NCBI GenBank assembly: GCA_017473945.1
Contig: JAFUIW010000001.1
Location: 1-64,000, forward strand
Length of the DNA stretch: 64,000 bases
Source: Methanobrevibacter sp.
GTDB lineage: Archaea > Methanobacteriota > Methanobacteria > Methanobacteriales > Methanobacteriaceae
Direction: 5' to 3'
Part shown: positions 1 to 64,000 of the stretch, piece by piece
How positions within the stretch are numbered: position 1 is the stretch's first letter
How the letters are laid out: the number at the start of each line of letters is the position of its first letter
Translations under genes and position numbers: made by a program
The notes under the pieces: model-generated
What the model was told of the DNA's origin: nothing
Database searches by the model: none
What the model saw: the letters and a program-made list of their open reading frames with translations, nothing else

Positions 1-459
1 CTTTAGATGAATTGACATGGTCTCATCATCAAAGAATTTCTCGATTGAGAGAGTTTTTTCAATGTATTTTTGCTCATAAAAGATTACTGGAATTCCCTGT
101 GCCTTGGCCACTTCAGCCTGAACTTTGTCGTTGGTTAAAAGTGTTCCAAATTCTGATCTTGCAAGGTCACGGATAATGCTGTCGATTTCACCGCTTTTTG
201 CATATTTGATGTCATAGTTGGTTGGACGTTTCCCTTTAAATGTTATGGCTAATTCTCCGTCATCCTGCATTTCCTGCAATTTCTGAAGTTCAGCCAGTCC
301 TTTAACACCTTCAGATCTTTTAGCGTTTGCCTGATGTTCAAGTTCACAGACCACTGCCTCAGGCACTATGATTTCGGGATAGTCATAATCTCCATTTTCT
401 ATCAGTTCGCTTACTGCACCGATTATGACAGCACTGGTATCTGGAATAATACATTTCAT
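1..459 (-). CDS. PIN-domain (PIN/KH ATPase family) protein, N-terminal part only
   Basis: The reading frame starts at an ATG at 459 and runs off the left edge, giving 153 residues. The N-terminus MKCIIPDTSAVIIGAVSEL has the first PIN aspartate, followed by PEAVVCELEHQA and later SIIRDLARSEFGTLLTNDK, which supply the other acidic PIN positions. In methanogens this N-terminal type is known on long proteins that also carry a P-loop ATPase and a KH domain; those parts lie outside the window, so the full architecture is inferred. It starts one base after the hisI stop, so it is probably co-transcribed with hisS and hisI. RNA binding or cleavage is the family expectation. Confidence 0.75.
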   Translation of the reverse strand, partial: MKCIIPDTSAVIIGAVSELIENGDYDYPEIIVPEAVVCELEHQANAKRSEGVKGLAELQKLQEMQDDGELAITFKGKRPTNYDIKYAKSGEIDSIIRDLARSEFGTLLTNDKVQAEVAKAQGIPVIFYEQKYIEKTLSIEKFFDDETMSIHLK

Positions 460-460
460 C

Positions 461-868
461 TTAATACACATCTTCTGGGTTAACAAGTCTTTCCAAAACG
501 ATTTCCAAATCGTCATCTTTCAAATCGTCAATGTCAATGTCGTTTTCGGTGTTGATTTTTCTAAAGAAGCATGAAAGGTATCCTTCATGGCATGCCGCTC
601 CGGTCTGTTTGATTTTTAAAACAATTGCATCCATGTCGCAGTCGACAAGAATTTCTTGGACTTCCTGGAAATGCCCTGAGCTTTCCCCTTTTAACCACAA
701 CTGGTTTCTTGATGTGCTCCAGTAGTGTGCTTTTCCGGTTTGGATTGTTTTGATTAATGCTTCCTTGTTCATGTTGGCCAGCATTAATATTTGATTTGTG
801 TCGGCGTCCTGAGCAACCGCTGTTATAACTTTAACACCGTTTATTTCATGTCTGAAGTTAATATTCAT
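461..868 (-). CDS. hisI: Phosphoribosyl-AMP cyclohydrolase
   Basis: This 135-residue protein matches the length of stand-alone archaeal HisI. It opens the purine ring of phosphoribosyl-AMP in the third step of histidine synthesis. The family signatures are clear: the [18 protein letters not shown] start, the [20 protein letters not shown] core, and the metal-binding region with [20 protein letters not shown] followed by a Cys in SCFFR. There is no fused HisE domain. The start at 868 lies two bases after the hisS stop, with a GAGGA ribosome site inside the hisS end, so the two genes are translationally close. Pairing histidine synthesis with histidyl-tRNA synthetase is a sensible operon. Confidence 0.96.
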
Positions 869-870
869 GT

Positions 871-2166
871 TTATTCCTCTTTTAAATATTCGGCAATGTT
901 TTCAATGTCGACCAATTCTTGGTTTCCGCTAACCATGTCCTTTACGGTGACTTTGCCTTCTTCAAGGTCCTTTTCACCGATGATGATTATTTTCGGAACT
1001 TTTATTTTATCGGCATAGTTCATCAGTTTTTTGAATTTTTTGCCATTGAGGTCAACATCCACTTTCAAATCGTTCTTCCTTAATGTCTGTGTTATTTCAT
1101 AAGCTTTAGGTCTTACGCTATCTGAAATCGGAGCGACATAAACGTCCAGGTGTGAAGGTAACTCTTCTGCATCTGTCAGCTCTTCAATAGCATTCATCAG
1201 CCTGTCGAATCCGAGAGCAAAACCGGTTGATTCAACTTCCTGGCCTCCGAACAGTTTGACGAGACTGTATGACCCTCCACCGCAGATTTGCTTTTGGGCA
1301 CCGAGTTCCGGAACATAGATTTCAAACACGATTCCTGTGTAGTAGTCAAGTCCCCTTGCAACTCCAAGGTTGAGGGTGTAGTTTTCAACATCGAACGCTT
1401 CAAGAAGTATAATCAATTCTTTTAGTTCTTCTAAAGCTTCTTTTGGCTCTTCATAAGGTGCAATCAACTCTTCAACGTCACTTATGATGGATTTGTCTCC
1501 AACCATATCTATTAATTTTAATAAGATTTGGTTTAGCTCGTCATTGTCAATGACAGGTTCGTCTCCGCTTAATGATTCGATTAACAGGTCCTTGTCTCCC
1601 TTGTCAATTACTACCATGATTTCCCTTTGGGTTTCGGTTGAGATATCGAAGTGCTTGAAAAGTCCTCTGATTATTCCCAGGTGGTTGACATTAACGTCAG
1701 CGGTTGTTATTCCAAGTGCATTGATTGCATCTGTACACAGTGCAATGACTTCAGCTTCCCCTTGTGGAGTTTTAGCTCCAATCAGTTCACAACCGAATTG
1801 CCAGAATTGTCTGAATCTGCCTTTTTGAGGTCTTTCATATCTAAAGCAGCTTCCATAATAATAGAGCTTGATTGGTTTTGTAGAAGTTTTTTCAAGTTCA
1901 TTTAGGTATAATCTTGCAACCGGAGCGGTGATTTCAGGTCTTAATGTCAGTTCCCTGTCTGATTTGTCCTTGAAATTGTACAGTTGGTTGACAATTTCCT
2001 CTCCGGATTTTGTTGTAAATAATTTTAATTCTTCAAATAAAGGGGTTTTAATCTCTTGATAACCGTAATTTTCGAATATATTTCTTAAGGTACTTTCTGC
2101 TTTTTTTCTTTGTCTCATTTCATCAAATAAGAAATCTCTTGTACCTCTTGGTCTTGTAAATTCCAT
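871..2166 (-). CDS. hisS: Histidyl-tRNA synthetase
   Basis: A 431-residue class II aminoacyl-tRNA synthetase of normal length. The N-terminus [20 protein letters not shown] is typical. Motif 2 is visible as [24 protein letters not shown], and the HisRS-specific signatures [16 protein letters not shown] and [24 protein letters not shown] follow. The C-terminal anticodon-binding domain begins near residue 330 ([10 protein letters not shown]). A GGAGAG ribosome site precedes the ATG at 2166. It is the first gene of a minus-strand group with hisI and the PIN-domain gene, divergent from the RhuM-like gene. Confidence 0.97.
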
Positions 2167-2324
2167 TTTTGCTCTCCTATGAATAAGTTTATTATAATTA
2201 AAGTATGTTTTTTAGATGTTATATAATCTTTTGTTGCAATTACTCGTCAAATGCTCTTGCACATCTTGTTAATAATATTAATACATTATTATTATATAAG
2301 TTTGGAAATGTGCTTTTGTGTTTT

Positions 2325-2357
2325 TGCACAGTTGTGCAGTTAAAATAGTTTTAACTG
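2325..2357 (+). promoter_or_regulatory. Palindromic operator-like sites upstream of the RhuM-family gene
   Basis: Two abutting inverted repeats lie in the 237-bp divergent region between hisS and the RhuM-like gene: TGCACA-GT-TGTGCA at 2325-2338 and CAGTTAAAA-TAG-TTTTAACTG at 2337-2357. A further TGCAC occurs near 2262. A TATA-like TTATTATATAAG lies just upstream (about 2288-2300), so the sites would cover the start region of the rightward transcript. Binding by a repressor is inferred from symmetry and position only. Confidence 0.45.
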
Positions 2358-2403
2358 TCTGTAAGTACATTACCTAATTAATTAAACTCTAAGGAGGATT
2401 ATT

Positions 2404-3444
2404 ATGGTTAAATATAAATTGGTAGATACTTTGTTGTATCAAAGTGAGGAAGGTGCCGTTGAAGGAAAGTTCATAATTGGCGATGAAACTCTATGGGCAA
2501 GCCGAAAAGTTGTAGCTGAGATTTTTGGAACCAGTGGACAAAATATCTCAGACCATTTTAGAAATATAGTTCATGAGGGAGAGCTTGAAGAAAATGATGT
2601 AAGTATAAGTTCTAAAGAGCTATTTAAAGATGATTCAGAGTTTAGCAAGGATTTCTTGCAAAACTCTAAAAAGGGAGGTAGGCCTCAAATATGGTATAAT
2701 CTTGATGCAATCATCTCAATTGGATATAGAATTAATTCAAAAGAGGCAACAAACTTCCGTAAATGGTCTAGAGAGATTCTAAAACAATACATGCGAAAAG
2801 GATTTGTCATTAATAAAGAACTTCTAATTAATGGTGGAAAGTTTACTGAGGAATACTTTGAAGAGCTTGTTGATGTTATTCGTGAAATCAGATCTTCCGA
2901 ACGAAAAGTCTACGAAAAGGTAACTGATCTGTTTGCAACTGCATATGACTATAACAAGAATGCTCAAATAACAAAGGAATTCTATGCAAAAGTCCAAAAC
3001 AAATTGCATTATGCTGTTGTTGGCCTTACTGCTCCTGAGATTATATATGAACGAGCAGACAGCAATAAAGAGCATATGGGTTTAACAACCTGGTCAAGAG
3101 CCCCTGACGGCAAAGTATTGTTAAGGGATGCTAAAGTGGCAAAAAATTATTTGACTGAAAAGGAATTAAAAACTTTAAATCGTGTTGTCACCATGTATCT
3201 GGATTATGCTGAAGACAGGGCTGAAAGACAAATTCCAATGTCTATGAAAGATTGGGCTGAGCGTTTAGACAAGTTTTTGGAATTCTATGAATATGAAGTT
3301 TTAAAGGGGAAAGGTAAAATTTCAAGAAAAGAAGTGGACGAATTTGTCAAATTGGAATATGAAAAATTCAGACCAGTACAGGATAAATTATTCAAGTCCG
3401 ACTATAACAAATTCGATGAGGAGACTAAAAAGTTTTTAGTATAA
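2404..3444 (+). CDS. RhuM-family protein
   Basis: A 346-residue protein with a good ribosome site (AAGGAGGATT) before the ATG. The N-terminal part looks like a helix-turn-helix or phage Ant/KilA-type module (WASRKVVAEIFGTSGQNISDHFRNI), and the middle carries the RhuM family signature GGRPQIWYNLDAIISIGYRI followed by FRKWSREILKQYMRKGFVINKELL. RhuM proteins occur in bacterial genomic islands and resemble phage antirepressors, but no biochemical role is settled. It sits as a lone accessory gene between hisS and aroE and ends by overlapping the first possible aroE ATG by one base. It was probably acquired by transfer. Confidence 0.85.
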   Translation: MVKYKLVDTLLYQSEEGAVEGKFIIGDETLWASRKVVAEIFGTSGQNISDHFRNIVHEGELEENDVSISSKELFKDDSEFSKDFLQNSKKGGRPQIWYNLDAIISIGYRINSKEATNFRKWSREILKQYMRKGFVINKELLINGGKFTEEYFEELVDVIREIRSSERKVYEKVTDLFATAYDYNKNAQITKEFYAKVQNKLHYAVVGLTAPEIIYERADSNKEHMGLTTWSRAPDGKVLLRDAKVAKNYLTEKELKTLNRVVTMYLDYAEDRAERQIPMSMKDWAERLDKFLEFYEYEVLKGKGKISRKEVDEFVKLEYEKFRPVQDKLFKSDYNKFDEETKKFLV

Positions 3445-3464
3445 TGGAAATCAAGTATTATTAT

Positions 3465-4313
3465 ATGAATATTAAAGGCAGTACAAATATTGTGGGTTTG
3501 ATAGGTCATCCTGTTGAGCATAGCTTTTCACCTCCAATGCACAATGCAGCTTTTGAAGCATTGGGAATGGATTATGCTTATGTGGCTTTCGATGTTAATC
3601 CTAATAATTTAAAATCAGCTATTGAAGGTGCCGGTGCATTAAACATCAAGGGATTCAATGTTACAATACCTCACAAGATTGAAGTGATGCAGTATTTGGA
3701 TGAACTTGATGATGTGGCAGAATTAATTGGTGCAGTCAATACAATTGACTTTAAAAACCTGAAAGGTTATAACACTGATGGAATTGGGGCAATAAGAGCC
3801 ATTGAGGAAGTTTCATCAGTCAAAAATAAGAATGTTCTTGTTGCAGGAGCCGGAGGAGCCTCAAGGGCAATTTCATTTTACCTTGCAAAATTCGGTGCAA
3901 ATTCAATAACAATTTTGAACAGGAATGTAGACAAGGCCAAAAGCTTGGCTTCAGATATTTCTGATTCTGGTTTGATAAGTGAAGTTAAATCAGATGCCAT
4001 TTCAAATATCTCTGATTATTTGAATGATTCAGACATATTGGTTGATACAACCCCATTGGGCATGCATCCGCATGTTGATGATGAACCAATTGCAACAGCA
4101 GAGAATATGCATGATGATTTGGTGGTATTTGATGCTGTTTACAATCCTAATGAAACAGTTTTACTTAAAGAAGCCATTAAGGCAGGTGCAAAACCTGTTT
4201 ATGGAATTAAAATGTTGCTTTATCAGGGTGTGGAAAGCTTTAAAATATGGACAGGTCAGGATGCTCCGGTTGATGTAATGGAAAAGGCACTTAATGAATA
4301 TTTGGGAAGATAA
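3465..4313 (+). CDS. aroE: Shikimate dehydrogenase
   Basis: The enzyme reduces 3-dehydroshikimate with NADPH in the shikimate pathway. The substrate-site motif GLIGHPVEHSFSPPMHNAAF comes first, then GFNVTIPHK with the catalytic Lys, GAVNT, and YNTDGIGAIRA with the catalytic Asp. The nucleotide-binding loop is VLVAGAGGASRAISFYLA, and NRNVDKA lies at the NADP specificity position. The ORF is open from an ATG at 3444 that overlaps the upstream stop. I prefer the internal ATG at 3465, because family members normally begin just before the IVGLIGHP segment; neither start has a strong ribosome site. The downstream gene begins two bases after the stop. Confidence 0.95.
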   Translation: MNIKGSTNIVGLIGHPVEHSFSPPMHNAAFEALGMDYAYVAFDVNPNNLKSAIEGAGALNIKGFNVTIPHKIEVMQYLDELDDVAELIGAVNTIDFKNLKGYNTDGIGAIRAIEEVSSVKNKNVLVAGAGGASRAISFYLAKFGANSITILNRNVDKAKSLASDISDSGLISEVKSDAISNISDYLNDSDILVDTTPLGMHPHVDDEPIATAENMHDDLVVFDAVYNPNETVLLKEAIKAGAKPVYGIKMLLYQGVESFKIWTGQDAPVDVMEKALNEYLGR

Positions 4314-4314
4314 T

Positions 4315-4998
4315 ATGGATTTGATTTTTGACGTTACAGGTTTAAACTCTGAAGAGGAAAAATTTTCAGACTCTAAAAAGGATGTATTGAAATTTCTAAA
4401 GATAATTGGTGTTGATACAAGATTTATTTCATACACTCCCGAAAAAATCTACATTAACAACCTGAGATTTTCAAAATTCTCAAGAACCCGTGAAGCAACC
4501 TTCAATAAACAGTATCCTGAAATTGAAGTTGTTAGAAGCAGTCTTTTTCAAAAAATATGTTCAAGATCTGCCAAGGTATTGACCTTGGAAATCAAACCTA
4601 ACTCAATAATTCTGATGCCTGAAGATAATTTTATATGTGAAATATTATTGGAGCCCTATACTCGTAAATATGGTGTAAAGCTGGTTAATGATGGAGATTA
4701 TGATTTAAAAGTTAATCCATTGATATTGGACGATAAGGTCAATACCATATTTGAAGGAATTTTTGCTGGTGAAGGCTTAAACTTAATCGATAATGAAAAT
4801 GAAATCTATCCTTTAGCTAACGTTTCTCTTGAGTGGGTCAATTCCTTTTTGGAAATGGATGGTCATGAATTAATTGAATGTGAAAATAATAATGTTTTGG
4901 CAAATTCATTTTCAGAATTTTTAGATGATGTGGCTCCACAGTTTAGGGAAAATGTTGTCAGCGCTTCAGAATTCATTGAAGAAAAATTAGATTCATAG
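4315..4998 (+). CDS. Conserved methanogen protein of unknown function
   Basis: About 227 residues from an ATG at 4315, one base after the aroE stop; an upstream ATG at 4294 lies inside aroE and is less likely. Visible segments are VDTRFISYTPEKIYINNLRF, SRTREATFNKQYPEIEVV, and an acidic C-terminal helix. I do not recognise catalytic residues. Its tight coupling to aroE suggests a conserved neighbour in Methanobacteriales; related proteins have been loosely called PP-loop ATPases, which I cannot confirm from the sequence. The end overlaps the convergent gene by six bases. Confidence 0.6.
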   Translation: MDLIFDVTGLNSEEEKFSDSKKDVLKFLKIIGVDTRFISYTPEKIYINNLRFSKFSRTREATFNKQYPEIEVVRSSLFQKICSRSAKVLTLEIKPNSIILMPEDNFICEILLEPYTRKYGVKLVNDGDYDLKVNPLILDDKVNTIFEGIFAGEGLNLIDNENEIYPLANVSLEWVNSFLEMDGHELIECENNNVLANSFSEFLDDVAPQFRENVVSASEFIEEKLDS

Positions 4999-5415
4999 GA
5001 TTATTTTACCTGTTTTGTAACATTCAGCGAGATAATCCCTTGGTTGATAATACAAATCAGAGTTAAAATTAAAGATTTTTTCTGCGAGCCATGAAGAATA
5101 AACTTCTCTGATTCCGACAAAAACATCATTTTCATCGTAGTTATCTTCAATTAATCTTTCAAACACTTCTCCAATGTCCCAGTAATTCGGAACATTGTAT
5201 TTGCATGATGAAATATTATCATATTCACCATCATGAATGTTGTTCCTTGTTATAAAGTCATCAGCTACTTTTTCTATGGGTTCGCAATGAAAAACATCCT
5301 GATAATTGTATATTCTTTCAACATCTTCACCAAGAAATTCAACAATGTCTTTTCTATGATTTTTAGTTTCACGAGCGATGAACTCTATTAGGCTACATGT
5401 ATAAAAAAAGGGCAT
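4993..5415 (-). CDS. Small protein partnered with the DUF3990 locus, probable 5' frameshift
   Basis: The open frame gives 140 residues starting at an ATG at 5415 with no ribosome site. Fourteen residues in, CSLIEFIARETKNHRKDIV and later NISSCKYNVPNYWDIGEVF look like a family that, from memory, is found beside DUF3990/DUF3791 toxin-antitoxin-like genes in Firmicutes. A better-placed ATG at 5431 (after GCGAGGA) reads MQKNNNALF and would join this frame if the run of seven A on the plus strand (5403-5409) lost one base. A single-base homopolymer change is therefore likely. Function unknown. Confidence 0.55.
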   Translation of the reverse strand: MPFFYTCSLIEFIARETKNHRKDIVEFLGEDVERIYNYQDVFHCEPIEKVADDFITRNNIHDGEYDNISSCKYNVPNYWDIGEVFERLIEDNYDENDVFVGIREVYSSWLAEKIFNFNSDLYYQPRDYLAECYKTGKIIL

Positions 5416-5444
5416 TATTATTTTTCTGCATATACATTCCTCGC

Positions 5445-5881
5445 TTACTTGAATGTCAATGTATCAAGAGATTTTTCAGTGTTAAAGCAAATTTGATGTG
5501 TTGGATATTTGAATTTAACTAATTCCCAAAAGGCTTCTCTTGTGATTTTTCCATCTAAAAACTCCTGAATGTAATTGTAAATTGTATCATCAGCCATTGG
5601 ACCTTCAACAATGTTCCATTCATGTGATGTTCCATTTCTACAAGCAACTACAAAATTCAACCATTCCTCAGTCATTTTATCAAATTTTAATATTTTCAAT
5701 GAATCTGTAGGAGTATATTCATAGACATTAACGATTCCTTCTCCGAATCGTCTTGCCCACCTAATCGCTTGTTCTTCGATAACCGTACAGTAAAATCCGA
5801 AATAGAAATTCCTTTGTTATATTTTTCAATTCTAATTTCGGGAGTTTTTACAGTCACTGTACTTCCATGATACAATTCCAT
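5445..5881 (-). pseudogene. DUF3990-family protein, frameshifted
   Basis: Two short ORFs (5696-5881 and 5445-5699) are parts of one gene. The first begins MELYHGSTVTVKTPEIRIEKYNK, the standard DUF3990 start. After that the frame is wrong, but a second frame reads FYFGFYCTVIEEQAIRWARR, the conserved DUF3990 core, and continues into EGIVNVYEYTPTDSLKILKF and the second ORF. Two extra bases around 5822-5830 (AAAGGAATTTC where AAAGAATTC would fit) explain the break. DUF3990 is described as ADP-ribosyltransferase-like and toxin-associated; that role is family knowledge. As sequenced the gene is inactive. Confidence 0.75.
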
Positions 5882-5898
5882 GTTATCACGTTAATTGT

Positions 5899-7359
5899 CT
5901 AAAAACTGAAAAGTGAAACCTGCTTATCAGTTTTCTTTTTAGGTTTTTCTTCTTTATCTTCAGGTTCTTCAACAACTTCTTCACTAATCTTTTCAGGTTC
6001 AATGAGTGGATCCTCGATGACTTCAGCAGGTTCCGCTTCGATTTCTTGAGGAGCTGCCATCATTTGGTTTTGAAGTTCTTCATACCTTCTGTCACGCTCT
6101 TCAACTCTCATTTGAGCCTTTTGTTTTTCCATTTTGGTTATGACTTTTTTAGGGATTTTCTTTTTCCTGAACCTTTTTATTTCATTTTCTTCAAGTTCTA
6201 GAAAATCTGAAATCTCCCAGGCAAGTTCATCATTTTGAAACATGATTTCCAGATATGGAAACATTGAAATAGCTATTGCATTAGATATGTGCATTCTTTC
6301 AGACATTTTTCCAGCAATTGCATCCCTTAAGTTCCTTTTTCCCCTGTTACGCCCCATCAGTGTGAAAATTGTTGGAGTCTGTATTTTTGAGAACTTTTTA
6401 TAGGTTTCTTTTTTGGATGAGCTCACACCAATTCCCATAAAGTCACTTGCATATTTCCAGTAACCGTAATTTCTGCTGCTTCTGGCCCTTCCAAAGTACA
6501 GATCTGCTTGAGCAATGTTTTCATGAGCTTTTTTAATCTCGTTTTTATTGGTATATTCTCTTGGAATGTTTTCTGCAATGTATTCCATCACGAGAGTTGG
6601 GTCTTCATCAACTCTTAAAGCCTCCCTTACGTGCACAGGATTTTTACTCTTTAAAACACCAGTTATTGCATTAAAAATATCTGATCTGTCATCTTTTGTC
6701 CTTAAATCTTCAACCGCCTTTGGCTCAAGCACTTCGTCCTTGTCAGCTAGAGCTTGAAGTGTATTTATTGCAGAACGCAGGTCTCCATTTGATTTTTTTG
6801 CAATCAAATCAAGTGCCTTAGGATTTGCTTTGATTTCTTCTTTTTGAGCGATTTCCTTTAAAGCCTTTCTTATGGTAGGGCTTCTCACCTTTGGCATTTT
6901 GATTACAGTACATTTCGGTTTGATTGACTGCAGGCGTTTGGAGTAGAAGTCATTTGCCATTAAAATCATAGGATGTTTGGAATTTTTAATAATTTCCCCA
7001 ATGGCTCTTACTCCTCCACGGTCATTGGTTCCGTGAATTCCGTCCACCTCATCCATGATGATTAGCTTGTAATCGTCCCCAAATAATGATCTTGAAGAAG
7101 AAGATTCTCCTATTGTGCTTTTAATGACATCCTGGGAACGTTTATCACTTGCATTAAGCTCGATATGTTCTGAAAACTCCTTTGCAATAACGAGTGCAAG
7201 TGTTGTTTTACCGATTCCTGGAGGTCCAACCAAAAGCAGGGGTTGTTGTGGATTTCCGTTTTTCCAATTTCCAACCCAATCCATGATTATTTTTTTCTCT
7301 TTATTGTTACCTACCACTTCATCCAAGGTTTGTGGTCGGTATTTGTCTGTCCATAACAT
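5899..7359 (-). CDS. rfcL: Replication factor C large subunit
   Basis: An AAA+ clamp-loader subunit of about 486 residues that opens the PCNA ring together with RfcS. It shows [13 protein letters not shown], the Walker A motif [14 protein letters not shown], Walker [13 protein letters not shown], and sensor-1 region [10 protein letters not shown]. The acidic, lysine-rich tail ends in KQVSLFSF, a PCNA-interacting (PIP) box at the extreme C-terminus. The ORF is open from 7365, but AGGT lies directly on that ATG and six bases before the ATG at 7359, which I therefore prefer. It follows rfcS with a gap of a few bases, forming a clamp-loader operon. No intein is present. Confidence 0.96.
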
Positions 7360-7368
7360 TTCCATACC

Positions 7369-8316
7369 TTAAATGAATTTGGTGAGCAGTGCTTCAAGTT
7401 GGATTCTTGGATTTGCTCCTTCTCTTATTCTGAAATCACAATCAGCAATTGAGTTAATCAAATCAATATAAAAGTCAGGTTCCATTTTGCCTTCAACGAC
7501 TCTTTTGGAAACTTCCTGGTAGATTTGGGTTACCATGTCCTCTCCGCTGGTTCCCTGAAGTACCATTGTTTCTCTTAAAAGAGTTCTGGCTCCTAAAAAG
7601 TCACCCATCAATGCCTTGTTGATCATGTTTGAGATTTCCTGGGGCTTTGCTTTTGAAACAACTTCATAAACGGATTCCTCAGTAACTGTCTCTCCTTCTG
7701 TTGTTGCTGCCTGAAGTACATTGACGGATTTTCTCATGTCTCCTTCAGCGAAATAGACTATTGTTTCGATTCCTTTATCGTCATATTCAAATCCTTCAGC
7801 ATCACAGATGAATTTCAATCTTTCAGCTATTTCCTCCCCTTTTATTGGAGCGAATCTGAATATTGCACATCTTGATTGAATCGGGTCGATAATTTTTGAG
7901 GAATAGTTACATGAAAGTATAAATGAAGCGGTTTTTGTATACATTTCCATTTCACGTCTAAGTGCGTGCTGTGCATCTTTTGTCATGTTGTCCACTTCAT
8001 CTAGGAAAATTATTCTAAATGGAGCGCCGACAGGTTTTAATCTACAGAAGCTTTTAATACGGTCTCTTACTGTGTCAATTCCCCTTGCATCAGATGCATT
8101 TAATTCCAAGAAATTATTTCTCCAGTATTTTCCTAAAATTGATTTTGCTAGTGCAAGTGCAGTAGTGGTCTTTCCAACTCCTGCCGGACCTGTAAACATT
8201 AAATTAGGCATGCTTCCTTCGCCTACATATTTTTCAAGTCTGGTAATGATTTGTTTTTGTCCTACAATGTCTTCTAATTTTTGTGGTCTATATTTTTCTA
8301 CCCATGGTCCGCTCAT
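7369..8316 (-). CDS. rfcS: Replication factor C small subunit
   Basis: A 315-residue AAA+ protein of typical archaeal RfcS length. The RFC boxes are clear: [15 protein letters not shown], Walker [20 protein letters not shown], Walker [22 protein letters not shown], sensor-1 [20 protein letters not shown] with the SRC arginine finger. It lacks the inteins found in RfcS of some methanogens. The ATG at 8316 follows a GGTGA ribosome site. It is the first gene of the rfcS-rfcL pair and is divergent from htpX. Confidence 0.97.
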
Positions 8317-8394
8317 TTAATCACCATATTTTTACTAGTAACATTTATGTATTATGTAATTAAATTATTTTTTGCTTAACTTTTAAAATATATG

Positions 8395-8466
8395 AAATCC
8401 AATAAATATATAATTACAGTGAGCATTTGATTAGTATTATTTTTAATGTTCAAGAAGGTGTATATA
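8395..8466 (+). promoter_or_regulatory. Probable promoter and leader of htpX
   Basis: The rfcS-htpX divergent gap of about 150 bp is very AT-rich. AATAAATATATAATT at about 8401-8415 is a TATA-like box pointing to htpX, roughly 50 bp before its start. An AAGGTG ribosome site lies at about 8455. No other ordered structure was seen here. Confidence 0.4.
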
Positions 8467-9426
8467 ATGAGAGGCACATGGAAACTTAGATTAAGGATGT
8501 TGCTTACGACTGTAGTAATGTTTTCAATCATATATTTCTTTGTAATGATGGTGGCACGTTACCTGGGAATCAGTAGTTGGAAACTATATGCAGGTGTCAG
8601 TTTAGGAATCGTATTTTTACAATATTGGTTTGGACCAACTCTGGTTAAACATTCAATGAATGTAAGGCCATTGTCTGAAGCGGAAGCTCCTCATATTCAT
8701 AAAATGGTTGAAGAACTTGCACAGGCAGCCGGAGTTCCTAAACCTGAAGTGGGATTATCTGAAATAAATATTCCAAATGCTTTTGCATATGGTAGAACAA
8801 GCAGGAGTGGCCACATTGCAATTACTCGCCCAATATTGGGTTTACTGGATTATGATGAACTTAGGGCTGTTTTAGGTCATGAAATGGGCCATATAAAACA
8901 TAATGACATGGCTCTAACTGCTGCAGTTAGTGTTATTCCAATGATTTGCTATTATATCGCAATCGCATTCATGTTTTCAGGCGACAGGGACAGTGGAGCA
9001 ACAATCATAATAGGGATGCTGGGTTATTTGTTTTACTTGATTGGACAATTGCTGGTATTGTTCATCTCAAGAATCCGTGAATACTATGCAGACGAAGCTA
9101 GTGTTGAATTTGGTAACCGTCCTGCAGCATTGGTGTCAGCATTATACAAATTAACTTATGGTGCTGCAAGATGCAGTGAGGAAACTATAAATGATTTAAA
9201 TACAAATCGTGCATTTTTTGTAAATGATATTAATAACGCGAAGCATGATGTTACAGATTTCAAGCAAATAGACTTCGATGGAGACGGAAAAATATCTGAT
9301 GAAGAATTAAGAAGACTTGCAAATTCAGATGTTAAAATTTCAAAAAAGACTGGAATCATGGAATTATTCTCTACTCATCCAGATTCCTTAAAAAGAGTAA
9401 AAAGATTGGCAGAATTAGAAGAATAG
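8467..9426 (+). CDS. htpX: HtpX-type membrane metalloprotease with an EF-hand-like loop
   Basis: An M48-family zinc protease of about 319 residues. Two N-terminal membrane helices (residues about 13-31 and 38-55) precede the VLGHEMGHIKHNDMA zinc motif near residue 135; two more helices follow, then REYYADEASVEF with the third zinc ligand. The ORF is open from 8446, but AAGGTG seven bases before the ATG at 8467 picks the start MRGTWKLR. Residues 269-280 read DFDGDGKISDEE, a canonical 12-residue EF-hand calcium loop inserted before the C-terminal THPDSLKRVKRL region. HtpX degrades damaged membrane proteins in bacteria; calcium control here would be an inference. Confidence 0.93.
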   Translation: MRGTWKLRLRMLLTTVVMFSIIYFFVMMVARYLGISSWKLYAGVSLGIVFLQYWFGPTLVKHSMNVRPLSEAEAPHIHKMVEELAQAAGVPKPEVGLSEINIPNAFAYGRTSRSGHIAITRPILGLLDYDELRAVLGHEMGHIKHNDMALTAAVSVIPMICYYIAIAFMFSGDRDSGATIIIGMLGYLFYLIGQLLVLFISRIREYYADEASVEFGNRPAALVSALYKLTYGAARCSEETINDLNTNRAFFVNDINNAKHDVTDFKQIDFDGDGKISDEELRRLANSDVKISKKTGIMELFSTHPDSLKRVKRLAELEE

Positions 9427-9436
9427 GTGTTATATT

Positions 9437-10267
9437 ATGAAGATGATTTTAGATGAACGTGGAAAGAAATATGTTTTAAAACCTGGTCAGGAATTTCAAA
9501 GCGATTTGGGAATTATCAAAGCGGACGTCCTGGACAGTGCAGAGGTTGGCGATGAAGTAAAAAGCCATCTTGACCACACATTTAAAATCATGAAACCTAA
9601 TATAAACGACTTCATTGACATAATGGACCGCAGATGCTCAATACTTCTTCAAAAGGATATAGGGCAGGTTTTGGCTCACACTGGTTTGGGTGCAGGCTCA
9701 CGTGTGGTTGATGCCGGAACAGGTGCGGGAGCTATAGCACTTAATTTTGGAAATGTCGTGGGGCCTGAAGGGCAGGTATTCACCTATGAGATACGTGAGG
9801 ATTTTGCCGAAGTCGCTCGAAAAAACATTGACAACTTTGGAATCACAAACATTGAAGTTAAAAACAAGAATATCAAGGAAGGAATCGATGAGGATAAGAT
9901 TGATTTAATCTTTTTGGATTTGCCGAAACCATTTGGGATATTTGAGGATGTTTTAGAGTCTTTAAATGTCGGGGGTTGGCTTTGTGTCTATGCGCCTTAC
10001 ATTGATCAGGCTGAAATCTCTTATCGCATAGCCAAAAAATTGGGCTTTTATGATATTGAAATTATCGAGCTTCTGGAACGTGGACTTGAAGTTCGCCAGC
10101 AAGGAGTCAGGCCAAAACACGTATGGTTGGCCATAGCGGATACTTGGTATTTGCAAGAAAATTATAGTTATTATTTAGTTGATTTTAGCTATAATTATTT
10201 TACTATTTTTCTTAAAAAGTTTAATTATTTTTCATATAATCTTCATTTAATTTGTAAAAGCAGATAG
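9437..10267 (+). CDS. trmI: tRNA (adenine-N1) methyltransferase, TrmI/Trm61 type, frameshifted C-terminus
   Basis: A SAM-dependent Rossmann methyltransferase: VVDAGTGAGAIALNFG is motif I and DLIFLDLPKPFGIFEDV holds the catalytic region. The archaeal enzyme methylates A57/A58 in tRNA. Near the end the frame reads KHVWLAIADTWYLQENYSYY, then an AT-rich tail with no family character. One frame over from about 10127, the DNA reads GHSGYLVFARKL and stops at 10167, which is the expected family ending. A one-base loss in the G-run at 10129-10130 (GG for GGG) would explain this. As sequenced the protein carries about 35 foreign residues. Confidence 0.88.
   Translation: MKMILDERGKKYVLKPGQEFQSDLGIIKADVLDSAEVGDEVKSHLDHTFKIMKPNINDFIDIMDRRCSILLQKDIGQVLAHTGLGAGSRVVDAGTGAGAIALNFGNVVGPEGQVFTYEIREDFAEVARKNIDNFGITNIEVKNKNIKEGIDEDKIDLIFLDLPKPFGIFEDVLESLNVGGWLCVYAPYIDQAEISYRIAKKLGFYDIEIIELLERGLEVRQQGVRPKHVWLAIADTWYLQENYSYYLVDFSYNYFTIFLKKFNYFSYNLHLICKSR
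10160..10202 (+). terminator. Possible hairpin after the tRNA methyltransferase
   Basis: AATTATAG at 10160-10167 pairs with CTATAATT at 10189-10196, followed by a T-rich stretch. The arms begin at the expected stop of the frame-corrected methyltransferase, which fits a 3' end signal. The loop is long, so stability is uncertain. Confidence 0.35.
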
Positions 10268-10353
10268 TTCAATAAGTTTTTAATTCAATATGTAGATTAG
10301 AGAATAATTTTTTAAGAAATGTCTAAAAAAGAAAGAAATTTGGAATAGAAAAT

Positions 10354-13209
10354 CTATTCCATAAATATAGCTGGTTTGTAAGGCATTGCATTTCTGGCCT
10401 TGTTTTGTGGGTCGTAAGAGTCATCGGTATGAATGATTACTTCGTTTCCGCATTCTTCCTTGATGTAGTCTAAAGCATCAGTTAAAATTGCTTCTTCATC
10501 GAGTTTACCTATGTATCTTGTTTTTGTAATTTCCTTACCGATTTTTTTAGCTACCATTGCAATTTCCTTTTTATCATCATAGATTTTAGCTCCGATAGCT
10601 CTTCCCATGATCTGACCGATATCCGGTTTTCCAACTTCATCAGCTATTTTGTATAAGTCCCATTTCCAGTCAGGAGCAAGATAAATGTGTACCTTTTCAA
10701 TTTCATCTCCAACCATCTGTTTGATGTGTGCAATATCTTTTATGATATTTTCAACTAAATCCTCTGATTTTTCAATTTCAGGACTTACTTTTGTCTCATC
10801 AGCTAGAGGCCATGCTGCTTCACTGACAAATCCTTCTCCACCATATGTGCTCCATAACTCCTCTGAAGTGTGAGGGGTGAATGGTGCCAAGAGTCTAATC
10901 CATGCTTCTAGAACTGTTGATAAGACATATACGATTGCAGGGTCTTGTGAGTCAAGTAAATGTTTGACTCTGTATAGGTAATGATCAACATCCTTTTTAA
11001 GCAAGAACAATGAATCTTGCAGTGCTTGTCTTGTCTGGAAGACTTCTAAAGCTTCAGTTGATTTTTTAATGTGTTCATTAAGCTGGCTGATCATCCATAA
11101 ATCAATGGTTCTTGTAAGTTCAACTTCTTCAATATTGCTTAAATCTAATGCAGAGCCTTTAATTTCTTCAACTTTGGCTGCAAATTCTCTGAACCATTCA
11201 AGTCTTCTTTTAGTTCCGAGAACCTCTTTTTCTCTCCAGTCGAAATCCTGCCATGGTTCGGCAGATGCCATTAAAAAGAGCCTTACAACATCTGCGGTGT
11301 AGTCACTGATAGCATCTTTAAGAAGAATTACATTTCCTTTTGATGAGGACATCTTATTTCCTTCCAAAAGGCCCATACCGAATACTACTGTTCCTCTTGG
11401 CCATTTTTCTTCAGGATAAATCGCGCTGTGTGTAAACATTAAAAAGCTTAAGTGATTTCCAACTAAATCTTTTGCGGATAATCTCCAGTCAAGCGGGTAC
11501 CAGTAGTTGAATTCATTTTGGATTTCAGCCACTTTGTCTGCAGGAACACTGATGTCTCCGGAATCTTTGTCAAGTAGGACTTTATCAAAGAATGCTGGTG
11601 TTAAATCCTCAGGGTCCATGTCTCTTAGGTATTTGGCGATTGTGTAGTAGGACATGTAGATTGTTGAGTCAGTCAATGGCTCGATTAACCATTGGTTGTC
11701 CCAAGGCATTCTTGTTCCAAGCCCGACTTTTCTGGAACATGCCCAATCGTCCAGCCAGTTGATGTAATACTCAAAATTACTTTTAAGCTCTTTTGGAATG
11801 ACTGTTTCGCCTTCAAGAACTTTTAAGGTTTTTTCAGTCCACTCTTCATTGCCGTATTTCATGAACCATTGGTCGTCCATGATTTTCACAACACAGTTGT
11901 TGCCGCATCTGCAGACTACTGGCCTTTCAGCAAAGTCATACATGATTGTAGCCATGTTGTCTGCAATCAATTTTTCTTTCAGCTCTTCACGGGCAAAGCG
12001 AACTTTCATTCCTCCAAAATCAGGAATGGAGTCTATGATTTTACCTTTACTGTGTTGTTGTTTGTACAGTTCATTGGTAGCTTCATGCAGCTTTTCATCG
12101 TTCTGGTCTGTAATTCCGAGTCTTTCGATGATGTCTGCAGCCGGAATTTCTCCGTATCCCTTAAGAGTACATACTGGAATCGGTTCTACCTTGTCTACAA
12201 TTCCTTCCAAATTGTATTTAGCTATCAATTCATCGTTGTTTTTCAAGTCTTGAAGTGCAATGTAGTCTGCAGGTGCATCGGCAGGTTCTGAAAATACGAC
12301 TCCGCTTCCGTAGGATGCGCTTACAAAGCTTGCTGGGAAAATCGGCAATTCATCGCCGGTGAATGGGTTTGTTGCCATTTTTCCAATCAAGTCATTAGGG
12401 TCAATTTCTTCAATAATGTCCAAATCCTTGATTTGATTGGATAAGTTGTAGTGAGCTTCTTTTGTAATTACCCAGTTTTCTCCTTCAGCGTTAACGAGCA
12501 CATATTCAACATCAGGGTTCAGCCAGATATTTGTTGCTCCAACAATTGTTTCAGGTCTGAGTGTAGCGGTTACCAAAACTTTGTCATCAATTTTGAATTT
12601 TAAAAGTGTAAGTTCATTGACTCCCACTCCTTCACCTTCAAGTAAATCGTGGTCACCGACAGGGTTGTCACAGTTCGGACAGTATTTTACAGGATGCTCT
12701 CCTTTTTGAACTAATCCTTTTTCATATAATGTGGTAATTTGCCATTCTATGAACTTTTTATAGGTTGGATCGATTGTTCTGAATTCCCTTCTCCAGTCGA
12801 TTGAATAACCCATCTCTTCCATCACTTCATGGTATTCGGTTGAGAAGTATTTTACGATGAATTCAGGGTCTTCCAATTGTGGTAATGTTTCTTTTGGAAC
12901 GCCATGAACTCTTTCATATAAATCAAGTGTCCAAGGGTCTTTTCTTTTAATCCTATCTGCAATTCCAATGACGGGTGCACCGGTTACGTGCCATGCCATT
13001 GGGAACAATACGTTGTATCCTTCCATTCTTTTAAATCTTGCGTAAACGTCAGGCACAGTGTATGTACGGCCGTGACCGATGTGCATAGCACCACTAGGAT
13101 ATGGAAATGCCACTGTAAGGAATAATTTTTCTCGCTCATCCGGGTTAGATTCAAATAATTTTGCATCTGCCCATTTTTTCTGCCATTTCTTTTCGATATT
13201 TTCGCTCAC
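10354..13209 (-). CDS. leuS: Leucyl-tRNA synthetase
   Basis: A 951-residue class I synthetase of archaeal length. The HIGH motif appears in [20 protein letters not shown] near residue 42, a zinc-type cluster [15 protein letters not shown] follows, the editing domain has [17 protein letters not shown], and KMSSSKGN marks the second catalytic loop near residue 620. The start is a GTG at 13209 after GGTGA with normal spacing. It lies 11 bp downstream of nadE on the same strand, so the two are probably co-transcribed. Confidence 0.97.
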
Positions 13210-13220
13210 TAAATCACCAT

Positions 13221-14009
13221 TTATAATATTGTTTTTTTAGGGCTTTCAGGAACTTTGCTCTTGTGTTCGCTCCTGATAATTTTTGTAATAATCATATCAA
13301 TGTCATCTACTGAAACATCTAATGCATCAGCTATTTCAGTATTTTTCAAGTCTTTTTCTGCGTATAAATAAAGAATTTGATCAAGCAAATCGTAGCCCAT
13401 TCCAATTTCATCCTCATCGGTCTGACCGTTCCATAAGCCCGCACGTGGAGGCTTTTCAAGGATTGCTTTTGAAATGCCTAAATATTCACTTAATTTGAAA
13501 ACTTCAATCTTGTACAAATCTCCAATCGGTTCCATGTCACATGCACCATCTCCATGCTTTGTAAAGTAACCAATCAGAATTTCGCTTTTGTTACCGGTTC
13601 CGCTGACCAGGTAATTTTTCTGATTTGCATAATAATAAATGATTGACATTCTGATTCTAGCTTTTAGGTTACCGATAGCTAACGCATTTTCATCCAGTTG
13701 GCTCATTTTTAAAAATTCATTTAAAATGCCGTCAATAGCTATTTTTTTATATTCAATTCCTAAATTTTGAGCTATTTTAATGCCATGTTCTGTATCTTCA
13801 GCTGGTGTTGTAGCGGATGGCAAAACAAGTCCGAATACATTCTCTTTTCCAATGGCTTCGCAGGCCAGGTATGCTGAGAGTGTGGAATCAATTCCCCCAC
13901 TCAAACCTACAACAATTCCACCGGTTTTTGACTCGCTAACTTTGGTTTTGATGAATTCAACTAGATTTATTTTTGTTTTTTCTAGGTCTATATCTGGAAT
14001 TACGCTAAT
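13221..14009 (-). CDS. nadE: NAD synthetase, ammonia-type, with a probable ATT start
   Basis: The enzyme amidates deamido-NAD in the last step of NAD synthesis. The PP-loop is [20 protein letters not shown]; later blocks are [36 protein letters not shown] and [19 protein letters not shown]. The only ATG/GTG/TTG-type start is a TTG inside the PP-loop at 13904, which would delete the nucleotide loop. The frame is open and family-like further upstream ([19 protein letters not shown]) to a stop at 14022-14024, with GGTGA five bases before an ATT at 14007-14009. I therefore place the start at this ATT. A mutated ATG is the alternative. Confidence 0.9.
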
Positions 14010-14074
14010 GCTTTCACCAACTTAAATCATTTATACATAAAATAATATGTACCTATTAATTAATAAATTATATT

Positions 14075-14470
14075 ATGTCAGACGTGGAACTTATTTGCGA
14101 AAAATCATTTTCAGATATTGACAGTGAAATTATTGATAGGTTCATGGAATTTCAACAGGCTTTAATTGATAAGGACGAGGCTAAGTTAAATGAGATTCTA
14201 ACTGAAAAATATGAGCTTATCCACATGTCAGGTAAAAAACAGACCAAGCAGGAGTTTATTGGTGAAATTATGGACGGAACTCTTAACTATTATAAATCTG
14301 AAATTCTAGATCCGACAATCCTGTGGGATGATGATGAAAGACCAACCTTGGTTGCTGATGTTACTTTAACTGCCAAGGTTTATGGCATCAACGGTAAATG
14401 GACATTGTATACAACTGTTGATTTTGAAAAGATTGATGGTGTATGGTATTTTTCAAAATGGGATAATTAA
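14075..14470 (+). CDS. NTF2/SnoaL-like (DUF4440-type) protein
   Basis: A 131-residue protein divergent from nadE. The pattern of an N-terminal helix (IIDRFMEFQQALIDKDEAKL), ELIHMSGKKQTKQEFIGEI, then strands ending in KWTLYTTVDFEKIDGVWYFSKW matches the cone-shaped NTF2-like fold used by DUF4440 and SnoaL-like proteins. No catalytic residues can be assigned. It appears to be a single-gene unit; function unknown. Confidence 0.7.
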   Translation: MSDVELICEKSFSDIDSEIIDRFMEFQQALIDKDEAKLNEILTEKYELIHMSGKKQTKQEFIGEIMDGTLNYYKSEILDPTILWDDDERPTLVADVTLTAKVYGINGKWTLYTTVDFEKIDGVWYFSKWDN

Positions 14471-14584
14471 TTTTCATGTTCTCATTTTTAAAAAAGTATT
14501 TATTCTGAAAAATAAAGTGTATTGGAAATTGATTTTTGCAATAATGCTAAAAAAGTAAATTTATAGGCCATAAGAAATTAAAAT

Positions 14585-14665
14585 TACATTTTAGTAACTA
14601 AGAGTATGTTATGGAAAATCATAAGGTTACCTTTTTCAGATAATTTATAAAATACTGTCATCGTA
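14585..14665. repeat. Diverged repeat, copy A
   Basis: The 275-bp gap 14471-14744 has no clear gene. It contains ACATTTTAGTAACTAAGAGTA and, about 35 bp on, ATAATTTATAAAATACT; the same two blocks in the same order recur at 16441-16517 (copy B). Between them is CATAAGGTTACC, which also recurs at 16578. On the minus strand both copies can be read into a VFYKLS peptide, so they may be remnants of related short genes. Confidence 0.5.
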
Positions 14666-14744
14666 TGTAATATAAATTTGTTTTTTGCTGTAAGTGAAGA
14701 TATAAAATCAGTAGTTATCTGTAAGATTAACTACTTTTAAGAAA

Positions 14745-15125
14745 TTATATGAATCTTTCTGCTTCTTTAATAAATTCTTCAGCTTGTTTGATTCTTTTTC
14801 TAGCAATCCTTTCATCAATTTCATCGATGGCATCGTAATCTGCTGTTTCACGTTGTGCTTGAGTGGATGCTAAATATTTATATTTTTCATAGGGAAATTC
14901 ATCTTCCTTAACATAATGTGTGTTAAATAAATGAATTAAACCTGCATGAGTTTTTGGAGGTTTAATACCTTTTTTAAGAATTAAAGCCTTAGCAACTAAA
15001 AACATGGAATAATAAGATAAGCTAACGGCATCTGAATAATCCTCCATAGAATAAGCTGTTTTTGCAAGAGTTAATTTTTTGTTTGATTTATCAAAAAATG
15101 CGTGAGTTTCATCCAATTTCAACAC
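14745..15125 (-). CDS. HEPN-domain protein of a MNT-HEPN pair
   Basis: About 123-126 residues, helical, with the HEPN core YSDAVSLSYYSMFLVAKALILK and a second helix pair ending in IKQAEEFIKEAERF. HEPN partners of minimal nucleotidyltransferases often act as RNase toxins through an Rx4-6H motif. That motif is not seen here: the equivalent region reads QRETADYD, as in HEPN groups of unclear activity. The start is GTG at 15125 or a TTG at 15116 placed six bases after GGTG; both overlap the upstream gene. The overlap supports co-translation. Confidence 0.8.
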   Translation of the reverse strand: MLKLDETHAFFDKSNKKLTLAKTAYSMEDYSDAVSLSYYSMFLVAKALILKKGIKPPKTHAGLIHLFNTHYVKEDEFPYEKYKYLASTQAQRETADYDAIDEIDERIARKRIKQAEEFIKEAERFI

Positions 15126-15411
15126 CTTCAGAAAGTATGTTACTTAAAAAAGAAAAATGTCGGGTATTATTGAATCTGTCTTCAGACATGATGTGGGCGG
15201 AAATTAATTCACTTTTATCATGCATAATCCAGGCAACTTCATCATCGATTTGATCTTCGATTTTTTCAGGAAAATTAGATACTATCAAAATATCAATATC
15301 TGACTCCTCACCATCATCACATCTTGCAACAGATCCGAACAAAATGATTTTAAGGATATATTTTGAATTTATTGTTTTTGCAAACTCCTGAGCAATTTCT
15401 AATCTATTCAT
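15109..15411 (-). CDS. Minimal nucleotidyltransferase (MNT)
   Basis: A 100-residue protein from an ATG at 15411, which follows GGTGA with good spacing; an upstream TTG at 15423 is less likely. The motif GSVARCDDGEESDIDIL is the GSx10DxD signature of MNT antitoxin-type enzymes. In studied MntA-HepT pairs this enzyme AMPylates the HEPN toxin. It overlaps the HEPN gene, forming a two-gene unit in an accessory patch. Confidence 0.85.
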   Translation of the reverse strand: MNRLEIAQEFAKTINSKYILKIILFGSVARCDDGEESDIDILIVSNFPEKIEDQIDDEVAWIMHDKSELISAHIMSEDRFNNTRHFSFLSNILSEGVEIG

Positions 15412-15573
15412 GATATTCACCAAAGATTATTTTTGCATATAATTATTTTCAATTTCATTAATAATAAATATTTTTGAAGTACGACTTTATGAAAAAACAC
15501 AATGGGATATTTACTTCAAATTTAATTAAAAAATGGCTAATTTTAACAATATGTAAATAATATATTACATAAT

Positions 15574-16331
15574 ATGGATAAAAGTTTAATTGAAATCATG
15601 AAGACAAAATGGATGTATTTGAATGAGGAGGAACTTAAATATTATTCATTGGGCATTTTTATAGAATGCATCTGTTTGAGTGTCATTATTTCATTAATAT
15701 CAAAATTATTATTCCAATCTGATTTCATGCTGTCTATGACTGGTTTTACTATTGTCAGTATCATGTTCACTGTTTTAATATATAAACGTGACTTTTTTGA
15801 TGAAAAATTTCAATTATTTTCATCTGATTTAATGAAAGGTACTAATCAGGGATTAATTTTATTTTTATTTGTATCCTCATTTATAGTATCATGGGGGTTT
15901 TTTTCTGTGCGGCTTTAAAATATGGATTATATAATGCCATTGCATTTGCTTTAGCAGTGTGTTTTCCAGGAATATTCATGTTTTTAAGAAGAAATGTATA
16001 TTCTAATGAAAACAACAGTTCGATGTATGGTGGAGGTAATATTGGATATCATCCTATTTTTCATTGGTTTTTAGGCATTACTGTGGGTTCAGGATCTTTA
16101 GGTGCCTCTTTAACTAATTTTTTAAAAGATATATTTGTTAAGGGTTCATTTTTGAATATGGATTTAATTTTAGTTGTATTATCGTTACTTTTAGAATGTT
16201 TTGTTCTCTCCCCTGATGTTGCAAATAAAATATTGCCATTTGAATTAAAAAGAATTGAAGGTATGAAAAAATTTAGTTTAATTTCATTAGGTTTAATGAT
16301 TATATTGCTATTTTTTAATGTGATAATTTAA
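15574..16331 (+). pseudogene. Multi-pass membrane protein split by a frameshift
   Basis: Two overlapping ORFs (15574-15918 and 15891-16331) look like one gene. The first has hydrophobic helices around LGIFIECICLSVIISLI and FMLSMTGFTIVSIMFTVLIY and ends SFIVSWGFFSVRL; the second continues with CAALKYGLYNAIAFALAVCF and has three more hydrophobic segments. The overlap is at a G5T7 run (15893-15904), where one indel would fuse them through SWGFFCAALKYG. About six membrane helices in total. No family is recognised; it may be a host membrane protein near the MNT-HEPN pair. Confidence 0.6.
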
Positions 16332-16440
16332 TCAAAGTTTTTTTTGTGATTATAAATTTCGGCACTAAACCTCTACTTGTAATGTTGGTAGTGTTAATTT
16401 TGAGAATAAGTAAATATATATACTATAAAAAATTAAAACT

Positions 16441-16517
16441 ACATTTAGTAACTAAAAGTAAGAAATCGGATTTTCGATTACTTACCACTTTTCCGTGGAC
16501 AATTTATAAAATACTAT
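16441..16517. repeat. Diverged repeat, copy B
   Basis: Contains ACATTTAGTAACTAAAAGTA and, 40 bp later, ACAATTTATAAAATACT, the blocks shared with copy A at 14585-14665. It overlaps the 3' end of a 32-codon minus-strand ORF. The rest of the 16332-16865 gap holds two tiny minus-strand ORFs and a direct-repeat operator candidate. Confidence 0.5.
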
Positions 16518-16580
16518 ATCTTCACCATCAATAATAAAATTAACTTTTGTTCGTATATCATCAAACGAACTGAATTTCAT
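16482..16580 (-). CDS. Possible 32-residue small protein
   Basis: Reads MKFSSFDDIRTKVNFIIDGE then DIVFYKLSTEKW and stops. It starts just after AGGTAACCTT, 22 bases downstream of the 51-codon ORF on the same strand, and its end overlaps repeat copy B. A VFYKLSEK reading is also present in copy A, hinting at a small family. Length and lack of matches make this tentative. Confidence 0.3.
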   Translation of the reverse strand: MKFSSFDDIRTKVNFIIDGEDIVFYKLSTEKW

Positions 16581-16601
16581 AAGGTTACCTAAAAAAATTA
16601 A

Positions 16602-16757
16602 TCAAAATTTTTCAAAGGTAATTTTCTTTTCAGACATGTCCACCGAAAATTTATCACCAAGTTTGAAAACATTTTTTCCACTTGTAAATTCTATTTCAAA
16701 ATCTTCAGGTACTTTTTCAATTTTTTCTTTTAAAACTTTAATTTCTAATATTGCCAT
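16602..16757 (-). CDS. Possible 51-residue small protein
   Basis: Starts MAILEIKVLKEKIEKVPEDF, continues with EIEFTSGKNVFKLGDKFSV and ends DMSEKKITFEKF. The alternating charged/hydrophobic strands with a central GDKF turn look like a small beta-rich protein of the size of an antitoxin. It is the first of two tiny minus-strand ORFs next to the phage portal block. No family recognised. Confidence 0.4.
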   Translation of the reverse strand: MAILEIKVLKEKIEKVPEDFEIEFTSGKNVFKLGDKFSVDMSEKKITFEKF

Positions 16758-16796
16758 GATTACTAATGTGGTATTAATTAGTACTTAAATCATTTT

Positions 16797-16834
16797 CCAA
16801 ACTTATTCCAAACCTCTCCCAAACTTATTCCAAA
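16797..16834 (+). promoter_or_regulatory. 16-bp direct repeats upstream of the portal gene promoter
   Basis: CCAAACTTATTCCAAA occurs exactly at 16797-16812 and 16819-16834, offset by 22 bp (about two helical turns), some 30 bp before the TATA-like box at 16866. This spacing fits two regulator molecules on one face of the helix. The regulator is unknown. Confidence 0.5.
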
Positions 16835-16865
16835 TAAAAAGTTATAGAAAAAATTTATTATTTAA

Positions 16866-16900
16866 TTTATATAAATAATATAATAAATAATATAATAAAT
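16866..16900 (+). promoter_or_regulatory. Phage-type AT-rich promoter block, portal unit
   Basis: TTTATATAAATAATATAATA continues into AATAATATAATAAAT. It is one of about eight similar blocks found in front of phage units in this window (see also 18228, 36251, 38244, 53391, 56616, 57558, 57901). TTTATATAA fits an archaeal TATA box and the ATG lies about 50 bp downstream. Confidence 0.55.
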
Positions 16901-16920
16901 CATATTTGGAAATGATAATT

Positions 16921-18222
16921 ATGGGAATTACATCTTTCATTAAAACTAGATTATTGAATAATCGTGTTGAGCAGTATAACACTAAACGCAGCTATTGGGG
17001 TGAAGATGAAAGACAACCTAGAACTGACGGAATAAATACAGGTCTTGATCTTGTTGATGCACTACCACCGGTAATCAATAAGACAATTGCTAATGCTCGT
17101 TATGCTGTTAAGCTTGATGGTTATACTGCAGGTGTTTTGAAAAACAGAATTGATAAAGCTAATGTTAATATTGTTCTTGTGGATAAGGAAAATAAATTAT
17201 CTCAAGAACAGAAACTAACTTTAATCTTATGGGCAAGAAAGATTGACATATCTCAGGTTGCTAAAAACATCCTTCAGGGAGGAATGGTTGACGGAGAAGG
17301 ATTAATCAAACCAGTACAACGCTGGGATAAAAGTATTGGCAAATATATTAAACCAATCTTTTTAGAAATAGGTGCTCACGGTTACGGCCTTAAAAAAGAA
17401 TTCAACGATGACAATGAAGTTCAACTATACTTACATGAGATGCCAAAAGATATTGTAAACGGATCTCCTGAAGAGTTCAACAATTATGTTAGTGTGGAAG
17501 AAGGAACCTTAACGGTAAAGTACGAACCGGATGAGGTCATTAACTTCATGTACAATGAAATCTACTGTGAAGCTCAAAGCATTATCTTGAATTGTCTTGA
17601 TGATATATACCACAAGTGCAATCTTGAAAGAAATCAGGTAGAGAGAATTAATAAAGATAATATCATTGAAGTAAAACCATCACTTGACTCTAACGGCCAG
17701 CCTATTGTTACTGAACTTTCATCTACTGCAAAAGAAAATCTTTATGCAGATTACGGAACCACTGCAAACTCAAACGTAGCTATTGTACCTCCAGGAATTG
17801 AAAGTAAAATACTTGGGGGTAACAACTACCAGTCAGACTATACTCGGCAGACTGAAATCTTTAGGAATAATATTTTAAGAACTTTTGTTACTCCTCAGTC
17901 CCAGGCAGGTAATGAGAAATCAAACCAAAACGTTGCTGAATACATTAACGATTCAGCCATTACCGGTTTTATTGTTAATGTAGCCAATGACCAGAAATGG
18001 GTGTTAAAGTATTGCAATCAATTATTGAATATGCAGTTGGAGTTAATGGGCATTAGTGAAACATTAGACGTTTACTTCAGCTATTCAAGAGATGATGTTT
18101 TAAGATACATCATGGAATTGTCTGCTGAAGGTGATGAAATCTATAAGAACTATCTCAGTAACTTTGAAGAGGAACAGCCTGTCGGTGAAAGAATCATCTC
18201 TGATAGTGGTGTTGAAATATAA
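16921..18222 (+). CDS. Phage portal protein (probable)
   Basis: About 433 residues from ATG 16921, five bases after GGAAATGA; in-frame ATG 16912 and TTG 16906 are alternatives. The layout is portal-like: an N-terminal helical part (ITSFIKTRLLNNRVEQYN), a central wing region with NILQGGMVDGEGLIKPV, and a C-terminal crown region with RQTEIFRNNILRTFVTPQSQ and a helical tail. Portals form the dodecameric DNA gate at one capsid vertex. The next gene looks like a scaffold/protease, which supports the call. The terminase expected beside it is instead at 59-60 kb. Confidence 0.65.
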   Translation: MGITSFIKTRLLNNRVEQYNTKRSYWGEDERQPRTDGINTGLDLVDALPPVINKTIANARYAVKLDGYTAGVLKNRIDKANVNIVLVDKENKLSQEQKLTLILWARKIDISQVAKNILQGGMVDGEGLIKPVQRWDKSIGKYIKPIFLEIGAHGYGLKKEFNDDNEVQLYLHEMPKDIVNGSPEEFNNYVSVEEGTLTVKYEPDEVINFMYNEIYCEAQSIILNCLDDIYHKCNLERNQVERINKDNIIEVKPSLDSNGQPIVTELSSTAKENLYADYGTTANSNVAIVPPGIESKILGGNNYQSDYTRQTEIFRNNILRTFVTPQSQAGNEKSNQNVAEYINDSAITGFIVNVANDQKWVLKYCNQLLNMQLELMGISETLDVYFSYSRDDVLRYIMELSAEGDEIYKNYLSNFEEEQPVGERIISDSGVEI

Positions 18223-18227
18223 TAAAT

Positions 18228-18275
18228 ATTTATATAAAATAAGTAATAAAATATATAATAATTAATATAATAAAA
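18228..18275 (+). promoter_or_regulatory. Phage-type AT-rich promoter block, scaffold unit
   Basis: ATTTATATAAAATAAGTAAT is followed by AAAATATATAATAATTAATA and TAATAAAA. The same order of TTTATATAA, AAGTAATAAA and TATATAATAA is seen at 53391 before the decoration gene. A separate promoter here means portal and scaffold need not be a single transcript. Confidence 0.55.
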
Positions 18276-18285
18276 AGTGATAATG

Positions 18286-19254
18286 ATGAGGCATGAACTT
18301 TTTGAAGTCGGATCATATGACTACTCCGACCTGGACGATAGACTTGACAAACCGGTGAACTGGACTGAAGATGATCTAAAACTAATAGCTGAAAACTACC
18401 GTGGAGGAATTCCACTAACTTGCGAACATGACAATATCTATGTTGGTATTGGAAACAATATTGAATACGAAGAAGGTAAGCTATTCATTGAAATTCCGGA
18501 TGAACTGGACATGGAAGGAAAAGGCCTATCTCCTAAAGTTGATGTCTTGTTAAAGGATAAAGGAGATTCATTTGGAATTGATACTATGAGTTTAATAGAT
18601 GTAGGAGTTACTAAACACCCAAGAAAGATTAGACTGTTGAATTCTGAAATAACTGGCGAAACTGGTGCAGCTGGAAATCCGGAACCCTCACCACAAGGAC
18701 AACCCCAGCCACAACCTGCACCTTCAAAAGAAACTAATGTAGCTACTTCATTATTGCTAGAGAAATTGCAAGGTAAGGATGCAGAGATTGGAAAGCTTCA
18801 GGATGAAATAAACAATCTTAAAGAAGAATCCAAAAAATACGATGAAATTAAAAAAGCTATTGAAGAAAATAAGGAATTCATTGACAGTAAAGATGATATC
18901 CTAAAAGAATTGTCTGAGCTTAGAAAAGCTGAAAATGAAAGGAAAATAAAAGAATACGAAGCTAAATACAATTTCAACTATAATGAGAATGCTCAGGATA
19001 AGGAAATAATAGATAAGCTATTGACTGGTGATGTTGATATGGAACTTATGGAAAAACTTGCTGAGAGAAGAATTAAAATTGAAGCTGCAAGTGACGGTTC
19101 AGCACCTGGAGGGAGAAATCCTGAAAACTCTGGTGAAGCAGGAGATACCGGATCAACTGGAGGTAGTGAAGATGAGAATGCTCCTTCATTTACTACTCGT
19201 GAGGAATATAATAAGATTCTAAAGGATATGGGATTCAACCGAACTAGAATCTAG
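18286..19254 (+). CDS. Phage prohead scaffold/protease-like protein
   Basis: About 322 residues; ATG 18286 is placed five bases after GTGA, with ATG 18283 and GTG 18277 as other options. The N-terminal 120 residues (LTCEHDNIYVGIG, DTMSLIDVGVTKHPRKIRLL) resemble Mu I-type prohead protease domains, where a phrase like SLTxHP marks the end of the fold. Then come a Pro/Gln-rich linker, a long coiled coil (about residues 155-230) and a Gly/Ser/Glu-rich stretch before a short C-terminal helix, as in scaffold proteins. The catalytic residues cannot be assigned. No capsid gene follows; the hairpin array does. Confidence 0.6.
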   Translation: MRHELFEVGSYDYSDLDDRLDKPVNWTEDDLKLIAENYRGGIPLTCEHDNIYVGIGNNIEYEEGKLFIEIPDELDMEGKGLSPKVDVLLKDKGDSFGIDTMSLIDVGVTKHPRKIRLLNSEITGETGAAGNPEPSPQGQPQPQPAPSKETNVATSLLLEKLQGKDAEIGKLQDEINNLKEESKKYDEIKKAIEENKEFIDSKDDILKELSELRKAENERKIKEYEAKYNFNYNENAQDKEIIDKLLTGDVDMELMEKLAERRIKIEAASDGSAPGGRNPENSGEAGDTGSTGGSEDENAPSFTTREEYNKILKDMGFNRTRI

Positions 19255-19262
19255 CTATGAAG

Positions 19263-19286
19263 GTGTTTTTTAGTTGCTTTATACAC
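19263..19286 (+). other. Small stem-loop with TTTTAGTTGCTTT loop, copy 1
   Basis: TTTTAGTTGCTTT (19268-19280) is enclosed by short complementary arms (GTGT and ACAC). The same 13 bases are enclosed by AGTGAAG/CTTCACT at 55898-55926, downstream of the second capsid gene. Both lie just after a virion gene, so a shared 3' end element is possible. Confidence 0.4.
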
Positions 19287-19328
19287 TGGAGCTACGAATT
19301 TCATATACTCGCTCGTTGTTTATTTGAA

Positions 19329-19823
19329 AAGGGGAAGTGTACATCTCTTCTCACTTCTCCTTAAAAATTTTGCATTGAAACCCTTAATGCCTAATTAAGG
19401 GGGGGACAAGCCCCCCTTTAATTACCCAAGAAAGCCAATGCAAATAAATTCAAGTTTATCAAAACTTAACCTCGAACCGACCGCTAAAGGGTCGGTTCTT
19501 AAATTTGACAAAATCATCTATACCAAATCCATAAACTCGGAATGGGGGGACAAGCCCCCATTCCTCGGACTTGACAAAGATATTATTGTTAGGTTCTATA
19601 GTATGGCCTTTCGCTTCGCTCAAGGCGTCCAGTCCTCGCTTACGCTCGGACGGAACATTCAGTTAGAAAATAAATTAACTATCTTTCAATGGTATTTATC
19701 TTACGGAACCGACCGGCAGGGGTCGGTTCCTCACAATAGCATATGCTCGCCAATTCTATTCACCCAGGCCTCCCACACACGCCTCCCTTACGGTCGGCGT
19801 GGGGTCGGCCTGGGCGAATTGGC
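19329..19823. repeat. Array of about eight GC-rich hairpins
   Basis: Successive inverted repeats: 19329-19362; 19392-19424 (TAATTAAGGGGGG arm, loop ACAAG); 19474-19498 (GAACCGACC/GGTCGGTTC); 19539-19564 (GGAATGGGGG/CCCCCATTCC); 19606-19626 (GCCTT/AAGGC); 19632-19651 (GTCC/GGAC); 19705-19730 (GGAACCGACC/GGTCGGTTCC); and a 75-nt long stem 19749-19823 (GCCAATTC, CCCAGGCC and GGCGTGGG arms). The GACAAGCCCC and GGTCGGTTC stems each occur twice. GC content is far above the neighbourhood. A 131-codon open frame (19438-19833) runs through it but has no protein-like character, so I treat the region as structured DNA or RNA. Confidence 0.75.
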
Positions 19824-19979
19824 TCGCTTATAACATGGGTGAGGTAATATTGTTCTGGTAAAAAATGGATGTTATGTTTCCAATTGGAAATGAAATTTTG
19901 TATACTATGTGGCTCTGGTAAATGTTTTTTATATTATTTTATTTTTTAAATTCCTAATTAAATTTTTGGTGTGATTATG

Positions 19980-20417
19980 TTATAAGTAATCTGGACCAAT
20001 TAAATTAATTTCATCGAAATGTTTGAACTGTTGATCGAAACTAACCAAATCGGTTATATTTGATTCTTTCATGGTTAAGATTATGCTTGAGTCTGTGAAG
20101 CTTAATTTTGTTTTTTTGCTGTTGGATCCAACAACTCTTTTGAAAATATCAAAGGTTTTGCTTGTGTAGTTGACAATATCGTATTCATTTAATATTTCAA
20201 AACTATCGATTAAACCATAATATGTTTCTTCTGCCGCATCGATGTTAATTTTCCTACCAGCTAATGTTAAAACTTCATTTAACACATTATTGTTTATATA
20301 GCAGTTCTGTGACAATACATTTTCGGCTTCTTCCAATTTTATGGCATTTTCATGTAAATCATCATTGGAATTAACAAATCCCATTATGAATGAAGTGTCT
20401 AAAAATACTTTTCTCAT
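19980..20417 (-). CDS. PIN-domain toxin, VapC type
   Basis: A 145-residue PIN ribonuclease. Acidic active-site positions are visible in VFLDTSFIMGFVN, NNVLNEVLTLAG, LSFTDSSIILTMKE and DLVSFDQQFKHF. VapC toxins cut tRNA or rRNA when freed from their antitoxin. The start overlaps the AbrB-type gene by four bases, a typical TA arrangement. A decayed fragment of a similar PIN end lies 0.5 kb away at 20937-21017. Confidence 0.88.
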   Translation of the reverse strand: MRKVFLDTSFIMGFVNSNDDLHENAIKLEEAENVLSQNCYINNNVLNEVLTLAGRKINIDAAEETYYGLIDSFEILNEYDIVNYTSKTFDIFKRVVGSNSKKTKLSFTDSSIILTMKESNITDLVSFDQQFKHFDEINLIGPDYL

Positions 20418-20647
20418 TCGTATAAACTCCTTTTTAGTTCTACAGCATTTGTTCGTTCATCAGATTTAAAAGCTCCAACTAAATCTTTAAAGCTTCTTTT
20501 TTTCCTGAAATTTATTTCAGGGTTTCCATTATCATTGATGGCCCATTCTACAACAGTGTCGTTGTCGATGTCATAATTTTTTCTGATTTCTTTTGGGATG
20601 GTGGTTTGGTAATTACTTTGAATTTTACTTGTAGCTAATATTAGCAT
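20414..20647 (-). CDS. AbrB/MazE-type antitoxin
   Basis: A 77-residue protein with the swapped-hairpin AbrB start: SKIQSNYQTTIPKEIRKNYD, then DTVVEWAINDNG. The C-terminal half (KRSFKDLVGAFKSDERTNAV) is the usual flexible toxin-binding part. It precedes and overlaps the PIN toxin gene and would repress the pair. The promoter should lie in the AT-rich region above 20650. Confidence 0.85.
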   Translation of the reverse strand: MLILATSKIQSNYQTTIPKEIRKNYDIDNDTVVEWAINDNGNPEINFRKKRSFKDLVGAFKSDERTNAVELKRSLYE

Positions 20648-20791
20648 AGTTTCACCTATTATTTTAATATGTTCTATGATATTCTATATAACTCCGATAA
20701 TATAAATTTATCGGAAAAATCACTTGCAAAAAAAGAACATAATTTTCATTAATCAAACTGAAAAAGAAAAAAATGTAAAATAGCATTTAAG

Positions 20792-20880
20792 CTATTTTAC
20801 CACAATTTTACTTGTAACACTTTTTGCAGTGTAGTCGGAATCGTCCACAAACATTGAGGTTTGTATTGAAGGTTCCTTTT
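20792..20880 (-). pseudogene. Remnant of an adhesin-like protein C-terminus
   Basis: Reading leftwards, one frame gives VDDSDYTAKSVTSKIVVK and a stop at 20792-20794, the usual end of Ig-like repeats of Methanobrevibacter adhesin-like proteins. Just upstream another frame reads ATPINLFVFKGTFNTNLNV, so a frameshift separates them. Only some 40 residues are left. Confidence 0.5.
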
Positions 20881-20936
20881 AAAAACAAAAAGGTTAATGG
20901 GAGTTGCATCAACTGCTCAATCGTTGTGATTTCTAA

Positions 20937-21017
20937 GGTTTTGAGTTGGATTATGTTGTCTCTCTAGACAAGTTTTTTGAAAAATTCGAAGAAATAGAAT
21001 TGCTCGAACTGGTATAA
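20937..21017 (+). pseudogene. Remnant of a PIN-domain toxin C-terminus
   Basis: The frame reads GFELDYVVSLDKFFEKFEEI then ELLELV and stop. This aligns with the end of the intact PIN toxin nearby (LVSFDQQFKHFDEINLI). A stop codon lies directly upstream, so only the tail remains. Confidence 0.5.
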
Positions 21018-21176
21018 AAAATAATATATACATGAAAAATATAATGATAATAAGTAAAATACAATAAATTATTTTACTGGCGAAAAGATTATCTTTGAGC
21101 GGGATAAAAAAAATTTTTGACCTCAACAAAAAAATATTTCACCACTCAAAGCATCTTTTCTATTAATCTTCATTCG

Positions 21177-21233
21177 ATCACATGTTATTATGCAGAAAAA
21201 AATATTTTTTTCTCATAATAACTAATATGTGAT
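21177..21233. repeat. 57-nt near-perfect palindromic hairpin
   Basis: ATCACAT (21177-21183) pairs with ATGTGAT (21227-21233), GTTATTATG (21184-21192) with CATAATAAC (21214-21222), and the centre AGAAAAAAATATTTTTTTCT is itself palindromic. It sits in a 1.46-kb gene-free stretch (20648-22111) with otherwise only gene remnants and AT-rich DNA. Confidence 0.7.
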
Positions 21234-21247
21234 TTTCGGATGCTTTA

Positions 21248-22003
21248 GATTGTATTAATCTACTGCATTTCACTGATTTTGATAAACGTTTTGTTATCAC
21301 TTTAAATTTTTAAATTTAAGTTTAAAATTAATATTTTGATAATTATTTGATAATTTTTTATTTATTAATGTTAATTGGTATTTCTAGTTGAGTATGGTTG
21401 ATTTAAGTGATGGTAACCGTTTGGTTACCTTGATTTTTTCTAAAGATTTTAGAGTCAATTTTAAAAATAGCCTTAAAAATTCTGCAGGCCAATTAACAAA
21501 AATGAATGGTCTTTAAAACAATACTTTAAACAGTTTTAAGGGAGTTTAGGTTTATTTAAAATAAAATGGTTCTTAGTGTTTGTGCAGGTTGGTGTGTAAT
21601 AAAATAAATTTGTTCGAAAAACACATTAATTTGATTTTAAATTAAACATTGAAATCATTTGATATGAATTAATTGGACTTTAAATAAGTGATAACTAGTA
21701 ATTTGTAGTCTATATTATTCAAATATATTTTTAATCATGTAATTTTTCTTAGTGCAAAAAATTCACGGGAAAATAATGATTTAACAGATTTTAACAAATT
21801 CAAATATAATTGATAATCGGAAAGTTTATATTGATAAATTGATAAATCATATATCAAGTATAAGTTATCAATTTGCTTGTACTAAATTAAGCCTTAAACA
21901 TTCTTAAAAATCATTTAAGAAACAAACACAAAAAACTGCTTAATTTTAAAAATTATAAAAGAAGTTCGATTCAAACTTATAGGTGCAGTAGATTAATACA
22001 ATC
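21248..22003. repeat. 20-bp perfect inverted repeats bounding a 756-bp non-coding segment
   Basis: GATTGTATTAATCTACTGCA at 21248-21267 is repeated exactly in inverted form at 21984-22003. The segment between has no gene-like frame; it also contains GGTAACCGTTTGGTTACC near 21412. The pair could be ends of a degenerate MITE-like element or a recombination site; no target-site duplication was seen. Confidence 0.5.
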
Positions 22004-22056
22004 AACTGCATTTTAAAGTAAAAATTAAACTTCTTTTGAAAAAATAAATTGAATGG

Positions 22057-22083
22057 TGCAAGTTTTCAGAAAAAAACTTGCAC
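22057..22083 (+). promoter_or_regulatory. Hairpin in the leader of the first adhesin-like gene
   Basis: GTGCAAGTTTT (22057-22067) pairs perfectly with AAAACTTGCAC (22073-22083), ending 28 bp before the ATG at 22112. It is followed by an A-run, not a T-run, on this strand, so it is more likely a leader structure or operator than a terminator of a rightward transcript. Confidence 0.45.
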
Positions 22084-22111
22084 GAAAAAAAATTTAATGA
22101 TGTGATAAGAT

Positions 22112-23629
22112 ATGAAGATTAATTATAAATTAATTGGATTAGTAATGTTCGTCATGATGATTTGTTGCATTAGCGCAGCCAGTGCAACAGATGTAGACAA
22201 CATTACCGTACCTGATGACACAGGCGTCATTGAAATAGATGATACTGTAGACTCAGTAGACGAAGTAGAAAGTGAGGGAATTGATGACACTGTAGATGGT
22301 GTTGATACACAACAAAATTTAAGAGGAAATGCAAATATTAATGGAAATACAAATATCGCTAATTATTTCGATTCTACTACTGGTGTTTTATTAAGTAACG
22401 CTGGAAATACATTAACATTTGGTGGCGATTTTTACAAAGCAAATTATAATTATAAAAATTTTATAGTTAACAGAGCTGTAACAATTAATGCAAATGCTAC
22501 AAATATCCCAATTTTACATGATATGGGATTCCAATTAATAGCTGATGGAATTACTTTAAATGGCATAACATTTGATATAAATGCCCCAAGTGGTGAAAAT
22601 TGTTATGCAATTGATATTGAAAGTGCAAATAATGTGAATGTAATAAATAATAAAATAACCTATACTTGTGGCAGTGATAATGCTGCTTATTATAATTATG
22701 TAATTAAAGCAAACAATAGTGGAAATTTAACAATATCTGGAAATAAAATGAATGCAACTTTACCTCTCAAAACACCTGATTGGTATGCTGCAGGAATAAA
22801 TGCAGATTTCGTTGCAGGAGTAGCGATTCAAGATTGTGATAATCTAAGCTTCACAGGAAATACTGTAAACATAACTGGTAATCGTCGTGTTGGCGGTTTC
22901 CCTACACTTGATGCTATTATGATTGTAAGTAGTGATGATGTATACATGGGTAATAATGAAGTTTATTTAGCAGATGCAATAACTGCTACTGATGATTATA
23001 GTTACATATATGGTATTGACGTATATCAATGTAATAGAATTGAAATTAATAATAATACTGTAGAAATGAATGGAAATAAATCTGGTGGACAATATAAAGG
23101 AAATGGAACTGGTGCAGCATACTGTATACAACTTACTGGTCCGCATACTGGTATAGTAATATCAAATAATACTTTAACTACTAAAAACAATGGACCTAAC
23201 TTAGGTATTTACTCTCAAAACTATTATGGTGATACTAGCATTACTATTTGTGGTAATCATATTAACGTAACTGGTAAAGCAGGTAGTGATGAATGGTCAT
23301 TAGTATCTGGTATGGAATTACAAGATACTAATGCAAATGTATATGGAAATACCATTTATGTAAACAACACTGCAGGTTATAATAGTACTTATTATGCATT
23401 TGGTATAAGTTATTGTCAAAATACTTACAATGATCCTCATTATTATAATATTCATGATAATAATGTGACTGTGTATAATGCGGATTATGCAGTTTACTTA
23501 TTAGATGATGAGTCTGTTAGTGGAAAAGTAATTAATAATACTTTGATAGCGTATAATACTGGTAGTAACACTGGTGATAATGCTGTATGTGTTGATGAAA
23601 ATAATGTTGGGGTAGATAATAATAATTAA
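22112..23629 (+). CDS. Secreted beta-helix adhesin-like protein
   Basis: 505 residues beginning with the signal peptide MKINYKLIGLVMFVMMICC and an ASA-like cleavage site near residue 26. After an acidic linker (about residues 26-70) come many right-handed beta-helix turns with Asn ladders, for example NVNVINNKITYTCG, NLTISGNKMNATL and NRIEINNNTVEMNGN. It ends in YNTGSNTGDNAVCVDENNVG with no Ig-like or anchoring domain, unlike the two genes downstream, so it may be truncated or released. Adhesin-like proteins of this genus are thought to act at the cell surface; the target is unknown. Confidence 0.85.
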   Translation: MKINYKLIGLVMFVMMICCISAASATDVDNITVPDDTGVIEIDDTVDSVDEVESEGIDDTVDGVDTQQNLRGNANINGNTNIANYFDSTTGVLLSNAGNTLTFGGDFYKANYNYKNFIVNRAVTINANATNIPILHDMGFQLIADGITLNGITFDINAPSGENCYAIDIESANNVNVINNKITYTCGSDNAAYYNYVIKANNSGNLTISGNKMNATLPLKTPDWYAAGINADFVAGVAIQDCDNLSFTGNTVNITGNRRVGGFPTLDAIMIVSSDDVYMGNNEVYLADAITATDDYSYIYGIDVYQCNRIEINNNTVEMNGNKSGGQYKGNGTGAAYCIQLTGPHTGIVISNNTLTTKNNGPNLGIYSQNYYGDTSITICGNHINVTGKAGSDEWSLVSGMELQDTNANVYGNTIYVNNTAGYNSTYYAFGISYCQNTYNDPHYYNIHDNNVTVYNADYAVYLLDDESVSGKVINNTLIAYNTGSNTGDNAVCVDENNVGVDNNN

Positions 23630-23636
23630 CTATTCA

Positions 23637-23666
23637 AGATTATTGTGTCTTTAAACACATAATCTT
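23637..23666 (+). terminator. Hairpin terminator between adhesin-like genes
   Basis: AGATTATTGTGT is followed by CTTTAA and ACACATAATCT, then TTTTT. The stem lies between the stop at 23629 and the next start at 23685, so transcription of the two adhesins is probably separated or attenuated. Confidence 0.55.
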
Positions 23667-23684
23667 TTTAAATTTTTTGATATT

Positions 23685-26600
23685 ATGAGATTTAAGCCTA
23701 TTTTATTCATAGTTTTATTGATTTTCATTGTATTTTCATTTAATTTTGTTACAGCTACTGATAATGTTACTTATTCATTAAATACAGTGAATAATGATCA
23801 TAATATTGAAATTCCAGTCAGTTCTTCTGATGTTAGTAGTGTTGGAAATGTATCTTCATCTAGTGAAGACAATGAAATGGATGGAAATAATTTAGATTCA
23901 TTTTCTAATAGTGGATCCAAAATAATTTATGTGGGTCATCATAATAGTACTGAAGGGGGTAAAGGATCGTTAGATGATCCATTTACAACTTTTAAAGCAG
24001 CTTGTGATAATGTTAGTGGTGAAGATAAGGTAACTCTTTATGTTTTTAGTGGAACTTATTATTTAGGTGAAGGTATGGTTTCTGGAAGTCATACTCCATT
24101 AATATTCAACACAACTGATTTAAACATTGTTGGTATTAATGGGTCAGTAATTATTAAAAATAAGTTTGATATTAAAAAAGGAGGTAATTCTGAAGCATTT
24201 GCCTTAACTTCTTCTTCTGCAAATTTTACATTTTCAAATTTAATTTTTGATGCATCTGGTAAAACTGTACCAACATTTTCAGGTGATGATACTAGTAATG
24301 CAAAAGCGACTTTTTTTTATCCATTCTATGGTCAAGCACATTTGGGAAATTTTTATAATTGTTCATTTATAGGTTTAAGTGCGGCAAATAGAATTTCAGA
24401 TAATCTTAAATATTTCCCTAATTTTGTTGGTTGTTATTTTGAGAAATTAGATACAAAAGGAGGCACCATTCTTGGAACAGCTACTAATATACCTTTTGTT
24501 TTTGAAAATTGTATATTTAATTTAAATGCTGTTAAGGTTTTAACAGGAGGTAATATATATTTACCGTATAATAGTTATTATTTTAATCAAGTATGGTTTG
24601 GTCAAAATAATCTTCCAGTGTATGTTGGTCCATTTTCAGGAAATATTGTAAATCCTGATGGAACTGTGAATAATACTTATACTATTCCACTTAATAGGTA
24701 TGCAATCTTTTCTGTATCTGAAAATTATTTAGGTAACAATCAATATGAGATTATTGGTAAATTGACTTGGAATGGCACTGAAGATCAGGAAGGTATGGAA
24801 AACTTCCAACCAATGACTGTTAATTTAGTATCAGCTACTGGGGATATTAACCCAACTGCTACTTTAGTTAATGGTAATTTCAGAACTATTTACACAAGTT
24901 CAAATTCAACCCATAAAGTAACTGCTACATTACATAATGAAGAAATTGAATTAGAATTCACAAAAGTAAACATTACCACTGACCCAGTAAGTATTTACTA
25001 TGGTGAAGATCAAAATGTCACATTTAATTTCACTCAGCCAATTGCAGCTAATGTTACTGTAACAGTTTCCAATGGAAGTTACAATAAATCCGAAAGAGTC
25101 GAAATCATTGATAAAGATTCCTTTGTATATACTATTCCAGATACTTTAAAAGAAGGTACTTATGATGTTGAAATCAATTTAGCAGAAAATAACTTATTCG
25201 GTTTCAACACAACCACTTTAACAGTATCTAAAGTAAGTGATTATACTTTTGATGTTGCTACTGGTGATGTTAAAGTTGGAGATAATGCAACAATATCCAT
25301 CACATTACCTGATGATGTAACTGGCACTGTCATCGTCAAATTTGGTAATGATACTAAAGAATTGTCTGCAAACCAAACAATGGCTGTAAACTTCACAAAC
25401 TTAAATGCAACAACATACAGTGTAAATGTATCTTACAGTGGTAATGACAAGTATGTAGCTTTAGATAAACCGGCTAGTGTAACAGTTAACAAAGCAGATT
25501 CAAGTCTTGAAATTGAAGATGTGGTATTTACTTATGGTGATGTCATAGTTATTCCATTTAATGTGACTAATGCAAATGGTGTTACTGTCAGTGTTTTAAA
25601 CAAAGATGATGATGAAGTTGCAACTGCTTCAAGTGAATCAGGTACTATTAACTTAGATGCCTTACCTGCAGGTAAATACACTTTAGAAGCAACAACAATT
25701 GTTGGCTCTAACTATGAATGGGTTTCAAAAACAATTGATTTAACAATCAATAAAGCAAACTCCAGCATTGATATTTCTGATAAAGAATTCACTTATGCAG
25801 AAGATGCAGTCATCAATGCAGTAACTATAAACTCAACTGGAGATGTTATTGCAACATTAACTGATGAAAATAACACTGAAATTGCAGTCACTGTATCTGG
25901 AGACAGTATTACTTTACCAAAATTAAATACAGGTAATTATACATTAACTGTAACAACAAATCCTGATGAAAACCATACTGATATTACCAAAACAGCTACA
26001 ATAACAATTAACAAAGCAACTCCTTCAATGAATGTTGTTGTTGAACCAGTAGAAAACATCACAACAAAAGATGATGTAACATTAACAATCAGTTTACCGT
26101 CTGATGCTACTGGTGAAGTTACAGTTAAAATTAATGGTAAAAAAACAGATACTAAATCTGCAAATGAAACATTAACCATTAATCTAAACAACCAAGCAGG
26201 AGACTATGTTGTCGATATCACATATTCTGGTGATAAAAACTACGAAAGTGACATTGCAACCAAAGAGTATATAGTCTCTAAAGCTGAAACTTCAATAACT
26301 GCAAACCCAATAGTATTTGAAGAAGGAAACACATCAACACTCGAAATTAATATTCCAGATGTTGATTCCGGATTTATATTAGTAGATGTTAATGGTAAAA
26401 AATTCTATGGCGATATCAATAGTGGTAAAGCTACTGTTTTAATTGATGGTTTAGTTGCAGGCAATTACACAGCAAACATCATCTTTGCAGGTGATGGAAA
26501 ATTCAATAAAGCTACTGGCACAGTCGCAGTGAATGTCACACCAACAGTTGACATAATCAGCCAACTCAATGAAATCATTAAAGAGCTAAACAACACAATT

Positions 26601-27566
26601 GAGACTCAAAAAGAACAAATCAATATCCTTAATAATACTGTAGCTACTCAAAACAGTACTATTGAGTCTCAAGCTGAGAAAATTAGTAATCTTACTGAAA
26701 CTGTAGCTATTCAGAATAATACTATTGAGTCTCAGAAAGCTGAAATTGATTCTCTAAATAATACTGTAATTACTCAGAACAGTACTATTGAGTCTCAAGC
26801 TAAGGAAATTAGTAATCTTACTGAAACTGTAGCTATTCAGAATAATACTATTGAGTCTCAGAAAGCTGAAATTGATTCTCTAAATAATACCGTGATTAGT
26901 CAGAACAGTACTATTGAATCTCAGAAAGAACAAATTGGTAACTTAAACAAGCAAATTGATAAAAAAGACGTAGTCCTTGTTGTCGATCAGACTTTCACCC
27001 GTGCTGCTGTTGACTACAATGCTGGTGAAAGAGGCGGAATGTTTTATGCAATCTTAAAAGACAGTAAAGGTAATACTTTAGCTAATAAAACTGTACAAAT
27101 AGCCTTTAATGGTAAAGTCTACAATAGGACTACTGACAACGAGGGAAAAGCAGGTATACAAATAAACCTTGCTAATGCAAACACATACTCTTATGCAGTA
27201 TCCTTCCAAGGTGACGACCAGTATAATGCAGCACCAATTGCAGTATCAAAATTAACAGTCACTAAAAAGAAAACAACCATTAAAGCGGCAAATAAAGTTT
27301 TCAATGCTAAAACCAAATCTAAAAAGATTAGCGTAACACTTAAGACTGTTAAAAACAAGTATGATAAAAAAACATACTTAAAATCTGGTAAAAAAGTAAC
27401 CTTAAAAGTAAATGGTAAAACCTACACCGCAAAAATCAACAAAAAAGGAGTAGCTAAATTTACCATAAAAATAACTAAAAAAGGTAAATACACAGCTAAG
27501 ATTAAATTTGCAGGCGACAAAACCTACAAAGCATCTAGCAAAACAATAAAAATAAGAATAAAATAA
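23685..27566 (+). CDS. Adhesin-like protein with beta-helix, Ig-like repeats and coiled coil
   Basis: 1293 residues. Signal peptide MRFKPILFIVLLIFIVFSFN; a beta-helix region at about residues 75-350 (IIYVGHHNSTEGGKGSLDDP start); then about six Ig-like bacterial repeats (about 425-960), each with a phrase such as GTYDVEINLAE or YSGNDKYVALDK. Residues about 968-1093 are a coiled coil of 21-residue repeats (TIESQKAEIDSLNNTV). The last 200 residues hold Ig-like domains and a Lys-rich end (KGKYTAKIKFAGDKTYKASS). No membrane anchor or LPXTG-like motif is visible; the basic C-terminus may bind the pseudomurein wall, which is inference. Confidence 0.88.
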   Translation: MRFKPILFIVLLIFIVFSFNFVTATDNVTYSLNTVNNDHNIEIPVSSSDVSSVGNVSSSSEDNEMDGNNLDSFSNSGSKIIYVGHHNSTEGGKGSLDDPFTTFKAACDNVSGEDKVTLYVFSGTYYLGEGMVSGSHTPLIFNTTDLNIVGINGSVIIKNKFDIKKGGNSEAFALTSSSANFTFSNLIFDASGKTVPTFSGDDTSNAKATFFYPFYGQAHLGNFYNCSFIGLSAANRISDNLKYFPNFVGCYFEKLDTKGGTILGTATNIPFVFENCIFNLNAVKVLTGGNIYLPYNSYYFNQVWFGQNNLPVYVGPFSGNIVNPDGTVNNTYTIPLNRYAIFSVSENYLGNNQYEIIGKLTWNGTEDQEGMENFQPMTVNLVSATGDINPTATLVNGNFRTIYTSSNSTHKVTATLHNEEIELEFTKVNITTDPVSIYYGEDQNVTFNFTQPIAANVTVTVSNGSYNKSERVEIIDKDSFVYTIPDTLKEGTYDVEINLAENNLFGFNTTTLTVSKVSDYTFDVATGDVKVGDNATISITLPDDVTGTVIVKFGNDTKELSANQTMAVNFTNLNATTYSVNVSYSGNDKYVALDKPASVTVNKADSSLEIEDVVFTYGDVIVIPFNVTNANGVTVSVLNKDDDEVATASSESGTINLDALPAGKYTLEATTIVGSNYEWVSKTIDLTINKANSSIDISDKEFTYAEDAVINAVTINSTGDVIATLTDENNTEIAVTVSGDSITLPKLNTGNYTLTVTTNPDENHTDITKTATITINKATPSMNVVVEPVENITTKDDVTLTISLPSDATGEVTVKINGKKTDTKSANETLTINLNNQAGDYVVDITYSGDKNYESDIATKEYIVSKAETSITANPIVFEEGNTSTLEINIPDVDSGFILVDVNGKKFYGDINSGKATVLIDGLVAGNYTANIIFAGDGKFNKATGTVAVNVTPTVDIISQLNEIIKELNNTIETQKEQINILNNTVATQNSTIESQAEKISNLTETVAIQNNTIESQKAEIDSLNNTVITQNSTIESQAKEISNLTETVAIQNNTIESQKAEIDSLNNTVISQNSTIESQKEQIGNLNKQIDKKDVVLVVDQTFTRAAVDYNAGERGGMFYAILKDSKGNTLANKTVQIAFNGKVYNRTTDNEGKAGIQINLANANTYSYAVSFQGDDQYNAAPIAVSKLTVTKKKTTIKAANKVFNAKTKSKKISVTLKTVKNKYDKKTYLKSGKKVTLKVNGKTYTAKINKKGVAKFTIKITKKGKYTAKIKFAGDKTYKASSKTIKIRIK
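26583..26957 (+). repeat. 63-nt tandem repeats encoding a coiled coil
   Basis: About six copies of a 21-codon unit, pattern LNNTVxxQNSTIESQxxxIxN alternating with LTETVAIQNNTIESQKAEID. Twenty-one residues equal three heptads, with Leu, Val and Ile at core positions. Copies in the middle are almost identical in DNA as a 126-nt double unit, so the tract can change length by slippage or recombination. Confidence 0.8.
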
Positions 27567-27575
27567 TAAAACACT

Positions 27576-27612
27576 TGAAGAGTAAACATACTCTTCAATT
27601 TTTTTCTTTTTT
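27576..27612 (+). terminator. Terminator after the 1293-residue adhesin
   Basis: TTGAAGAGT (27576-27584) pairs with ACTCTTCAA (27591-27599), followed by a T-rich tail. The remaining gap to 27824 is AT-rich with an AAAGGAGC ribosome site near the next start and nothing else recognised. Confidence 0.7.
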
Positions 27613-27824
27613 TATTCAATAAATTTATCTTGGGGAGTGTCCGATAATTATTGGATTTTCGAATCTCCTTTTTATATTTTTTTTACTTTTAATTAGATTA
27701 CTCTTTTTCACAGATTTATATTATTCATAACTTTAATGAATCAATTCTTAATATTTTATTTAAATGTTTTAAATTAATATTAAGAGTTTCATAAAAGTTT
27801 ATTTTTCATAAAAGGAGCTGTTTT

Positions 27825-30800
27825 ATGAATTATAAATACCTTATCTTGATGTTATTTGTTTTGTTTTTAAGTATGAGTATGGTATCTGCAAATGAAATCG
27901 GAGATAATATCACATCAATAAATGATGAACCAACAATGGAAAGTGTAGATAATATTTCCTCTTTAAGTGTTGAATCTCCAAGTGAAACTGTAGATAATAT
28001 TGACTGTGTGAATGAAAATAGTAATCTTAATGATTCAAATATTCTTAAATCTTCCTCTCAATATGTATTTCAAAGTGGGGAAGATGTTATTGTAGTAAAT
28101 GATTGGAATGAATTACAATATTATTGTGCACAAACGGATAAAGATTATACTTTAAAATTAAAAGAAAACACTAATTTCTACCCTCAAGACCCTCATGACC
28201 CGATTTATCAAATTAAAATTAAGAATAATGTAAAAATTATTGGGAGTGATGGAGCATATATTGGTGATGAATCACAAAATGTTCGAGACATACGTTTTGT
28301 AGCATTTTTAATTGAAGACAATTTAAAATCTGCTTCATTAAATATTGAAAATGTTACTTTCAAACATATTTGGGTTGTTTATTCTGCTTTGGGTGCTGGT
28401 GGAACACGTGATGGTATATTTATGCAGATGGGTGGAAAAAAGAACAATATTTTTAAAAATTGTATTTTTCATGATGTTCTTTCCCAGTATGGGCATGCAA
28501 CAATTGTTTATCTTAAAAAAGGATCTGCTACTTTAGATAATTGTAGTTTTATAAATTGTACTAGTGGATATGGTGCAGTTAGTGTCTATGATCCAAGTAG
28601 TGTGAAATCTACAGATATGATTGTTCGTAATTGTTATTTTGAAAATAACTATGCTTCTACAGAACCGGGTTGTATTAATAATTGTGGTAAGTTAACTGTT
28701 TATAATACTACTTTTGTTAAGAATAGGTCTTTTTGGTGGGCAGGAGCAATACATACTCACAATGGAGGTAATACTACTATTTATGATTCTAATTTCACTG
28801 ATAATGTTGCTGGTTGGAATGGTGGAGCATTATACACATATAGTTATTTACAAATTTATAATTCTGTATTTATAGGTAACAATTGTACTACTAATGCTGG
28901 TGGTGGTGCAATAGGTGCATGTTCACACCAAACTGATCCACATATTTATATTAAAAATTGTCTTTTTAAGGATAATAATAACAATTGTTGGGCTACTGAT
29001 GAATTATCTAATGATTTAGGAAATGGTGGTGCTATAGCTTTTATGGATGCCGGTTCACTCACTGTTTTGGATAGTACTTTTGTTGCTAATTCTGCAGCAT
29101 ATGGTGCTGCAATCAGAGCTATGGATGTTGCTACATATGGGTCACCAGATATTATTATTGTAAATAATTCATTTATAAATCATACTAGGCATAATGATGT
29201 TTTAATGCTTCATGTGGATGGAACTATCCTCAATGTTTCTAATAATTATTTTGAAGGTAATTCTATTGTATTTTCTAAGCTAACTCTCACTAAATTAAGT
29301 GAAGGCAGGGAACAGGCAACATTGCAAATTAATGCTTCTTTAAAAAATCCATCTTATTATGATGAGGATATTTTAGATAAAACATTGTATGATGTTTACA
29401 TCAATAATAAATATGTAAAAACTGTAAATACAACAGTTTTCACTGTCGATTTTGGTGATTTGGATATTTGTGATGTTTATGTCATTCCAACAATTTCAAA
29501 TAGAAAATCCAATGAAGTAACCATAACAAGCACTAGGGAATATGTATTCGTTTCTAAAAGTAATGGAAATGATTCTAACAATGGAATTTCTAGAGACAAT
29601 CCAGTTAGCACTATTAAAAGAGCGTTGGAGCTTGCAAATGTTTGTCAAAACATTATTTTGTTAGATGGTGATTACTCAGAAAGTGATATTCAAATTGATT
29701 ACGGTGTCACAATCAAAGGTGAAGGCAATGCTACATTAACGGGCACTACATCATTTATCAGTAACGCTAACTTCACTTTGAAAAATCTGAAAATCAATAA
29801 TTTGAACACTGAGAATTTCATCAAGCAAAATAAGGACAATCTTGTCATTTCCAATTGTATTTTAACCAACAACAATGCAATTTTAGTCTACAATAACGGT
29901 TTTTCTTCTTTAACCAATTCCATATTGTTAAACAATTCTAAAGTAGTTGATGGCAACATTAATGATTGTGTTTTGGATTATAATTGGTGGGGCAATGTTC
30001 CTTCAGAGTTAAGTAATTATATTACTTTAAATCTAACTTCTGATGTTAATGCTTTGGAAAATAATCAAAAAGCAAACGTTAAAGCTGTGTTCTATTTAAA
30101 TGATGGAAGCAAATACACAAACTTACCAGATATCAATCTTGACGTCACAGTATTGAATGGTGTTGCAAGCCAAAGTACTGTCAATATTGATTCTAGTATT
30201 GTTTACACTTTAACTGCTTTTAGTGATGGTGCTTTAACTGTTAGTTATAATAACATTAACATCACTAAGTCTTTTGAGTTTTTAAAGTCTAATCCAAGCA
30301 TTTCATTAGATACTAATGATATAATGTTTGGTGATGATGTAATTGTCACTGTAACTACTCCAAGTGATGTGGAAGGTAATTTAACTTGCACTATTGGAAA
30401 CCTTTCACAAACTAAAGCAATCCAATCTGCAAAATCCACTTTCACATTTGAAAACTTAAAAGCAGACACATACACTATTACTGTAACATACACCGGTGAT
30501 AAGAAGTATCTCTCTAAAGAGTTAACTTCAACAGTTAATGTTAACAAGTATGAATCCACCACTAAATTGAATCTTAGCACTGTTAATGTTGGTGAGGATG
30601 TAATTATAACAATTACCACAACTGCTACTTCAACTGGTAATGTTACTTTATCAATTAATGATAACGTTCAAACTTTAAAATTAATTGATTCCAAGGCAAA
30701 CTTCACTATTAAAAACATTAAAAGAGGAGATTATCGTATCAGTGCTGTTTATAATGGTGATGAGAAATATTTGACAAGTCAAGACTCCAAGTTCATTGAA

Positions 30801-33800
30801 GTGGATAATTTAAATGCTACAATGTCTATTAAAACAGATGATATCTCTTATGGTGATGTAGCAGTAATTAAAGTCACTTTAAATGATGATGCTTTTGGAA
30901 ATATTACAGTAACTGTTGATGGCAAATCAAACCAATCTAAATTATCTAATGGTAAAGCTGAAGTTACATTCGCCAATCTTGATGCAGGATCTAATAAAAA
31001 CATCAGTGTATTCTACACAGGTGATGATACATACTTCAACTTGACCAAAACAAGTACTTTCAATATTGCAAAGGCTGATTTAACATTTTCTATCTCTTCT
31101 AGTGATATTAAGATTGGTCAATTTGCTGAGATTGTCATTACTGTTCCGTCAAAGACTACTGGTACTTTCACAATCGGTGAGGATGTAATCAATATTCCTA
31201 TGTCTGGGGAGATTTCATATGTCATTTCTGATTTGGCAATCGGCAACTACACATACACTGCAACATACAACGGTAACAATTACTACACTGTATCCAACTC
31301 TACCAGTTTCACTGTTAGTGAGTATCCGATTCCACAGGTTTCAGATGAAGGTTTCAACACCCAAAACTCTCATAAATCCCAGTATGAAACCACAACTAAT
31401 GGAAATATCGCTTTTACTATTCCATTTAATGAAACTTTATCAGGGGATTTGGTGATTGACAGTTTTGGTAATGTTTACTTGCCAACTCAATCTGGTATCT
31501 ATGCATTTAATCAGACTTGTAAATTATGGTATTTCACATCCACTGCTGCGGCAGGTAACCTTTCTGGAATTGCAATCAGCCGTGATGTCATCATTGCACC
31601 TAAATCCGGTGATACATTATACTTCATCAATCAGACTTCTGGTGAGAGATGGGGGGAATCCAATATATATCAGGGTTCCAGTTTCTTTGCTCCGGTAGTT
31701 GATGAGGGTGCAACTTTATATATTGTAAGTGAGTATCAGTTCAGTTCTGAAGACTATAAGCTCACAATTGTTCCGTATAAGTTGTGGGAGAAAGGAGGTG
31801 ATCCAACATTAGTAACAATAGGTAATACTCAGCCATTGTGTTCTCCAACCTTAAACGAGAACATTATTGTGGTTGTCTCAGACAATAGGTTAAGAATAAT
31901 TGATGCTAAGTCATTGCAGACTATTGCAATCAAATCAGGTAATTATTTGCCTATAAGACCAATCATTGGTGAAGGCAATATTGTTTATGCTCTGTTAAGT
32001 GACAGTGTTGTTGCGTATAATGGTAATGGTGTGCAGGTTTGGAAAACCAAAGTCACAGGAGGAATCGGATCCACAATAGCATTAGACAATGAGCAAGGCC
32101 TATACCATATCAATGCTAAAGGAATTATCTATAAGTATGATATTGTTGACGGTACTCAGTCCAAGTTTTCAAATTTAAAGGTAACTTCAGGAATCCTTAT
32201 TGATGCCAACAATAATGTATACTTTGGATCAAACAACATGTTCTATGCTCTTGACAGTGAAGGAAACATCCTCTGGAAATCTGATTTAGGCTCTAAAATT
32301 ATTGGAAATCCTGTCATGGATGCTTCCGGTCTGATTTATGTTCCAACCGAAAACAGCATCACAGCACTAACATATGCACCTTTAAGAAATGCAATCAATG
32401 TTACTGTAGAGGATATTTTTGTTGGCCAGACCGCTGAAGTTAAAATCACAGCAGACTCTCAAATCGTAAATAAGTTCACATACACAATCAACGGTGAAAC
32501 ATTCACCAGTGATGCTGGAACAATCATTAAGACATTGTCCGATTTGGCTTTAGGCAATTACACTGTTGAGGTTTCATATGTGGGTGATGCTAGATTTGCA
32601 AGTCAAAATGATGTATTCACTTTTGAGGTTAAAAAGTTCACTCCAGCATTAACTGCTTCAGCTGGAAACATTACTGTTGGTGAGACTTTAGTAATCAGAA
32701 TAGATACTAACGTAACTGGTGTAATCTATGCAATAGTCGACGGCAATAACTACACTGCAAAAAATAACATTATCTCAATTGCAAATCTTAAAGCAGACAA
32801 CTACACTGCTTCTATTGTATATGTTGGAGATGATAAATACAATTCTATAACCAAAGAGCTTAAGTTCATTGTATCTAAAATAGGTGTCTCTCTTGATGAT
32901 GCTTTAAGCATTTCTGATGATAACACTACATTTACAGTTAAGTTGGCTGGTGATGCAACAGGTAGTTTAACCGTCAGTGTTGATAATACCAAATACAGTG
33001 AAAACGTTAAAGCAGGTTCAGCCGAAGTTGTAATTCCAAAATTAAGTGAAGGACCACACAACATCCAAATCACTTATTCAGGTGATGAGAAATATCTCTC
33101 TGACACTAAAAGCATAGTCCTTGTTGGTGAGAAAATAACTCCTGAGGATAACACAACAGATCCTATTGAAAACACTACTAACTCCACACCTGGAAACGAC
33201 ACCAATCCTAATGAAAACACTACCGCTCCATACGTCAACGTTTCAGATGATGCGTTCAGCATTCCTGAAAATGGCAGTGATTATAGTATTTCACTTCCGG
33301 GTGATGCTACTGGTACTTTGACTGTTACTGTTGATGGTAAGCCATACTCTCAAAACCTGACAAACGGTAAGGCTACAGTCACCATCCCTGAGTTAGGTGA
33401 GGGTTCTCATAATATTACTGTGTCTTATTCTGGTGACAGTAAATATGTGTCATGTTCCAAGTCTAGTGTTGTGGTTGTAAATCCTGTAAATGCAACCGGT
33501 AATACTACTGGAAATGCAACTGAAGGTAATGCTACCGGAAACACAACAGGCAATAACACTGGAAACGCTACTGTTCCGTCTGTGAATGTTTCTGATGATG
33601 CGTTTAGTATTCCTGAGAATGGTAGTGATTATAGTATTTCTCTTCTGGGTGATGCTACAGGTACTTTGACTGTTACTGTTGATGGTAAGCCATACTCTCA
33701 AAACCTGACAAACGGTAAGGCTACTGTTACTATTCCTGAGTTGGGTGTGGGTTCTCATAATATTACTGTGTCTTATTCTGGTGACAGTAAATATGTGCCA

Positions 33801-34715
33801 ATTTCTAAATCAAGTGTTGTTGTTATAAATCCGGTAAACACAACAGGAAATAACACCGGAAATATAACTGATGGAAATAATACTGGAAACACAACTGGTA
33901 ATGCTACAGGAAACACTACTGCTCCGTCAGTTAATGTTTCAGATGAAGCGTTCACTATTCCGGCATCAGGCAATGAATACAGCATTTCACTTCCGGGTGA
34001 TGCTACTGGTACTTTGACTGTTACTGTTGATGGTGTTCCATACTCTCAAAACCTGACAAATGGTAAGGCCACAGTCACTATCCCTGAATTAAGTGAGGGC
34101 TCACACAACATCACTGTAACATACTCCGGTGACGGCAAGTATGCTCCAACATCCAAGTCCAGTGTTGTTGTAAAAGAGCATGTTCCAGTATTAAAGCTCA
34201 CTGCTTCCAACCTAAGCATGCTTTACACTTCAGGCAAGTACTTCAAGGTCAGGTTAACAAGTGACGGCAAACCTTTAACCAATGAAAAGGTTAAGATTAG
34301 AATTAACGGTAAGACTTACACTAAAACAACCGATAAGAATGGTTATGCTTCAATTAAAATCAGTTTGGCTCCAAAAGCCTATACTGTTAAAGCAACCTAT
34401 GGTGATTTAACAATTACCAAAAAGGTTACCGTTAAAAGCATCATTAAAGCCAAAAACGTCAAGGCCAAAAGGTCTGCTAAGACCGTTAAAATTAAAGTCA
34501 CTTTGAAAAAGGTCAACGGCAAATACCTCAAAAACAAGAAAGTAACCTTGAAGTTCAACAAGAAGACTTTCAAGGTTAAAACCAACAAGAAAGGTGTTGC
34601 TACTTTCACTATCAAAAATAGTGTCTATAAAAAGCTCAAAACAAACAAGAAGTACACCTATCAGGTCATCTACGGCAAAGACAAGGTGAAAAAAACTATA
34701 AAATTTAAAAAATAG
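27825..34715 (+). CDS. Giant adhesin-like protein with beta-helix, Ig repeats and beta-propeller
   Basis: 2296 residues starting after AAAGGAGC. Signal peptide MNYKYLILMLFVLFLSMSM; beta-helix at about residues 100-490 (NCGKLTVYNTTFVKN, STFVANSAAYGAAIRAM), a second one at about 565-730 starting YVFVSKSNGNDSNNGISRDN; Ig-like repeats about 740-1160; a PQQ-type beta-propeller about 1168-1522 (GNVYLPTQSGIYAFNQ, NNVYFGSNNMFYALDSEGN); more Ig repeats; three near-identical Ig units with Asn/Thr/Gly linkers (about 1797-2112); and a Lys-rich C-terminal domain. Surface exposure is likely; ligand unknown. The many NxT sites suggest N-glycosylation. Confidence 0.9.
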   Translation: MNYKYLILMLFVLFLSMSMVSANEIGDNITSINDEPTMESVDNISSLSVESPSETVDNIDCVNENSNLNDSNILKSSSQYVFQSGEDVIVVNDWNELQYYCAQTDKDYTLKLKENTNFYPQDPHDPIYQIKIKNNVKIIGSDGAYIGDESQNVRDIRFVAFLIEDNLKSASLNIENVTFKHIWVVYSALGAGGTRDGIFMQMGGKKNNIFKNCIFHDVLSQYGHATIVYLKKGSATLDNCSFINCTSGYGAVSVYDPSSVKSTDMIVRNCYFENNYASTEPGCINNCGKLTVYNTTFVKNRSFWWAGAIHTHNGGNTTIYDSNFTDNVAGWNGGALYTYSYLQIYNSVFIGNNCTTNAGGGAIGACSHQTDPHIYIKNCLFKDNNNNCWATDELSNDLGNGGAIAFMDAGSLTVLDSTFVANSAAYGAAIRAMDVATYGSPDIIIVNNSFINHTRHNDVLMLHVDGTILNVSNNYFEGNSIVFSKLTLTKLSEGREQATLQINASLKNPSYYDEDILDKTLYDVYINNKYVKTVNTTVFTVDFGDLDICDVYVIPTISNRKSNEVTITSTREYVFVSKSNGNDSNNGISRDNPVSTIKRALELANVCQNIILLDGDYSESDIQIDYGVTIKGEGNATLTGTTSFISNANFTLKNLKINNLNTENFIKQNKDNLVISNCILTNNNAILVYNNGFSSLTNSILLNNSKVVDGNINDCVLDYNWWGNVPSELSNYITLNLTSDVNALENNQKANVKAVFYLNDGSKYTNLPDINLDVTVLNGVASQSTVNIDSSIVYTLTAFSDGALTVSYNNINITKSFEFLKSNPSISLDTNDIMFGDDVIVTVTTPSDVEGNLTCTIGNLSQTKAIQSAKSTFTFENLKADTYTITVTYTGDKKYLSKELTSTVNVNKYESTTKLNLSTVNVGEDVIITITTTATSTGNVTLSINDNVQTLKLIDSKANFTIKNIKRGDYRISAVYNGDEKYLTSQDSKFIEVDNLNATMSIKTDDISYGDVAVIKVTLNDDAFGNITVTVDGKSNQSKLSNGKAEVTFANLDAGSNKNISVFYTGDDTYFNLTKTSTFNIAKADLTFSISSSDIKIGQFAEIVITVPSKTTGTFTIGEDVINIPMSGEISYVISDLAIGNYTYTATYNGNNYYTVSNSTSFTVSEYPIPQVSDEGFNTQNSHKSQYETTTNGNIAFTIPFNETLSGDLVIDSFGNVYLPTQSGIYAFNQTCKLWYFTSTAAAGNLSGIAISRDVIIAPKSGDTLYFINQTSGERWGESNIYQGSSFFAPVVDEGATLYIVSEYQFSSEDYKLTIVPYKLWEKGGDPTLVTIGNTQPLCSPTLNENIIVVVSDNRLRIIDAKSLQTIAIKSGNYLPIRPIIGEGNIVYALLSDSVVAYNGNGVQVWKTKVTGGIGSTIALDNEQGLYHINAKGIIYKYDIVDGTQSKFSNLKVTSGILIDANNNVYFGSNNMFYALDSEGNILWKSDLGSKIIGNPVMDASGLIYVPTENSITALTYAPLRNAINVTVEDIFVGQTAEVKITADSQIVNKFTYTINGETFTSDAGTIIKTLSDLALGNYTVEVSYVGDARFASQNDVFTFEVKKFTPALTASAGNITVGETLVIRIDTNVTGVIYAIVDGNNYTAKNNIISIANLKADNYTASIVYVGDDKYNSITKELKFIVSKIGVSLDDALSISDDNTTFTVKLAGDATGSLTVSVDNTKYSENVKAGSAEVVIPKLSEGPHNIQITYSGDEKYLSDTKSIVLVGEKITPEDNTTDPIENTTNSTPGNDTNPNENTTAPYVNVSDDAFSIPENGSDYSISLPGDATGTLTVTVDGKPYSQNLTNGKATVTIPELGEGSHNITVSYSGDSKYVSCSKSSVVVVNPVNATGNTTGNATEGNATGNTTGNNTGNATVPSVNVSDDAFSIPENGSDYSISLLGDATGTLTVTVDGKPYSQNLTNGKATVTIPELGVGSHNITVSYSGDSKYVPISKSSVVVINPVNTTGNNTGNITDGNNTGNTTGNATGNTTAPSVNVSDEAFTIPASGNEYSISLPGDATGTLTVTVDGVPYSQNLTNGKATVTIPELSEGSHNITVTYSGDGKYAPTSKSSVVVKEHVPVLKLTASNLSMLYTSGKYFKVRLTSDGKPLTNEKVKIRINGKTYTKTTDKNGYASIKISLAPKAYTVKATYGDLTITKKVTVKSIIKAKNVKAKRSAKTVKIKVTLKKVNGKYLKNKKVTLKFNKKTFKVKTNKKGVATFTIKNSVYKKLKTNKKYTYQVIYGKDKVKKTIKFKK
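33215..34160 (+). repeat. Three near-identical Ig-domain repeats with NTTGN linkers
   Basis: Each unit starts VNVSD(D/E)AF(S/T)IP and contains GDATGTLTVTVDG, SQNLTNGKATVTIPEL and SHNITV(S/T)YSGD. Long blocks are identical in DNA as well, such as the segment encoding DATGTLTVTVDGKPYSQNL in the first two copies, showing recent duplication or gene conversion. Linkers are strings of NATGNTTGN, rich in N-glycosylation sequons. Confidence 0.85.
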
Positions 34716-34753
34716 TGAGGAATTTCACATTCCTCAACTTTTTTCTTTTTTTC
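34716..34753 (+). terminator. Terminator after the giant adhesin
   Basis: TGAGGAAT (34716-34723) pairs with ATTCCTCA (34729-34736), followed by CTTTTTTC and more T. It starts directly at the stop codon. The gap up to 35019 then has an AT-rich promoter region (AAATTATATATAAC near 34920) for the integrase. Confidence 0.75.
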
Positions 34754-35019
34754 ATATACTCCATTATCAATTCATGTGATATTTTCACACACATTAGTTA
34801 ATTTAATCAGTTTTACAAGCAATTAAATTACATTATAATTTTTTCTTGCTAAAATTATTCCACGTCTTTTAAAGCATTCGATTAGTTTTTTTCATTGATG
34901 GTTTCCTTTCAGTTACATAAATTATATATAACTGGTGGATAACTTTTATACCACGGAATGGATTTTTTTGGTAGTTTTAATCTTTCTATCTTAAAAAAAT
35001 CAAAAGTGAGGTAATAAAA

Positions 35020-36069
35020 TTGTATTTTACAAATGACCAGGAATTAATTGATGATTTTCACTTGAAATCAGGTCACAGTCTCGGATCTATCCGCTCATAT
35101 AAGTCTGTATTTAACAAGTACAGGAATTTCCATGAAATGAGTCTGTGTGAACTTCTAGCAGAAGCGATAGGAGAGCAGGAAAACCACACTCCCCAAAACA
35201 GGTTAAGTATCTATGACAGGATAATCTCATTTAGGGATTATCTTGTTAAAAACAGTATTGGAAATACCGTTACTAATTCTGTATCTAAAATCAAGACATT
35301 CTACTATTACAACAGAGTGGCAGTGCCATTTATACCACCATTAAACAGTAACAACATTGCTAAAAACGACATTATAAGTTTTGCTGATTTGCCAACAAAG
35401 GATGAGTTGAGACTTGCCCTGAAGTTTGCGGATGATGATTTAAAGCTCTGGATTCTGGTTCTTATCTCTTCAGGTGCAACCAGATGTGAGGCCAAGTCAA
35501 TGACAAACAGGACATTATTTGAGGGTACACAATCATATCACAAAAAGGACAATTTCCCTGAGGCTTTAAAATATCTCTCACGCAGGAACAATATTGTCTG
35601 CACATGTAATCTGATCAGACGGAAAACAGATAAGCCGTACTATACTTTCCTCAATCCCGAATGCGTTCAAAGGATTGCCAGAATCAAGCTGAAACAGGGT
35701 GATTTTGATTTGGAAAGTCCGCTTCTCAAGTATGATGTCAACCATGTTAACCGTAAGTTTAAAAAGTTAAATGATTATTTGGGTTTCGGGGAGGTTGGAG
35801 GATATGCAAGGCTTCGCCCGCACATGCTAAGGAAATTCAACGCAACACATCTCACTCAGGGCTCTATGAATGATGACCTTTTGGGAATGGATCTTGTTGA
35901 TGAGCTTCACGGCCGTGGAAAAAACAAGACTCGGGAAGCCTACTATAAGGACAATCCAGAATATCTTAAAAGAAAATACATCATGGCAATGAACAACATT
36001 TCTCTTTATCGAAGATATAGTCATGAGATTGACAACGATAAAATTAAGGTAATCTCAAAGCCTCTATAA
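35020..36069 (+). CDS. Tyrosine recombinase, phage integrase
   Basis: 349 residues with a TTG start at 35020, placed seven bases after GTGAGGTAA. An N-terminal SAM-like core-binding part (SLGSIRSYKSVFNKYRNFHE) is followed by the catalytic domain: Arg I in ISSGATRCEAKSMT (near 155), HMLRKFNATHL (His near 268, Arg 271), and the nucleophile Tyr in REAYYKDNPEYL (near 309). It would integrate and excise the prophage. Fibre genes lie directly to the right and adhesins to the left; I could not identify att core sequences. Confidence 0.9.
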   Translation: MYFTNDQELIDDFHLKSGHSLGSIRSYKSVFNKYRNFHEMSLCELLAEAIGEQENHTPQNRLSIYDRIISFRDYLVKNSIGNTVTNSVSKIKTFYYYNRVAVPFIPPLNSNNIAKNDIISFADLPTKDELRLALKFADDDLKLWILVLISSGATRCEAKSMTNRTLFEGTQSYHKKDNFPEALKYLSRRNNIVCTCNLIRRKTDKPYYTFLNPECVQRIARIKLKQGDFDLESPLLKYDVNHVNRKFKKLNDYLGFGEVGGYARLRPHMLRKFNATHLTQGSMNDDLLGMDLVDELHGRGKNKTREAYYKDNPEYLKRKYIMAMNNISLYRRYSHEIDNDKIKVISKPL

Positions 36070-36250
36070 TAATTATTCTTTTTTTTATTCTTTTTTTTAT
36101 CGTTAGGATTAAAATAAATTCATATCTGTAATTTTAATAAACAGTATTTAACATTAAACATGAAATCAATCTGGTTTTCTATTATGCCGATAGGCTATTT
36201 TATATAATGGAATTGTTGGCGTTAATTTCAATATTACTTTTTTTATTATA

Positions 36251-36284
36251 TTATTTATATAAAAAAAATAATAAAATATTAATT
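36251..36284 (+). promoter_or_regulatory. Phage-type promoter block directly before a start codon
   Basis: TTATTTATATAAAAAAAATA then ATAAAATATTAATT abuts the ATG at 36285. The TATA-like box lies about 25-30 bp before this ATG, so transcription would start at or next to it, giving a leaderless mRNA. The 36070-36250 gap otherwise shows only T-rich terminator-like DNA. Confidence 0.55.
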
Positions 36285-37475
36285 ATGACATTGCAGAAAA
36301 AATTACAAATCAATATTGTCATGAGCAATTACAATCAAAGAAGCGGCAGCTATTCATCCAGCTATGATTATATCTTTTTGGACAATTTAGCAAGCAGTTC
36401 CCATTCCAATTATTTTAGAAGTGATTTGAAAAACCTTAAAATCAAAACTGCTAACGGTAGTGAATGTCAGGTATTATACATTCCCTCTTACGGATTGCAA
36501 GGCGCAGCGATACTTGCAAGAGTTCCCGTTGGCCAGATTTCACAAACCACAAAGCTACTCCTGGATGTCCATGATACTGGAACAACCTTCCCAAGTACAT
36601 TATCAACAGGCGGTGATGTGCTGATGTTTGATGCAAACTCTGATACATACTCAAACTTTTTCATGAACTACTCAGGTTTAAGCATCAACAATGACTCAAC
36701 AGATAACGGAAGATATCTAAGAGCTAGATTTGTTCCAAACCTTGACGGAACCTCACCAACCGATTTAATCACAACATTTGCTTCAGGTCAATCTTTAAGT
36801 AACAATCGTGTTACTGTAGCCAGATTTAAACGTATTGGAGGTAATGTTGATGTTAATGATAATGCAACATATCATGGTTCAACTTTTGGAAATGTCATGA
36901 TGCAAGTTGACGGTAGTCTCACAACTTATGGAGTGGATACTAAAGGCACAACATGCTACTGGTCTGATGAGGAAAAGGACTATTGCATGTTTAATGGTGC
37001 TGAGACTTTAGTAATGGCCAGTTCCTTTGATGCTTATGCTTCAGGAAGTGACGGGGAGGGAAATTATAAACAATATCACCGTCACGGCCGTGTAGGTACT
37101 GGAACTTCAAATAACTCAGATTATCTGGAAGGATTCAGCAGAAACAATACTAGTAAGATTTATGAAACCAATTATGCGGAAATTCAAATCTCTCCAACAT
37201 TTTATGCAACAACAGATTTTGAAGATTTCAACTATGTTGACCTAAAATGGTTGTTAGTATTTCCATCCCCATTGTTTGCAGCCAACGGCATTCCTCAAGT
37301 AACAGTAACCAAAAGAGATAAAACTGGCATTCGATTATATAAAGGAAGTCATGAATATACCAAAGCTTACAAAGGCTCAACGTTAATGTGGGACGCTAAT
37401 GATGAGGACATGGACGATACTGGACTTCATATTCCAGATAAAATAATTAACCATAATTGGGATTGGGTGTTTTAA
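36285..37475 (+). CDS. Phage virion-associated protein, possibly tail/receptor-binding
   Basis: About 396 residues from ATG 36285 (MTLQKKLQINIVMSNYNQRS). The frame is open back to 36207, but those extra 26 residues translate the promoter block and fake a membrane helix. The protein is rich in Ser, Thr, Asn and Tyr and apparently all beta: ECQVLYIPSYGLQGAAILAR, STFGNVMMQVDGSLTTYGVD, KYETNY-type strands. The C-terminus has IRLYKGSHEYTKAYKGSTLM, repeated Lys-Gly turns seen in phage fibres. It starts the structural block after the integrase. Exact role unknown. Confidence 0.55.
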   Translation: MTLQKKLQINIVMSNYNQRSGSYSSSYDYIFLDNLASSSHSNYFRSDLKNLKIKTANGSECQVLYIPSYGLQGAAILARVPVGQISQTTKLLLDVHDTGTTFPSTLSTGGDVLMFDANSDTYSNFFMNYSGLSINNDSTDNGRYLRARFVPNLDGTSPTDLITTFASGQSLSNNRVTVARFKRIGGNVDVNDNATYHGSTFGNVMMQVDGSLTTYGVDTKGTTCYWSDEEKDYCMFNGAETLVMASSFDAYASGSDGEGNYKQYHRHGRVGTGTSNNSDYLEGFSRNNTSKIYETNYAEIQISPTFYATTDFEDFNYVDLKWLLVFPSPLFAANGIPQVTVTKRDKTGIRLYKGSHEYTKAYKGSTLMWDANDEDMDDTGLHIPDKIINHNWDWVF

Positions 37476-37476
37476 A

Positions 37477-38253
37477 ATGATTATTGATTATGATGACTCT
37501 TCAACTATTGGGCATGGCCGTGGATATCCAACCGGCCTTGAACATACAGAGAAAATGGATGTAATAGCTTGCCTTCTTGATGAAGGCGAAAGGACATATG
37601 TTAATGATGAACATACGGCTTGGATTTGTTCCAATCAATGTGCAGTTGGCGATATGGTAACTTTAGATATGTCTTCAACTATGGAACATACAATAGTTAG
37701 AAAGGCTCAGGCAGGTGAATTGGCTTTCGGTTATCTTTTAGGTAAAGTCCAGGTTAAGACTTCAGGATTAACTCTCGTTACTGTGGCTGTGTTAGGTGAT
37801 GTTTTCAGATTGAAACTCAAAAGGCCAGTAGCTGAAGATATATTGCCGAATACAAGAATCTACATTGACAGTGACGGTGAGTGCAATCCGGTCGAAGGCC
37901 ATGATTTAAGGTTATTGTCTATCGTTAATCTTCAGGAAAATGAACATACGGATTACATTAGAGTTTACCGTCAGATGTCTGAGGTTGAAATGTATCCTGA
38001 ATCTCAGAACTGTATTGATCTTGGAGATTGCAGTTTCGAACAGGATGAGATAACTCATGTCGTTAATATGATTGTTCCTTCAGAATCAAATATTATGGCG
38101 CAGGCCAATTATGTTAAAGATGCAGATGGAGTTACATATTGTGAACTTCCGGATGTAGCTATTGTCAATAATGTAAGGTTCGTTTGGGAAGATAACAAGT
38201 TGTACATGGAATGGGAAGGTTGTGATGATGGCCAAAATGTATATTTTATATAA
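37477..38253 (+). CDS. Phage protein with a decoration-like domain
   Basis: 258 residues starting one base after the previous stop. The middle part (MEHTIVRKAQAGELAFGYLL, VTVAVLGDVFRLKLKRPVAE, NTRIYIDSDGECNP) parallels the decoration-type proteins at 53443 and 39797, which read LVLGHLFRLKLASG at the same place. A C-terminal extension (about 170-258) is all-beta and ends YMEWEGCDDGQNVYFI. This suggests a capsid or tail surface protein built on the same fold. Similarity was judged by eye. Confidence 0.5.
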   Translation: MIIDYDDSSTIGHGRGYPTGLEHTEKMDVIACLLDEGERTYVNDEHTAWICSNQCAVGDMVTLDMSSTMEHTIVRKAQAGELAFGYLLGKVQVKTSGLTLVTVAVLGDVFRLKLKRPVAEDILPNTRIYIDSDGECNPVEGHDLRLLSIVNLQENEHTDYIRVYRQMSEVEMYPESQNCIDLGDCSFEQDEITHVVNMIVPSESNIMAQANYVKDADGVTYCELPDVAIVNNVRFVWEDNKLYMEWEGCDDGQNVYFI

Positions 38254-38293
38254 AATAAATAATAAATTATATAATAAAATATATAATAAAAAA
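38244..38293 (+). promoter_or_regulatory. Phage-type promoter block within and after a gene end
   Basis: TTTTATATAAAATAAATAAT is followed by AAATTATATAATAAAATATA and TAATAAAAAAG. It overlaps the stop of the gene ending at 38253 and drives the small-gene cluster starting at 38320. Confidence 0.55.
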
Positions 38294-38319
38294 GATAATA
38301 TTATAATGAGGTTGCTAAC

Positions 38320-38511
38320 ATGACTATAAGGAAACTTGTCGGAACATTGGAAAACAAAGGACCATACATTGACCAGTCAACAGGCCACTGGTTCTACTGG
38401 AACGGTACCAAATACGTTGACAGTGGTTATCCTTATGCCATTAAACCCGTTATTCAATTTAAAATCGAAGACGGAATACTGTACTATTCAATCAGTTGGG
38501 AGGCACAATGA
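38320..38511 (+). CDS. Small phage protein with a WYWNG-type sugar-binding-like motif
   Basis: 63 residues. It contains STGHWFYWNGTKYVDSGYPY, a motif close to the [14 protein letters not shown] and SLYVWNGNAWENVG units in the collagen-like fibre at 42962. Such short modules occur in phage tail tips and are thought to fold as small beta domains. A GAGGTTG ribosome site precedes it; the stop overlaps the next start as ATGA. Confidence 0.65.
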   Translation: MTIRKLVGTLENKGPYIDQSTGHWFYWNGTKYVDSGYPYAIKPVIQFKIEDGILYYSISWEAQ

Positions 38512-38654
38512 AATACATCAGATACTTTGAAACGTTCGAAGAATACGAATCATGGATAAACATCAAGGAAAACGCTGAAGAAGTTTATAGAACTGAAGAA
38601 AAGATTTGTGTTGAAGGAGTAATCCTCAGCCACACATACAGGGAGGAAATCTAA
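38508..38654 (+). CDS. 48-residue phage protein
   Basis: Starts MKYIRYFETFEEYESWINIK and ends ILSHTYREEI. It overlaps the previous gene by four bases (ATGA), and the holin-like gene follows after two bases, so it belongs to the same tightly packed unit. The N-terminal pattern with aromatic and acidic residues resembles small phage tail-tip peptides, but no family is firmly recognised. Confidence 0.6.
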   Translation: MKYIRYFETFEEYESWINIKENAEEVYRTEEKICVEGVILSHTYREEI

Positions 38655-38656
38655 AA

Positions 38657-38908
38657 ATGATATATGAATGGATTGAAAGAAACAGAAAGGACATTGACAT
38701 ACTGACCTCATTTCTGGTCACTGTCATTCCGGTCGTAATGTTATATTCTGAAGCTTTAGGAATTACCGAAAATACCATACCATACTGCATTTGCATGATT
38801 GTGTTAGGAGTAGCCAGTCATTATGCAAGCCGTGTAAGAGGCGAAGGTGATGTTGAATACGCAAAAAAACAAGCTAAAAGAGTATTGGGATACCCTGAAG
38901 AAAAATAA
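38657..38908 (+). CDS. Holin-like small membrane protein
   Basis: 83 residues with two membrane helices (about residues 16-34, FLVTVIPVVMLYSEALG, and 42-58, YCICMIVLGVASHYASR) and a charged C-terminus YAKKQAKRVLGYPEEK. Size and topology match phage holins that let the lysin reach the wall. The pseudomurein peptidase itself lies 18 kb away at 56.7 kb, so the link is inferred. Confidence 0.6.
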   Translation: MIYEWIERNRKDIDILTSFLVTVIPVVMLYSEALGITENTIPYCICMIVLGVASHYASRVRGEGDVEYAKKQAKRVLGYPEEK

Positions 38909-38914
38909 ACTCTT

Positions 38915-39211
38915 ATGGAGAATAATATTAAGCTGATAAGTATGAGAGATTTAAAAAAGAAAATTGTTATCTGCAACTTTACCAAAACAATTTCAAGTGC
39001 AGTTTTAACAGCGATAGCTATCAACATCATAATGGATAATGCAACAAAGTATGCTTTAATGGAAGGACTTTTACCATTTGCTTTAGCCATTACCATTGTA
39101 GCATTAATTGATTTGTATCAGTATAGATGTGAGAAATCAGATAAGGTAACAATTGATGATTTGGAAGAAAGACTCACAAAACTGGAGGACAATACCAATG
39201 ATGAAAGGTAA
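38915..39211 (+). CDS. Small phage membrane protein
   Basis: 98 residues with two hydrophobic segments (TISSAVLTAIAINIIMD and LLPFALAITIVALIDLYQ) and a C-terminal coiled coil VTIDDLEERLTKLEDN. An internal ATG at 38942 is a possible alternative start. It could be a second holin or antiholin, or a membrane tether; neither can be shown. The end overlaps the glycosyltransferase start. Confidence 0.55.
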   Translation: MENNIKLISMRDLKKKIVICNFTKTISSAVLTAIAINIIMDNATKYALMEGLLPFALAITIVALIDLYQYRCEKSDKVTIDDLEERLTKLEDNTNDER

Positions 39212-39796
39212 AATCCTCATTGCAGTTCCAACATTCGAAAATATTAAACCTGAATGCTTTAAAGCTATATTCGATTTAACAAATCCTGCAGGTTACAATC
39301 TGTATTTCGATTATGTTAAGGGCTATGACTGTGCACGTGCAAGAAACGAAATAGCAAAGCTGGCACTTAACTATGACTTTGACTACGTGCTGATGATAGA
39401 CTCAGACGTTAAAGTTCCAAAAGATACATTAATTAAGCTATTGGAATGCCAATCAGATATTGCTCTTGGATGGTACTACAAGAAAAGAACCGTTAATGAT
39501 CAGACAGTTATTTTCAATTTCGGAAAAAATTACACAGATGAAAACATGATCTATGGAAAAACATTACTGGAAGCTATTGATCCATTTGACATTAAAGGCG
39601 GGGGACTGGGAATAGCTCTCGTTAATGTTAATGTCTTCAGGAAGATGGAATATCCGTATTTCAGATATGTAATCTACGATGATGATACCGTACTGTCTGA
39701 AGATTTATATTTCTGCACAGAAGCCAGAAAAAATGGAATCAATATCAAATGCAATCCAACTGTTAAAGCAAACCACATATATGAGGTGAGTATTTA

Positions 39797-39797
<1 letters not shown>
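39198..39797 (+). CDS. Family 2-like glycosyltransferase
   Basis: About 199 residues from ATG 39198, following GGAGGA; the longer frame back to 39153 overlaps the upstream gene. MKGKILIAVPTFENIKPECF is a GT-A start, YDCARARNEIAKLALN and DYVLMIDSDVKVPKDTLIKL give the nucleotide/metal DxD motif, and GGGLGIALVNVNVF and LSEDLYFCTEARKNG complete the GT2 pattern. It overlaps the next gene (decoration/collagen fusion) by one base. Modification of virion or host-surface sugars is inferred from context. Confidence 0.8.
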
Positions 39798-40777
<980 letters not shown>

Positions 40778-40783
40778 ATTAAA

Positions 40784-41911
40784 ATGACTTTTACACCGCC
40801 AGACCTTTCAGAAGTTCTAACAAAAGAACAGACAATGAATTCAAGACTGACAACCTGCCAAAGCAATTTAAGAAGTATATTGACAAAAGAGGAAATAGGT
40901 TACACTCAGGGAGATGGAGTTATTCCATTAATCCGAAAGCTGCCGGTTCCACAATTGGCAAGTCTCAGCGTTAATATGTATAATAAATTTTCAACAGGTG
41001 CAAATCTGCCCGCCGTCATTACTGCCAAAGACACTGACGGAAATGAAATGGCAAATGTTACCGTTAATGTATATAGGATAGATGAAGGCTCATATGGTGA
41101 TGTGGTAGTAACATCTTTAGGAAGAGTAACAACCGGTAATGATGGTACTGCTACTGTTAGTGTTCCTATGCCTAATGATAAGGGATATTTCACAGTTCAG
41201 GCAAGAGCCGGAAACATTATCGGTAAAGATATTGGAGCATATTGCACTACAGCACTAAATGCCGATGACACATCATATTCAACATTTTCAATATTCTATG
41301 ATACAAGTGCAGGAGGGGATGTGGAAGTAATGGAAGCTGAAAATTGGGGAGAGGGATTTGTTGATGTCGTAACTTCTTCTCATGCAGGATACAGTGGAAA
41401 TTACTTTGGAATCAAATTCACAGATTTAGGCAGCTTCGATAAAACAACAGTTAAAGACCACAGGTTCATTGCCATATTGTCAGACCGTGGAAATGGAACA
41501 AAAACAGATTTCATGGCTTTCGGATTAGCTTTCAATATTGATTCATGGACTAATTTAGGAATCTGTGCAGGTGCCAAATATTGGTATGGTGACGGAACAG
41601 GAAGTGCAGGATACAGACAGGAATATGTCAATATATCATATATGTCTTCACAGGACGACGGATCTCCGGAAAGTGCAGGCAAAAAATTCTATGATACCAA
41701 TATCGAAAGCGGGTACGCTTATGCAACTGTGGCTGATGAATATGCTGACGACCCGACAGTTCAATATCCCTCCAGCTATACCCGACACGGAGCATGGTCT
41801 TTTAATCCGGATAATCTGCCTTCAGGCACAGCTTATCCTGCAATCATATTCAACAAATCAGCCAGCAGCTGTTATAGAAGTTTAAGATTCTATGGCATAG
41901 GAGTGATATAA
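40784..41911 (+). CDS. Phage fibre-like protein with Ig-like and lectin-like parts
   Basis: 375 residues. An N-terminal helical part (NSRLTTCQSNLRSILTKEEI) is followed by an invasin-type Ig-like domain (VNMYNKFSTGANLPAVITAK, TTGNDGTATVSVPMPNDKGY) and a C-terminal all-beta domain of about 210 residues with many aromatic residues (DFMAFGLAFNIDSWTNLGIC). The gene overlaps the next, which has the same plan. A role in host recognition is likely but unproven. Confidence 0.6.
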   Translation: MTFTPPDLSEVLTKEQTMNSRLTTCQSNLRSILTKEEIGYTQGDGVIPLIRKLPVPQLASLSVNMYNKFSTGANLPAVITAKDTDGNEMANVTVNVYRIDEGSYGDVVVTSLGRVTTGNDGTATVSVPMPNDKGYFTVQARAGNIIGKDIGAYCTTALNADDTSYSTFSIFYDTSAGGDVEVMEAENWGEGFVDVVTSSHAGYSGNYFGIKFTDLGSFDKTTVKDHRFIAILSDRGNGTKTDFMAFGLAFNIDSWTNLGICAGAKYWYGDGTGSAGYRQEYVNISYMSSQDDGSPESAGKKFYDTNIESGYAYATVADEYADDPTVQYPSSYTRHGAWSFNPDNLPSGTAYPAIIFNKSASSCYRSLRFYGIGVI

Positions 41912-42957
41912 TGAGCATAGCTAGCAATGTAATAGATGAAAACTCAAAACTGGGATTGGCCAGAACATTAATGAGAGAGAAACTCACAGCCAATGGAATT
42001 TACTATAACAATCAGGACAGCATATTCCAGTTGGTTAGAAGATGGAACCTGAAATATGCTGATGTCAGTTTCAACACTCCATACTCCAGTGAGATTTATG
42101 CAGGAGCAGAAATTACAGTGGGAGCAACAGTAATTGATTCCTCAACTGACGATCCGATTTCAGGAATGCCAGTAACTGTAGTTTCCGGAAGTCAAACCTA
42201 TACTATTCTAACAGATAGCAACGGTGAAGCCTCAGTAACATTGACAGTTGGTGAAATAGGTTCAACATTTTCAGGAATTGTTTATGCAGGAAAAGAAAGT
42301 GATGACTGGAGCTATGAAGTACCAGCATTTGTAGACTTTTTCGACTATGCAGATTCCGGAGATACCGGATTATATGATATAGTTAAATATCCATCAGACA
42401 TTACACATTCATTTGAAATTGTAGAAGTAAGCTATACTGGAAATTATGACTTATCAAAACAGACAACAGCTGCAAGCGTCGTAATGGCAATACCAAAAGT
42501 ATATTCAAACGGTATTGGCGGGACTAACGGAATTCATATAAGTGTGTCCTTGCGCCAGAAAAAGGACAGCAACCAGGGATGGGGAGATGCAATAGCTTTA
42601 GTCAATTCAAAATCATTAAGCCATTACAGAGATACAAAAATTCTGGAACTGGGAGCTTATCCCGCTAAGAAAGGACTGAAATATTCCACATCCGACCATG
42701 TATTAAGAGATGTTAATGTTTCATCCGGACAATTGACTTTAGACTCACAGCTGTATTATTTTGATTTATATTATGATAACGGATATGTTAAAGCTACAAT
42801 AAGACATCAAACTACAAATGATTTCACATATGAAGCTGACATTTCAGATAAGATAACATTTGATACATTCTATCCTGCAGTAATGATTTACGATGCTGGA
42901 GGACACATCCAATGGGAAAGCATGGACGTAGAGCCATGGACACATGAGGAGGAATAA
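41911..42957 (+). CDS. Phage fibre-like protein, second copy of the same plan
   Basis: 348 residues with GGAGTGAT before the ATG. N-terminal helical part (SKLGLARTLMREKLTANGIY), an Ig-like domain with TVIDSSTDDPISGMPVTVVS and TDSNGEASVTLTVGE, then a beta-rich C-terminal domain (HISVSLRQKKDSNQGWGDA, FDLYYDNGYVKATIR). It shares the order of domains with the gene before it but little sequence in the C-terminal part, as expected for diverging receptor-binding proteins. The next gene starts four bases after its stop. Confidence 0.6.
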   Translation: MSIASNVIDENSKLGLARTLMREKLTANGIYYNNQDSIFQLVRRWNLKYADVSFNTPYSSEIYAGAEITVGATVIDSSTDDPISGMPVTVVSGSQTYTILTDSNGEASVTLTVGEIGSTFSGIVYAGKESDDWSYEVPAFVDFFDYADSGDTGLYDIVKYPSDITHSFEIVEVSYTGNYDLSKQTTAASVVMAIPKVYSNGIGGTNGIHISVSLRQKKDSNQGWGDAIALVNSKSLSHYRDTKILELGAYPAKKGLKYSTSDHVLRDVNVSSGQLTLDSQLYYFDLYYDNGYVKATIRHQTTNDFTYEADISDKITFDTFYPAVMIYDAGGHIQWESMDVEPWTHEEE

Positions 42958-42961
42958 AATA

Positions 42962-44044
<1,083 letters not shown>

Positions 44045-44052
44045 GTGATATT

Positions 44053-44316
44053 ATGGAATTGTCAGATGAAATGTTAACGGAAATAAGTTATGTGGAGATT
44101 TCAAAATATAGAACCAAAACAATGAAATCTTTAGAAGGGGAAGTATTGATACCTTCCCAAATAGCTAGGAATTCAGGGATAAGAACAAATCATATTTCAA
44201 AGGTATTGTCTGAGTTGAAGTCTCATGAATTGGTTGAATGTATTAATCCTGAAGTTAGAAAAGGTAGATTGTATAGATTAACTAATAAAGGTGAGGAAGT
44301 AGTTAATAATATTTAA
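44053..44316 (+). CDS. Winged-helix transcription regulator
   Basis: 87 residues after GTGATATT. The core YRTKTMKSLEGEVLIPSQIA, NSGIRTNHISKVLSELKSHE, and LVECINPEVRKGRLYRLTNK is a standard archaeal winged helix with a recognition helix around NHISKVLSEL. It follows the fibre genes and precedes the accessory block, so it may control either. Similar proteins are common in methanogen chromosomes. Confidence 0.85.
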   Translation: MELSDEMLTEISYVEISKYRTKTMKSLEGEVLIPSQIARNSGIRTNHISKVLSELKSHELVECINPEVRKGRLYRLTNKGEEVVNNI

Positions 44317-44419
44317 TTTATTATATTATATTGTGAATAGGAACAGTTAATTATTGTTGATGAAAACAATTTATATATTAGTCCATAAAAATTCAATCAA
44401 ATAATATTAAAAGAGATGC

Positions 44420-46504
44420 ATGACAAATAATGAACTATTTGATGAAATTAAATTAATTTCAGAAAGATTAAAAGAGATATTCAATCCAATAAATGAATCA
44501 GAAATAATATCTCAGTTTTACATTGGTTTATTGGATGATTTAGTATACAGAAATATTTTACAGAATTTTTTTAATAATCTTACTGAAGAAAATATTAAAG
44601 ATTGTAATTTAAATACTGTAGATTTAGAAAGAATAAAAAACGATTTTAAGAAAATTCAAAGTGATATTAAAATTTCTGCAGAGGATATTGATGAAATAAT
44701 ATTTAGTAAGTCCTATTATTATTCTTCAAAAAATGAAATTCTAGCAAAATATCCTACTTTAGAAAAAATTTTCAATGAAATTGAAAAAATAGTTGATTTG
44801 GATTCAATTGAAGATTTTATTAAAAATCAAAAGTTAGAATATGTAAAATCTAACAAAAATTATAGAATAATTATAAATACAGTAATGCTTGAAAATCTAA
44901 TTAAAAATAAACTGTTTAAGGAATGGTCTCAATTAAATCAGGATGATTTAACAGAATTAATTGATATTAATGAATTAAGTAGGAAATTAATTGAAAAATC
45001 AATGCAAATAACAAAATGGGAAATTTGGAAAACATATTCAACTTACACAGATAGGACTTTTAATATTGAAGAGTTAAATAAACTTTCAGAGATTTTAGTT
45101 AAAAATAATATTGTGGCTTCAATATTTGACTCTGAGTGTAATATATTTTGGAATGGTGGAGAAAAAGTAAAGAAAGACAAAATTTTTGATTTTAATTCTT
45201 TATCTGAAAATTTGGAATTATTAACTAAATTACCAAATTATGCTGCTGAAGGCATATATCAATTTTATTCAATGTGGAATTCTGAAGAAAGGATTTTAAA
45301 AAACATTCACTATGATTACCCTTATATTAAAGGTTTTTTATCACCAATTAATGTAACTTTCACCACTGGTCAAACAAAAATCTTATATCCTCAATTAACA
45401 ATATACAATACTGGAATCTTAAATCTGACTTTTAGAATCATGTCACCTGAGCCTGTGTTCAATTATGAAGTAAATAGTTTCATATATAATGAAATAAACT
45501 TAAATAATCTCAAAATTAAAGAATTAGAATTACCTTATGGAATTTTAGAAAGTATTAAAGATTTTAAATTTGATGATTTAGAAAATAATAAAAAAACAAT
45601 TAATTTTGGGCCGTTTAAACATACTTTTGTAAAACTAGATGATTTTGAAAATTTACTGGATTTTACTAAATTTTTAATAAGTGTTATTTCATTTCACATA
45701 TCTAATAAATTTAGAAAATTTGATTATTACAATAATTATTGGTTATATTCGCAGTCCATTTATTTATTGGATTATAAGAATCAACCTTATCACAAAGAAG
45801 ATATTATTGAAAACTTTAGAGAATATTTGATACAAATATTATACCGAATACCATTTTTATATGATGTAAATTTTTCTAAAAAATTGCCTGAAGATTTAAG
45901 GGAATTAAACCAGTACTGTGTATTCATGATTAAGGGAATGTCTTTGTGGATTTCCTCTAAAGATGAATTAGAACTGTTTAAAGATGATATTAATAATGAA
46001 AGGAAAGTATATGAAAAACAAGTTTTGGTAGAGGCAATTAACCATTTTAACTTATTGGTTAACAAACTTTATGAAGTTTCACAGAATAATGATAAAGGTT
46101 ATGATGAGGTTATTAAACTACAAAAATATTTAATTAATTTTCAGAGATTATTTAAAACAGCATATGCATCTAATTTTGGTGAGATTAATCATATACTGAA
46201 CTATTGTTATGAAGAATTGGAGTGGAGAGAATTAATAGAATTGTCAAATGAGTTATTAGATATTAAGAAAAATCATCAGATAAGTAGGAAAAATGAGAAT
46301 TTGCAGTACTTGGTAATATTAATTGCAATATTTACTCTATGTTCTCAGTTAATGGTTTATTATCCTGACAGTGCATTTATTTTTATTTTAATTGATATTA
46401 TTGCAAGTATAATTATTTTCTGTTTAATTTTTAAAGAAAAATTTTCTAATGTTATAATGGTATTAAAAATAATACTTAAACTTTTATATAACAAAATATT
46501 TTGA
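44420..46504 (+). CDS. Large unknown protein with C-terminal membrane anchor
   Basis: 694 residues, Asn/Lys/Ile-rich, mostly helical at the N-terminus with a central beta-rich part (about 300-420, SPINVTFTTGQTKILYPQLT). Two hydrophobic segments near the C-terminus (about 631-672, YLVILIAIFTLCSQLMVYY and FIFILIDIIASIIIFCLIF) form a hairpin membrane anchor. No nucleotide-binding or nuclease motif is seen. It is convergent with a minus-strand operon of putative defence genes. A defence effector is possible, but no family is recognised. Confidence 0.55.
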   Translation: MTNNELFDEIKLISERLKEIFNPINESEIISQFYIGLLDDLVYRNILQNFFNNLTEENIKDCNLNTVDLERIKNDFKKIQSDIKISAEDIDEIIFSKSYYYSSKNEILAKYPTLEKIFNEIEKIVDLDSIEDFIKNQKLEYVKSNKNYRIIINTVMLENLIKNKLFKEWSQLNQDDLTELIDINELSRKLIEKSMQITKWEIWKTYSTYTDRTFNIEELNKLSEILVKNNIVASIFDSECNIFWNGGEKVKKDKIFDFNSLSENLELLTKLPNYAAEGIYQFYSMWNSEERILKNIHYDYPYIKGFLSPINVTFTTGQTKILYPQLTIYNTGILNLTFRIMSPEPVFNYEVNSFIYNEINLNNLKIKELELPYGILESIKDFKFDDLENNKKTINFGPFKHTFVKLDDFENLLDFTKFLISVISFHISNKFRKFDYYNNYWLYSQSIYLLDYKNQPYHKEDIIENFREYLIQILYRIPFLYDVNFSKKLPEDLRELNQYCVFMIKGMSLWISSKDELELFKDDINNERKVYEKQVLVEAINHFNLLVNKLYEVSQNNDKGYDEVIKLQKYLINFQRLFKTAYASNFGEINHILNYCYEELEWRELIELSNELLDIKKNHQISRKNENLQYLVILIAIFTLCSQLMVYYPDSAFIFILIDIIASIIIFCLIFKEKFSNVIMVLKIILKLLYNKIF

Positions 46505-46523
46505 TAGTTAAAGTAGTGAAAAT

Positions 46524-47519
46524 TTATTGACTTGATTGGCAGATTTTTAATTGATAATTTTCATTATCTTTATTTTTAATCTCCTCTAAAGATTGTATGG
46601 CTATTCTATTTTCAACATACCATGTTGAATGTTTAACTTTGATTTCTTTTATTCGAGATAATTCATCAATTAGTAATCTAAATGCATTATAAACTTCCAA
46701 TACAATATTATTTTGGTTTTGAACGTATTTTATATTAAATTCATTGTCCCTAATATTGTGGGACGGTTTAGACCTTTGACTTCTTACTTTTTTAATAATT
46801 TTAATAGTTTTTTGTATAATTTCTTGAGATACGCCGATTTTTCCTAACCATTCTTTTAACAAAGCAATAGTTCCCTTATATTTTTCTTTAGTTCCATCTT
46901 CATTAGTAAATTCTATCAAATCTAATTTTCCTTCAAAAAATTTTTGATTGATATTATCTGAAAGCATTATGTCAAATACTTTAATAAAGTTATCATATTC
47001 TTTTTTAGTAGATAATACTAATATATTGAATTCAATTGGTGGTTTATTCTTATAATCAGATTTAAATAATGTAACATCATTATTTGAACATAAATTGTTA
47101 ATTTGTTCTATTTGATACAATATTGCACTAAACAGTGAAGGGTCTGGCCATTCACCTTCATTCATAGATTTTATATATGATGGATCAATATAAGTTTTCT
47201 TTTTAAGTTCATAAACACTGAATCTTTTTTGCATTTCAGGATGTAATTCCGAAAGTTCTTTTAAAAGGACTGCAAAGATTCTTTCATTGTTTTCATCAAA
47301 TCCTAATCCAACATTATCTAAAATGAATTTATATTTTTCATCAAGTGTTTCATCATTATCATATTTTTCTGTAATGCTTATATTATATTTAAAAGAATTA
47401 TTGCTGATAACATATCGAGGGTTATCAATAATATTTCTTAATAAATCTACTTCAAAGTAAACAAGCTTATAGGGGCATTCTCCATTTGTTAATTTTTGAG
47501 TGTAATACCCTTCAACCAT
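46524..47519 (-). CDS. Unknown protein with a possible HEPN RNase motif
   Basis: 331 residues. The N-terminal part is mixed; the C-terminal third is helical and carries KKVRSQRSKPSHNIRDNEF, with R249 and H254 forming an Rx4H pattern as in HEPN RNases, followed by a helix (IVLEVYNAFRLLIDELSRI). Similar R-x-K-P-(A/S)-H segments occur in HEPN proteins linked to phage defence, from memory. It is the last gene of a minus-strand series with a TM protein and a nuclease. The call is tentative. Confidence 0.5.
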   Translation of the reverse strand: MVEGYYTQKLTNGECPYKLVYFEVDLLRNIIDNPRYVISNNSFKYNISITEKYDNDETLDEKYKFILDNVGLGFDENNERIFAVLLKELSELHPEMQKRFSVYELKKKTYIDPSYIKSMNEGEWPDPSLFSAILYQIEQINNLCSNNDVTLFKSDYKNKPPIEFNILVLSTKKEYDNFIKVFDIMLSDNINQKFFEGKLDLIEFTNEDGTKEKYKGTIALLKEWLGKIGVSQEIIQKTIKIIKKVRSQRSKPSHNIRDNEFNIKYVQNQNNIVLEVYNAFRLLIDELSRIKEIKVKHSTWYVENRIAIQSLEEIKNKDNENYQLKICQSSQ

Positions 47520-47589
47520 ACTTTCTCTCCTTGTTCTATAATATAATTAATTTTAATTTTTTTATCTTATTTTTATAAAATCAATATTA

Positions 47590-48159
47590 TCATTTATTTA
47601 GTTTTTTTAAGTAATCATTTGTATTTTTTAGTTCATCTTTAATTTTAGTTAAAGACATTTCTACTGAATCTGATTCTGATGTTAAATAGGAAACACTTTT
47701 TATATAGCTCAAATCACTGATATATTCTCTTCTTATTTTATTTTTATAGATATTTGTAAATGTTATAGTGAATTTATATTTAACTGGATTATCTTCTTTT
47801 TTTAAGTAATTAAATCCCATATCAAAGAAAGCTTTAATTTGGTAATTTGGTGGTAAGAATGAAATTTCCTTTAAATGTTCATAATCTTTATTATGCGAAT
47901 CTTTTAATTTAGGTTCGACTTCAATAGATATATCTTTAGCAACTGTATTTCCTATGTTTTCTACAATTAAATACATTCTATTATTTTCTACATTAAAATA
48001 CATTATTACTTCAGCAGAATTTGCTTCAACACGAGTCTTTTTCATTTCTTCAACGGATTCATTTGTTGACTGTGCCATTTTATATGTTGCAACTGCCATG
48101 AATCCTGTAACTATTGTAAGACTAATATCTATAATAATTGAGATTATATTTAAATCCAT
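47590..48159 (-). CDS. Membrane-anchored protein with beta-sandwich-like domain
   Basis: 189 residues. One N-terminal membrane helix (IISIIIDISLTIVTGFMAVA) is followed by a short coiled segment, then a beta domain (MYLIVENIGNTVAKDISIEV, YKFTITFTNIYKNKIRREYI) and a C-terminal coiled coil. The NIGNTVAKDI phrase is common in Ig-like domains of TM proteins found in bacterial islands. It starts nine bases after the stop of the nuclease-like gene, so both are in one operon. Function unknown. Confidence 0.55.
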   Translation of the reverse strand: MDLNIISIIIDISLTIVTGFMAVATYKMAQSTNESVEEMKKTRVEANSAEVIMYFNVENNRMYLIVENIGNTVAKDISIEVEPKLKDSHNKDYEHLKEISFLPPNYQIKAFFDMGFNYLKKEDNPVKYKFTITFTNIYKNKIRREYISDLSYIKSVSYLTSESDSVEMSLTKIKDELKNTNDYLKKLNK

Positions 48160-48168
48160 TTTTTCACC

Positions 48169-49326
48169 TTAAGTATCAGAAGGTATATGAAATATCAAAA
48201 CTGCAAGTTTTAATTCACGACTTTTGTCACCATTTAGATGGAATGTATAATTTAACCAAGATTCTGATGTAGGTTCCTCTTTTTTAACAAAATTTCCATG
48301 ATTCTCTGTTCCATTTTCAATCTTTTCAATGATGGGAGTAATTTCTTTGTTTTTTACAAATAATATTAATGCAGTTTTTGAATCTCTCCAAGTTAAATAA
48401 CTGAGTAATTGATTTATAGCATCAAAATAGGATTTTATTCCTTTCCAAAATTTGCATTCAGCTACAAATACATTAGTGTTCTTATATCTTAATAATATGT
48501 CAGTTTTTCCACCTTTGTTGAATGTTTCTCCAGTAACTGATCCTTCGAAGTGAGGAGTTAAAATAAAAATTAGATGGTCTCTTAATGATTCTTCATCTTT
48601 ATTTTCATATATTGCAGGATGTCTTTCAAAAACTTTACCTCCGTCATTAATTAATTTTAATATATAATTATAGTCTTCTTGGGATACTGTAGGTTCTAAC
48701 ATATTATTTTCAGTTATTTTAGGCTCAATATGTATTATTTTCTTTTTTTTAGGTGTTGATACTGCATAGGTTTGTGCATTATTTTTTCTTCTTAGAGGAA
48801 TTCCAATTGATGCAATATTATTATTTTTTTGTATTATTTCATTTTTGTTTGATTTAAAATATGAAGTTATTCTTTCGGGTAGTGAAGAATTGTAGCCTTT
48901 TACTTCTTTTTCTAAATTAATATATTGTTCTTTAATATTATTTTTTATAGTATCGATTTCATGAATTATTCTTTCACTATCGTTAATGTAATCAATATTG
49001 AAACAAACACAACCCTCTTGTATAAAAGTTTGTTTAATCCACAAAAGGTGGCGATTGGGCCTATATTTTAATAATTCTTCATCTCCTTCAAAGGGCAAAT
49101 AATAGGTTATTGTATTATTTTTTTCTTCAATGCTTTCTTTATCAAAATGAAAGGTTAATAAGTTAAAAGAATATTTATCTACTAAATAATCGATGAAATC
49201 TTTTTCATCAACTTGGAGTATATAGTTATCAGTTTTACTCCTAATTTCATTGTAAATTTCATCATATCTCTTTTTTATTGCATAATCAAAGTAATGAGTA
49301 CCATAAAATATATTGAATTCATACAT
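48169..49326 (-). CDS. PD-(D/E)xK nuclease-like protein
   Basis: 385 residues. The C-terminal third carries a restriction-endonuclease fold: SLRDHLIFILTPHFEGSVTG, GETFNKGGKTDILLRYKN with Asp, then NVFVAECKFWKGIKSYFDA with the E-x-K pair, and QLLSYLTWRDSKTALILF. This block is typical of a widespread bacterial family annotated only as hypothetical. The N-terminal 200 residues are not recognised. With the AbrB-like, TM and HEPN-like genes it forms a compact minus-strand unit that looks like a defence operon. Confidence 0.68.
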   Translation of the reverse strand: MYEFNIFYGTHYFDYAIKKRYDEIYNEIRSKTDNYILQVDEKDFIDYLVDKYSFNLLTFHFDKESIEEKNNTITYYLPFEGDEELLKYRPNRHLLWIKQTFIQEGCVCFNIDYINDSERIIHEIDTIKNNIKEQYINLEKEVKGYNSSLPERITSYFKSNKNEIIQKNNNIASIGIPLRRKNNAQTYAVSTPKKKKIIHIEPKITENNMLEPTVSQEDYNYILKLINDGGKVFERHPAIYENKDEESLRDHLIFILTPHFEGSVTGETFNKGGKTDILLRYKNTNVFVAECKFWKGIKSYFDAINQLLSYLTWRDSKTALILFVKNKEITPIIEKIENGTENHGNFVKKEEPTSESWLNYTFHLNGDKSRELKLAVLIFHIPSDT

Positions 49327-49338
49327 ATTTATATTTCC

Positions 49339-49503
49339 TTATTTAATTATTTTTAATTCTAATGTCTCTTTTTCAGTATCAAGAATCCATTCTAATTTGT
49401 CTCCAGATTCAATATTCAATGCTTTAACATATGTTTTTGGAATTGTTGTAATCAAGGAAATTTCACCTTGATTTCTAATTTTTGTTGTTTCTTCAATATT
49501 CAT
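49339..49503 (-). CDS. AbrB-like small DNA-binding protein
   Basis: 54 residues from an ATG at 49503: ETTKIRNQGEISLITTIPKT then YVKALNIESGDKLEWILDTE. This is the swapped-hairpin AbrB fold. The frame continues upstream to 49677 but that part is hydrophobic translation of the divergent promoter region and overlaps the methyltransferase start. It leads the minus-strand operon (gap 12 bp) and would be its regulator or an antitoxin. Confidence 0.75.
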   Translation of the reverse strand: MNIEETTKIRNQGEISLITTIPKTYVKALNIESGDKLEWILDTEKETLELKIIK

Positions 49504-49670
49504 AGGTAATTGTATATAATTTATCTTAAATAACATTTTTGCCTTGTTTATGTAGTTAAAAAAATAACATTTAAATAACATTAAGAATATATATTTACTC
49601 AAGACATATAAAAAACATAATTTTATATGAATTAATTTTGATAAATTAAAATATATTAGAGGTGACATAG

Positions 49671-50987
49671 ATGCCATATGCTATTGATTTATTTTCTGGT
49701 GCAGGAGGGATGAGTGAAGGAATTATACAAGCAGGATTCCATATCTTATTCTCTAGCGATATTAACGAAGCTGTACAGAAAACATATGTTAATAGACATA
49801 AACAATTAGGTTTAATACAAGGAGTTAATACTCATTTTGAATTAGCCGATATTAAAGATTTAACAGGAGATTCAATAAGAAATTCAATAGCTAACCTTGA
49901 CATTTTTAAAAATAAAGAAATACCTCACATTGATGCAATATTTGGAGGACCACCTTGTCAAGGTTTCAGTAGAGCAGGCAGAAGAGACCCAAATGATCCT
50001 AGAAACAAATTATTCAAAGAATACGTTCGTGTAATTGGTGAGGTCGAACCAGATTATGTGGTATTAGAAAATGTCGCAGGATTCTGTGACATGAAACTCT
50101 ATGACTTTGAAGGTTTACAAGGACACAAATATGATGATCAAGTTATTCCAGACATTCTCAAAGAAGAATTAAATTTAATTGGATATGATATATTAGAACC
50201 TAAAATCCTCAATGCCGCTAATTATGGAGTTCCTCAAAGAAGAAACAGAATTATTATAATGGCATTTAAAAAAGGTATGAAACCTCCAAGCTATCCTAAA
50301 CCAACACATGATGAAAATAATTTTGTTTCACTCCAAGATGCCATTGGTGATTTAATTGGCAATCAAAAAATAAAAGAAGATGTTAATCATGATTTAACAC
50401 AATATCAATTAGATTCAATTAATGGTAGAACACCAAATGTTAATGGAAAACCTGTTGCTTCTAAAATGATATTAAACAATGATTTATCAAGACACTTGCA
50501 ATTGATAAAAGAAAGATTTTCTTTATTTAAAGAAGGTGAAACAGGCACTAATTTAAGAAATAGGGTTATAACTGAAGGAATTGACTTGTCTGATAAACCT
50601 ACCTTATTAAATCATTTAGTAAACAATTCAATATTTACAAAAGATGAAATAATTGCTAAATTTAAAAATGCAGATGTGGATGATAATTTAGTTAATACTT
50701 TATTAACTAAAAAGAATATGAGGCATAGATTAAGCAGAGAAGAACCTTCAGCTACTATTGTAACCATCCCTGATGATTATATTTCACCATTTGAAAATAG
50801 GACATTAACTGTTCGCGAATCTGCAAGATTGCAATCTTTTGATGATAGTTTTGAATTTTTAGGTAAAAGAACAACTGGTGGAAAAAGAAGGCGTGTGGAA
50901 GTACCTCAATACTCCCAAGTAGGTAATGCTGTTCCACCATTACTTGCTAAAGCGGTTGCCAAAGAAATTTTAAAAGTTATTGAATAG
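49671..50987 (+). CDS. DNA cytosine-5 methyltransferase
   Basis: 438 residues after AGAGGTGA. Motif I AIDLFSGAGGMSEGIIQAGF, motif IV IFGGPPCQGFSRAGRRDPND with the catalytic Cys, motif VI VVLENVAGF near residue 130, motif VIII region NYGVPQRRNRIII, and the C-terminal PQYSQVGNAVPPLLAKAVAK. Together with the convergent MvaI/BcnI-type endonuclease it makes a type II restriction-modification system; the MvaI/BcnI family cuts CCNGG-type sites, so a related target is expected. The genes overlap by 11 bases at their 3' ends. Confidence 0.95.
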   Translation: MPYAIDLFSGAGGMSEGIIQAGFHILFSSDINEAVQKTYVNRHKQLGLIQGVNTHFELADIKDLTGDSIRNSIANLDIFKNKEIPHIDAIFGGPPCQGFSRAGRRDPNDPRNKLFKEYVRVIGEVEPDYVVLENVAGFCDMKLYDFEGLQGHKYDDQVIPDILKEELNLIGYDILEPKILNAANYGVPQRRNRIIIMAFKKGMKPPSYPKPTHDENNFVSLQDAIGDLIGNQKIKEDVNHDLTQYQLDSINGRTPNVNGKPVASKMILNNDLSRHLQLIKERFSLFKEGETGTNLRNRVITEGIDLSDKPTLLNHLVNNSIFTKDEIIAKFKNADVDDNLVNTLLTKKNMRHRLSREEPSATIVTIPDDYISPFENRTLTVRESARLQSFDDSFEFLGKRTTGGKRRRVEVPQYSQVGNAVPPLLAKAVAKEILKVIE

Positions 50988-52167
50988 TTAAATCATATTC
51001 TTTAGGTTCAGGGAATAATTTATTCAAATCTTTTTTATTTAATCTAAGTGCAAATTGCCTCCAATAAGGACTTCCATTTGGTTTAAAATGCATTCCAATG
51101 GATAATCTAATTGTATTATTCATTATTAGTAATGTTAATAAATGGGTATTTGGATTTTTTGTATGAATAATTTTGTTATATTTAAAATGTTCTATATTAT
51201 TAATATATTTTGATTCTGCTTCAATCCAAAAAGTTTCTTTATGTTTTTCTTCAAGGGAGTCTTTTAATTCATTTAAATCCCATTCAATTACTTCACCATT
51301 TTTTGTATGAACAACCATTAATTTTGTTTCATCATCATCAATATCTAAAAATAACTCTTGCGTATTTGGTTTGCCATAAAAAATATCACAATATAATTGC
51401 ACTCTATTTTTTTCTTCTCTATAATATCCATAGTTATTTAAAACATCTGTTGTAGATTTGCAAGGACTATTTTCCCAGTCCGGATGTTTATTAAAAAGTT
51501 GAACATTTCGTGTATCTGTATAAGTTTCACGAGTAGCTTTTAATTCTATTCCTTTGTAATCTGGTTTGGCTTGTGAATTTGGTGGAATGCCAAGTTCATG
51601 TTCTAATGTCATGCCTACACCAGTGTCTCCAGATACAACTGTAGGTATGAATCCTTTATTATGAATATCCTTGATTTTATTATATAATTCATGAGCTATG
51701 GACTGTTTTTCTTGTGATAATTTTAATAATTCTTGATATACATATCCTTTTTCGGATAATGATTCTTTAATGGTTTCATCTGTTAAATTAAGGATATACA
51801 ATTGTTTTTTATCAGTAGCTAATGCAATAAAACTGTTTGCATCACAATAGGTTTTGATTCCTCTAAACCATATTCGTGGATCTCCTTTTTTGGTTTTTGG
51901 ACGATATAGTGAAGTTACTAATTCAACTGTGGCATCATGTAAAATCATTTTAGTTGGTAATTCCACACCATGTTCTTTTTGTCCTTGTCCTTGTGTTTCA
52001 TAATCGTGTAACTTATTTTTTCTTAAAAAGTTTCTAACAGGTATTGTGGCATCAATAATACCTTTTGTATATCCAGTTTCTGTAATGTATAAAAAGGACA
52101 TATCTAAGTTTAGTTCAGAAAACAAAGGTAAATATTCTTGTAAATCTGCCCAATTTTCTTTGTTCAT
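50977..52167 (-). CDS. Type II restriction endonuclease, MvaI/BcnI family
   Basis: 396 residues. The family block SGDTGVGMTLEHELGIPPNS, then QAKPDYKGIELKATRETYTD, gives the E and the D-x(n)-E-x-K of MvaI/BcnI monomeric nickase-like enzymes at about residues 180-215. The N-terminal 150 residues (ATVELVTSLYRPKTKKGDPR, IWFRGIKTYCDANSFIALA) look like a specificity or effector part found in longer family members. It is convergent with and overlaps the methyltransferase. Start ATG at 52167. Confidence 0.88.
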   Translation of the reverse strand: MNKENWADLQEYLPLFSELNLDMSFLYITETGYTKGIIDATIPVRNFLRKNKLHDYETQGQGQKEHGVELPTKMILHDATVELVTSLYRPKTKKGDPRIWFRGIKTYCDANSFIALATDKKQLYILNLTDETIKESLSEKGYVYQELLKLSQEKQSIAHELYNKIKDIHNKGFIPTVVSGDTGVGMTLEHELGIPPNSQAKPDYKGIELKATRETYTDTRNVQLFNKHPDWENSPCKSTTDVLNNYGYYREEKNRVQLYCDIFYGKPNTQELFLDIDDDETKLMVVHTKNGEVIEWDLNELKDSLEEKHKETFWIEAESKYINNIEHFKYNKIIHTKNPNTHLLTLLIMNNTIRLSIGMHFKPNGSPYWRQFALRLNKKDLNKLFPEPKEYDLTIQ

Positions 52168-52278
52168 ATTATCACAACTTTAGTTTTATATTGTAATATT
52201 TCCCATAATCAAAAATAATAATTAATGTACATTAGATACATAAACTATTAAATGTACATTCAAGCATAATTATAAAAC

Positions 52279-52455
52279 ATGACAGAGAAGATTGTTAAAG
52301 TTAGAGGAAGGCATGGAACAAAATCTTTAGATATAACAATACCTGCGGAATTAAGTGAAAAATTTGATATAAATGCCGGAGATTTATTTAAAGTTAAAAT
52401 CATAAAAGATAATGACATATTAACCATAAATTATCAATTAATTTATAAAAATTAA
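52279..52455 (+). CDS. AbrB-like small DNA-binding protein
   Basis: 58 residues: MTEKIVKVRGRHGTKSLDIT continues IPAELSEKFDINAGDLFKVK, a standard AbrB/SpoVT half. It is divergent from the endonuclease gene, 111 bp upstream of its start, and could control it in the manner of a restriction controller protein. No partner toxin follows directly. Confidence 0.75.
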   Translation: MTEKIVKVRGRHGTKSLDITIPAELSEKFDINAGDLFKVKIIKDNDILTINYQLIYKN

Positions 52456-52546
52456 TTTCATAAAAAGAAAATAATATGTATTAAAGAAATATTAAAAATA
52501 ATTAATTGTTTCTAAATATGAATGAAGAATTTTTTTGATTGATATT

Positions 52547-53149
52547 ATGAGAAATATAAAAAATGAATTTAATAATGTTATAAAAGGTATTTTGGTTTCT
52601 TTAATATCTAACATATTACTTGATTTATATAAACATGAGTTTAGCATTTCAAAAATTAATTTTGATAGTTTAATTTCAACATTTGTAGAATTTTGGTGGT
52701 TAGTTTTAATAATTTTTATTTTAGCATTATTAAGATTTAAAATGAAAGAAAAACCACATAAAATAAACTATCATCATCGTCATGCTGAATTTGTGGATAG
52801 GTGCCTTATTTCCCATGATGGTGGACTTTGGGAAGTTGTTGTTGAAGAAATTAATCCATTAATTACTTATAATACTGGTGAATCTAATATTCATTATTAT
52901 ATCGATAAGTTGCGGTGTACTAATGAATTAAATAATGGAGAGCCGTGTTTAAGCGAATTATATCTTATTGATATTGGATTTTGTTATTTAGAGAAATGTG
53001 ACAATTGTTCTTTTAAAAGATTAACATTAAAAAGTCATGATAAAGAAATATCTGAAATATTAACTAAAATTGATGCTTTGATTATAAGAAAAAGTATTAA
53101 GGACTGTGATGAATTATTAGATGTATTGTGCAATGAAAAAAAGTTATAA
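52547..53149 (+). CDS. Membrane protein with a cysteine cluster
   Basis: About 200 residues; ATG 52547 is preferred to TTG 52535. Two hydrophobic segments at the N-terminus (IKGILVSLISNILLDLY and FWWLVLIIFILALLRF) are followed by a soluble part with KLRCTNELNNGEPCLSELYL and FCYLEKCDNCSFKRL, whose C-x7-C and C-x4-C-x2-C spacing suggests a zinc site. It closes the accessory block before the capsid genes. No family is recognised. The 53150-53390 gap shows nothing but AT-rich DNA. Confidence 0.5.
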   Translation: MRNIKNEFNNVIKGILVSLISNILLDLYKHEFSISKINFDSLISTFVEFWWLVLIIFILALLRFKMKEKPHKINYHHRHAEFVDRCLISHDGGLWEVVVEEINPLITYNTGESNIHYYIDKLRCTNELNNGEPCLSELYLIDIGFCYLEKCDNCSFKRLTLKSHDKEISEILTKIDALIIRKSIKDCDELLDVLCNEKKL

Positions 53150-53390
53150 GTTGCTAAATGATTTTTTAATAGTATTCAAAGAGATTTTTATTTTTAAAAA
53201 TATCATTATTGTGTATAACTAATAGTATATTGTTTTTCAATAAGAATAAGTCATTTTAATTTCATAATTGTCATTAACAATATAATTTTGATTTATTCCT
53301 TTGTTAGACTAATTTTAATCGTTGTTATCATGTGTTACATATAATATGGGTTTTACTAAATTTTTAAAAAAGTAGCTATTATATATAAAT

Positions 53391-53426
53391 ATTTATATAT
53401 TATAAGTAATAAATTATATAATAAAT
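53391..53426 (+). promoter_or_regulatory. Phage-type promoter block, capsid unit
   Basis: ATTTATATATTATAAGTAAT is followed by AAATTATATAATAAAT, closely matching the block at 18228. It ends 17 bp before the decoration gene, with GGAGG between. Confidence 0.6.
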
Positions 53427-53442
53427 TAAGTGGAGGACATTT

Positions 53443-53937
53443 ATGGCAGATTCTATTATTTTACTTGAAGAGAGAAAAGAAGTCACAACCTTCCTTCTGG
53501 ATGAAGGTACAATCACCGCAACCACAGTCACAACCCCTACAGGTGAAACTCCAGGTTACGAATACGCAGGAACCAAAATAAAAGTCGATGATGCTGTTAC
53601 TTTATCAGCCAACTCAGACATCGGAAAGCCAACAGTCAAGAAATTCACCGGAGCGGAAGGAGAAATCATCTTAGGCATTGCAGTAAACGATCCAGTTACA
53701 ATGACCGGCGGTAAAAGAAAAACAGCCATTCTCGTATTAGGTCATTTATTCAGATTAAAATTAGCTAGTGGAATATCAAACATTGCTGTTAACAACAGAA
53801 TAGCTTTAACAAGCACCGGAGCCATCAAATCAGACGAAGGAGAATATATTGCAATGCATCCGGTAACCAGCTCAGACGATTACAATTACGTTGAAGTATT
53901 CAGACCATACGACATCGGAACCACAGGTTCAACTTAA
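53443..53937 (+). CDS. Capsid decoration-like protein
   Basis: 164 residues after GGAGGACATTT. All-beta, with LEERKEVTTFLLDEGTITAT, VNDPVTMTGGKRKTAILVLG, HLFRLKLASG and HPVTSSDDYNYVEVF. It aligns throughout with the N-terminal domain of the collagen fusion at 39797. Its place directly before the capsid genes fits a head decoration or stabilising protein (DUF2190-like). It starts the capsid transcription unit. Confidence 0.7.
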   Translation: MADSIILLEERKEVTTFLLDEGTITATTVTTPTGETPGYEYAGTKIKVDDAVTLSANSDIGKPTVKKFTGAEGEIILGIAVNDPVTMTGGKRKTAILVLGHLFRLKLASGISNIAVNNRIALTSTGAIKSDEGEYIAMHPVTSSDDYNYVEVFRPYDIGTTGST

Positions 53938-53948
53938 GGTGATAATCA

Positions 53949-54887
53949 ATGATTACAAAAGGAAATGATACCAAAGTTCAAAACGAGGTAATAGCTCAAA
54001 CCATTACTGATGAAACTGCAAAAAGATTAAAGTTAGCCAGATTGTTTCCTAAACAAGAAATCAAAGAGAACTCTGATTACTACACTTACTTCAGACAAAA
54101 CATTAATCTCGATGAAGCTATCAAAAAAGGTCTTTTAGGTGAAGCAAAAGACATAGCACCAGGTGCAAGCTTACAAGAGCTGAACATCAGAAAACCGGTA
54201 ACAGAGACAATTTCCATTGATACTGTCGGAGGTGTGCTTAACGTTAACAAGGACATCTTTGATTCAGACATTGTTTCATTTGAGGACCTGTTAGGTGATG
54301 TAGCTACCGTTATTGCAAACCGTATTGAATACAACATTTATGATACATTAATATCTTCACCAAACGTTCCGCAGTACAACACTACTCAAACCGAGGATAC
54401 AATGGAAGCATACGGCCAGTTCATCATCAAGGCACAGGAAGCTTTCAAAGGTAATGCTGGAGCAGGTGCTGATTTAACCATCATGGCAGAATCATACAAA
54501 ACATTAAGCTATGTAAAACAATTGGCTTACTCATCCAACAAGCTGGTTCAGCCTGTAGAAGATATTAAAGAGTACTACGGCATTGACAACATTGACCTTT
54601 TGGGAACAACCCAAGCTGACGGAGGATCATTAGTTGGAGACAAACAATACATTGGTTTCGATTTAAGAAACGCACCGTTGACAGTATTGTACTCCAAATC
54701 TTCTGGAACTACCGTTGCACCAATTACCAGTGATGAAAACATTGCAGACTTCTATCCAATCATTGAAATCATGCGTAAAGACATCTATGATGAATTACCT
54801 CAATATACCAAATTGTTTATCCAAAGTAAAGTTGGAATATTGTTGAATAAACCAGAACTTGCCTTAAAAGGTACCTGCAGACCATAA
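53949..54887 (+). CDS. Major capsid protein paralogue A
   Basis: 312 residues. The start ITKGNDTKVQNEVIAQTITD, the middle LGEAKDIAPGASLQELNIRK PVTETISIDTVGG pattern, and the end ADFYPIIEIMRKDIYDELPQ fit HK97-type capsid proteins of archaeal siphoviruses: an N-arm, a spine helix and a beta-rich P-domain. It is a tandem paralogue of the next gene, matching it along its whole length with many identical blocks. The gap to the next start is 13 bp. Confidence 0.75.
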   Translation: MITKGNDTKVQNEVIAQTITDETAKRLKLARLFPKQEIKENSDYYTYFRQNINLDEAIKKGLLGEAKDIAPGASLQELNIRKPVTETISIDTVGGVLNVNKDIFDSDIVSFEDLLGDVATVIANRIEYNIYDTLISSPNVPQYNTTQTEDTMEAYGQFIIKAQEAFKGNAGAGADLTIMAESYKTLSYVKQLAYSSNKLVQPVEDIKEYYGIDNIDLLGTTQADGGSLVGDKQYIGFDLRNAPLTVLYSKSSGTTVAPITSDENIADFYPIIEIMRKDIYDELPQYTKLFIQSKVGILLNKPELALKGTCRP

Positions 54888-54900
54888 GGAGGTGAAAGAA

Positions 54901-55827
54901 ATGCTAACCAAAGGAAATGATGCTAAAGTACAAAATGAAGTGATGGCGCAGATTGTTGCTGACACTTCTGCAAAGTGGATGAAATTCACCAGATTATTAC
55001 CAAAGCAGGAAATTGAAGAAAACTCCCAATATTACACTTACATGTCACAAAGAGTTAATATTGAGGAAGCTATTCAGTCTGGTGTTCTTGGTGAGGCTAA
55101 AGACATTGCTCCTGGCGCAACACTTCAGGAACTGAATGTGAGAAAACCAATCTCAGAAACTATCTCCATTGACACTATTGGTGGAGTGTTAAACGTTTCC
55201 GCACAGATGCTTGATTCCAATTTAATCAGCGTTAATGACATGCTCCAGGATGTAGGTATTCTTATCGGCCGCAGCATTGAAAAGGCAGCTATTGACATGA
55301 TTATGAATTCCTCCAAAGTAACTACCTATGACTTTGAAGCTGGTGACGATACAGGAATGACCATCCTTAAGGCTCAGGAAAAGTTCAAGGAATCCGCAGG
55401 AAGCTTTACCAACCTGAACAGTATGGCCGTCAGCTATAAATCACTGACCACATTAAAGTCAGATATCTTTTCAAGCAACAGACAGGTCGAACCGGTAGAG
55501 TTAATCAAAAGCTATTACGGTGTTGACAACATTGACATCTTAGGTACGGCTGTCTGTGACGGAGGTTCTGAAATGGGCGATAAGACATACATTGGTATGG
55601 ACTACATAAATCCAGGAATGAAACTTTTATACTCAAGAACTACCGGAACAACCGTTGCTCCTTTAGGACCTGACGGTGAGATGTATGACTTCTATCCATT
55701 GATTGAGTTCATGCGCAAGGACATTCGTGATGAACTTCCAATGTATACAAAGCTGTTCATACTTTCAAGCGTTGGTGTTTTAATGAATGCTCCTAACAGA
55801 ATCATCAAAGGAAACTTCAGAGCATAA
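54901..55827 (+). CDS. Major capsid protein paralogue B
   Basis: About 308 residues from ATG 54901, which follows a perfect AGGAGGTGA; the GTG at 54892 lies in the ribosome site. It shares LTKGNDAKVQNEVMAQ, GEAKDIAPGATLQELNVRKP, ETISIDTIGGVLNV, YYGVDNIDILGTAVCDGGSE and FMRKDIRDELPMYTKLFILS with paralogue A. The two probably form the shell together or one is a pentamer-specific form; that is inference. Differences cluster in the region around residues 115-160. Confidence 0.75.
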   Translation: MLTKGNDAKVQNEVMAQIVADTSAKWMKFTRLLPKQEIEENSQYYTYMSQRVNIEEAIQSGVLGEAKDIAPGATLQELNVRKPISETISIDTIGGVLNVSAQMLDSNLISVNDMLQDVGILIGRSIEKAAIDMIMNSSKVTTYDFEAGDDTGMTILKAQEKFKESAGSFTNLNSMAVSYKSLTTLKSDIFSSNRQVEPVELIKSYYGVDNIDILGTAVCDGGSEMGDKTYIGMDYINPGMKLLYSRTTGTTVAPLGPDGEMYDFYPLIEFMRKDIRDELPMYTKLFILSSVGVLMNAPNRIIKGNFRA

Positions 55828-56038
55828 AACCATAATTAAAATCTCCTGACCCTTTCGTGGGAACGTGTAGGGATAAAAGAATAACAAATCTCAGGTTAGT
55901 GAAGTTTTAGTTGCTTTTTCTTCACTGCATCTTCTGCTAAGAGTTTAACTCCGAATCCATAAAAATAGCTGGGTTTTACTCTTTCCCCCAGCTATATATT
56001 TTAAACAGAAAAAACAATATGATAATGAGGCAATAACA
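55828..56038 (+). other. Structured gap after the capsid genes
   Basis: Contains several inverted repeats: CCC-TTTC-GTGGG at about 55850, the AGTGAAG/CTTCACT stem around TTTTAGTTGCTTT at 55898-55926, and TAGCTGGG pairing with CCCAGCTA at about 55965-55996. This may be a processing or termination region at the end of the capsid transcript. A GAGG ribosome site follows for the next gene. Confidence 0.5.
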
Positions 56039-56437
56039 ATGAAACTAATTCTTGATACTGAAAACTCACATCCAACAACAATAACAGTTAAAGGAAAAGA
56101 AATAACATTACTGTTAGTAGAATCCAGTATCCTAATTGACTCATCACAAATAGCTAAGATATTTGACAAGAAAGAAAAGACTGTAGCCGGTAAAGTACAG
56201 AAATCTAAACTTGAAAAATACGAAACAGAGAATATTAAGCTATTAAAGAATTATGGATTGATGAATCCAGATGCAGTTAAGCCTAGACCTTTTTATGATC
56301 TTCGCCAAATGTTGGAAGGGCCTGCACAATATTACTTCAAACAAATTGATGATCTTGATCTCATTGATGTTATTATCAGAGTAGCAATTGGCAAGCATCG
56401 TGAGTGGATCCATAATCGTAGTATTGACAACTATTAA
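56039..56437 (+). CDS. Phage protein of unknown function, antirepressor-like
   Basis: 132 residues. N-terminal strands (TITVKGKEITLLLVESSILI) lead to a helix-turn-helix-like part (DSSQIAKIFDKKEKTVAGKV) and a C-terminal helical region (FYDLRQMLEGPAQYYFKQID, HREWIHNRSI). The layout resembles phage antirepressor or KilA-like regulators, but no family match is certain. It is a single gene between the capsid unit and the lysin. The gap 56438-56615 shows nothing recognised. Confidence 0.5.
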   Translation: MKLILDTENSHPTTITVKGKEITLLLVESSILIDSSQIAKIFDKKEKTVAGKVQKSKLEKYETENIKLLKNYGLMNPDAVKPRPFYDLRQMLEGPAQYYFKQIDDLDLIDVIIRVAIGKHREWIHNRSIDNY

Positions 56438-56615
56438 ATGATTTCATATACATAACATTTTAAAAACCACTTTTATTTGCTCAAACACAACCGTTAATGT
56501 CAATGTCGATTCATCATATTGCATCTAAAACACTAACTGTTGATTTTATTGATGATATCTTTGCGTAAACATTGATTGTTTTAACACTTGGAAATGACAT
56601 TATTTTTTATTATAT

Positions 56616-56650
56616 AATTTATATAAAAAACATAATAAATAAGATAATAC
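56616..56650 (+). promoter_or_regulatory. Phage-type promoter block, lysin gene
   Basis: AATTTATATAAAAAACATAA continues TAAATAAGATAATAC, 13 bp before the lysin ATG. The short distance suggests a very short leader. Confidence 0.55.
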
Positions 56651-56662
56651 AAATTATAATGT

Positions 56663-57472
56663 ATGTCAGATAATTATATTAGCTGGACAAGCTTTTGTCA
56701 AGCGATGAATTCGATAGCCTACTGGCTTGTCCAAAACCAAAAGAAATACAAGAAACGTGACCATTACCAGATATTAACATTAAAAGGTAATTGTAAAGAC
56801 ATAGAAAAGAAGGCAAAGAAATTAGGAAGCGATAAGCTAGTGGCTATGTATGCAATGGCAGCTATTAAAGATAACAAGTCATTGGATTTCCTTCCAAACT
56901 ATGTAACATTAAAAAACAAGGAACAAATCGATAAGGCTGAATATGTGGACATGGCCATAAGAACTGAAAGCTATATCCGAGCCAACGGAAGGCTTCCTGC
57001 TATTGTCTATCGCAAATCAACATTACCTGACTATAACGATTCAACAATGAAGTTATTTATAAAGACTTATACTTTCAAAGGTGATAGTATTGATGAAGCT
57101 TTAGCAGTTATAGCTAATAAGAAATTGTACAGCAAATACTTTGATTCACAAAAAACAGACAAGAAAACAATAACAGATGCTAAAGAAGACAAAGGTTCCA
57201 ACTGTGTCGACTGGGGACAAGTGTACTATCGTATAGCTAAAAGCTTAGGTTATGATGTGCAGTTTGTCCATGTCAGATGTCGTGTAAGTGGCACTGGCCA
57301 CATCAGATTAAGATTAAGACATAAAAAACATACTGGAGGAAATTGGATTAACCGTGACCCAGCTGCAGTTGCAGATACAACTTCAGGCAATGTCAGAACA
57401 ATCTGGTGTGAAGACGGAAATATAATAGCTTATGATCCATCTTGGATTTTTACAGATTTATATTCAAGTTAA
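56663..57472 (+). CDS. Pseudomurein endoisopeptidase, phage lysin (C71-like)
   Basis: 269 residues. The C-terminal transglutaminase-like core has Cys181 in KGSNCVDWGQVYYRIAKSLG, His213 in VSGTGHIRLRLRHKK, and Asp232 in GNWINRDPAAVADT, the C-H-D triad of the PeiW/PeiP/PeiR enzymes. Residues about 85-117 (YVDMAIRTESYIRANGRLPA) are a pseudomurein-binding repeat. The enzyme cuts peptide links in pseudomurein and lyses the methanogen host. Only one binding repeat is clear; the N-terminal 80 residues may hold a degenerate second. No signal peptide, so release needs a holin. Confidence 0.88.
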   Translation: MSDNYISWTSFCQAMNSIAYWLVQNQKKYKKRDHYQILTLKGNCKDIEKKAKKLGSDKLVAMYAMAAIKDNKSLDFLPNYVTLKNKEQIDKAEYVDMAIRTESYIRANGRLPAIVYRKSTLPDYNDSTMKLFIKTYTFKGDSIDEALAVIANKKLYSKYFDSQKTDKKTITDAKEDKGSNCVDWGQVYYRIAKSLGYDVQFVHVRCRVSGTGHIRLRLRHKKHTGGNWINRDPAAVADTTSGNVRTIWCEDGNIIAYDPSWIFTDLYSS

Positions 57473-57557
57473 CAGTCCATGTTAACTCTTTTTTTATTTT
57501 ATCATTAAATAAATCTTTTTTAAAACCAAATAATAATTGTATGAGTTAAATAATTAA

Positions 57558-57602
57558 CTTTATATAAATGTAATAATATAATATTATATTAATTATTATA
57601 TA
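57558..57602 (+). promoter_or_regulatory. Phage-type promoter block, small RHH-like gene 1
   Basis: CTTTATATAAATGTAATAAT continues ATAATATTATATTAATTATT. It starts about 58 bp before the gene at 57616 and includes a perfect AATATAATATTATATT palindrome. Confidence 0.5.
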
Positions 57603-57615
57603 GGTTGTAATATAT

Positions 57616-57822
57616 ATGGCCAATGTTAATAATACCTCATCCTATATGGATGAAGAAAAAAAGAAAATTATACAAGAGTCCAATTATACCTATAGAGATG
57701 CTCTTGAAGTATCAGCTTTTCTTATTGAAACCGGTAAGTTTGAAAGACACTATAAAGAAATGAAAATACATGATTTGAAAAAGGAACTTGCCGAACTGGA
57801 TGAAAAAGAACAGCAACAATAA
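57616..57822 (+). CDS. Small RHH-like phage protein 1
   Basis: 68 residues: EEKKKIIQESNYTYRDALEV then SAFLIETGKFERHYKEMKIH and a coiled-coil tail. It parallels the next small gene (IVEESTFNHKDAYELGAKLI). The helix-turn-helix pair resembles the second half of ribbon-helix-helix repressors, although the ribbon strand is poor here. It may be a DNA-binding or packaging accessory protein upstream of the terminase genes. Confidence 0.6.
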   Translation: MANVNNTSSYMDEEKKKIIQESNYTYRDALEVSAFLIETGKFERHYKEMKIHDLKKELAELDEKEQQQ

Positions 57823-57900
57823 AACTTCAAAAAATAAATCTCCAGGATAATGCTCTTAATAAAAAAACTTATTTTGTATCGTGTAAGTAATAATTTTATT

Positions 57901-57958
57901 ATTACTTATATATTTTTTTTATAATAAACTTTTATATATATTACATAATAAATATATG
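57901..57958 (+). promoter_or_regulatory. Phage-type promoter block, terminase unit
   Basis: ATTACTTATATATTTTTTTT is followed by ATAATAAACTTTTATATATA and TTACATAATAAATATATG. It lies directly before the gene at 57963, which begins the terminase unit. Confidence 0.5.
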
Positions 57959-57962
57959 TATT

Positions 57963-58211
57963 ATGATAACCGAAAAAACCAACATCAGCGCAAGAGTGGA
58001 TATAACACTCAAAAAAATAGTAGAAGAATCAACCTTCAACCATAAAGATGCCTACGAGCTTGGAGCAAAACTGATAGCTATCGGCGATGCAGAAGAAACC
58101 ATCGAAATAATTGACAGCGATCCAGTTCTTCAGAAATTAATAAAACAAAACGAATACAAAATCATCCAAGCCAAAAAAGAACAGCTCGAAAAAGAATTAA
58201 GAGATTTATAG
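57963..58211 (+). CDS. Small RHH-like phage protein 2
   Basis: 82 residues: NISARVDITLKKIVEESTFN then HKDAYELGAKLIAIGDAEET. The strand ISARVD plus two helices fits a ribbon-helix-helix domain, followed by a coiled coil (IIQAKKEQLEKELRDL). It is a paralogue of the gene at 57616 and ends ten bases before the terminase small subunit. Possible regulator of the packaging unit. Confidence 0.65.
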   Translation: MITEKTNISARVDITLKKIVEESTFNHKDAYELGAKLIAIGDAEETIEIIDSDPVLQKLIKQNEYKIIQAKKEQLEKELRDL

Positions 58212-58221
58212 GAGGTAACCT

Positions 58222-59031
58222 ATGGATCGTGTAAATTCAGATGAAAGCTATTTTTTAGAAAAACATGAACAGGAAATAATCAACTGCTGCAAAAAGGCAA
58301 TGAGCAACAAGGAAGTCATAGAATTATTAAAAACAAAATATGGTCGTGAAATTCCACTCACAACATATAGAAAATTCAAAGCCCGATTAAAACTGACAAA
58401 AGGAGATTTCCTGGAAACACTGCTTGATGAAATTAAAGTAATGAAAACTCAAGGAGCAACAGATGAAAGCGTCAGAAGGTGGCTGGCGGAAGAACATGAA
58501 TTTGAAGTAAGCAGAGCAACATTCTCAAGATTCAAAAAGAAATACGATCTGGTTGATAATGAAAAAGATTCAAGAGCAAGAGATAAAGAAGCATTAACCA
58601 ATAGGGCCATTGCTCAAAAACAAATAACAGACAATAACGTTCATCAAGACAATATCGATTTAGCTATTGACAACATTCTTCAGCAACAAGTCACAGACAT
58701 CAAAACCGGCCTTGAAAACCTGGACAAGATTACAAAAAATGCTGTAGACATTGAAATTGACTTTGAAAAACTGGACCATGAAATACGACACAATGCCAAT
58801 GAAAAAAGCCTGGCCAGATATCTGCTTGACCTAACAGAACTTAAAATCAGATACCTTGAATTATCCGTTAAAGCATTTGACGCTAAAAACAAATTATTCA
58901 AAGATGAAATGGACAGACTATTCAAAAACAGAGTTTTAGAACTGGAAGATAAGAAAATAGAAATTTCACAAAAGGACATGATGAGAGAAATTGAAATCCT
59001 TGCTAAACAGATAGATGATAACGATGTATGA
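58222..59031 (+). CDS. Terminase small subunit-like protein
   Basis: 269 residues after AGGAGGTAA. Two helix-turn-helix-like segments (CCKKAMSNKEVIELLKTKYG and GATDESVRRWLAEEHEFEVS) are followed by long helices to the end. DNA recognition at the N-terminus plus helical oligomerisation and its overlap with the large subunit gene fit a terminase small subunit, which selects the DNA to be packaged. The family itself was not matched beyond this layout. Confidence 0.62.
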   Translation: MDRVNSDESYFLEKHEQEIINCCKKAMSNKEVIELLKTKYGREIPLTTYRKFKARLKLTKGDFLETLLDEIKVMKTQGATDESVRRWLAEEHEFEVSRATFSRFKKKYDLVDNEKDSRARDKEALTNRAIAQKQITDNNVHQDNIDLAIDNILQQQVTDIKTGLENLDKITKNAVDIEIDFEKLDHEIRHNANEKSLARYLLDLTELKIRYLELSVKAFDAKNKLFKDEMDRLFKNRVLELEDKKIEISQKDMMREIEILAKQIDDNDV

Positions 59032-60433
59032 TGAAAACGGTAAATTCCATTTGGACGCTAAAGACAAAGCTATTCTTCAGAAATGCGTATATGAAAATCC
59101 ATATATACCCTTCAATCCTTTTCCAAAACAGGCGGAGATGATACTGGCTACAGAAAAGGAAGTTTTAATTGGTGGTGCAGCTGGTGGTTCCAAATCAACA
59201 AGTCTTTTAATGAGAGCTTTGTTCTATGTTCAGGATGATGCCAATGAATATCACGCACTGATATTGAGACGTACTTTATCTGACTTGAAGCGTAAAGGAG
59301 CTTTAATTCACAAGGCAAGTCAGTGGTTAAACAGAAAGGAAATTCAAAATAATCCAAGCATCAGACCAAAGTGGGATGGAACAGAACATTCATGGACATT
59401 TCCCAACGGAAATTCACTAACCTTTGGATATTTAAGAAATATCAATGACCTCGATACTTATCAGGGTTCTGAATATCAATTCATTGGAATAGATGAGTTG
59501 ACACAGCTTGAAAGATTCAAATACATTTACATGCGCTCAAGAGTAAGGAAAACCAAAGATAATAAGCTTCCAACACAGTTAATGTGCTCAAGCAATCCGG
59601 GTAAGCGTGGAAACAAATGGGTAAGAGAAAGATTCATAGAAAAGATTGACGAGGACATTCAGGATAAATCACAAATCAGATTCATAAGCTCCAGCTATTT
59701 GGATAATATCTATCTGGACAGAAAAGACTATGAAGAATATCTGATGGGTCTTGATAGAGTTACAAGGGAGCAGTTAATGAACGGTAACTGGTATGTTTCA
59801 GTTAAAGGTCAGCTATTCGATGAATCAGACTTCCATCTACTTTCTTATGATGAATATATGAAAATACCAATCGTTAAAGTAATCAGGTATTGGGATCTTG
59901 CTGCAACTGAAGTATTGAATGATGACAAACTGAAAGGTAGTGATCCAGATTATACTGCAGGAGTCATGCTGGCTAAAGATCTAAACGGCAACATTTACAT
60001 TTTGGATTCCTATGAGTTTCAGCTTGAGTCAAGAAACTTGATCAATGAAATCATTAACACTGCAGCGCGTGACAAGGCCGATATCCAGTACATTGAACTT
60101 GACGGAAGCACAGGTAAAAACTTTGGATTGCTTATCATTGATGAGCTTACAAGAAGAGGCTTTGCTACAGGAACTGGCAACTCAAGAGAGAATAAGGTTG
60201 ACCGTGCAAGAAGAGTTTCAGCAGACATTCAAAAGAATGGAATTTTCCTAGTTGGAAAGAATCGGACAGGGTTCACGAAAAAATGGGCGATGGAATTTCT
60301 GGAAAAAATAACAGCATATCCTAATGAAGCTATTCACGATGACTGTGTAGTAGCATTCACTGGAGGATATGAAAAAATAGCTATTGATAATCAAATTAAA
60401 AGAGTGGATGTGGATAAATGGTATTCCACATAA
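59024..60433 (+). CDS. Terminase large subunit
   Basis: About 469 residues; ATG 59024 or 59015. The ATPase part has Walker A EVLIGGAAGGSKSTSLLMRA at about residues 47-66, the LILRRTLSDLKRKG adenine/Arg region, and Walker B YQFIGIDELTQLERF. The nuclease domain has VIRYWDLAATE, DYTAGVMLAKDLNGNIYILD and AIHDDCVVAFTGG with the metal aspartates. It powers DNA packaging into the capsid. It overlaps the small subunit gene; the portal gene normally found next is 40 kb away at 16.9 kb. Confidence 0.93.
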   Translation: MYDENGKFHLDAKDKAILQKCVYENPYIPFNPFPKQAEMILATEKEVLIGGAAGGSKSTSLLMRALFYVQDDANEYHALILRRTLSDLKRKGALIHKASQWLNRKEIQNNPSIRPKWDGTEHSWTFPNGNSLTFGYLRNINDLDTYQGSEYQFIGIDELTQLERFKYIYMRSRVRKTKDNKLPTQLMCSSNPGKRGNKWVRERFIEKIDEDIQDKSQIRFISSSYLDNIYLDRKDYEEYLMGLDRVTREQLMNGNWYVSVKGQLFDESDFHLLSYDEYMKIPIVKVIRYWDLAATEVLNDDKLKGSDPDYTAGVMLAKDLNGNIYILDSYEFQLESRNLINEIINTAARDKADIQYIELDGSTGKNFGLLIIDELTRRGFATGTGNSRENKVDRARRVSADIQKNGIFLVGKNRTGFTKKWAMEFLEKITAYPNEAIHDDCVVAFTGGYEKIAIDNQIKRVDVDKWYST

Positions 60434-60438
60434 CTCCT

Positions 60439-60891
60439 TTAGAATTCGTCTTTGTTTTCATTATACTTTCTTAATACATCCTCCCAGTAGTTAGTGTCTA
60501 CTTTTATTTCGGTTAATAAAACCCAGTCAAGGATTTCCTCTAGTTCTTCTTTATCCTTTCCCAATAACTCTACAGCATTTGTCATTAAGGTTTCATCCAG
60601 AATTAACTTTGTGTTATAGTCATTCCATAGGAATCTCCATGCTTTGTCTTTTTCAAGGTTTTGTTTATCTTTAATTTTTTGTTCTAAATCGTTTATTTGA
60701 TTTAATAAATATAAATCTACCTGAAGTTTTCCTATCTCTTGTATAATCCTATTTGCATCTGAAACAGGAAATGTTCCATTTAGATAATTCCTTAAACAGC
60801 TTTCTACAAATGCACTTATATTTGGAATCTGTTCTTTTGCCTCCTTCAATATCTCCATTTCAATTGTTATTGTAATATTTTTTTTAGTCAT
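60439..60891 (-). CDS. Ribbon-helix-helix phage protein
   Basis: 150 residues after GGAGGAAGGT. The N-terminus KKNITITIEMEILKEAKEQI then PNISAFVESCLRNYLNG is an RHH DNA-binding domain; the rest is helical/coiled (LLNQINDLEQKIKDKQNLEK) with an acidic end. It is convergent with the terminase gene, and three ACCAGTGTAC repeats lie about 60-95 bp upstream of its start. It could bind these repeats as repressor or replication factor. Confidence 0.75.
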   Translation of the reverse strand: MTKKNITITIEMEILKEAKEQIPNISAFVESCLRNYLNGTFPVSDANRIIQEIGKLQVDLYLLNQINDLEQKIKDKQNLEKDKAWRFLWNDYNTKLILDETLMTNAVELLGKDKEELEEILDWVLLTEIKVDTNYWEDVLRKYNENKDEF

Positions 60892-60923
60892 ACCTTCCTC
60901 CGATATTAGTAATACATTTCTAA

Positions 60924-61012
60924 AAAAGGTATATGGGGGTATGAAAAAAGTACCAGTGTACAGGGGTTACCAGTGTACCAGTGTACTTTCAAAAACATCT
61001 GCTATACCTTTT
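60924..61012. repeat. Iteron-like repeats between RHH gene and MCM gene
   Basis: ACCAGTGTAC occurs exactly at 60952-60961, 60969-60978 and 60977-60986 (spacing 17 then 8 bp). They are flanked by an inverted pair AAAAAGGTATA (about 60924) and TATACCTTTTT (about 61002), the latter in the MCM gene end. The cluster contains GTATATGGGGGTATG too. It is either the operator of the RHH gene or a replication origin. Confidence 0.7.
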
Positions 61013-62975
61013 TCAAATTCGAATATGCAATGTCAAATATATCTTCACGCTTAATACCTTTCTCATGACATAACAATCCACATTCCATTTTTAAATGCTT
61101 TAATGTTTCTTTAGATAATATATTTCCTTCCCTTTCCATAGCGGCTATAATCATATCTTCAATATCTGAAATGAGACTTAATTCATCTTCAGAATATGTT
61201 CCATGAAGTTCACCAGCTGTTGCTAATGTTAATCCTAATCCACTTAATGCTTCTGTGTAAATTTCAATAGCTTCAATTGCATCATTGACTGTAGCTACTT
61301 CACGATATTCACATTTCGCTCTAGCTATTGTTAATCTCTCCAAAGCTTTTAAATCTCTGGGAGTGATTGGTTTTCCATCACTTGACTGTAAAGCAGTTTG
61401 CCTTGTATCTACATAAAAGTCACGCAGCAATATTTTAGCTTCTCTGTTTAAAGCTGGAAAGCAATTTGCTTTAATCCATGTGACGTATTTTTTCAATTGG
61501 TCAATGTCAAGGATTTCAGATTCATCAAGAATGAAATCCTTATTAAGAAGAGCATCTGCCAGTTTTGCATCTTGCTCTGCATCAACCTTATCTTCTAATA
61601 CAAATATCAAATCAAAACGGGAGAGGTTGGATTCAGGTATGTCCAACTGTTCCCTGTATGATTTGTATGGATCGAACTTGCTGTACTTTGGATTTGCACC
61701 TGCAAGTATTGAAGTTCTCGCTGACATGATTTGATGGAGTCCTGCTTTTGCTGATGATACACATGACTGTTCCATAGGTTCATTAAGTGACTTCTGTGCT
61801 GAAGGTACAAGCTTATCGTATTCGTCAATGCCCAATATTCCTGTATCTGCAAGTACGGCCACTCCTGCTTCCATTGTCCACATTCCCGTAAGTTCATCTC
61901 TTTTTGTTGTTACTGTCAGTCCAGCTTGGGATGAGTTGGTTCCAGATATGGTAATGTTTTTAGGAGCACGTTGCTTTACTGATTGAATCAATTGGCTTTT
62001 ACCTATTCCCGGGTCACCTATCAAGAGAGTATGTATTGTCCATCGGTCCATATGGCTGGTTTTGAATGAATCATTAGATGGACGATTGCCTTCAAATAAT
62101 TGAAGTATCAAACCTTTCTTGATAGTTTCATAACCGTAAACTTCAGGAGCTATGCTATTGCACAACAATTCATAAATGTCCTCTTTTTTAGATAGCTCAA
62201 TTATTTCAGCTACATCATCTTCAGATATTCTTGAATCCTCAAAGACATCATCCACTTGTGTTATGTTATGGACATGAATTAAAAACTCATAGCCATCACG
62301 TTTGCCTTTGGCTTTTATGGGTTCAATTTTGAAAAGTCCGCATAAATTCACAACATCACCTACTTTCAGATGGGTGAATGGAGATGCAAGATAATCCAAT
62401 ACAATAGCTTTGAATTCTCTTGTTGAACCTCCACTTCTAAGTTCCAACGGTTCTTCAAGTTTTAATATCCTGTAATTCCTGTAAGTGCTTGAGTCCTTGT
62501 TGAATCTCATTGACTTACTTGTTCCTGCACAATCTATGCCATCACATAATGCAGGGCGAATATTTTGTTGTGTAGGATCAGTGACTTGTACATAATGTAG
62601 TTTTCCACATTCCCTACAGACAAAACATGCTATTTTTAAATCAACTCGTATGTCAGTTATGTTTTTTATCATTGCTTTAGTGCTTATCCATTTGTTATTG
62701 TTTGTAGCATCTAAATCATGGAGGTTGTCTCTTTCAGGCACGTTCATGAGTTTTAAGGTAACTTTGCCCGTATTGAAGTATTCATCCATCTGATCAATGT
62801 AGGTGTAGATTTGATGTTTCCAAAAATCTTTTCCTGTTTGATTAATAAGGTATTGGTTTAAATCTTCATAATCGATATTGACTTTGCACTGCCTATCTTG
62901 AGATTTGAGTTCATCAATCTCTTCTTTATGTGTTTTTTTAATGTAGTTTATCAGCAGCGCTTTACCACTTGCCAT
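61002..62975 (-). CDS. mcm: MCM replicative helicase, prophage-encoded
   Basis: 657 residues, the normal archaeal MCM length. An N-terminal domain with a zinc site (IACFVCRECGKLHYVQ and LCDGIDCAGTSKSMRF), OB-type strands, Walker A LLIGDPGIGKSQLIQSVKQR near residue 320, Walker B GILGIDEYDKLVPSAQKSLN, the arginine-finger SNLSRFDLIFVL, and a C-terminal winged helix. IDEYDK replaces the more usual IDEFDK. Its location among phage genes, its divergence and its own context point to a viral copy that drives element replication. Confidence 0.9.
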   Translation of the reverse strand: MASGKALLINYIKKTHKEEIDELKSQDRQCKVNIDYEDLNQYLINQTGKDFWKHQIYTYIDQMDEYFNTGKVTLKLMNVPERDNLHDLDATNNNKWISTKAMIKNITDIRVDLKIACFVCRECGKLHYVQVTDPTQQNIRPALCDGIDCAGTSKSMRFNKDSSTYRNYRILKLEEPLELRSGGSTREFKAIVLDYLASPFTHLKVGDVVNLCGLFKIEPIKAKGKRDGYEFLIHVHNITQVDDVFEDSRISEDDVAEIIELSKKEDIYELLCNSIAPEVYGYETIKKGLILQLFEGNRPSNDSFKTSHMDRWTIHTLLIGDPGIGKSQLIQSVKQRAPKNITISGTNSSQAGLTVTTKRDELTGMWTMEAGVAVLADTGILGIDEYDKLVPSAQKSLNEPMEQSCVSSAKAGLHQIMSARTSILAGANPKYSKFDPYKSYREQLDIPESNLSRFDLIFVLEDKVDAEQDAKLADALLNKDFILDESEILDIDQLKKYVTWIKANCFPALNREAKILLRDFYVDTRQTALQSSDGKPITPRDLKALERLTIARAKCEYREVATVNDAIEAIEIYTEALSGLGLTLATAGELHGTYSEDELSLISDIEDMIIAAMEREGNILSKETLKHLKMECGLLCHEKGIKREDIFDIAYSNLKKV

Positions 62976-62999
62976 TTGAGATTACCCCATTGCTTTTTT

Positions 63000-63500
63000 T
63001 TATTTTACTTGGACGTCACGTACGATGAAGCTATAGTATGTATAACTACCAGATTTTTCTTTGACTTGAATTGTCATTTCTCCTAATCTGTTTACAAATT
63101 CACGATATTCTTTGAGGTTGACATTTCTGATGATGTTTGATTTGCCAACACTACCTGCATTTTCCAATTCAAGAATTGAAGTAATGAAGTCAAAGAGTAC
63201 ACTGCCTTTACGAATGTTTTTGTGAATGTCTCCATCGTTTTTGAGGTTAACATTGATTTCAATGTATAGTTGGTCAGCATCTTGGAAGAGGTATAATTTG
63301 AATCTGTTTACAGTTTTTTCTTCACCGTCATCGTCGAAGGTGTAGGAAGTTACTGAAGACATTTCAGGTCTGCCTCTTAAGAGTTTGCCATCTTCAAAGT
63401 CTTTTAATTCTGCTTTTTCATATCCTTCAGGGATATCTACAATTTCTTCATAGTCAAGTTCGGTACCTGTGAAAATTGTTTGTTTATCATTAAAACTCAT
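63000..63500 (-). CDS. Phage protein of unknown function in the replication unit
   Basis: 166 residues, apparently beta-rich: SSVTSYTFDDDGEEKTVNRF, KLYLFQDADQLYIEINVNLK, YREFVNRLGEMTIQVKEKSG and SYTYYSFIVRDVQVK. The last strands resemble an OB-type single-strand-binding protein, but this is a guess. It lies between the MCM and the recombination-type gene on the same strand with small gaps, so it belongs to the replication operon. Confidence 0.5.
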   Translation of the reverse strand: MSFNDKQTIFTGTELDYEEIVDIPEGYEKAELKDFEDGKLLRGRPEMSSVTSYTFDDDGEEKTVNRFKLYLFQDADQLYIEINVNLKNDGDIHKNIRKGSVLFDFITSILELENAGSVGKSNIIRNVNLKEYREFVNRLGEMTIQVKEKSGSYTYYSFIVRDVQVK

Positions 63501-63523
63501 ATTATCATCTCATTAAAAAATAT

Positions 63524-64000
63524 TTAAGAGGAGTTATCCTCTTTTAGAAATTTTGACTGGTTTGGTAATCTTTCAGCATTCATTTCTTCAGCACTTATTT
63601 CTCCTGCACCAATAAGTTCAGCTATTGCACGGTTGGTTGCACGTGTCTTTGCAGTGGACATTATAGTGTGGTCTGAGACTTTGTCTTTTCCTTTTTCAGA
63701 CCTTGAGCATAATGCATCTGATTCAACACTACGACCATTAGGCAAAGTTGCTCTAACGCAATAGTAAGCTTCTTTAACTCTTCCCATTTTGGTTCTTTCA
63801 ATGTCACGATCAACAATGTGAGTATCAACATTGAATGCACGGGAGAGTTTCTGCCATGCTGATTTTTTCTTGAAGTGTCTTTTCACTTTAACATAGTTTC
63901 CATCTTCATCTTTTTCCTTAACGATTATTTCCTGATAGTCATTATCATTCAACAATCCTTTACAGAGTTTTTGATAAGCATCCCATTGTTTGATAGCTAT
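63524..64000 (-). CDS. Recombination/ssDNA-annealing-type phage protein, C-terminal part
   Basis: The frame is open to the right edge (158 residues in the window), so the start is missing; a TTG inside at 63955 is only an internal codon. The block DHTIMSTAKTRATNRAIAEL followed by IGAGEISAEEMN is common in phage single-strand-annealing or Erf/Rad52-like protein groups. Upstream, RHFKKKSAWQKLSRAF and VKEAYYCVRATLPNGRSVES are consistent. It is the first of the genes read leftwards in this replication operon that reaches the window. Confidence 0.6.
   Translation of the reverse strand: MAIKQWDAYQKLCKGLLNDNDYQEIIVKEKDEDGNYVKVKRHFKKKSAWQKLSRAFNVDTHIVDRDIERTKMGRVKEAYYCVRATLPNGRSVESDALCSRSEKGKDKVSDHTIMSTAKTRATNRAIAELIGAGEISAEEMNAERLPNQSKFLKEDNSS

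Follow-up and report, generated by a model that had tools for sequence, protein, structure and literature searches.

A conserved hairpin array directly 3' of the prohead protease gene in tailed viruses and proviruses of Methanobrevibacter

The window analysed here, 64,000 nucleotides of a methanogen chromosome carrying a Methanobrevibacter tailed provirus, contains at positions 19252-19836 a non-coding array of about nine strong hairpins, some 600 nt in length. The array starts at the stop codon of the prohead protease gene, located in the 5' arm of the first hairpin, and ends at about 19836, giving way there to an accessory-gene block that varies (Table 1). It is close to certain that this place harbours a conserved non-coding element, structured and carried by viruses, and the sequence comparisons indicate that it is maintained by selection on its paired structure. 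The best-supported reading, with a likelihood of about one half, is that the element functions as RNA, either as a structured 3' untranslated region (UTR) of the portal-protease message or as a processed stable viral RNA. The viral promoters ahead of the portal and protease genes would drive transcription through the element as the long 3' UTR of a late mRNA. Acting in cis, this UTR would protect and end the head-gene message, and the array would insulate the accessory genes, which would be separately controlled; alternatively, processing of the UTR would release a stable viral RNA.

Table 1. Coordinates in the window of the parts of the hairpin array and of the neighbouring provirus features.
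Feature	Position	Strand	Description
AT-rich promoter-like repeat, copy ahead of portal	16850..16905	+	Common to other gene starts of the provirus
Portal protein gene	16906..18222	+	93% identical to the vir323 portal protein
Promoter-like repeat, second copy, ahead of protease gene	18229..18284	+	Repeat match
Prohead protease / scaffold gene	18277..19254	+	88% identical to the vir323 prohead protease
H0 hairpin	19252..19294	+	UAGCU...AGCUA plus GGUG...CACU, overlapping the protease stop codon; after the protease in nearly all loci
H1 hairpin	19329..19362	+	AAGGGGAAGTG...CACTTCTCCTT; from the fold
M2 module	19367..19444	+	Outer stem TTGCATTG/CAATGCAA enclosing TAATTAAGGGGGG-ACAAG-CCCCCC; 24 distinct sequences, covariation
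M3 hairpin	19474..19498	+	GAACCGACC-GCTAAAG-GGTCGGTTC
M4 hairpin	19539..19564	+	GGAATGGGGGGACAAGCCCCCATTCC; versions AUGG/CCAU, ACAG/CUGU, AUAG/CUAU
M5 hairpin	19605..19626	+	With UC/UC internal loop
M6 hairpin	19627..19656	+	At least three exchangeable sequence versions
M8 hairpin	19705..19730	+	GGAACCGACC...GGTCGGTTCC
M9 terminal long stem	19745..19827	+	UC/UC internal loops; 24 distinct sequences; covariance model R1
Right border	19828..19836	+	Conserved TTATAACAT; homology fades, then accessory genes
Accessory block	19980..34715		PIN toxin and MazE-type antitoxin (- strand), then large adhesin-like genes (+ strand)
Integrase (phage integrase family)	35020..36069	+	PHROG and weak Pfam matches
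vir323 gene 5 homologue	36207..37475	+	Next conserved virus gene past the accessory block; comparison with vir323
Two HK97-type major head protein genes	53949..54887, 54892..55827	+	94-97% identical to the vir323 pair; Pfam Phage_capsid_4 for the vir323 homologue
Terminase large subunit	59015..60433	+	92% identical to the vir323 terminase; Pfam

A sequence-only reading of this DNA had described a string of hairpins after the phage scaffold gene, and the successive inverted repeats were confirmed, over a slightly longer stretch than claimed. The two GGGGGACAAGCCCCC stems, the two GAACCGACC/GGTCGGTTC stems and the long last stem that it listed are all present. The GGGGGACAAGCCCCC stems form a 22-nt direct repeat, 144 nt apart; one lies in M2, within the longer TTGCATTG/CAATGCAA stem, and the second in M4. 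The GC content, said to be far higher than in the surroundings, is indeed raised, although the gap is smaller than claimed (0.40-0.51 in the array versus about 0.26-0.43 around it, in 200-nt windows). In a scan with 60-nt windows, the densest cluster of strong hairpins was located at 19361-19861. Folding of a 512-nt segment on both strands, as the earlier reading had proposed, gave -195.7 kcal/mol for the plus-strand RNA (z = -10.9) and -204.1 kcal/mol for the minus strand (z = -9.9), with no shuffled sequence as good in either case; relative to shuffles, z lay between -9.9 and -10.9 on either strand, with RNA or DNA parameters alike. Twelve homologues also fold strongly on the plus strand (z from -4.5 to -13.4), a result that favours the RNA reading. 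Among internal loops the symmetric 2x2 loop UC/UC is by far the commonest, with 56 occurrences distributed over 25 of 27 elements, and the closing pair of M3 beside UAAA is C-G, A-U or G-C depending on the locus. In its own genome the array has no further match than a stray one of 17 bases. Searches with Rfam covariance models gave best E-values of 0.37 and 0.84, far below the gathering scores, and ROOL and GOLLD were absent from these. The GGGGGACAAGCCCCC stem proved useless as a family marker, being common in unrelated viral contigs; the 22-base M2 pattern, in turn, matched among the viral contigs vir323 and one unrelated sequence. Within M2, the segment CCCTTAATGCCTAATTAA (window 19381-19398 and relatives, alignment A2) is nearly invariant though partly unpaired. 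Since GCATT in this module can pair either with a nearby AATGC or with CAATGC further on, M2 could switch between two folds.

A protein hidden in the array was considered and rejected. A frame of 131 amino acids (19438-19833) changes its length in the relatives, and the loops carry length changes that break the frame. No reading frame of the element is conserved among relatives, and the corresponding stretch of vir323 has no annotated genes; the lack of a conserved frame also favours the RNA reading.

The genes around the array place it inside the provirus. Host genes, including those of leucyl-tRNA synthetase and NAD synthetase, were read from the open reading frames upstream of the provirus, and virus genes flank the element on both sides, in the window as well as in one-contig genomes. 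On its 3' side follow VapBC-like genes, adhesin-like giants, integrase, tail genes, head proteins, a pseudomurein endopeptidase and terminase. The order portal, head proteins, terminase is found in proviruses of several genomes, so that the element lies within the provirus and not at a virus-host junction, as an attachment site would. The proposal that it might be a packaging or recombination site was consequently not borne out, though the element does border the accessory-gene site. Likewise, it does not take the place of a capsid gene, as had been suggested, because both head genes lie further along the provirus. The viral reference for the identities in Table 1 is vir323, a circular 34-kb record, recorded as infecting Methanobacteriales, whose element is at 2477-3112, immediately 3' of the protease. 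The promoter-like repeat is an AT-rich sequence of about 55 nt with a TTTATATA core that precedes several virus genes, with further copies at about 36208 and 56595; it has the look of a promoter or operator common to the viral genes. Its presence ahead of portal and protease favours the RNA reading. Other features were observed in these viruses. A HEPN and nucleotidyltransferase pair of toxin-antitoxin type lies just upstream of the portal gene (14745-15423), outside the provirus or at its left end, and a type II methyltransferase, a restriction enzyme and a PDC-S54 candidate form a group of defence-type accessory genes at 48169-52167. In vir323 (L152) the interval that separates terminase from the next gene contains a non-coding stretch of 630 nt (32490-33121) rich in TGGACT-type repeats, a possible packaging or regulatory region, and clusters of TTGCAAC/GTTGCAA inverted repeats (23575-23730 and 24170-24400) flank one small gene.

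The position of the element is highly constant. Of 44 distinct loci, 43 have it, whole or in part, directly 3' of the stop codon of the protease: 38 of the 39 distinct loci that contain the protease 3' end plus five further loci, all positive. This fixed place, with the first hairpin overlapping the stop codon, favours the RNA reading, whereas the sole exception, the L189 provirus, which lacks the element, weakens it. Other Methanobrevibacter genomes, whose search had been advised, did yield homologues: of 61 related genomes compared by BLAST, 15 gave matches, and these all belong to one genus, whereas the M9 covariance model matched 30 of 151 Methanobacteriales genomes, from three genera within a single family. 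Searching named genomes at the protein level recovered 30 loci, nearly all from rumen or gut Methanobrevibacter assemblies. The element is carried by a finished single-contig genome (2,543,538 bases) taken as that of M. millerae SM9, where it occupies positions 558245-558841; this strain is reported to have just one prophage, which is 49 kb long and carries genes for an integrase, an MCM protein, a terminase and restriction-modification (PMC4987999). Another single-contig genome, of 2,937,203 bases, has a truncated copy alone, beside host genes. An assembly chimera, or inverted repeats arisen by chance, might be suspected in a genome assembled in 141 contigs such as that of the window, and the earlier reading had considered a foreign insertion or chimeric assembly. 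Both ideas are refuted by the conserved position, and the homologues in one-contig genomes and in a circular virus, together with the covariation described below, leave an artefact with a negligible probability.

Compensatory changes, for which a search had also been recommended, are present in the stems. In the 24 distinct sequences of M9, 93.5% of the cells are paired and nine of 28 pairs have changed on both sides; the covariation score is 0.201, compared with 0.089 +/- 0.008 in shuffles and at most 0.058 in slides, and there are 37 both-side cells against 9.1 in shuffles, counts that refer to sequences and not to independent events. The score of M2, also from 24 distinct sequences, is 0.092 against 0.048 in shuffles. 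Some rows of alignment A1 are slightly misaligned, which biases these results against structure. The both-sided changes of M9 and M2, exceeding the shuffle and slide controls, favour the RNA reading. Examples of compensation are the replacement of GCCAATTC/GAATTGGC by ACCAATTC/GAATTGGT and of ACGCC/GGCGT by ATGCC/GGCAT, and the two arms of M9 are lengthened together in L152, L156, L162, L187, L194 and L208. Conservation points in the same direction. Among 12 relatives (11 full-length and one truncated) pairwise identity is 92% in paired columns, 75% in the other aligned columns and 61% at fourfold codon sites of the protease, and the paired columns surpassed the fourfold sites in every one of the 66 comparisons. 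The suggestion of a structured RNA thus survives, homologues with compensatory changes being present in many genomes, while transcription, strand and function are inferred.

The pairs themselves bear on whether RNA or DNA is folded. On the plus strand 30 G-U cells were counted versus 14 A-C cells (p about 0.02, with cells that are non-independent), both classes being rare, and by pair column in M2 and M9 the difference is reduced to 7 versus 5. G-U represents about 1% of the paired cells, a low share for RNA helices, and Watson-Crick pairs, in a count that is neutral as to strand, about 97-98%. The minus strand has a slightly lower predicted energy, and on it UC/UC reads GA/GA and the common apical loop UUAC reads GUAA, two motifs whose stability is well known. 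It may therefore be this strand, or single-stranded DNA, that folds. The excess of G-U over A-C on the plus strand favours the RNA reading; the scarcity of G-U, the weakness of that imbalance and the minus-strand GA/GA and GUAA loops weaken it. If the palindromes were kept because a DNA strand folds, the hairpins would belong to single-stranded viral DNA, as a priming or replication signal or a packaging or recombination site. Such a DNA-level role, consistent with the nearly complete Watson-Crick pairing, with the minus-strand motifs and with the exchange of entire hairpins between fixed linkers, is a serious but minority possibility. It fits less well with the G-U cells, which still exceed A-C on the plus strand, with the location of the element behind a late structural gene instead of a replication gene, and with its internal position in the proviruses of several genomes. 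The plus strand is favoured as the functional one from the arrangement of the sequences, because portal and protease have the promoter-like repeats ahead of them in this orientation and because no conserved promoter for the minus strand was seen past the right border across the loci compared, where the sequence is unrelated between loci.

The array varies by entire hairpins, which are exchanged between constant linkers and also gained, lost or duplicated. Besides the full version there is one in which M4 and M3 are reordered with exchanged hairpins, one with other middle hairpins and a short one formed by H0, H1, M3 and two others; some loci contain internal duplications of the array. Downstream, the distance from the right border to vir323 gene 5 ranges from about 300 nt in L167, where no cargo intervenes, to 15 kb of unrelated genes. 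VapBC and adhesins occupy this interval in the window, and in other loci ferredoxin-type, MATE, HEAT/DUF285, UvrD-nuclease, schlafen-type helicase or DUF4365 genes do so. Since unrelated genes separate the same two ends across loci, the array may insulate or mark the cargo site. A small cysteine-rich frame of about 28-30 amino acids (MFCKWYYHGCCILFACPCDLTGSCGLKE and relatives) is conserved downstream of the element in several proviruses (L174, L198, L199, L202, L206). A sequence of about 75 nt (CAACCCGTGCATATATATCGCAGGG...GTTAATGTTAATGTT, with a TATA-like core) is repeated around the cargo and again before vir323 gene 5 (L236 7076-10566; also L156, L187, L225 and L226). The array could, beyond marking the boundary, promote cargo entry as a landing pad, for instance by recombination between repeats. 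The variable interval, its cargo-free arrangement in L167, the repeat on both sides of the cargo in L236 and the solo elements with variable left ends beside host genes would agree with this. However, some loci have other genes upstream of the portal and between portal and protease as well, the repeat flanking the cargo lies outside the element and resembles a promoter region, and a crossover site would not need covarying stems; the landing pad is thus considered unlikely.

The solo elements beside host genes have a fixed right end and variable or truncated left ends. In L223 and L239 an identical gene stands behind the element, and for this reason the left-truncated copies fit with decayed proviruses that kept their cargo. 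One-ended transposition, which such copies might evoke, is unneeded, provirus decay leaving the element and the adjoining cargo being sufficient. A mobile 3-kb unit of portal, protease and element, a candidate prompted by the diverse flanks on both sides, was discarded because, within the same genomes, copies of the portal, head-protein and terminase genes occur roughly in step, and the one-contig genomes have them in a single order. A simpler function, that of a set of transcription terminators between the late head genes and the accessory genes and nothing more, would account for an array behind an operon and for the promoter-like sequence that restarts before gene 5. Nevertheless, 600 nt of conserved, covarying stems far exceed the needs of termination, and runs of six or more T are nearly absent past the first 60 nt of the array (4 of 27 loci), in contrast to the U-tracts that follow the hairpins in clusters of intrinsic terminators. 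Archaeal terminators need not use hairpins. Termination as the only role is accordingly held to be very improbable.

Comparison with known systems gives partial likenesses. ROOL and GOLLD are large ornate RNAs of bacterial phages and prophages, long, structured and non-coding, whose function is not known (PMC12286853). The element is also a long structured non-coding stretch of tailed viruses and proviruses, but it belongs to archaeal viruses and consists mostly of separate hairpins in a row, with modules gained, lost or exchanged. Where those RNAs often occur near tRNA islands, the element lies behind the protease and the loci fetched contain only four tRNAs; they are abundant transcripts that form homo-oligomeric cages, while the element is known here from its sequence. 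In the two features tested, covariance model and tRNA islands, it agrees with neither family. REP/BIME sequences share with it the GC-rich hairpins in AT-rich surroundings and the exchangeable modules; for these, many dispersed copies would be expected, instead of one per provirus at a fixed place. Rolling-circle plasmids and small phages have single-strand and complementary-strand origins that, like the element, are hairpin-rich non-coding regions a few hundred bases long in which linkers are conserved. The element, however, is situated in the head-gene cluster of a tailed virus encoding an MCM helicase. Phage moron or accessory-gene insertion sites that have hairpins on their flanks also receive accessory genes at a set place between structural genes, including genes of defence or toxin-antitoxin type; the array differs in that it occurs whether or not cargo is there, greatly exceeds a terminator in length and is conserved in sequence. 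No literature on the element was found among the open-access papers searched, nor any description there of a large structured RNA in methanogen viruses.

A more ambitious interpretation, doubtful at present, is that the element represents a first family of large, structured and modular RNAs made by archaeal tailed viruses, arising at the 3' end of the message for portal and protease, built by exchange of hairpin modules and acting in trans in head assembly or DNA packaging. It would then be an archaeal counterpart, in spirit, of a packaging RNA or of ROOL and GOLLD. For bacterial phages, large structured RNAs have been described but still lack an explanation. The element accompanies one fixed pair of genes, is present in a host available in culture (M. 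millerae SM9) and varies naturally by entire hairpins, so that its job is directly testable. Moreover, it marks the place where the viruses of rumen methanogens gain and drop accessory genes, including those of toxin-antitoxin and defence type.
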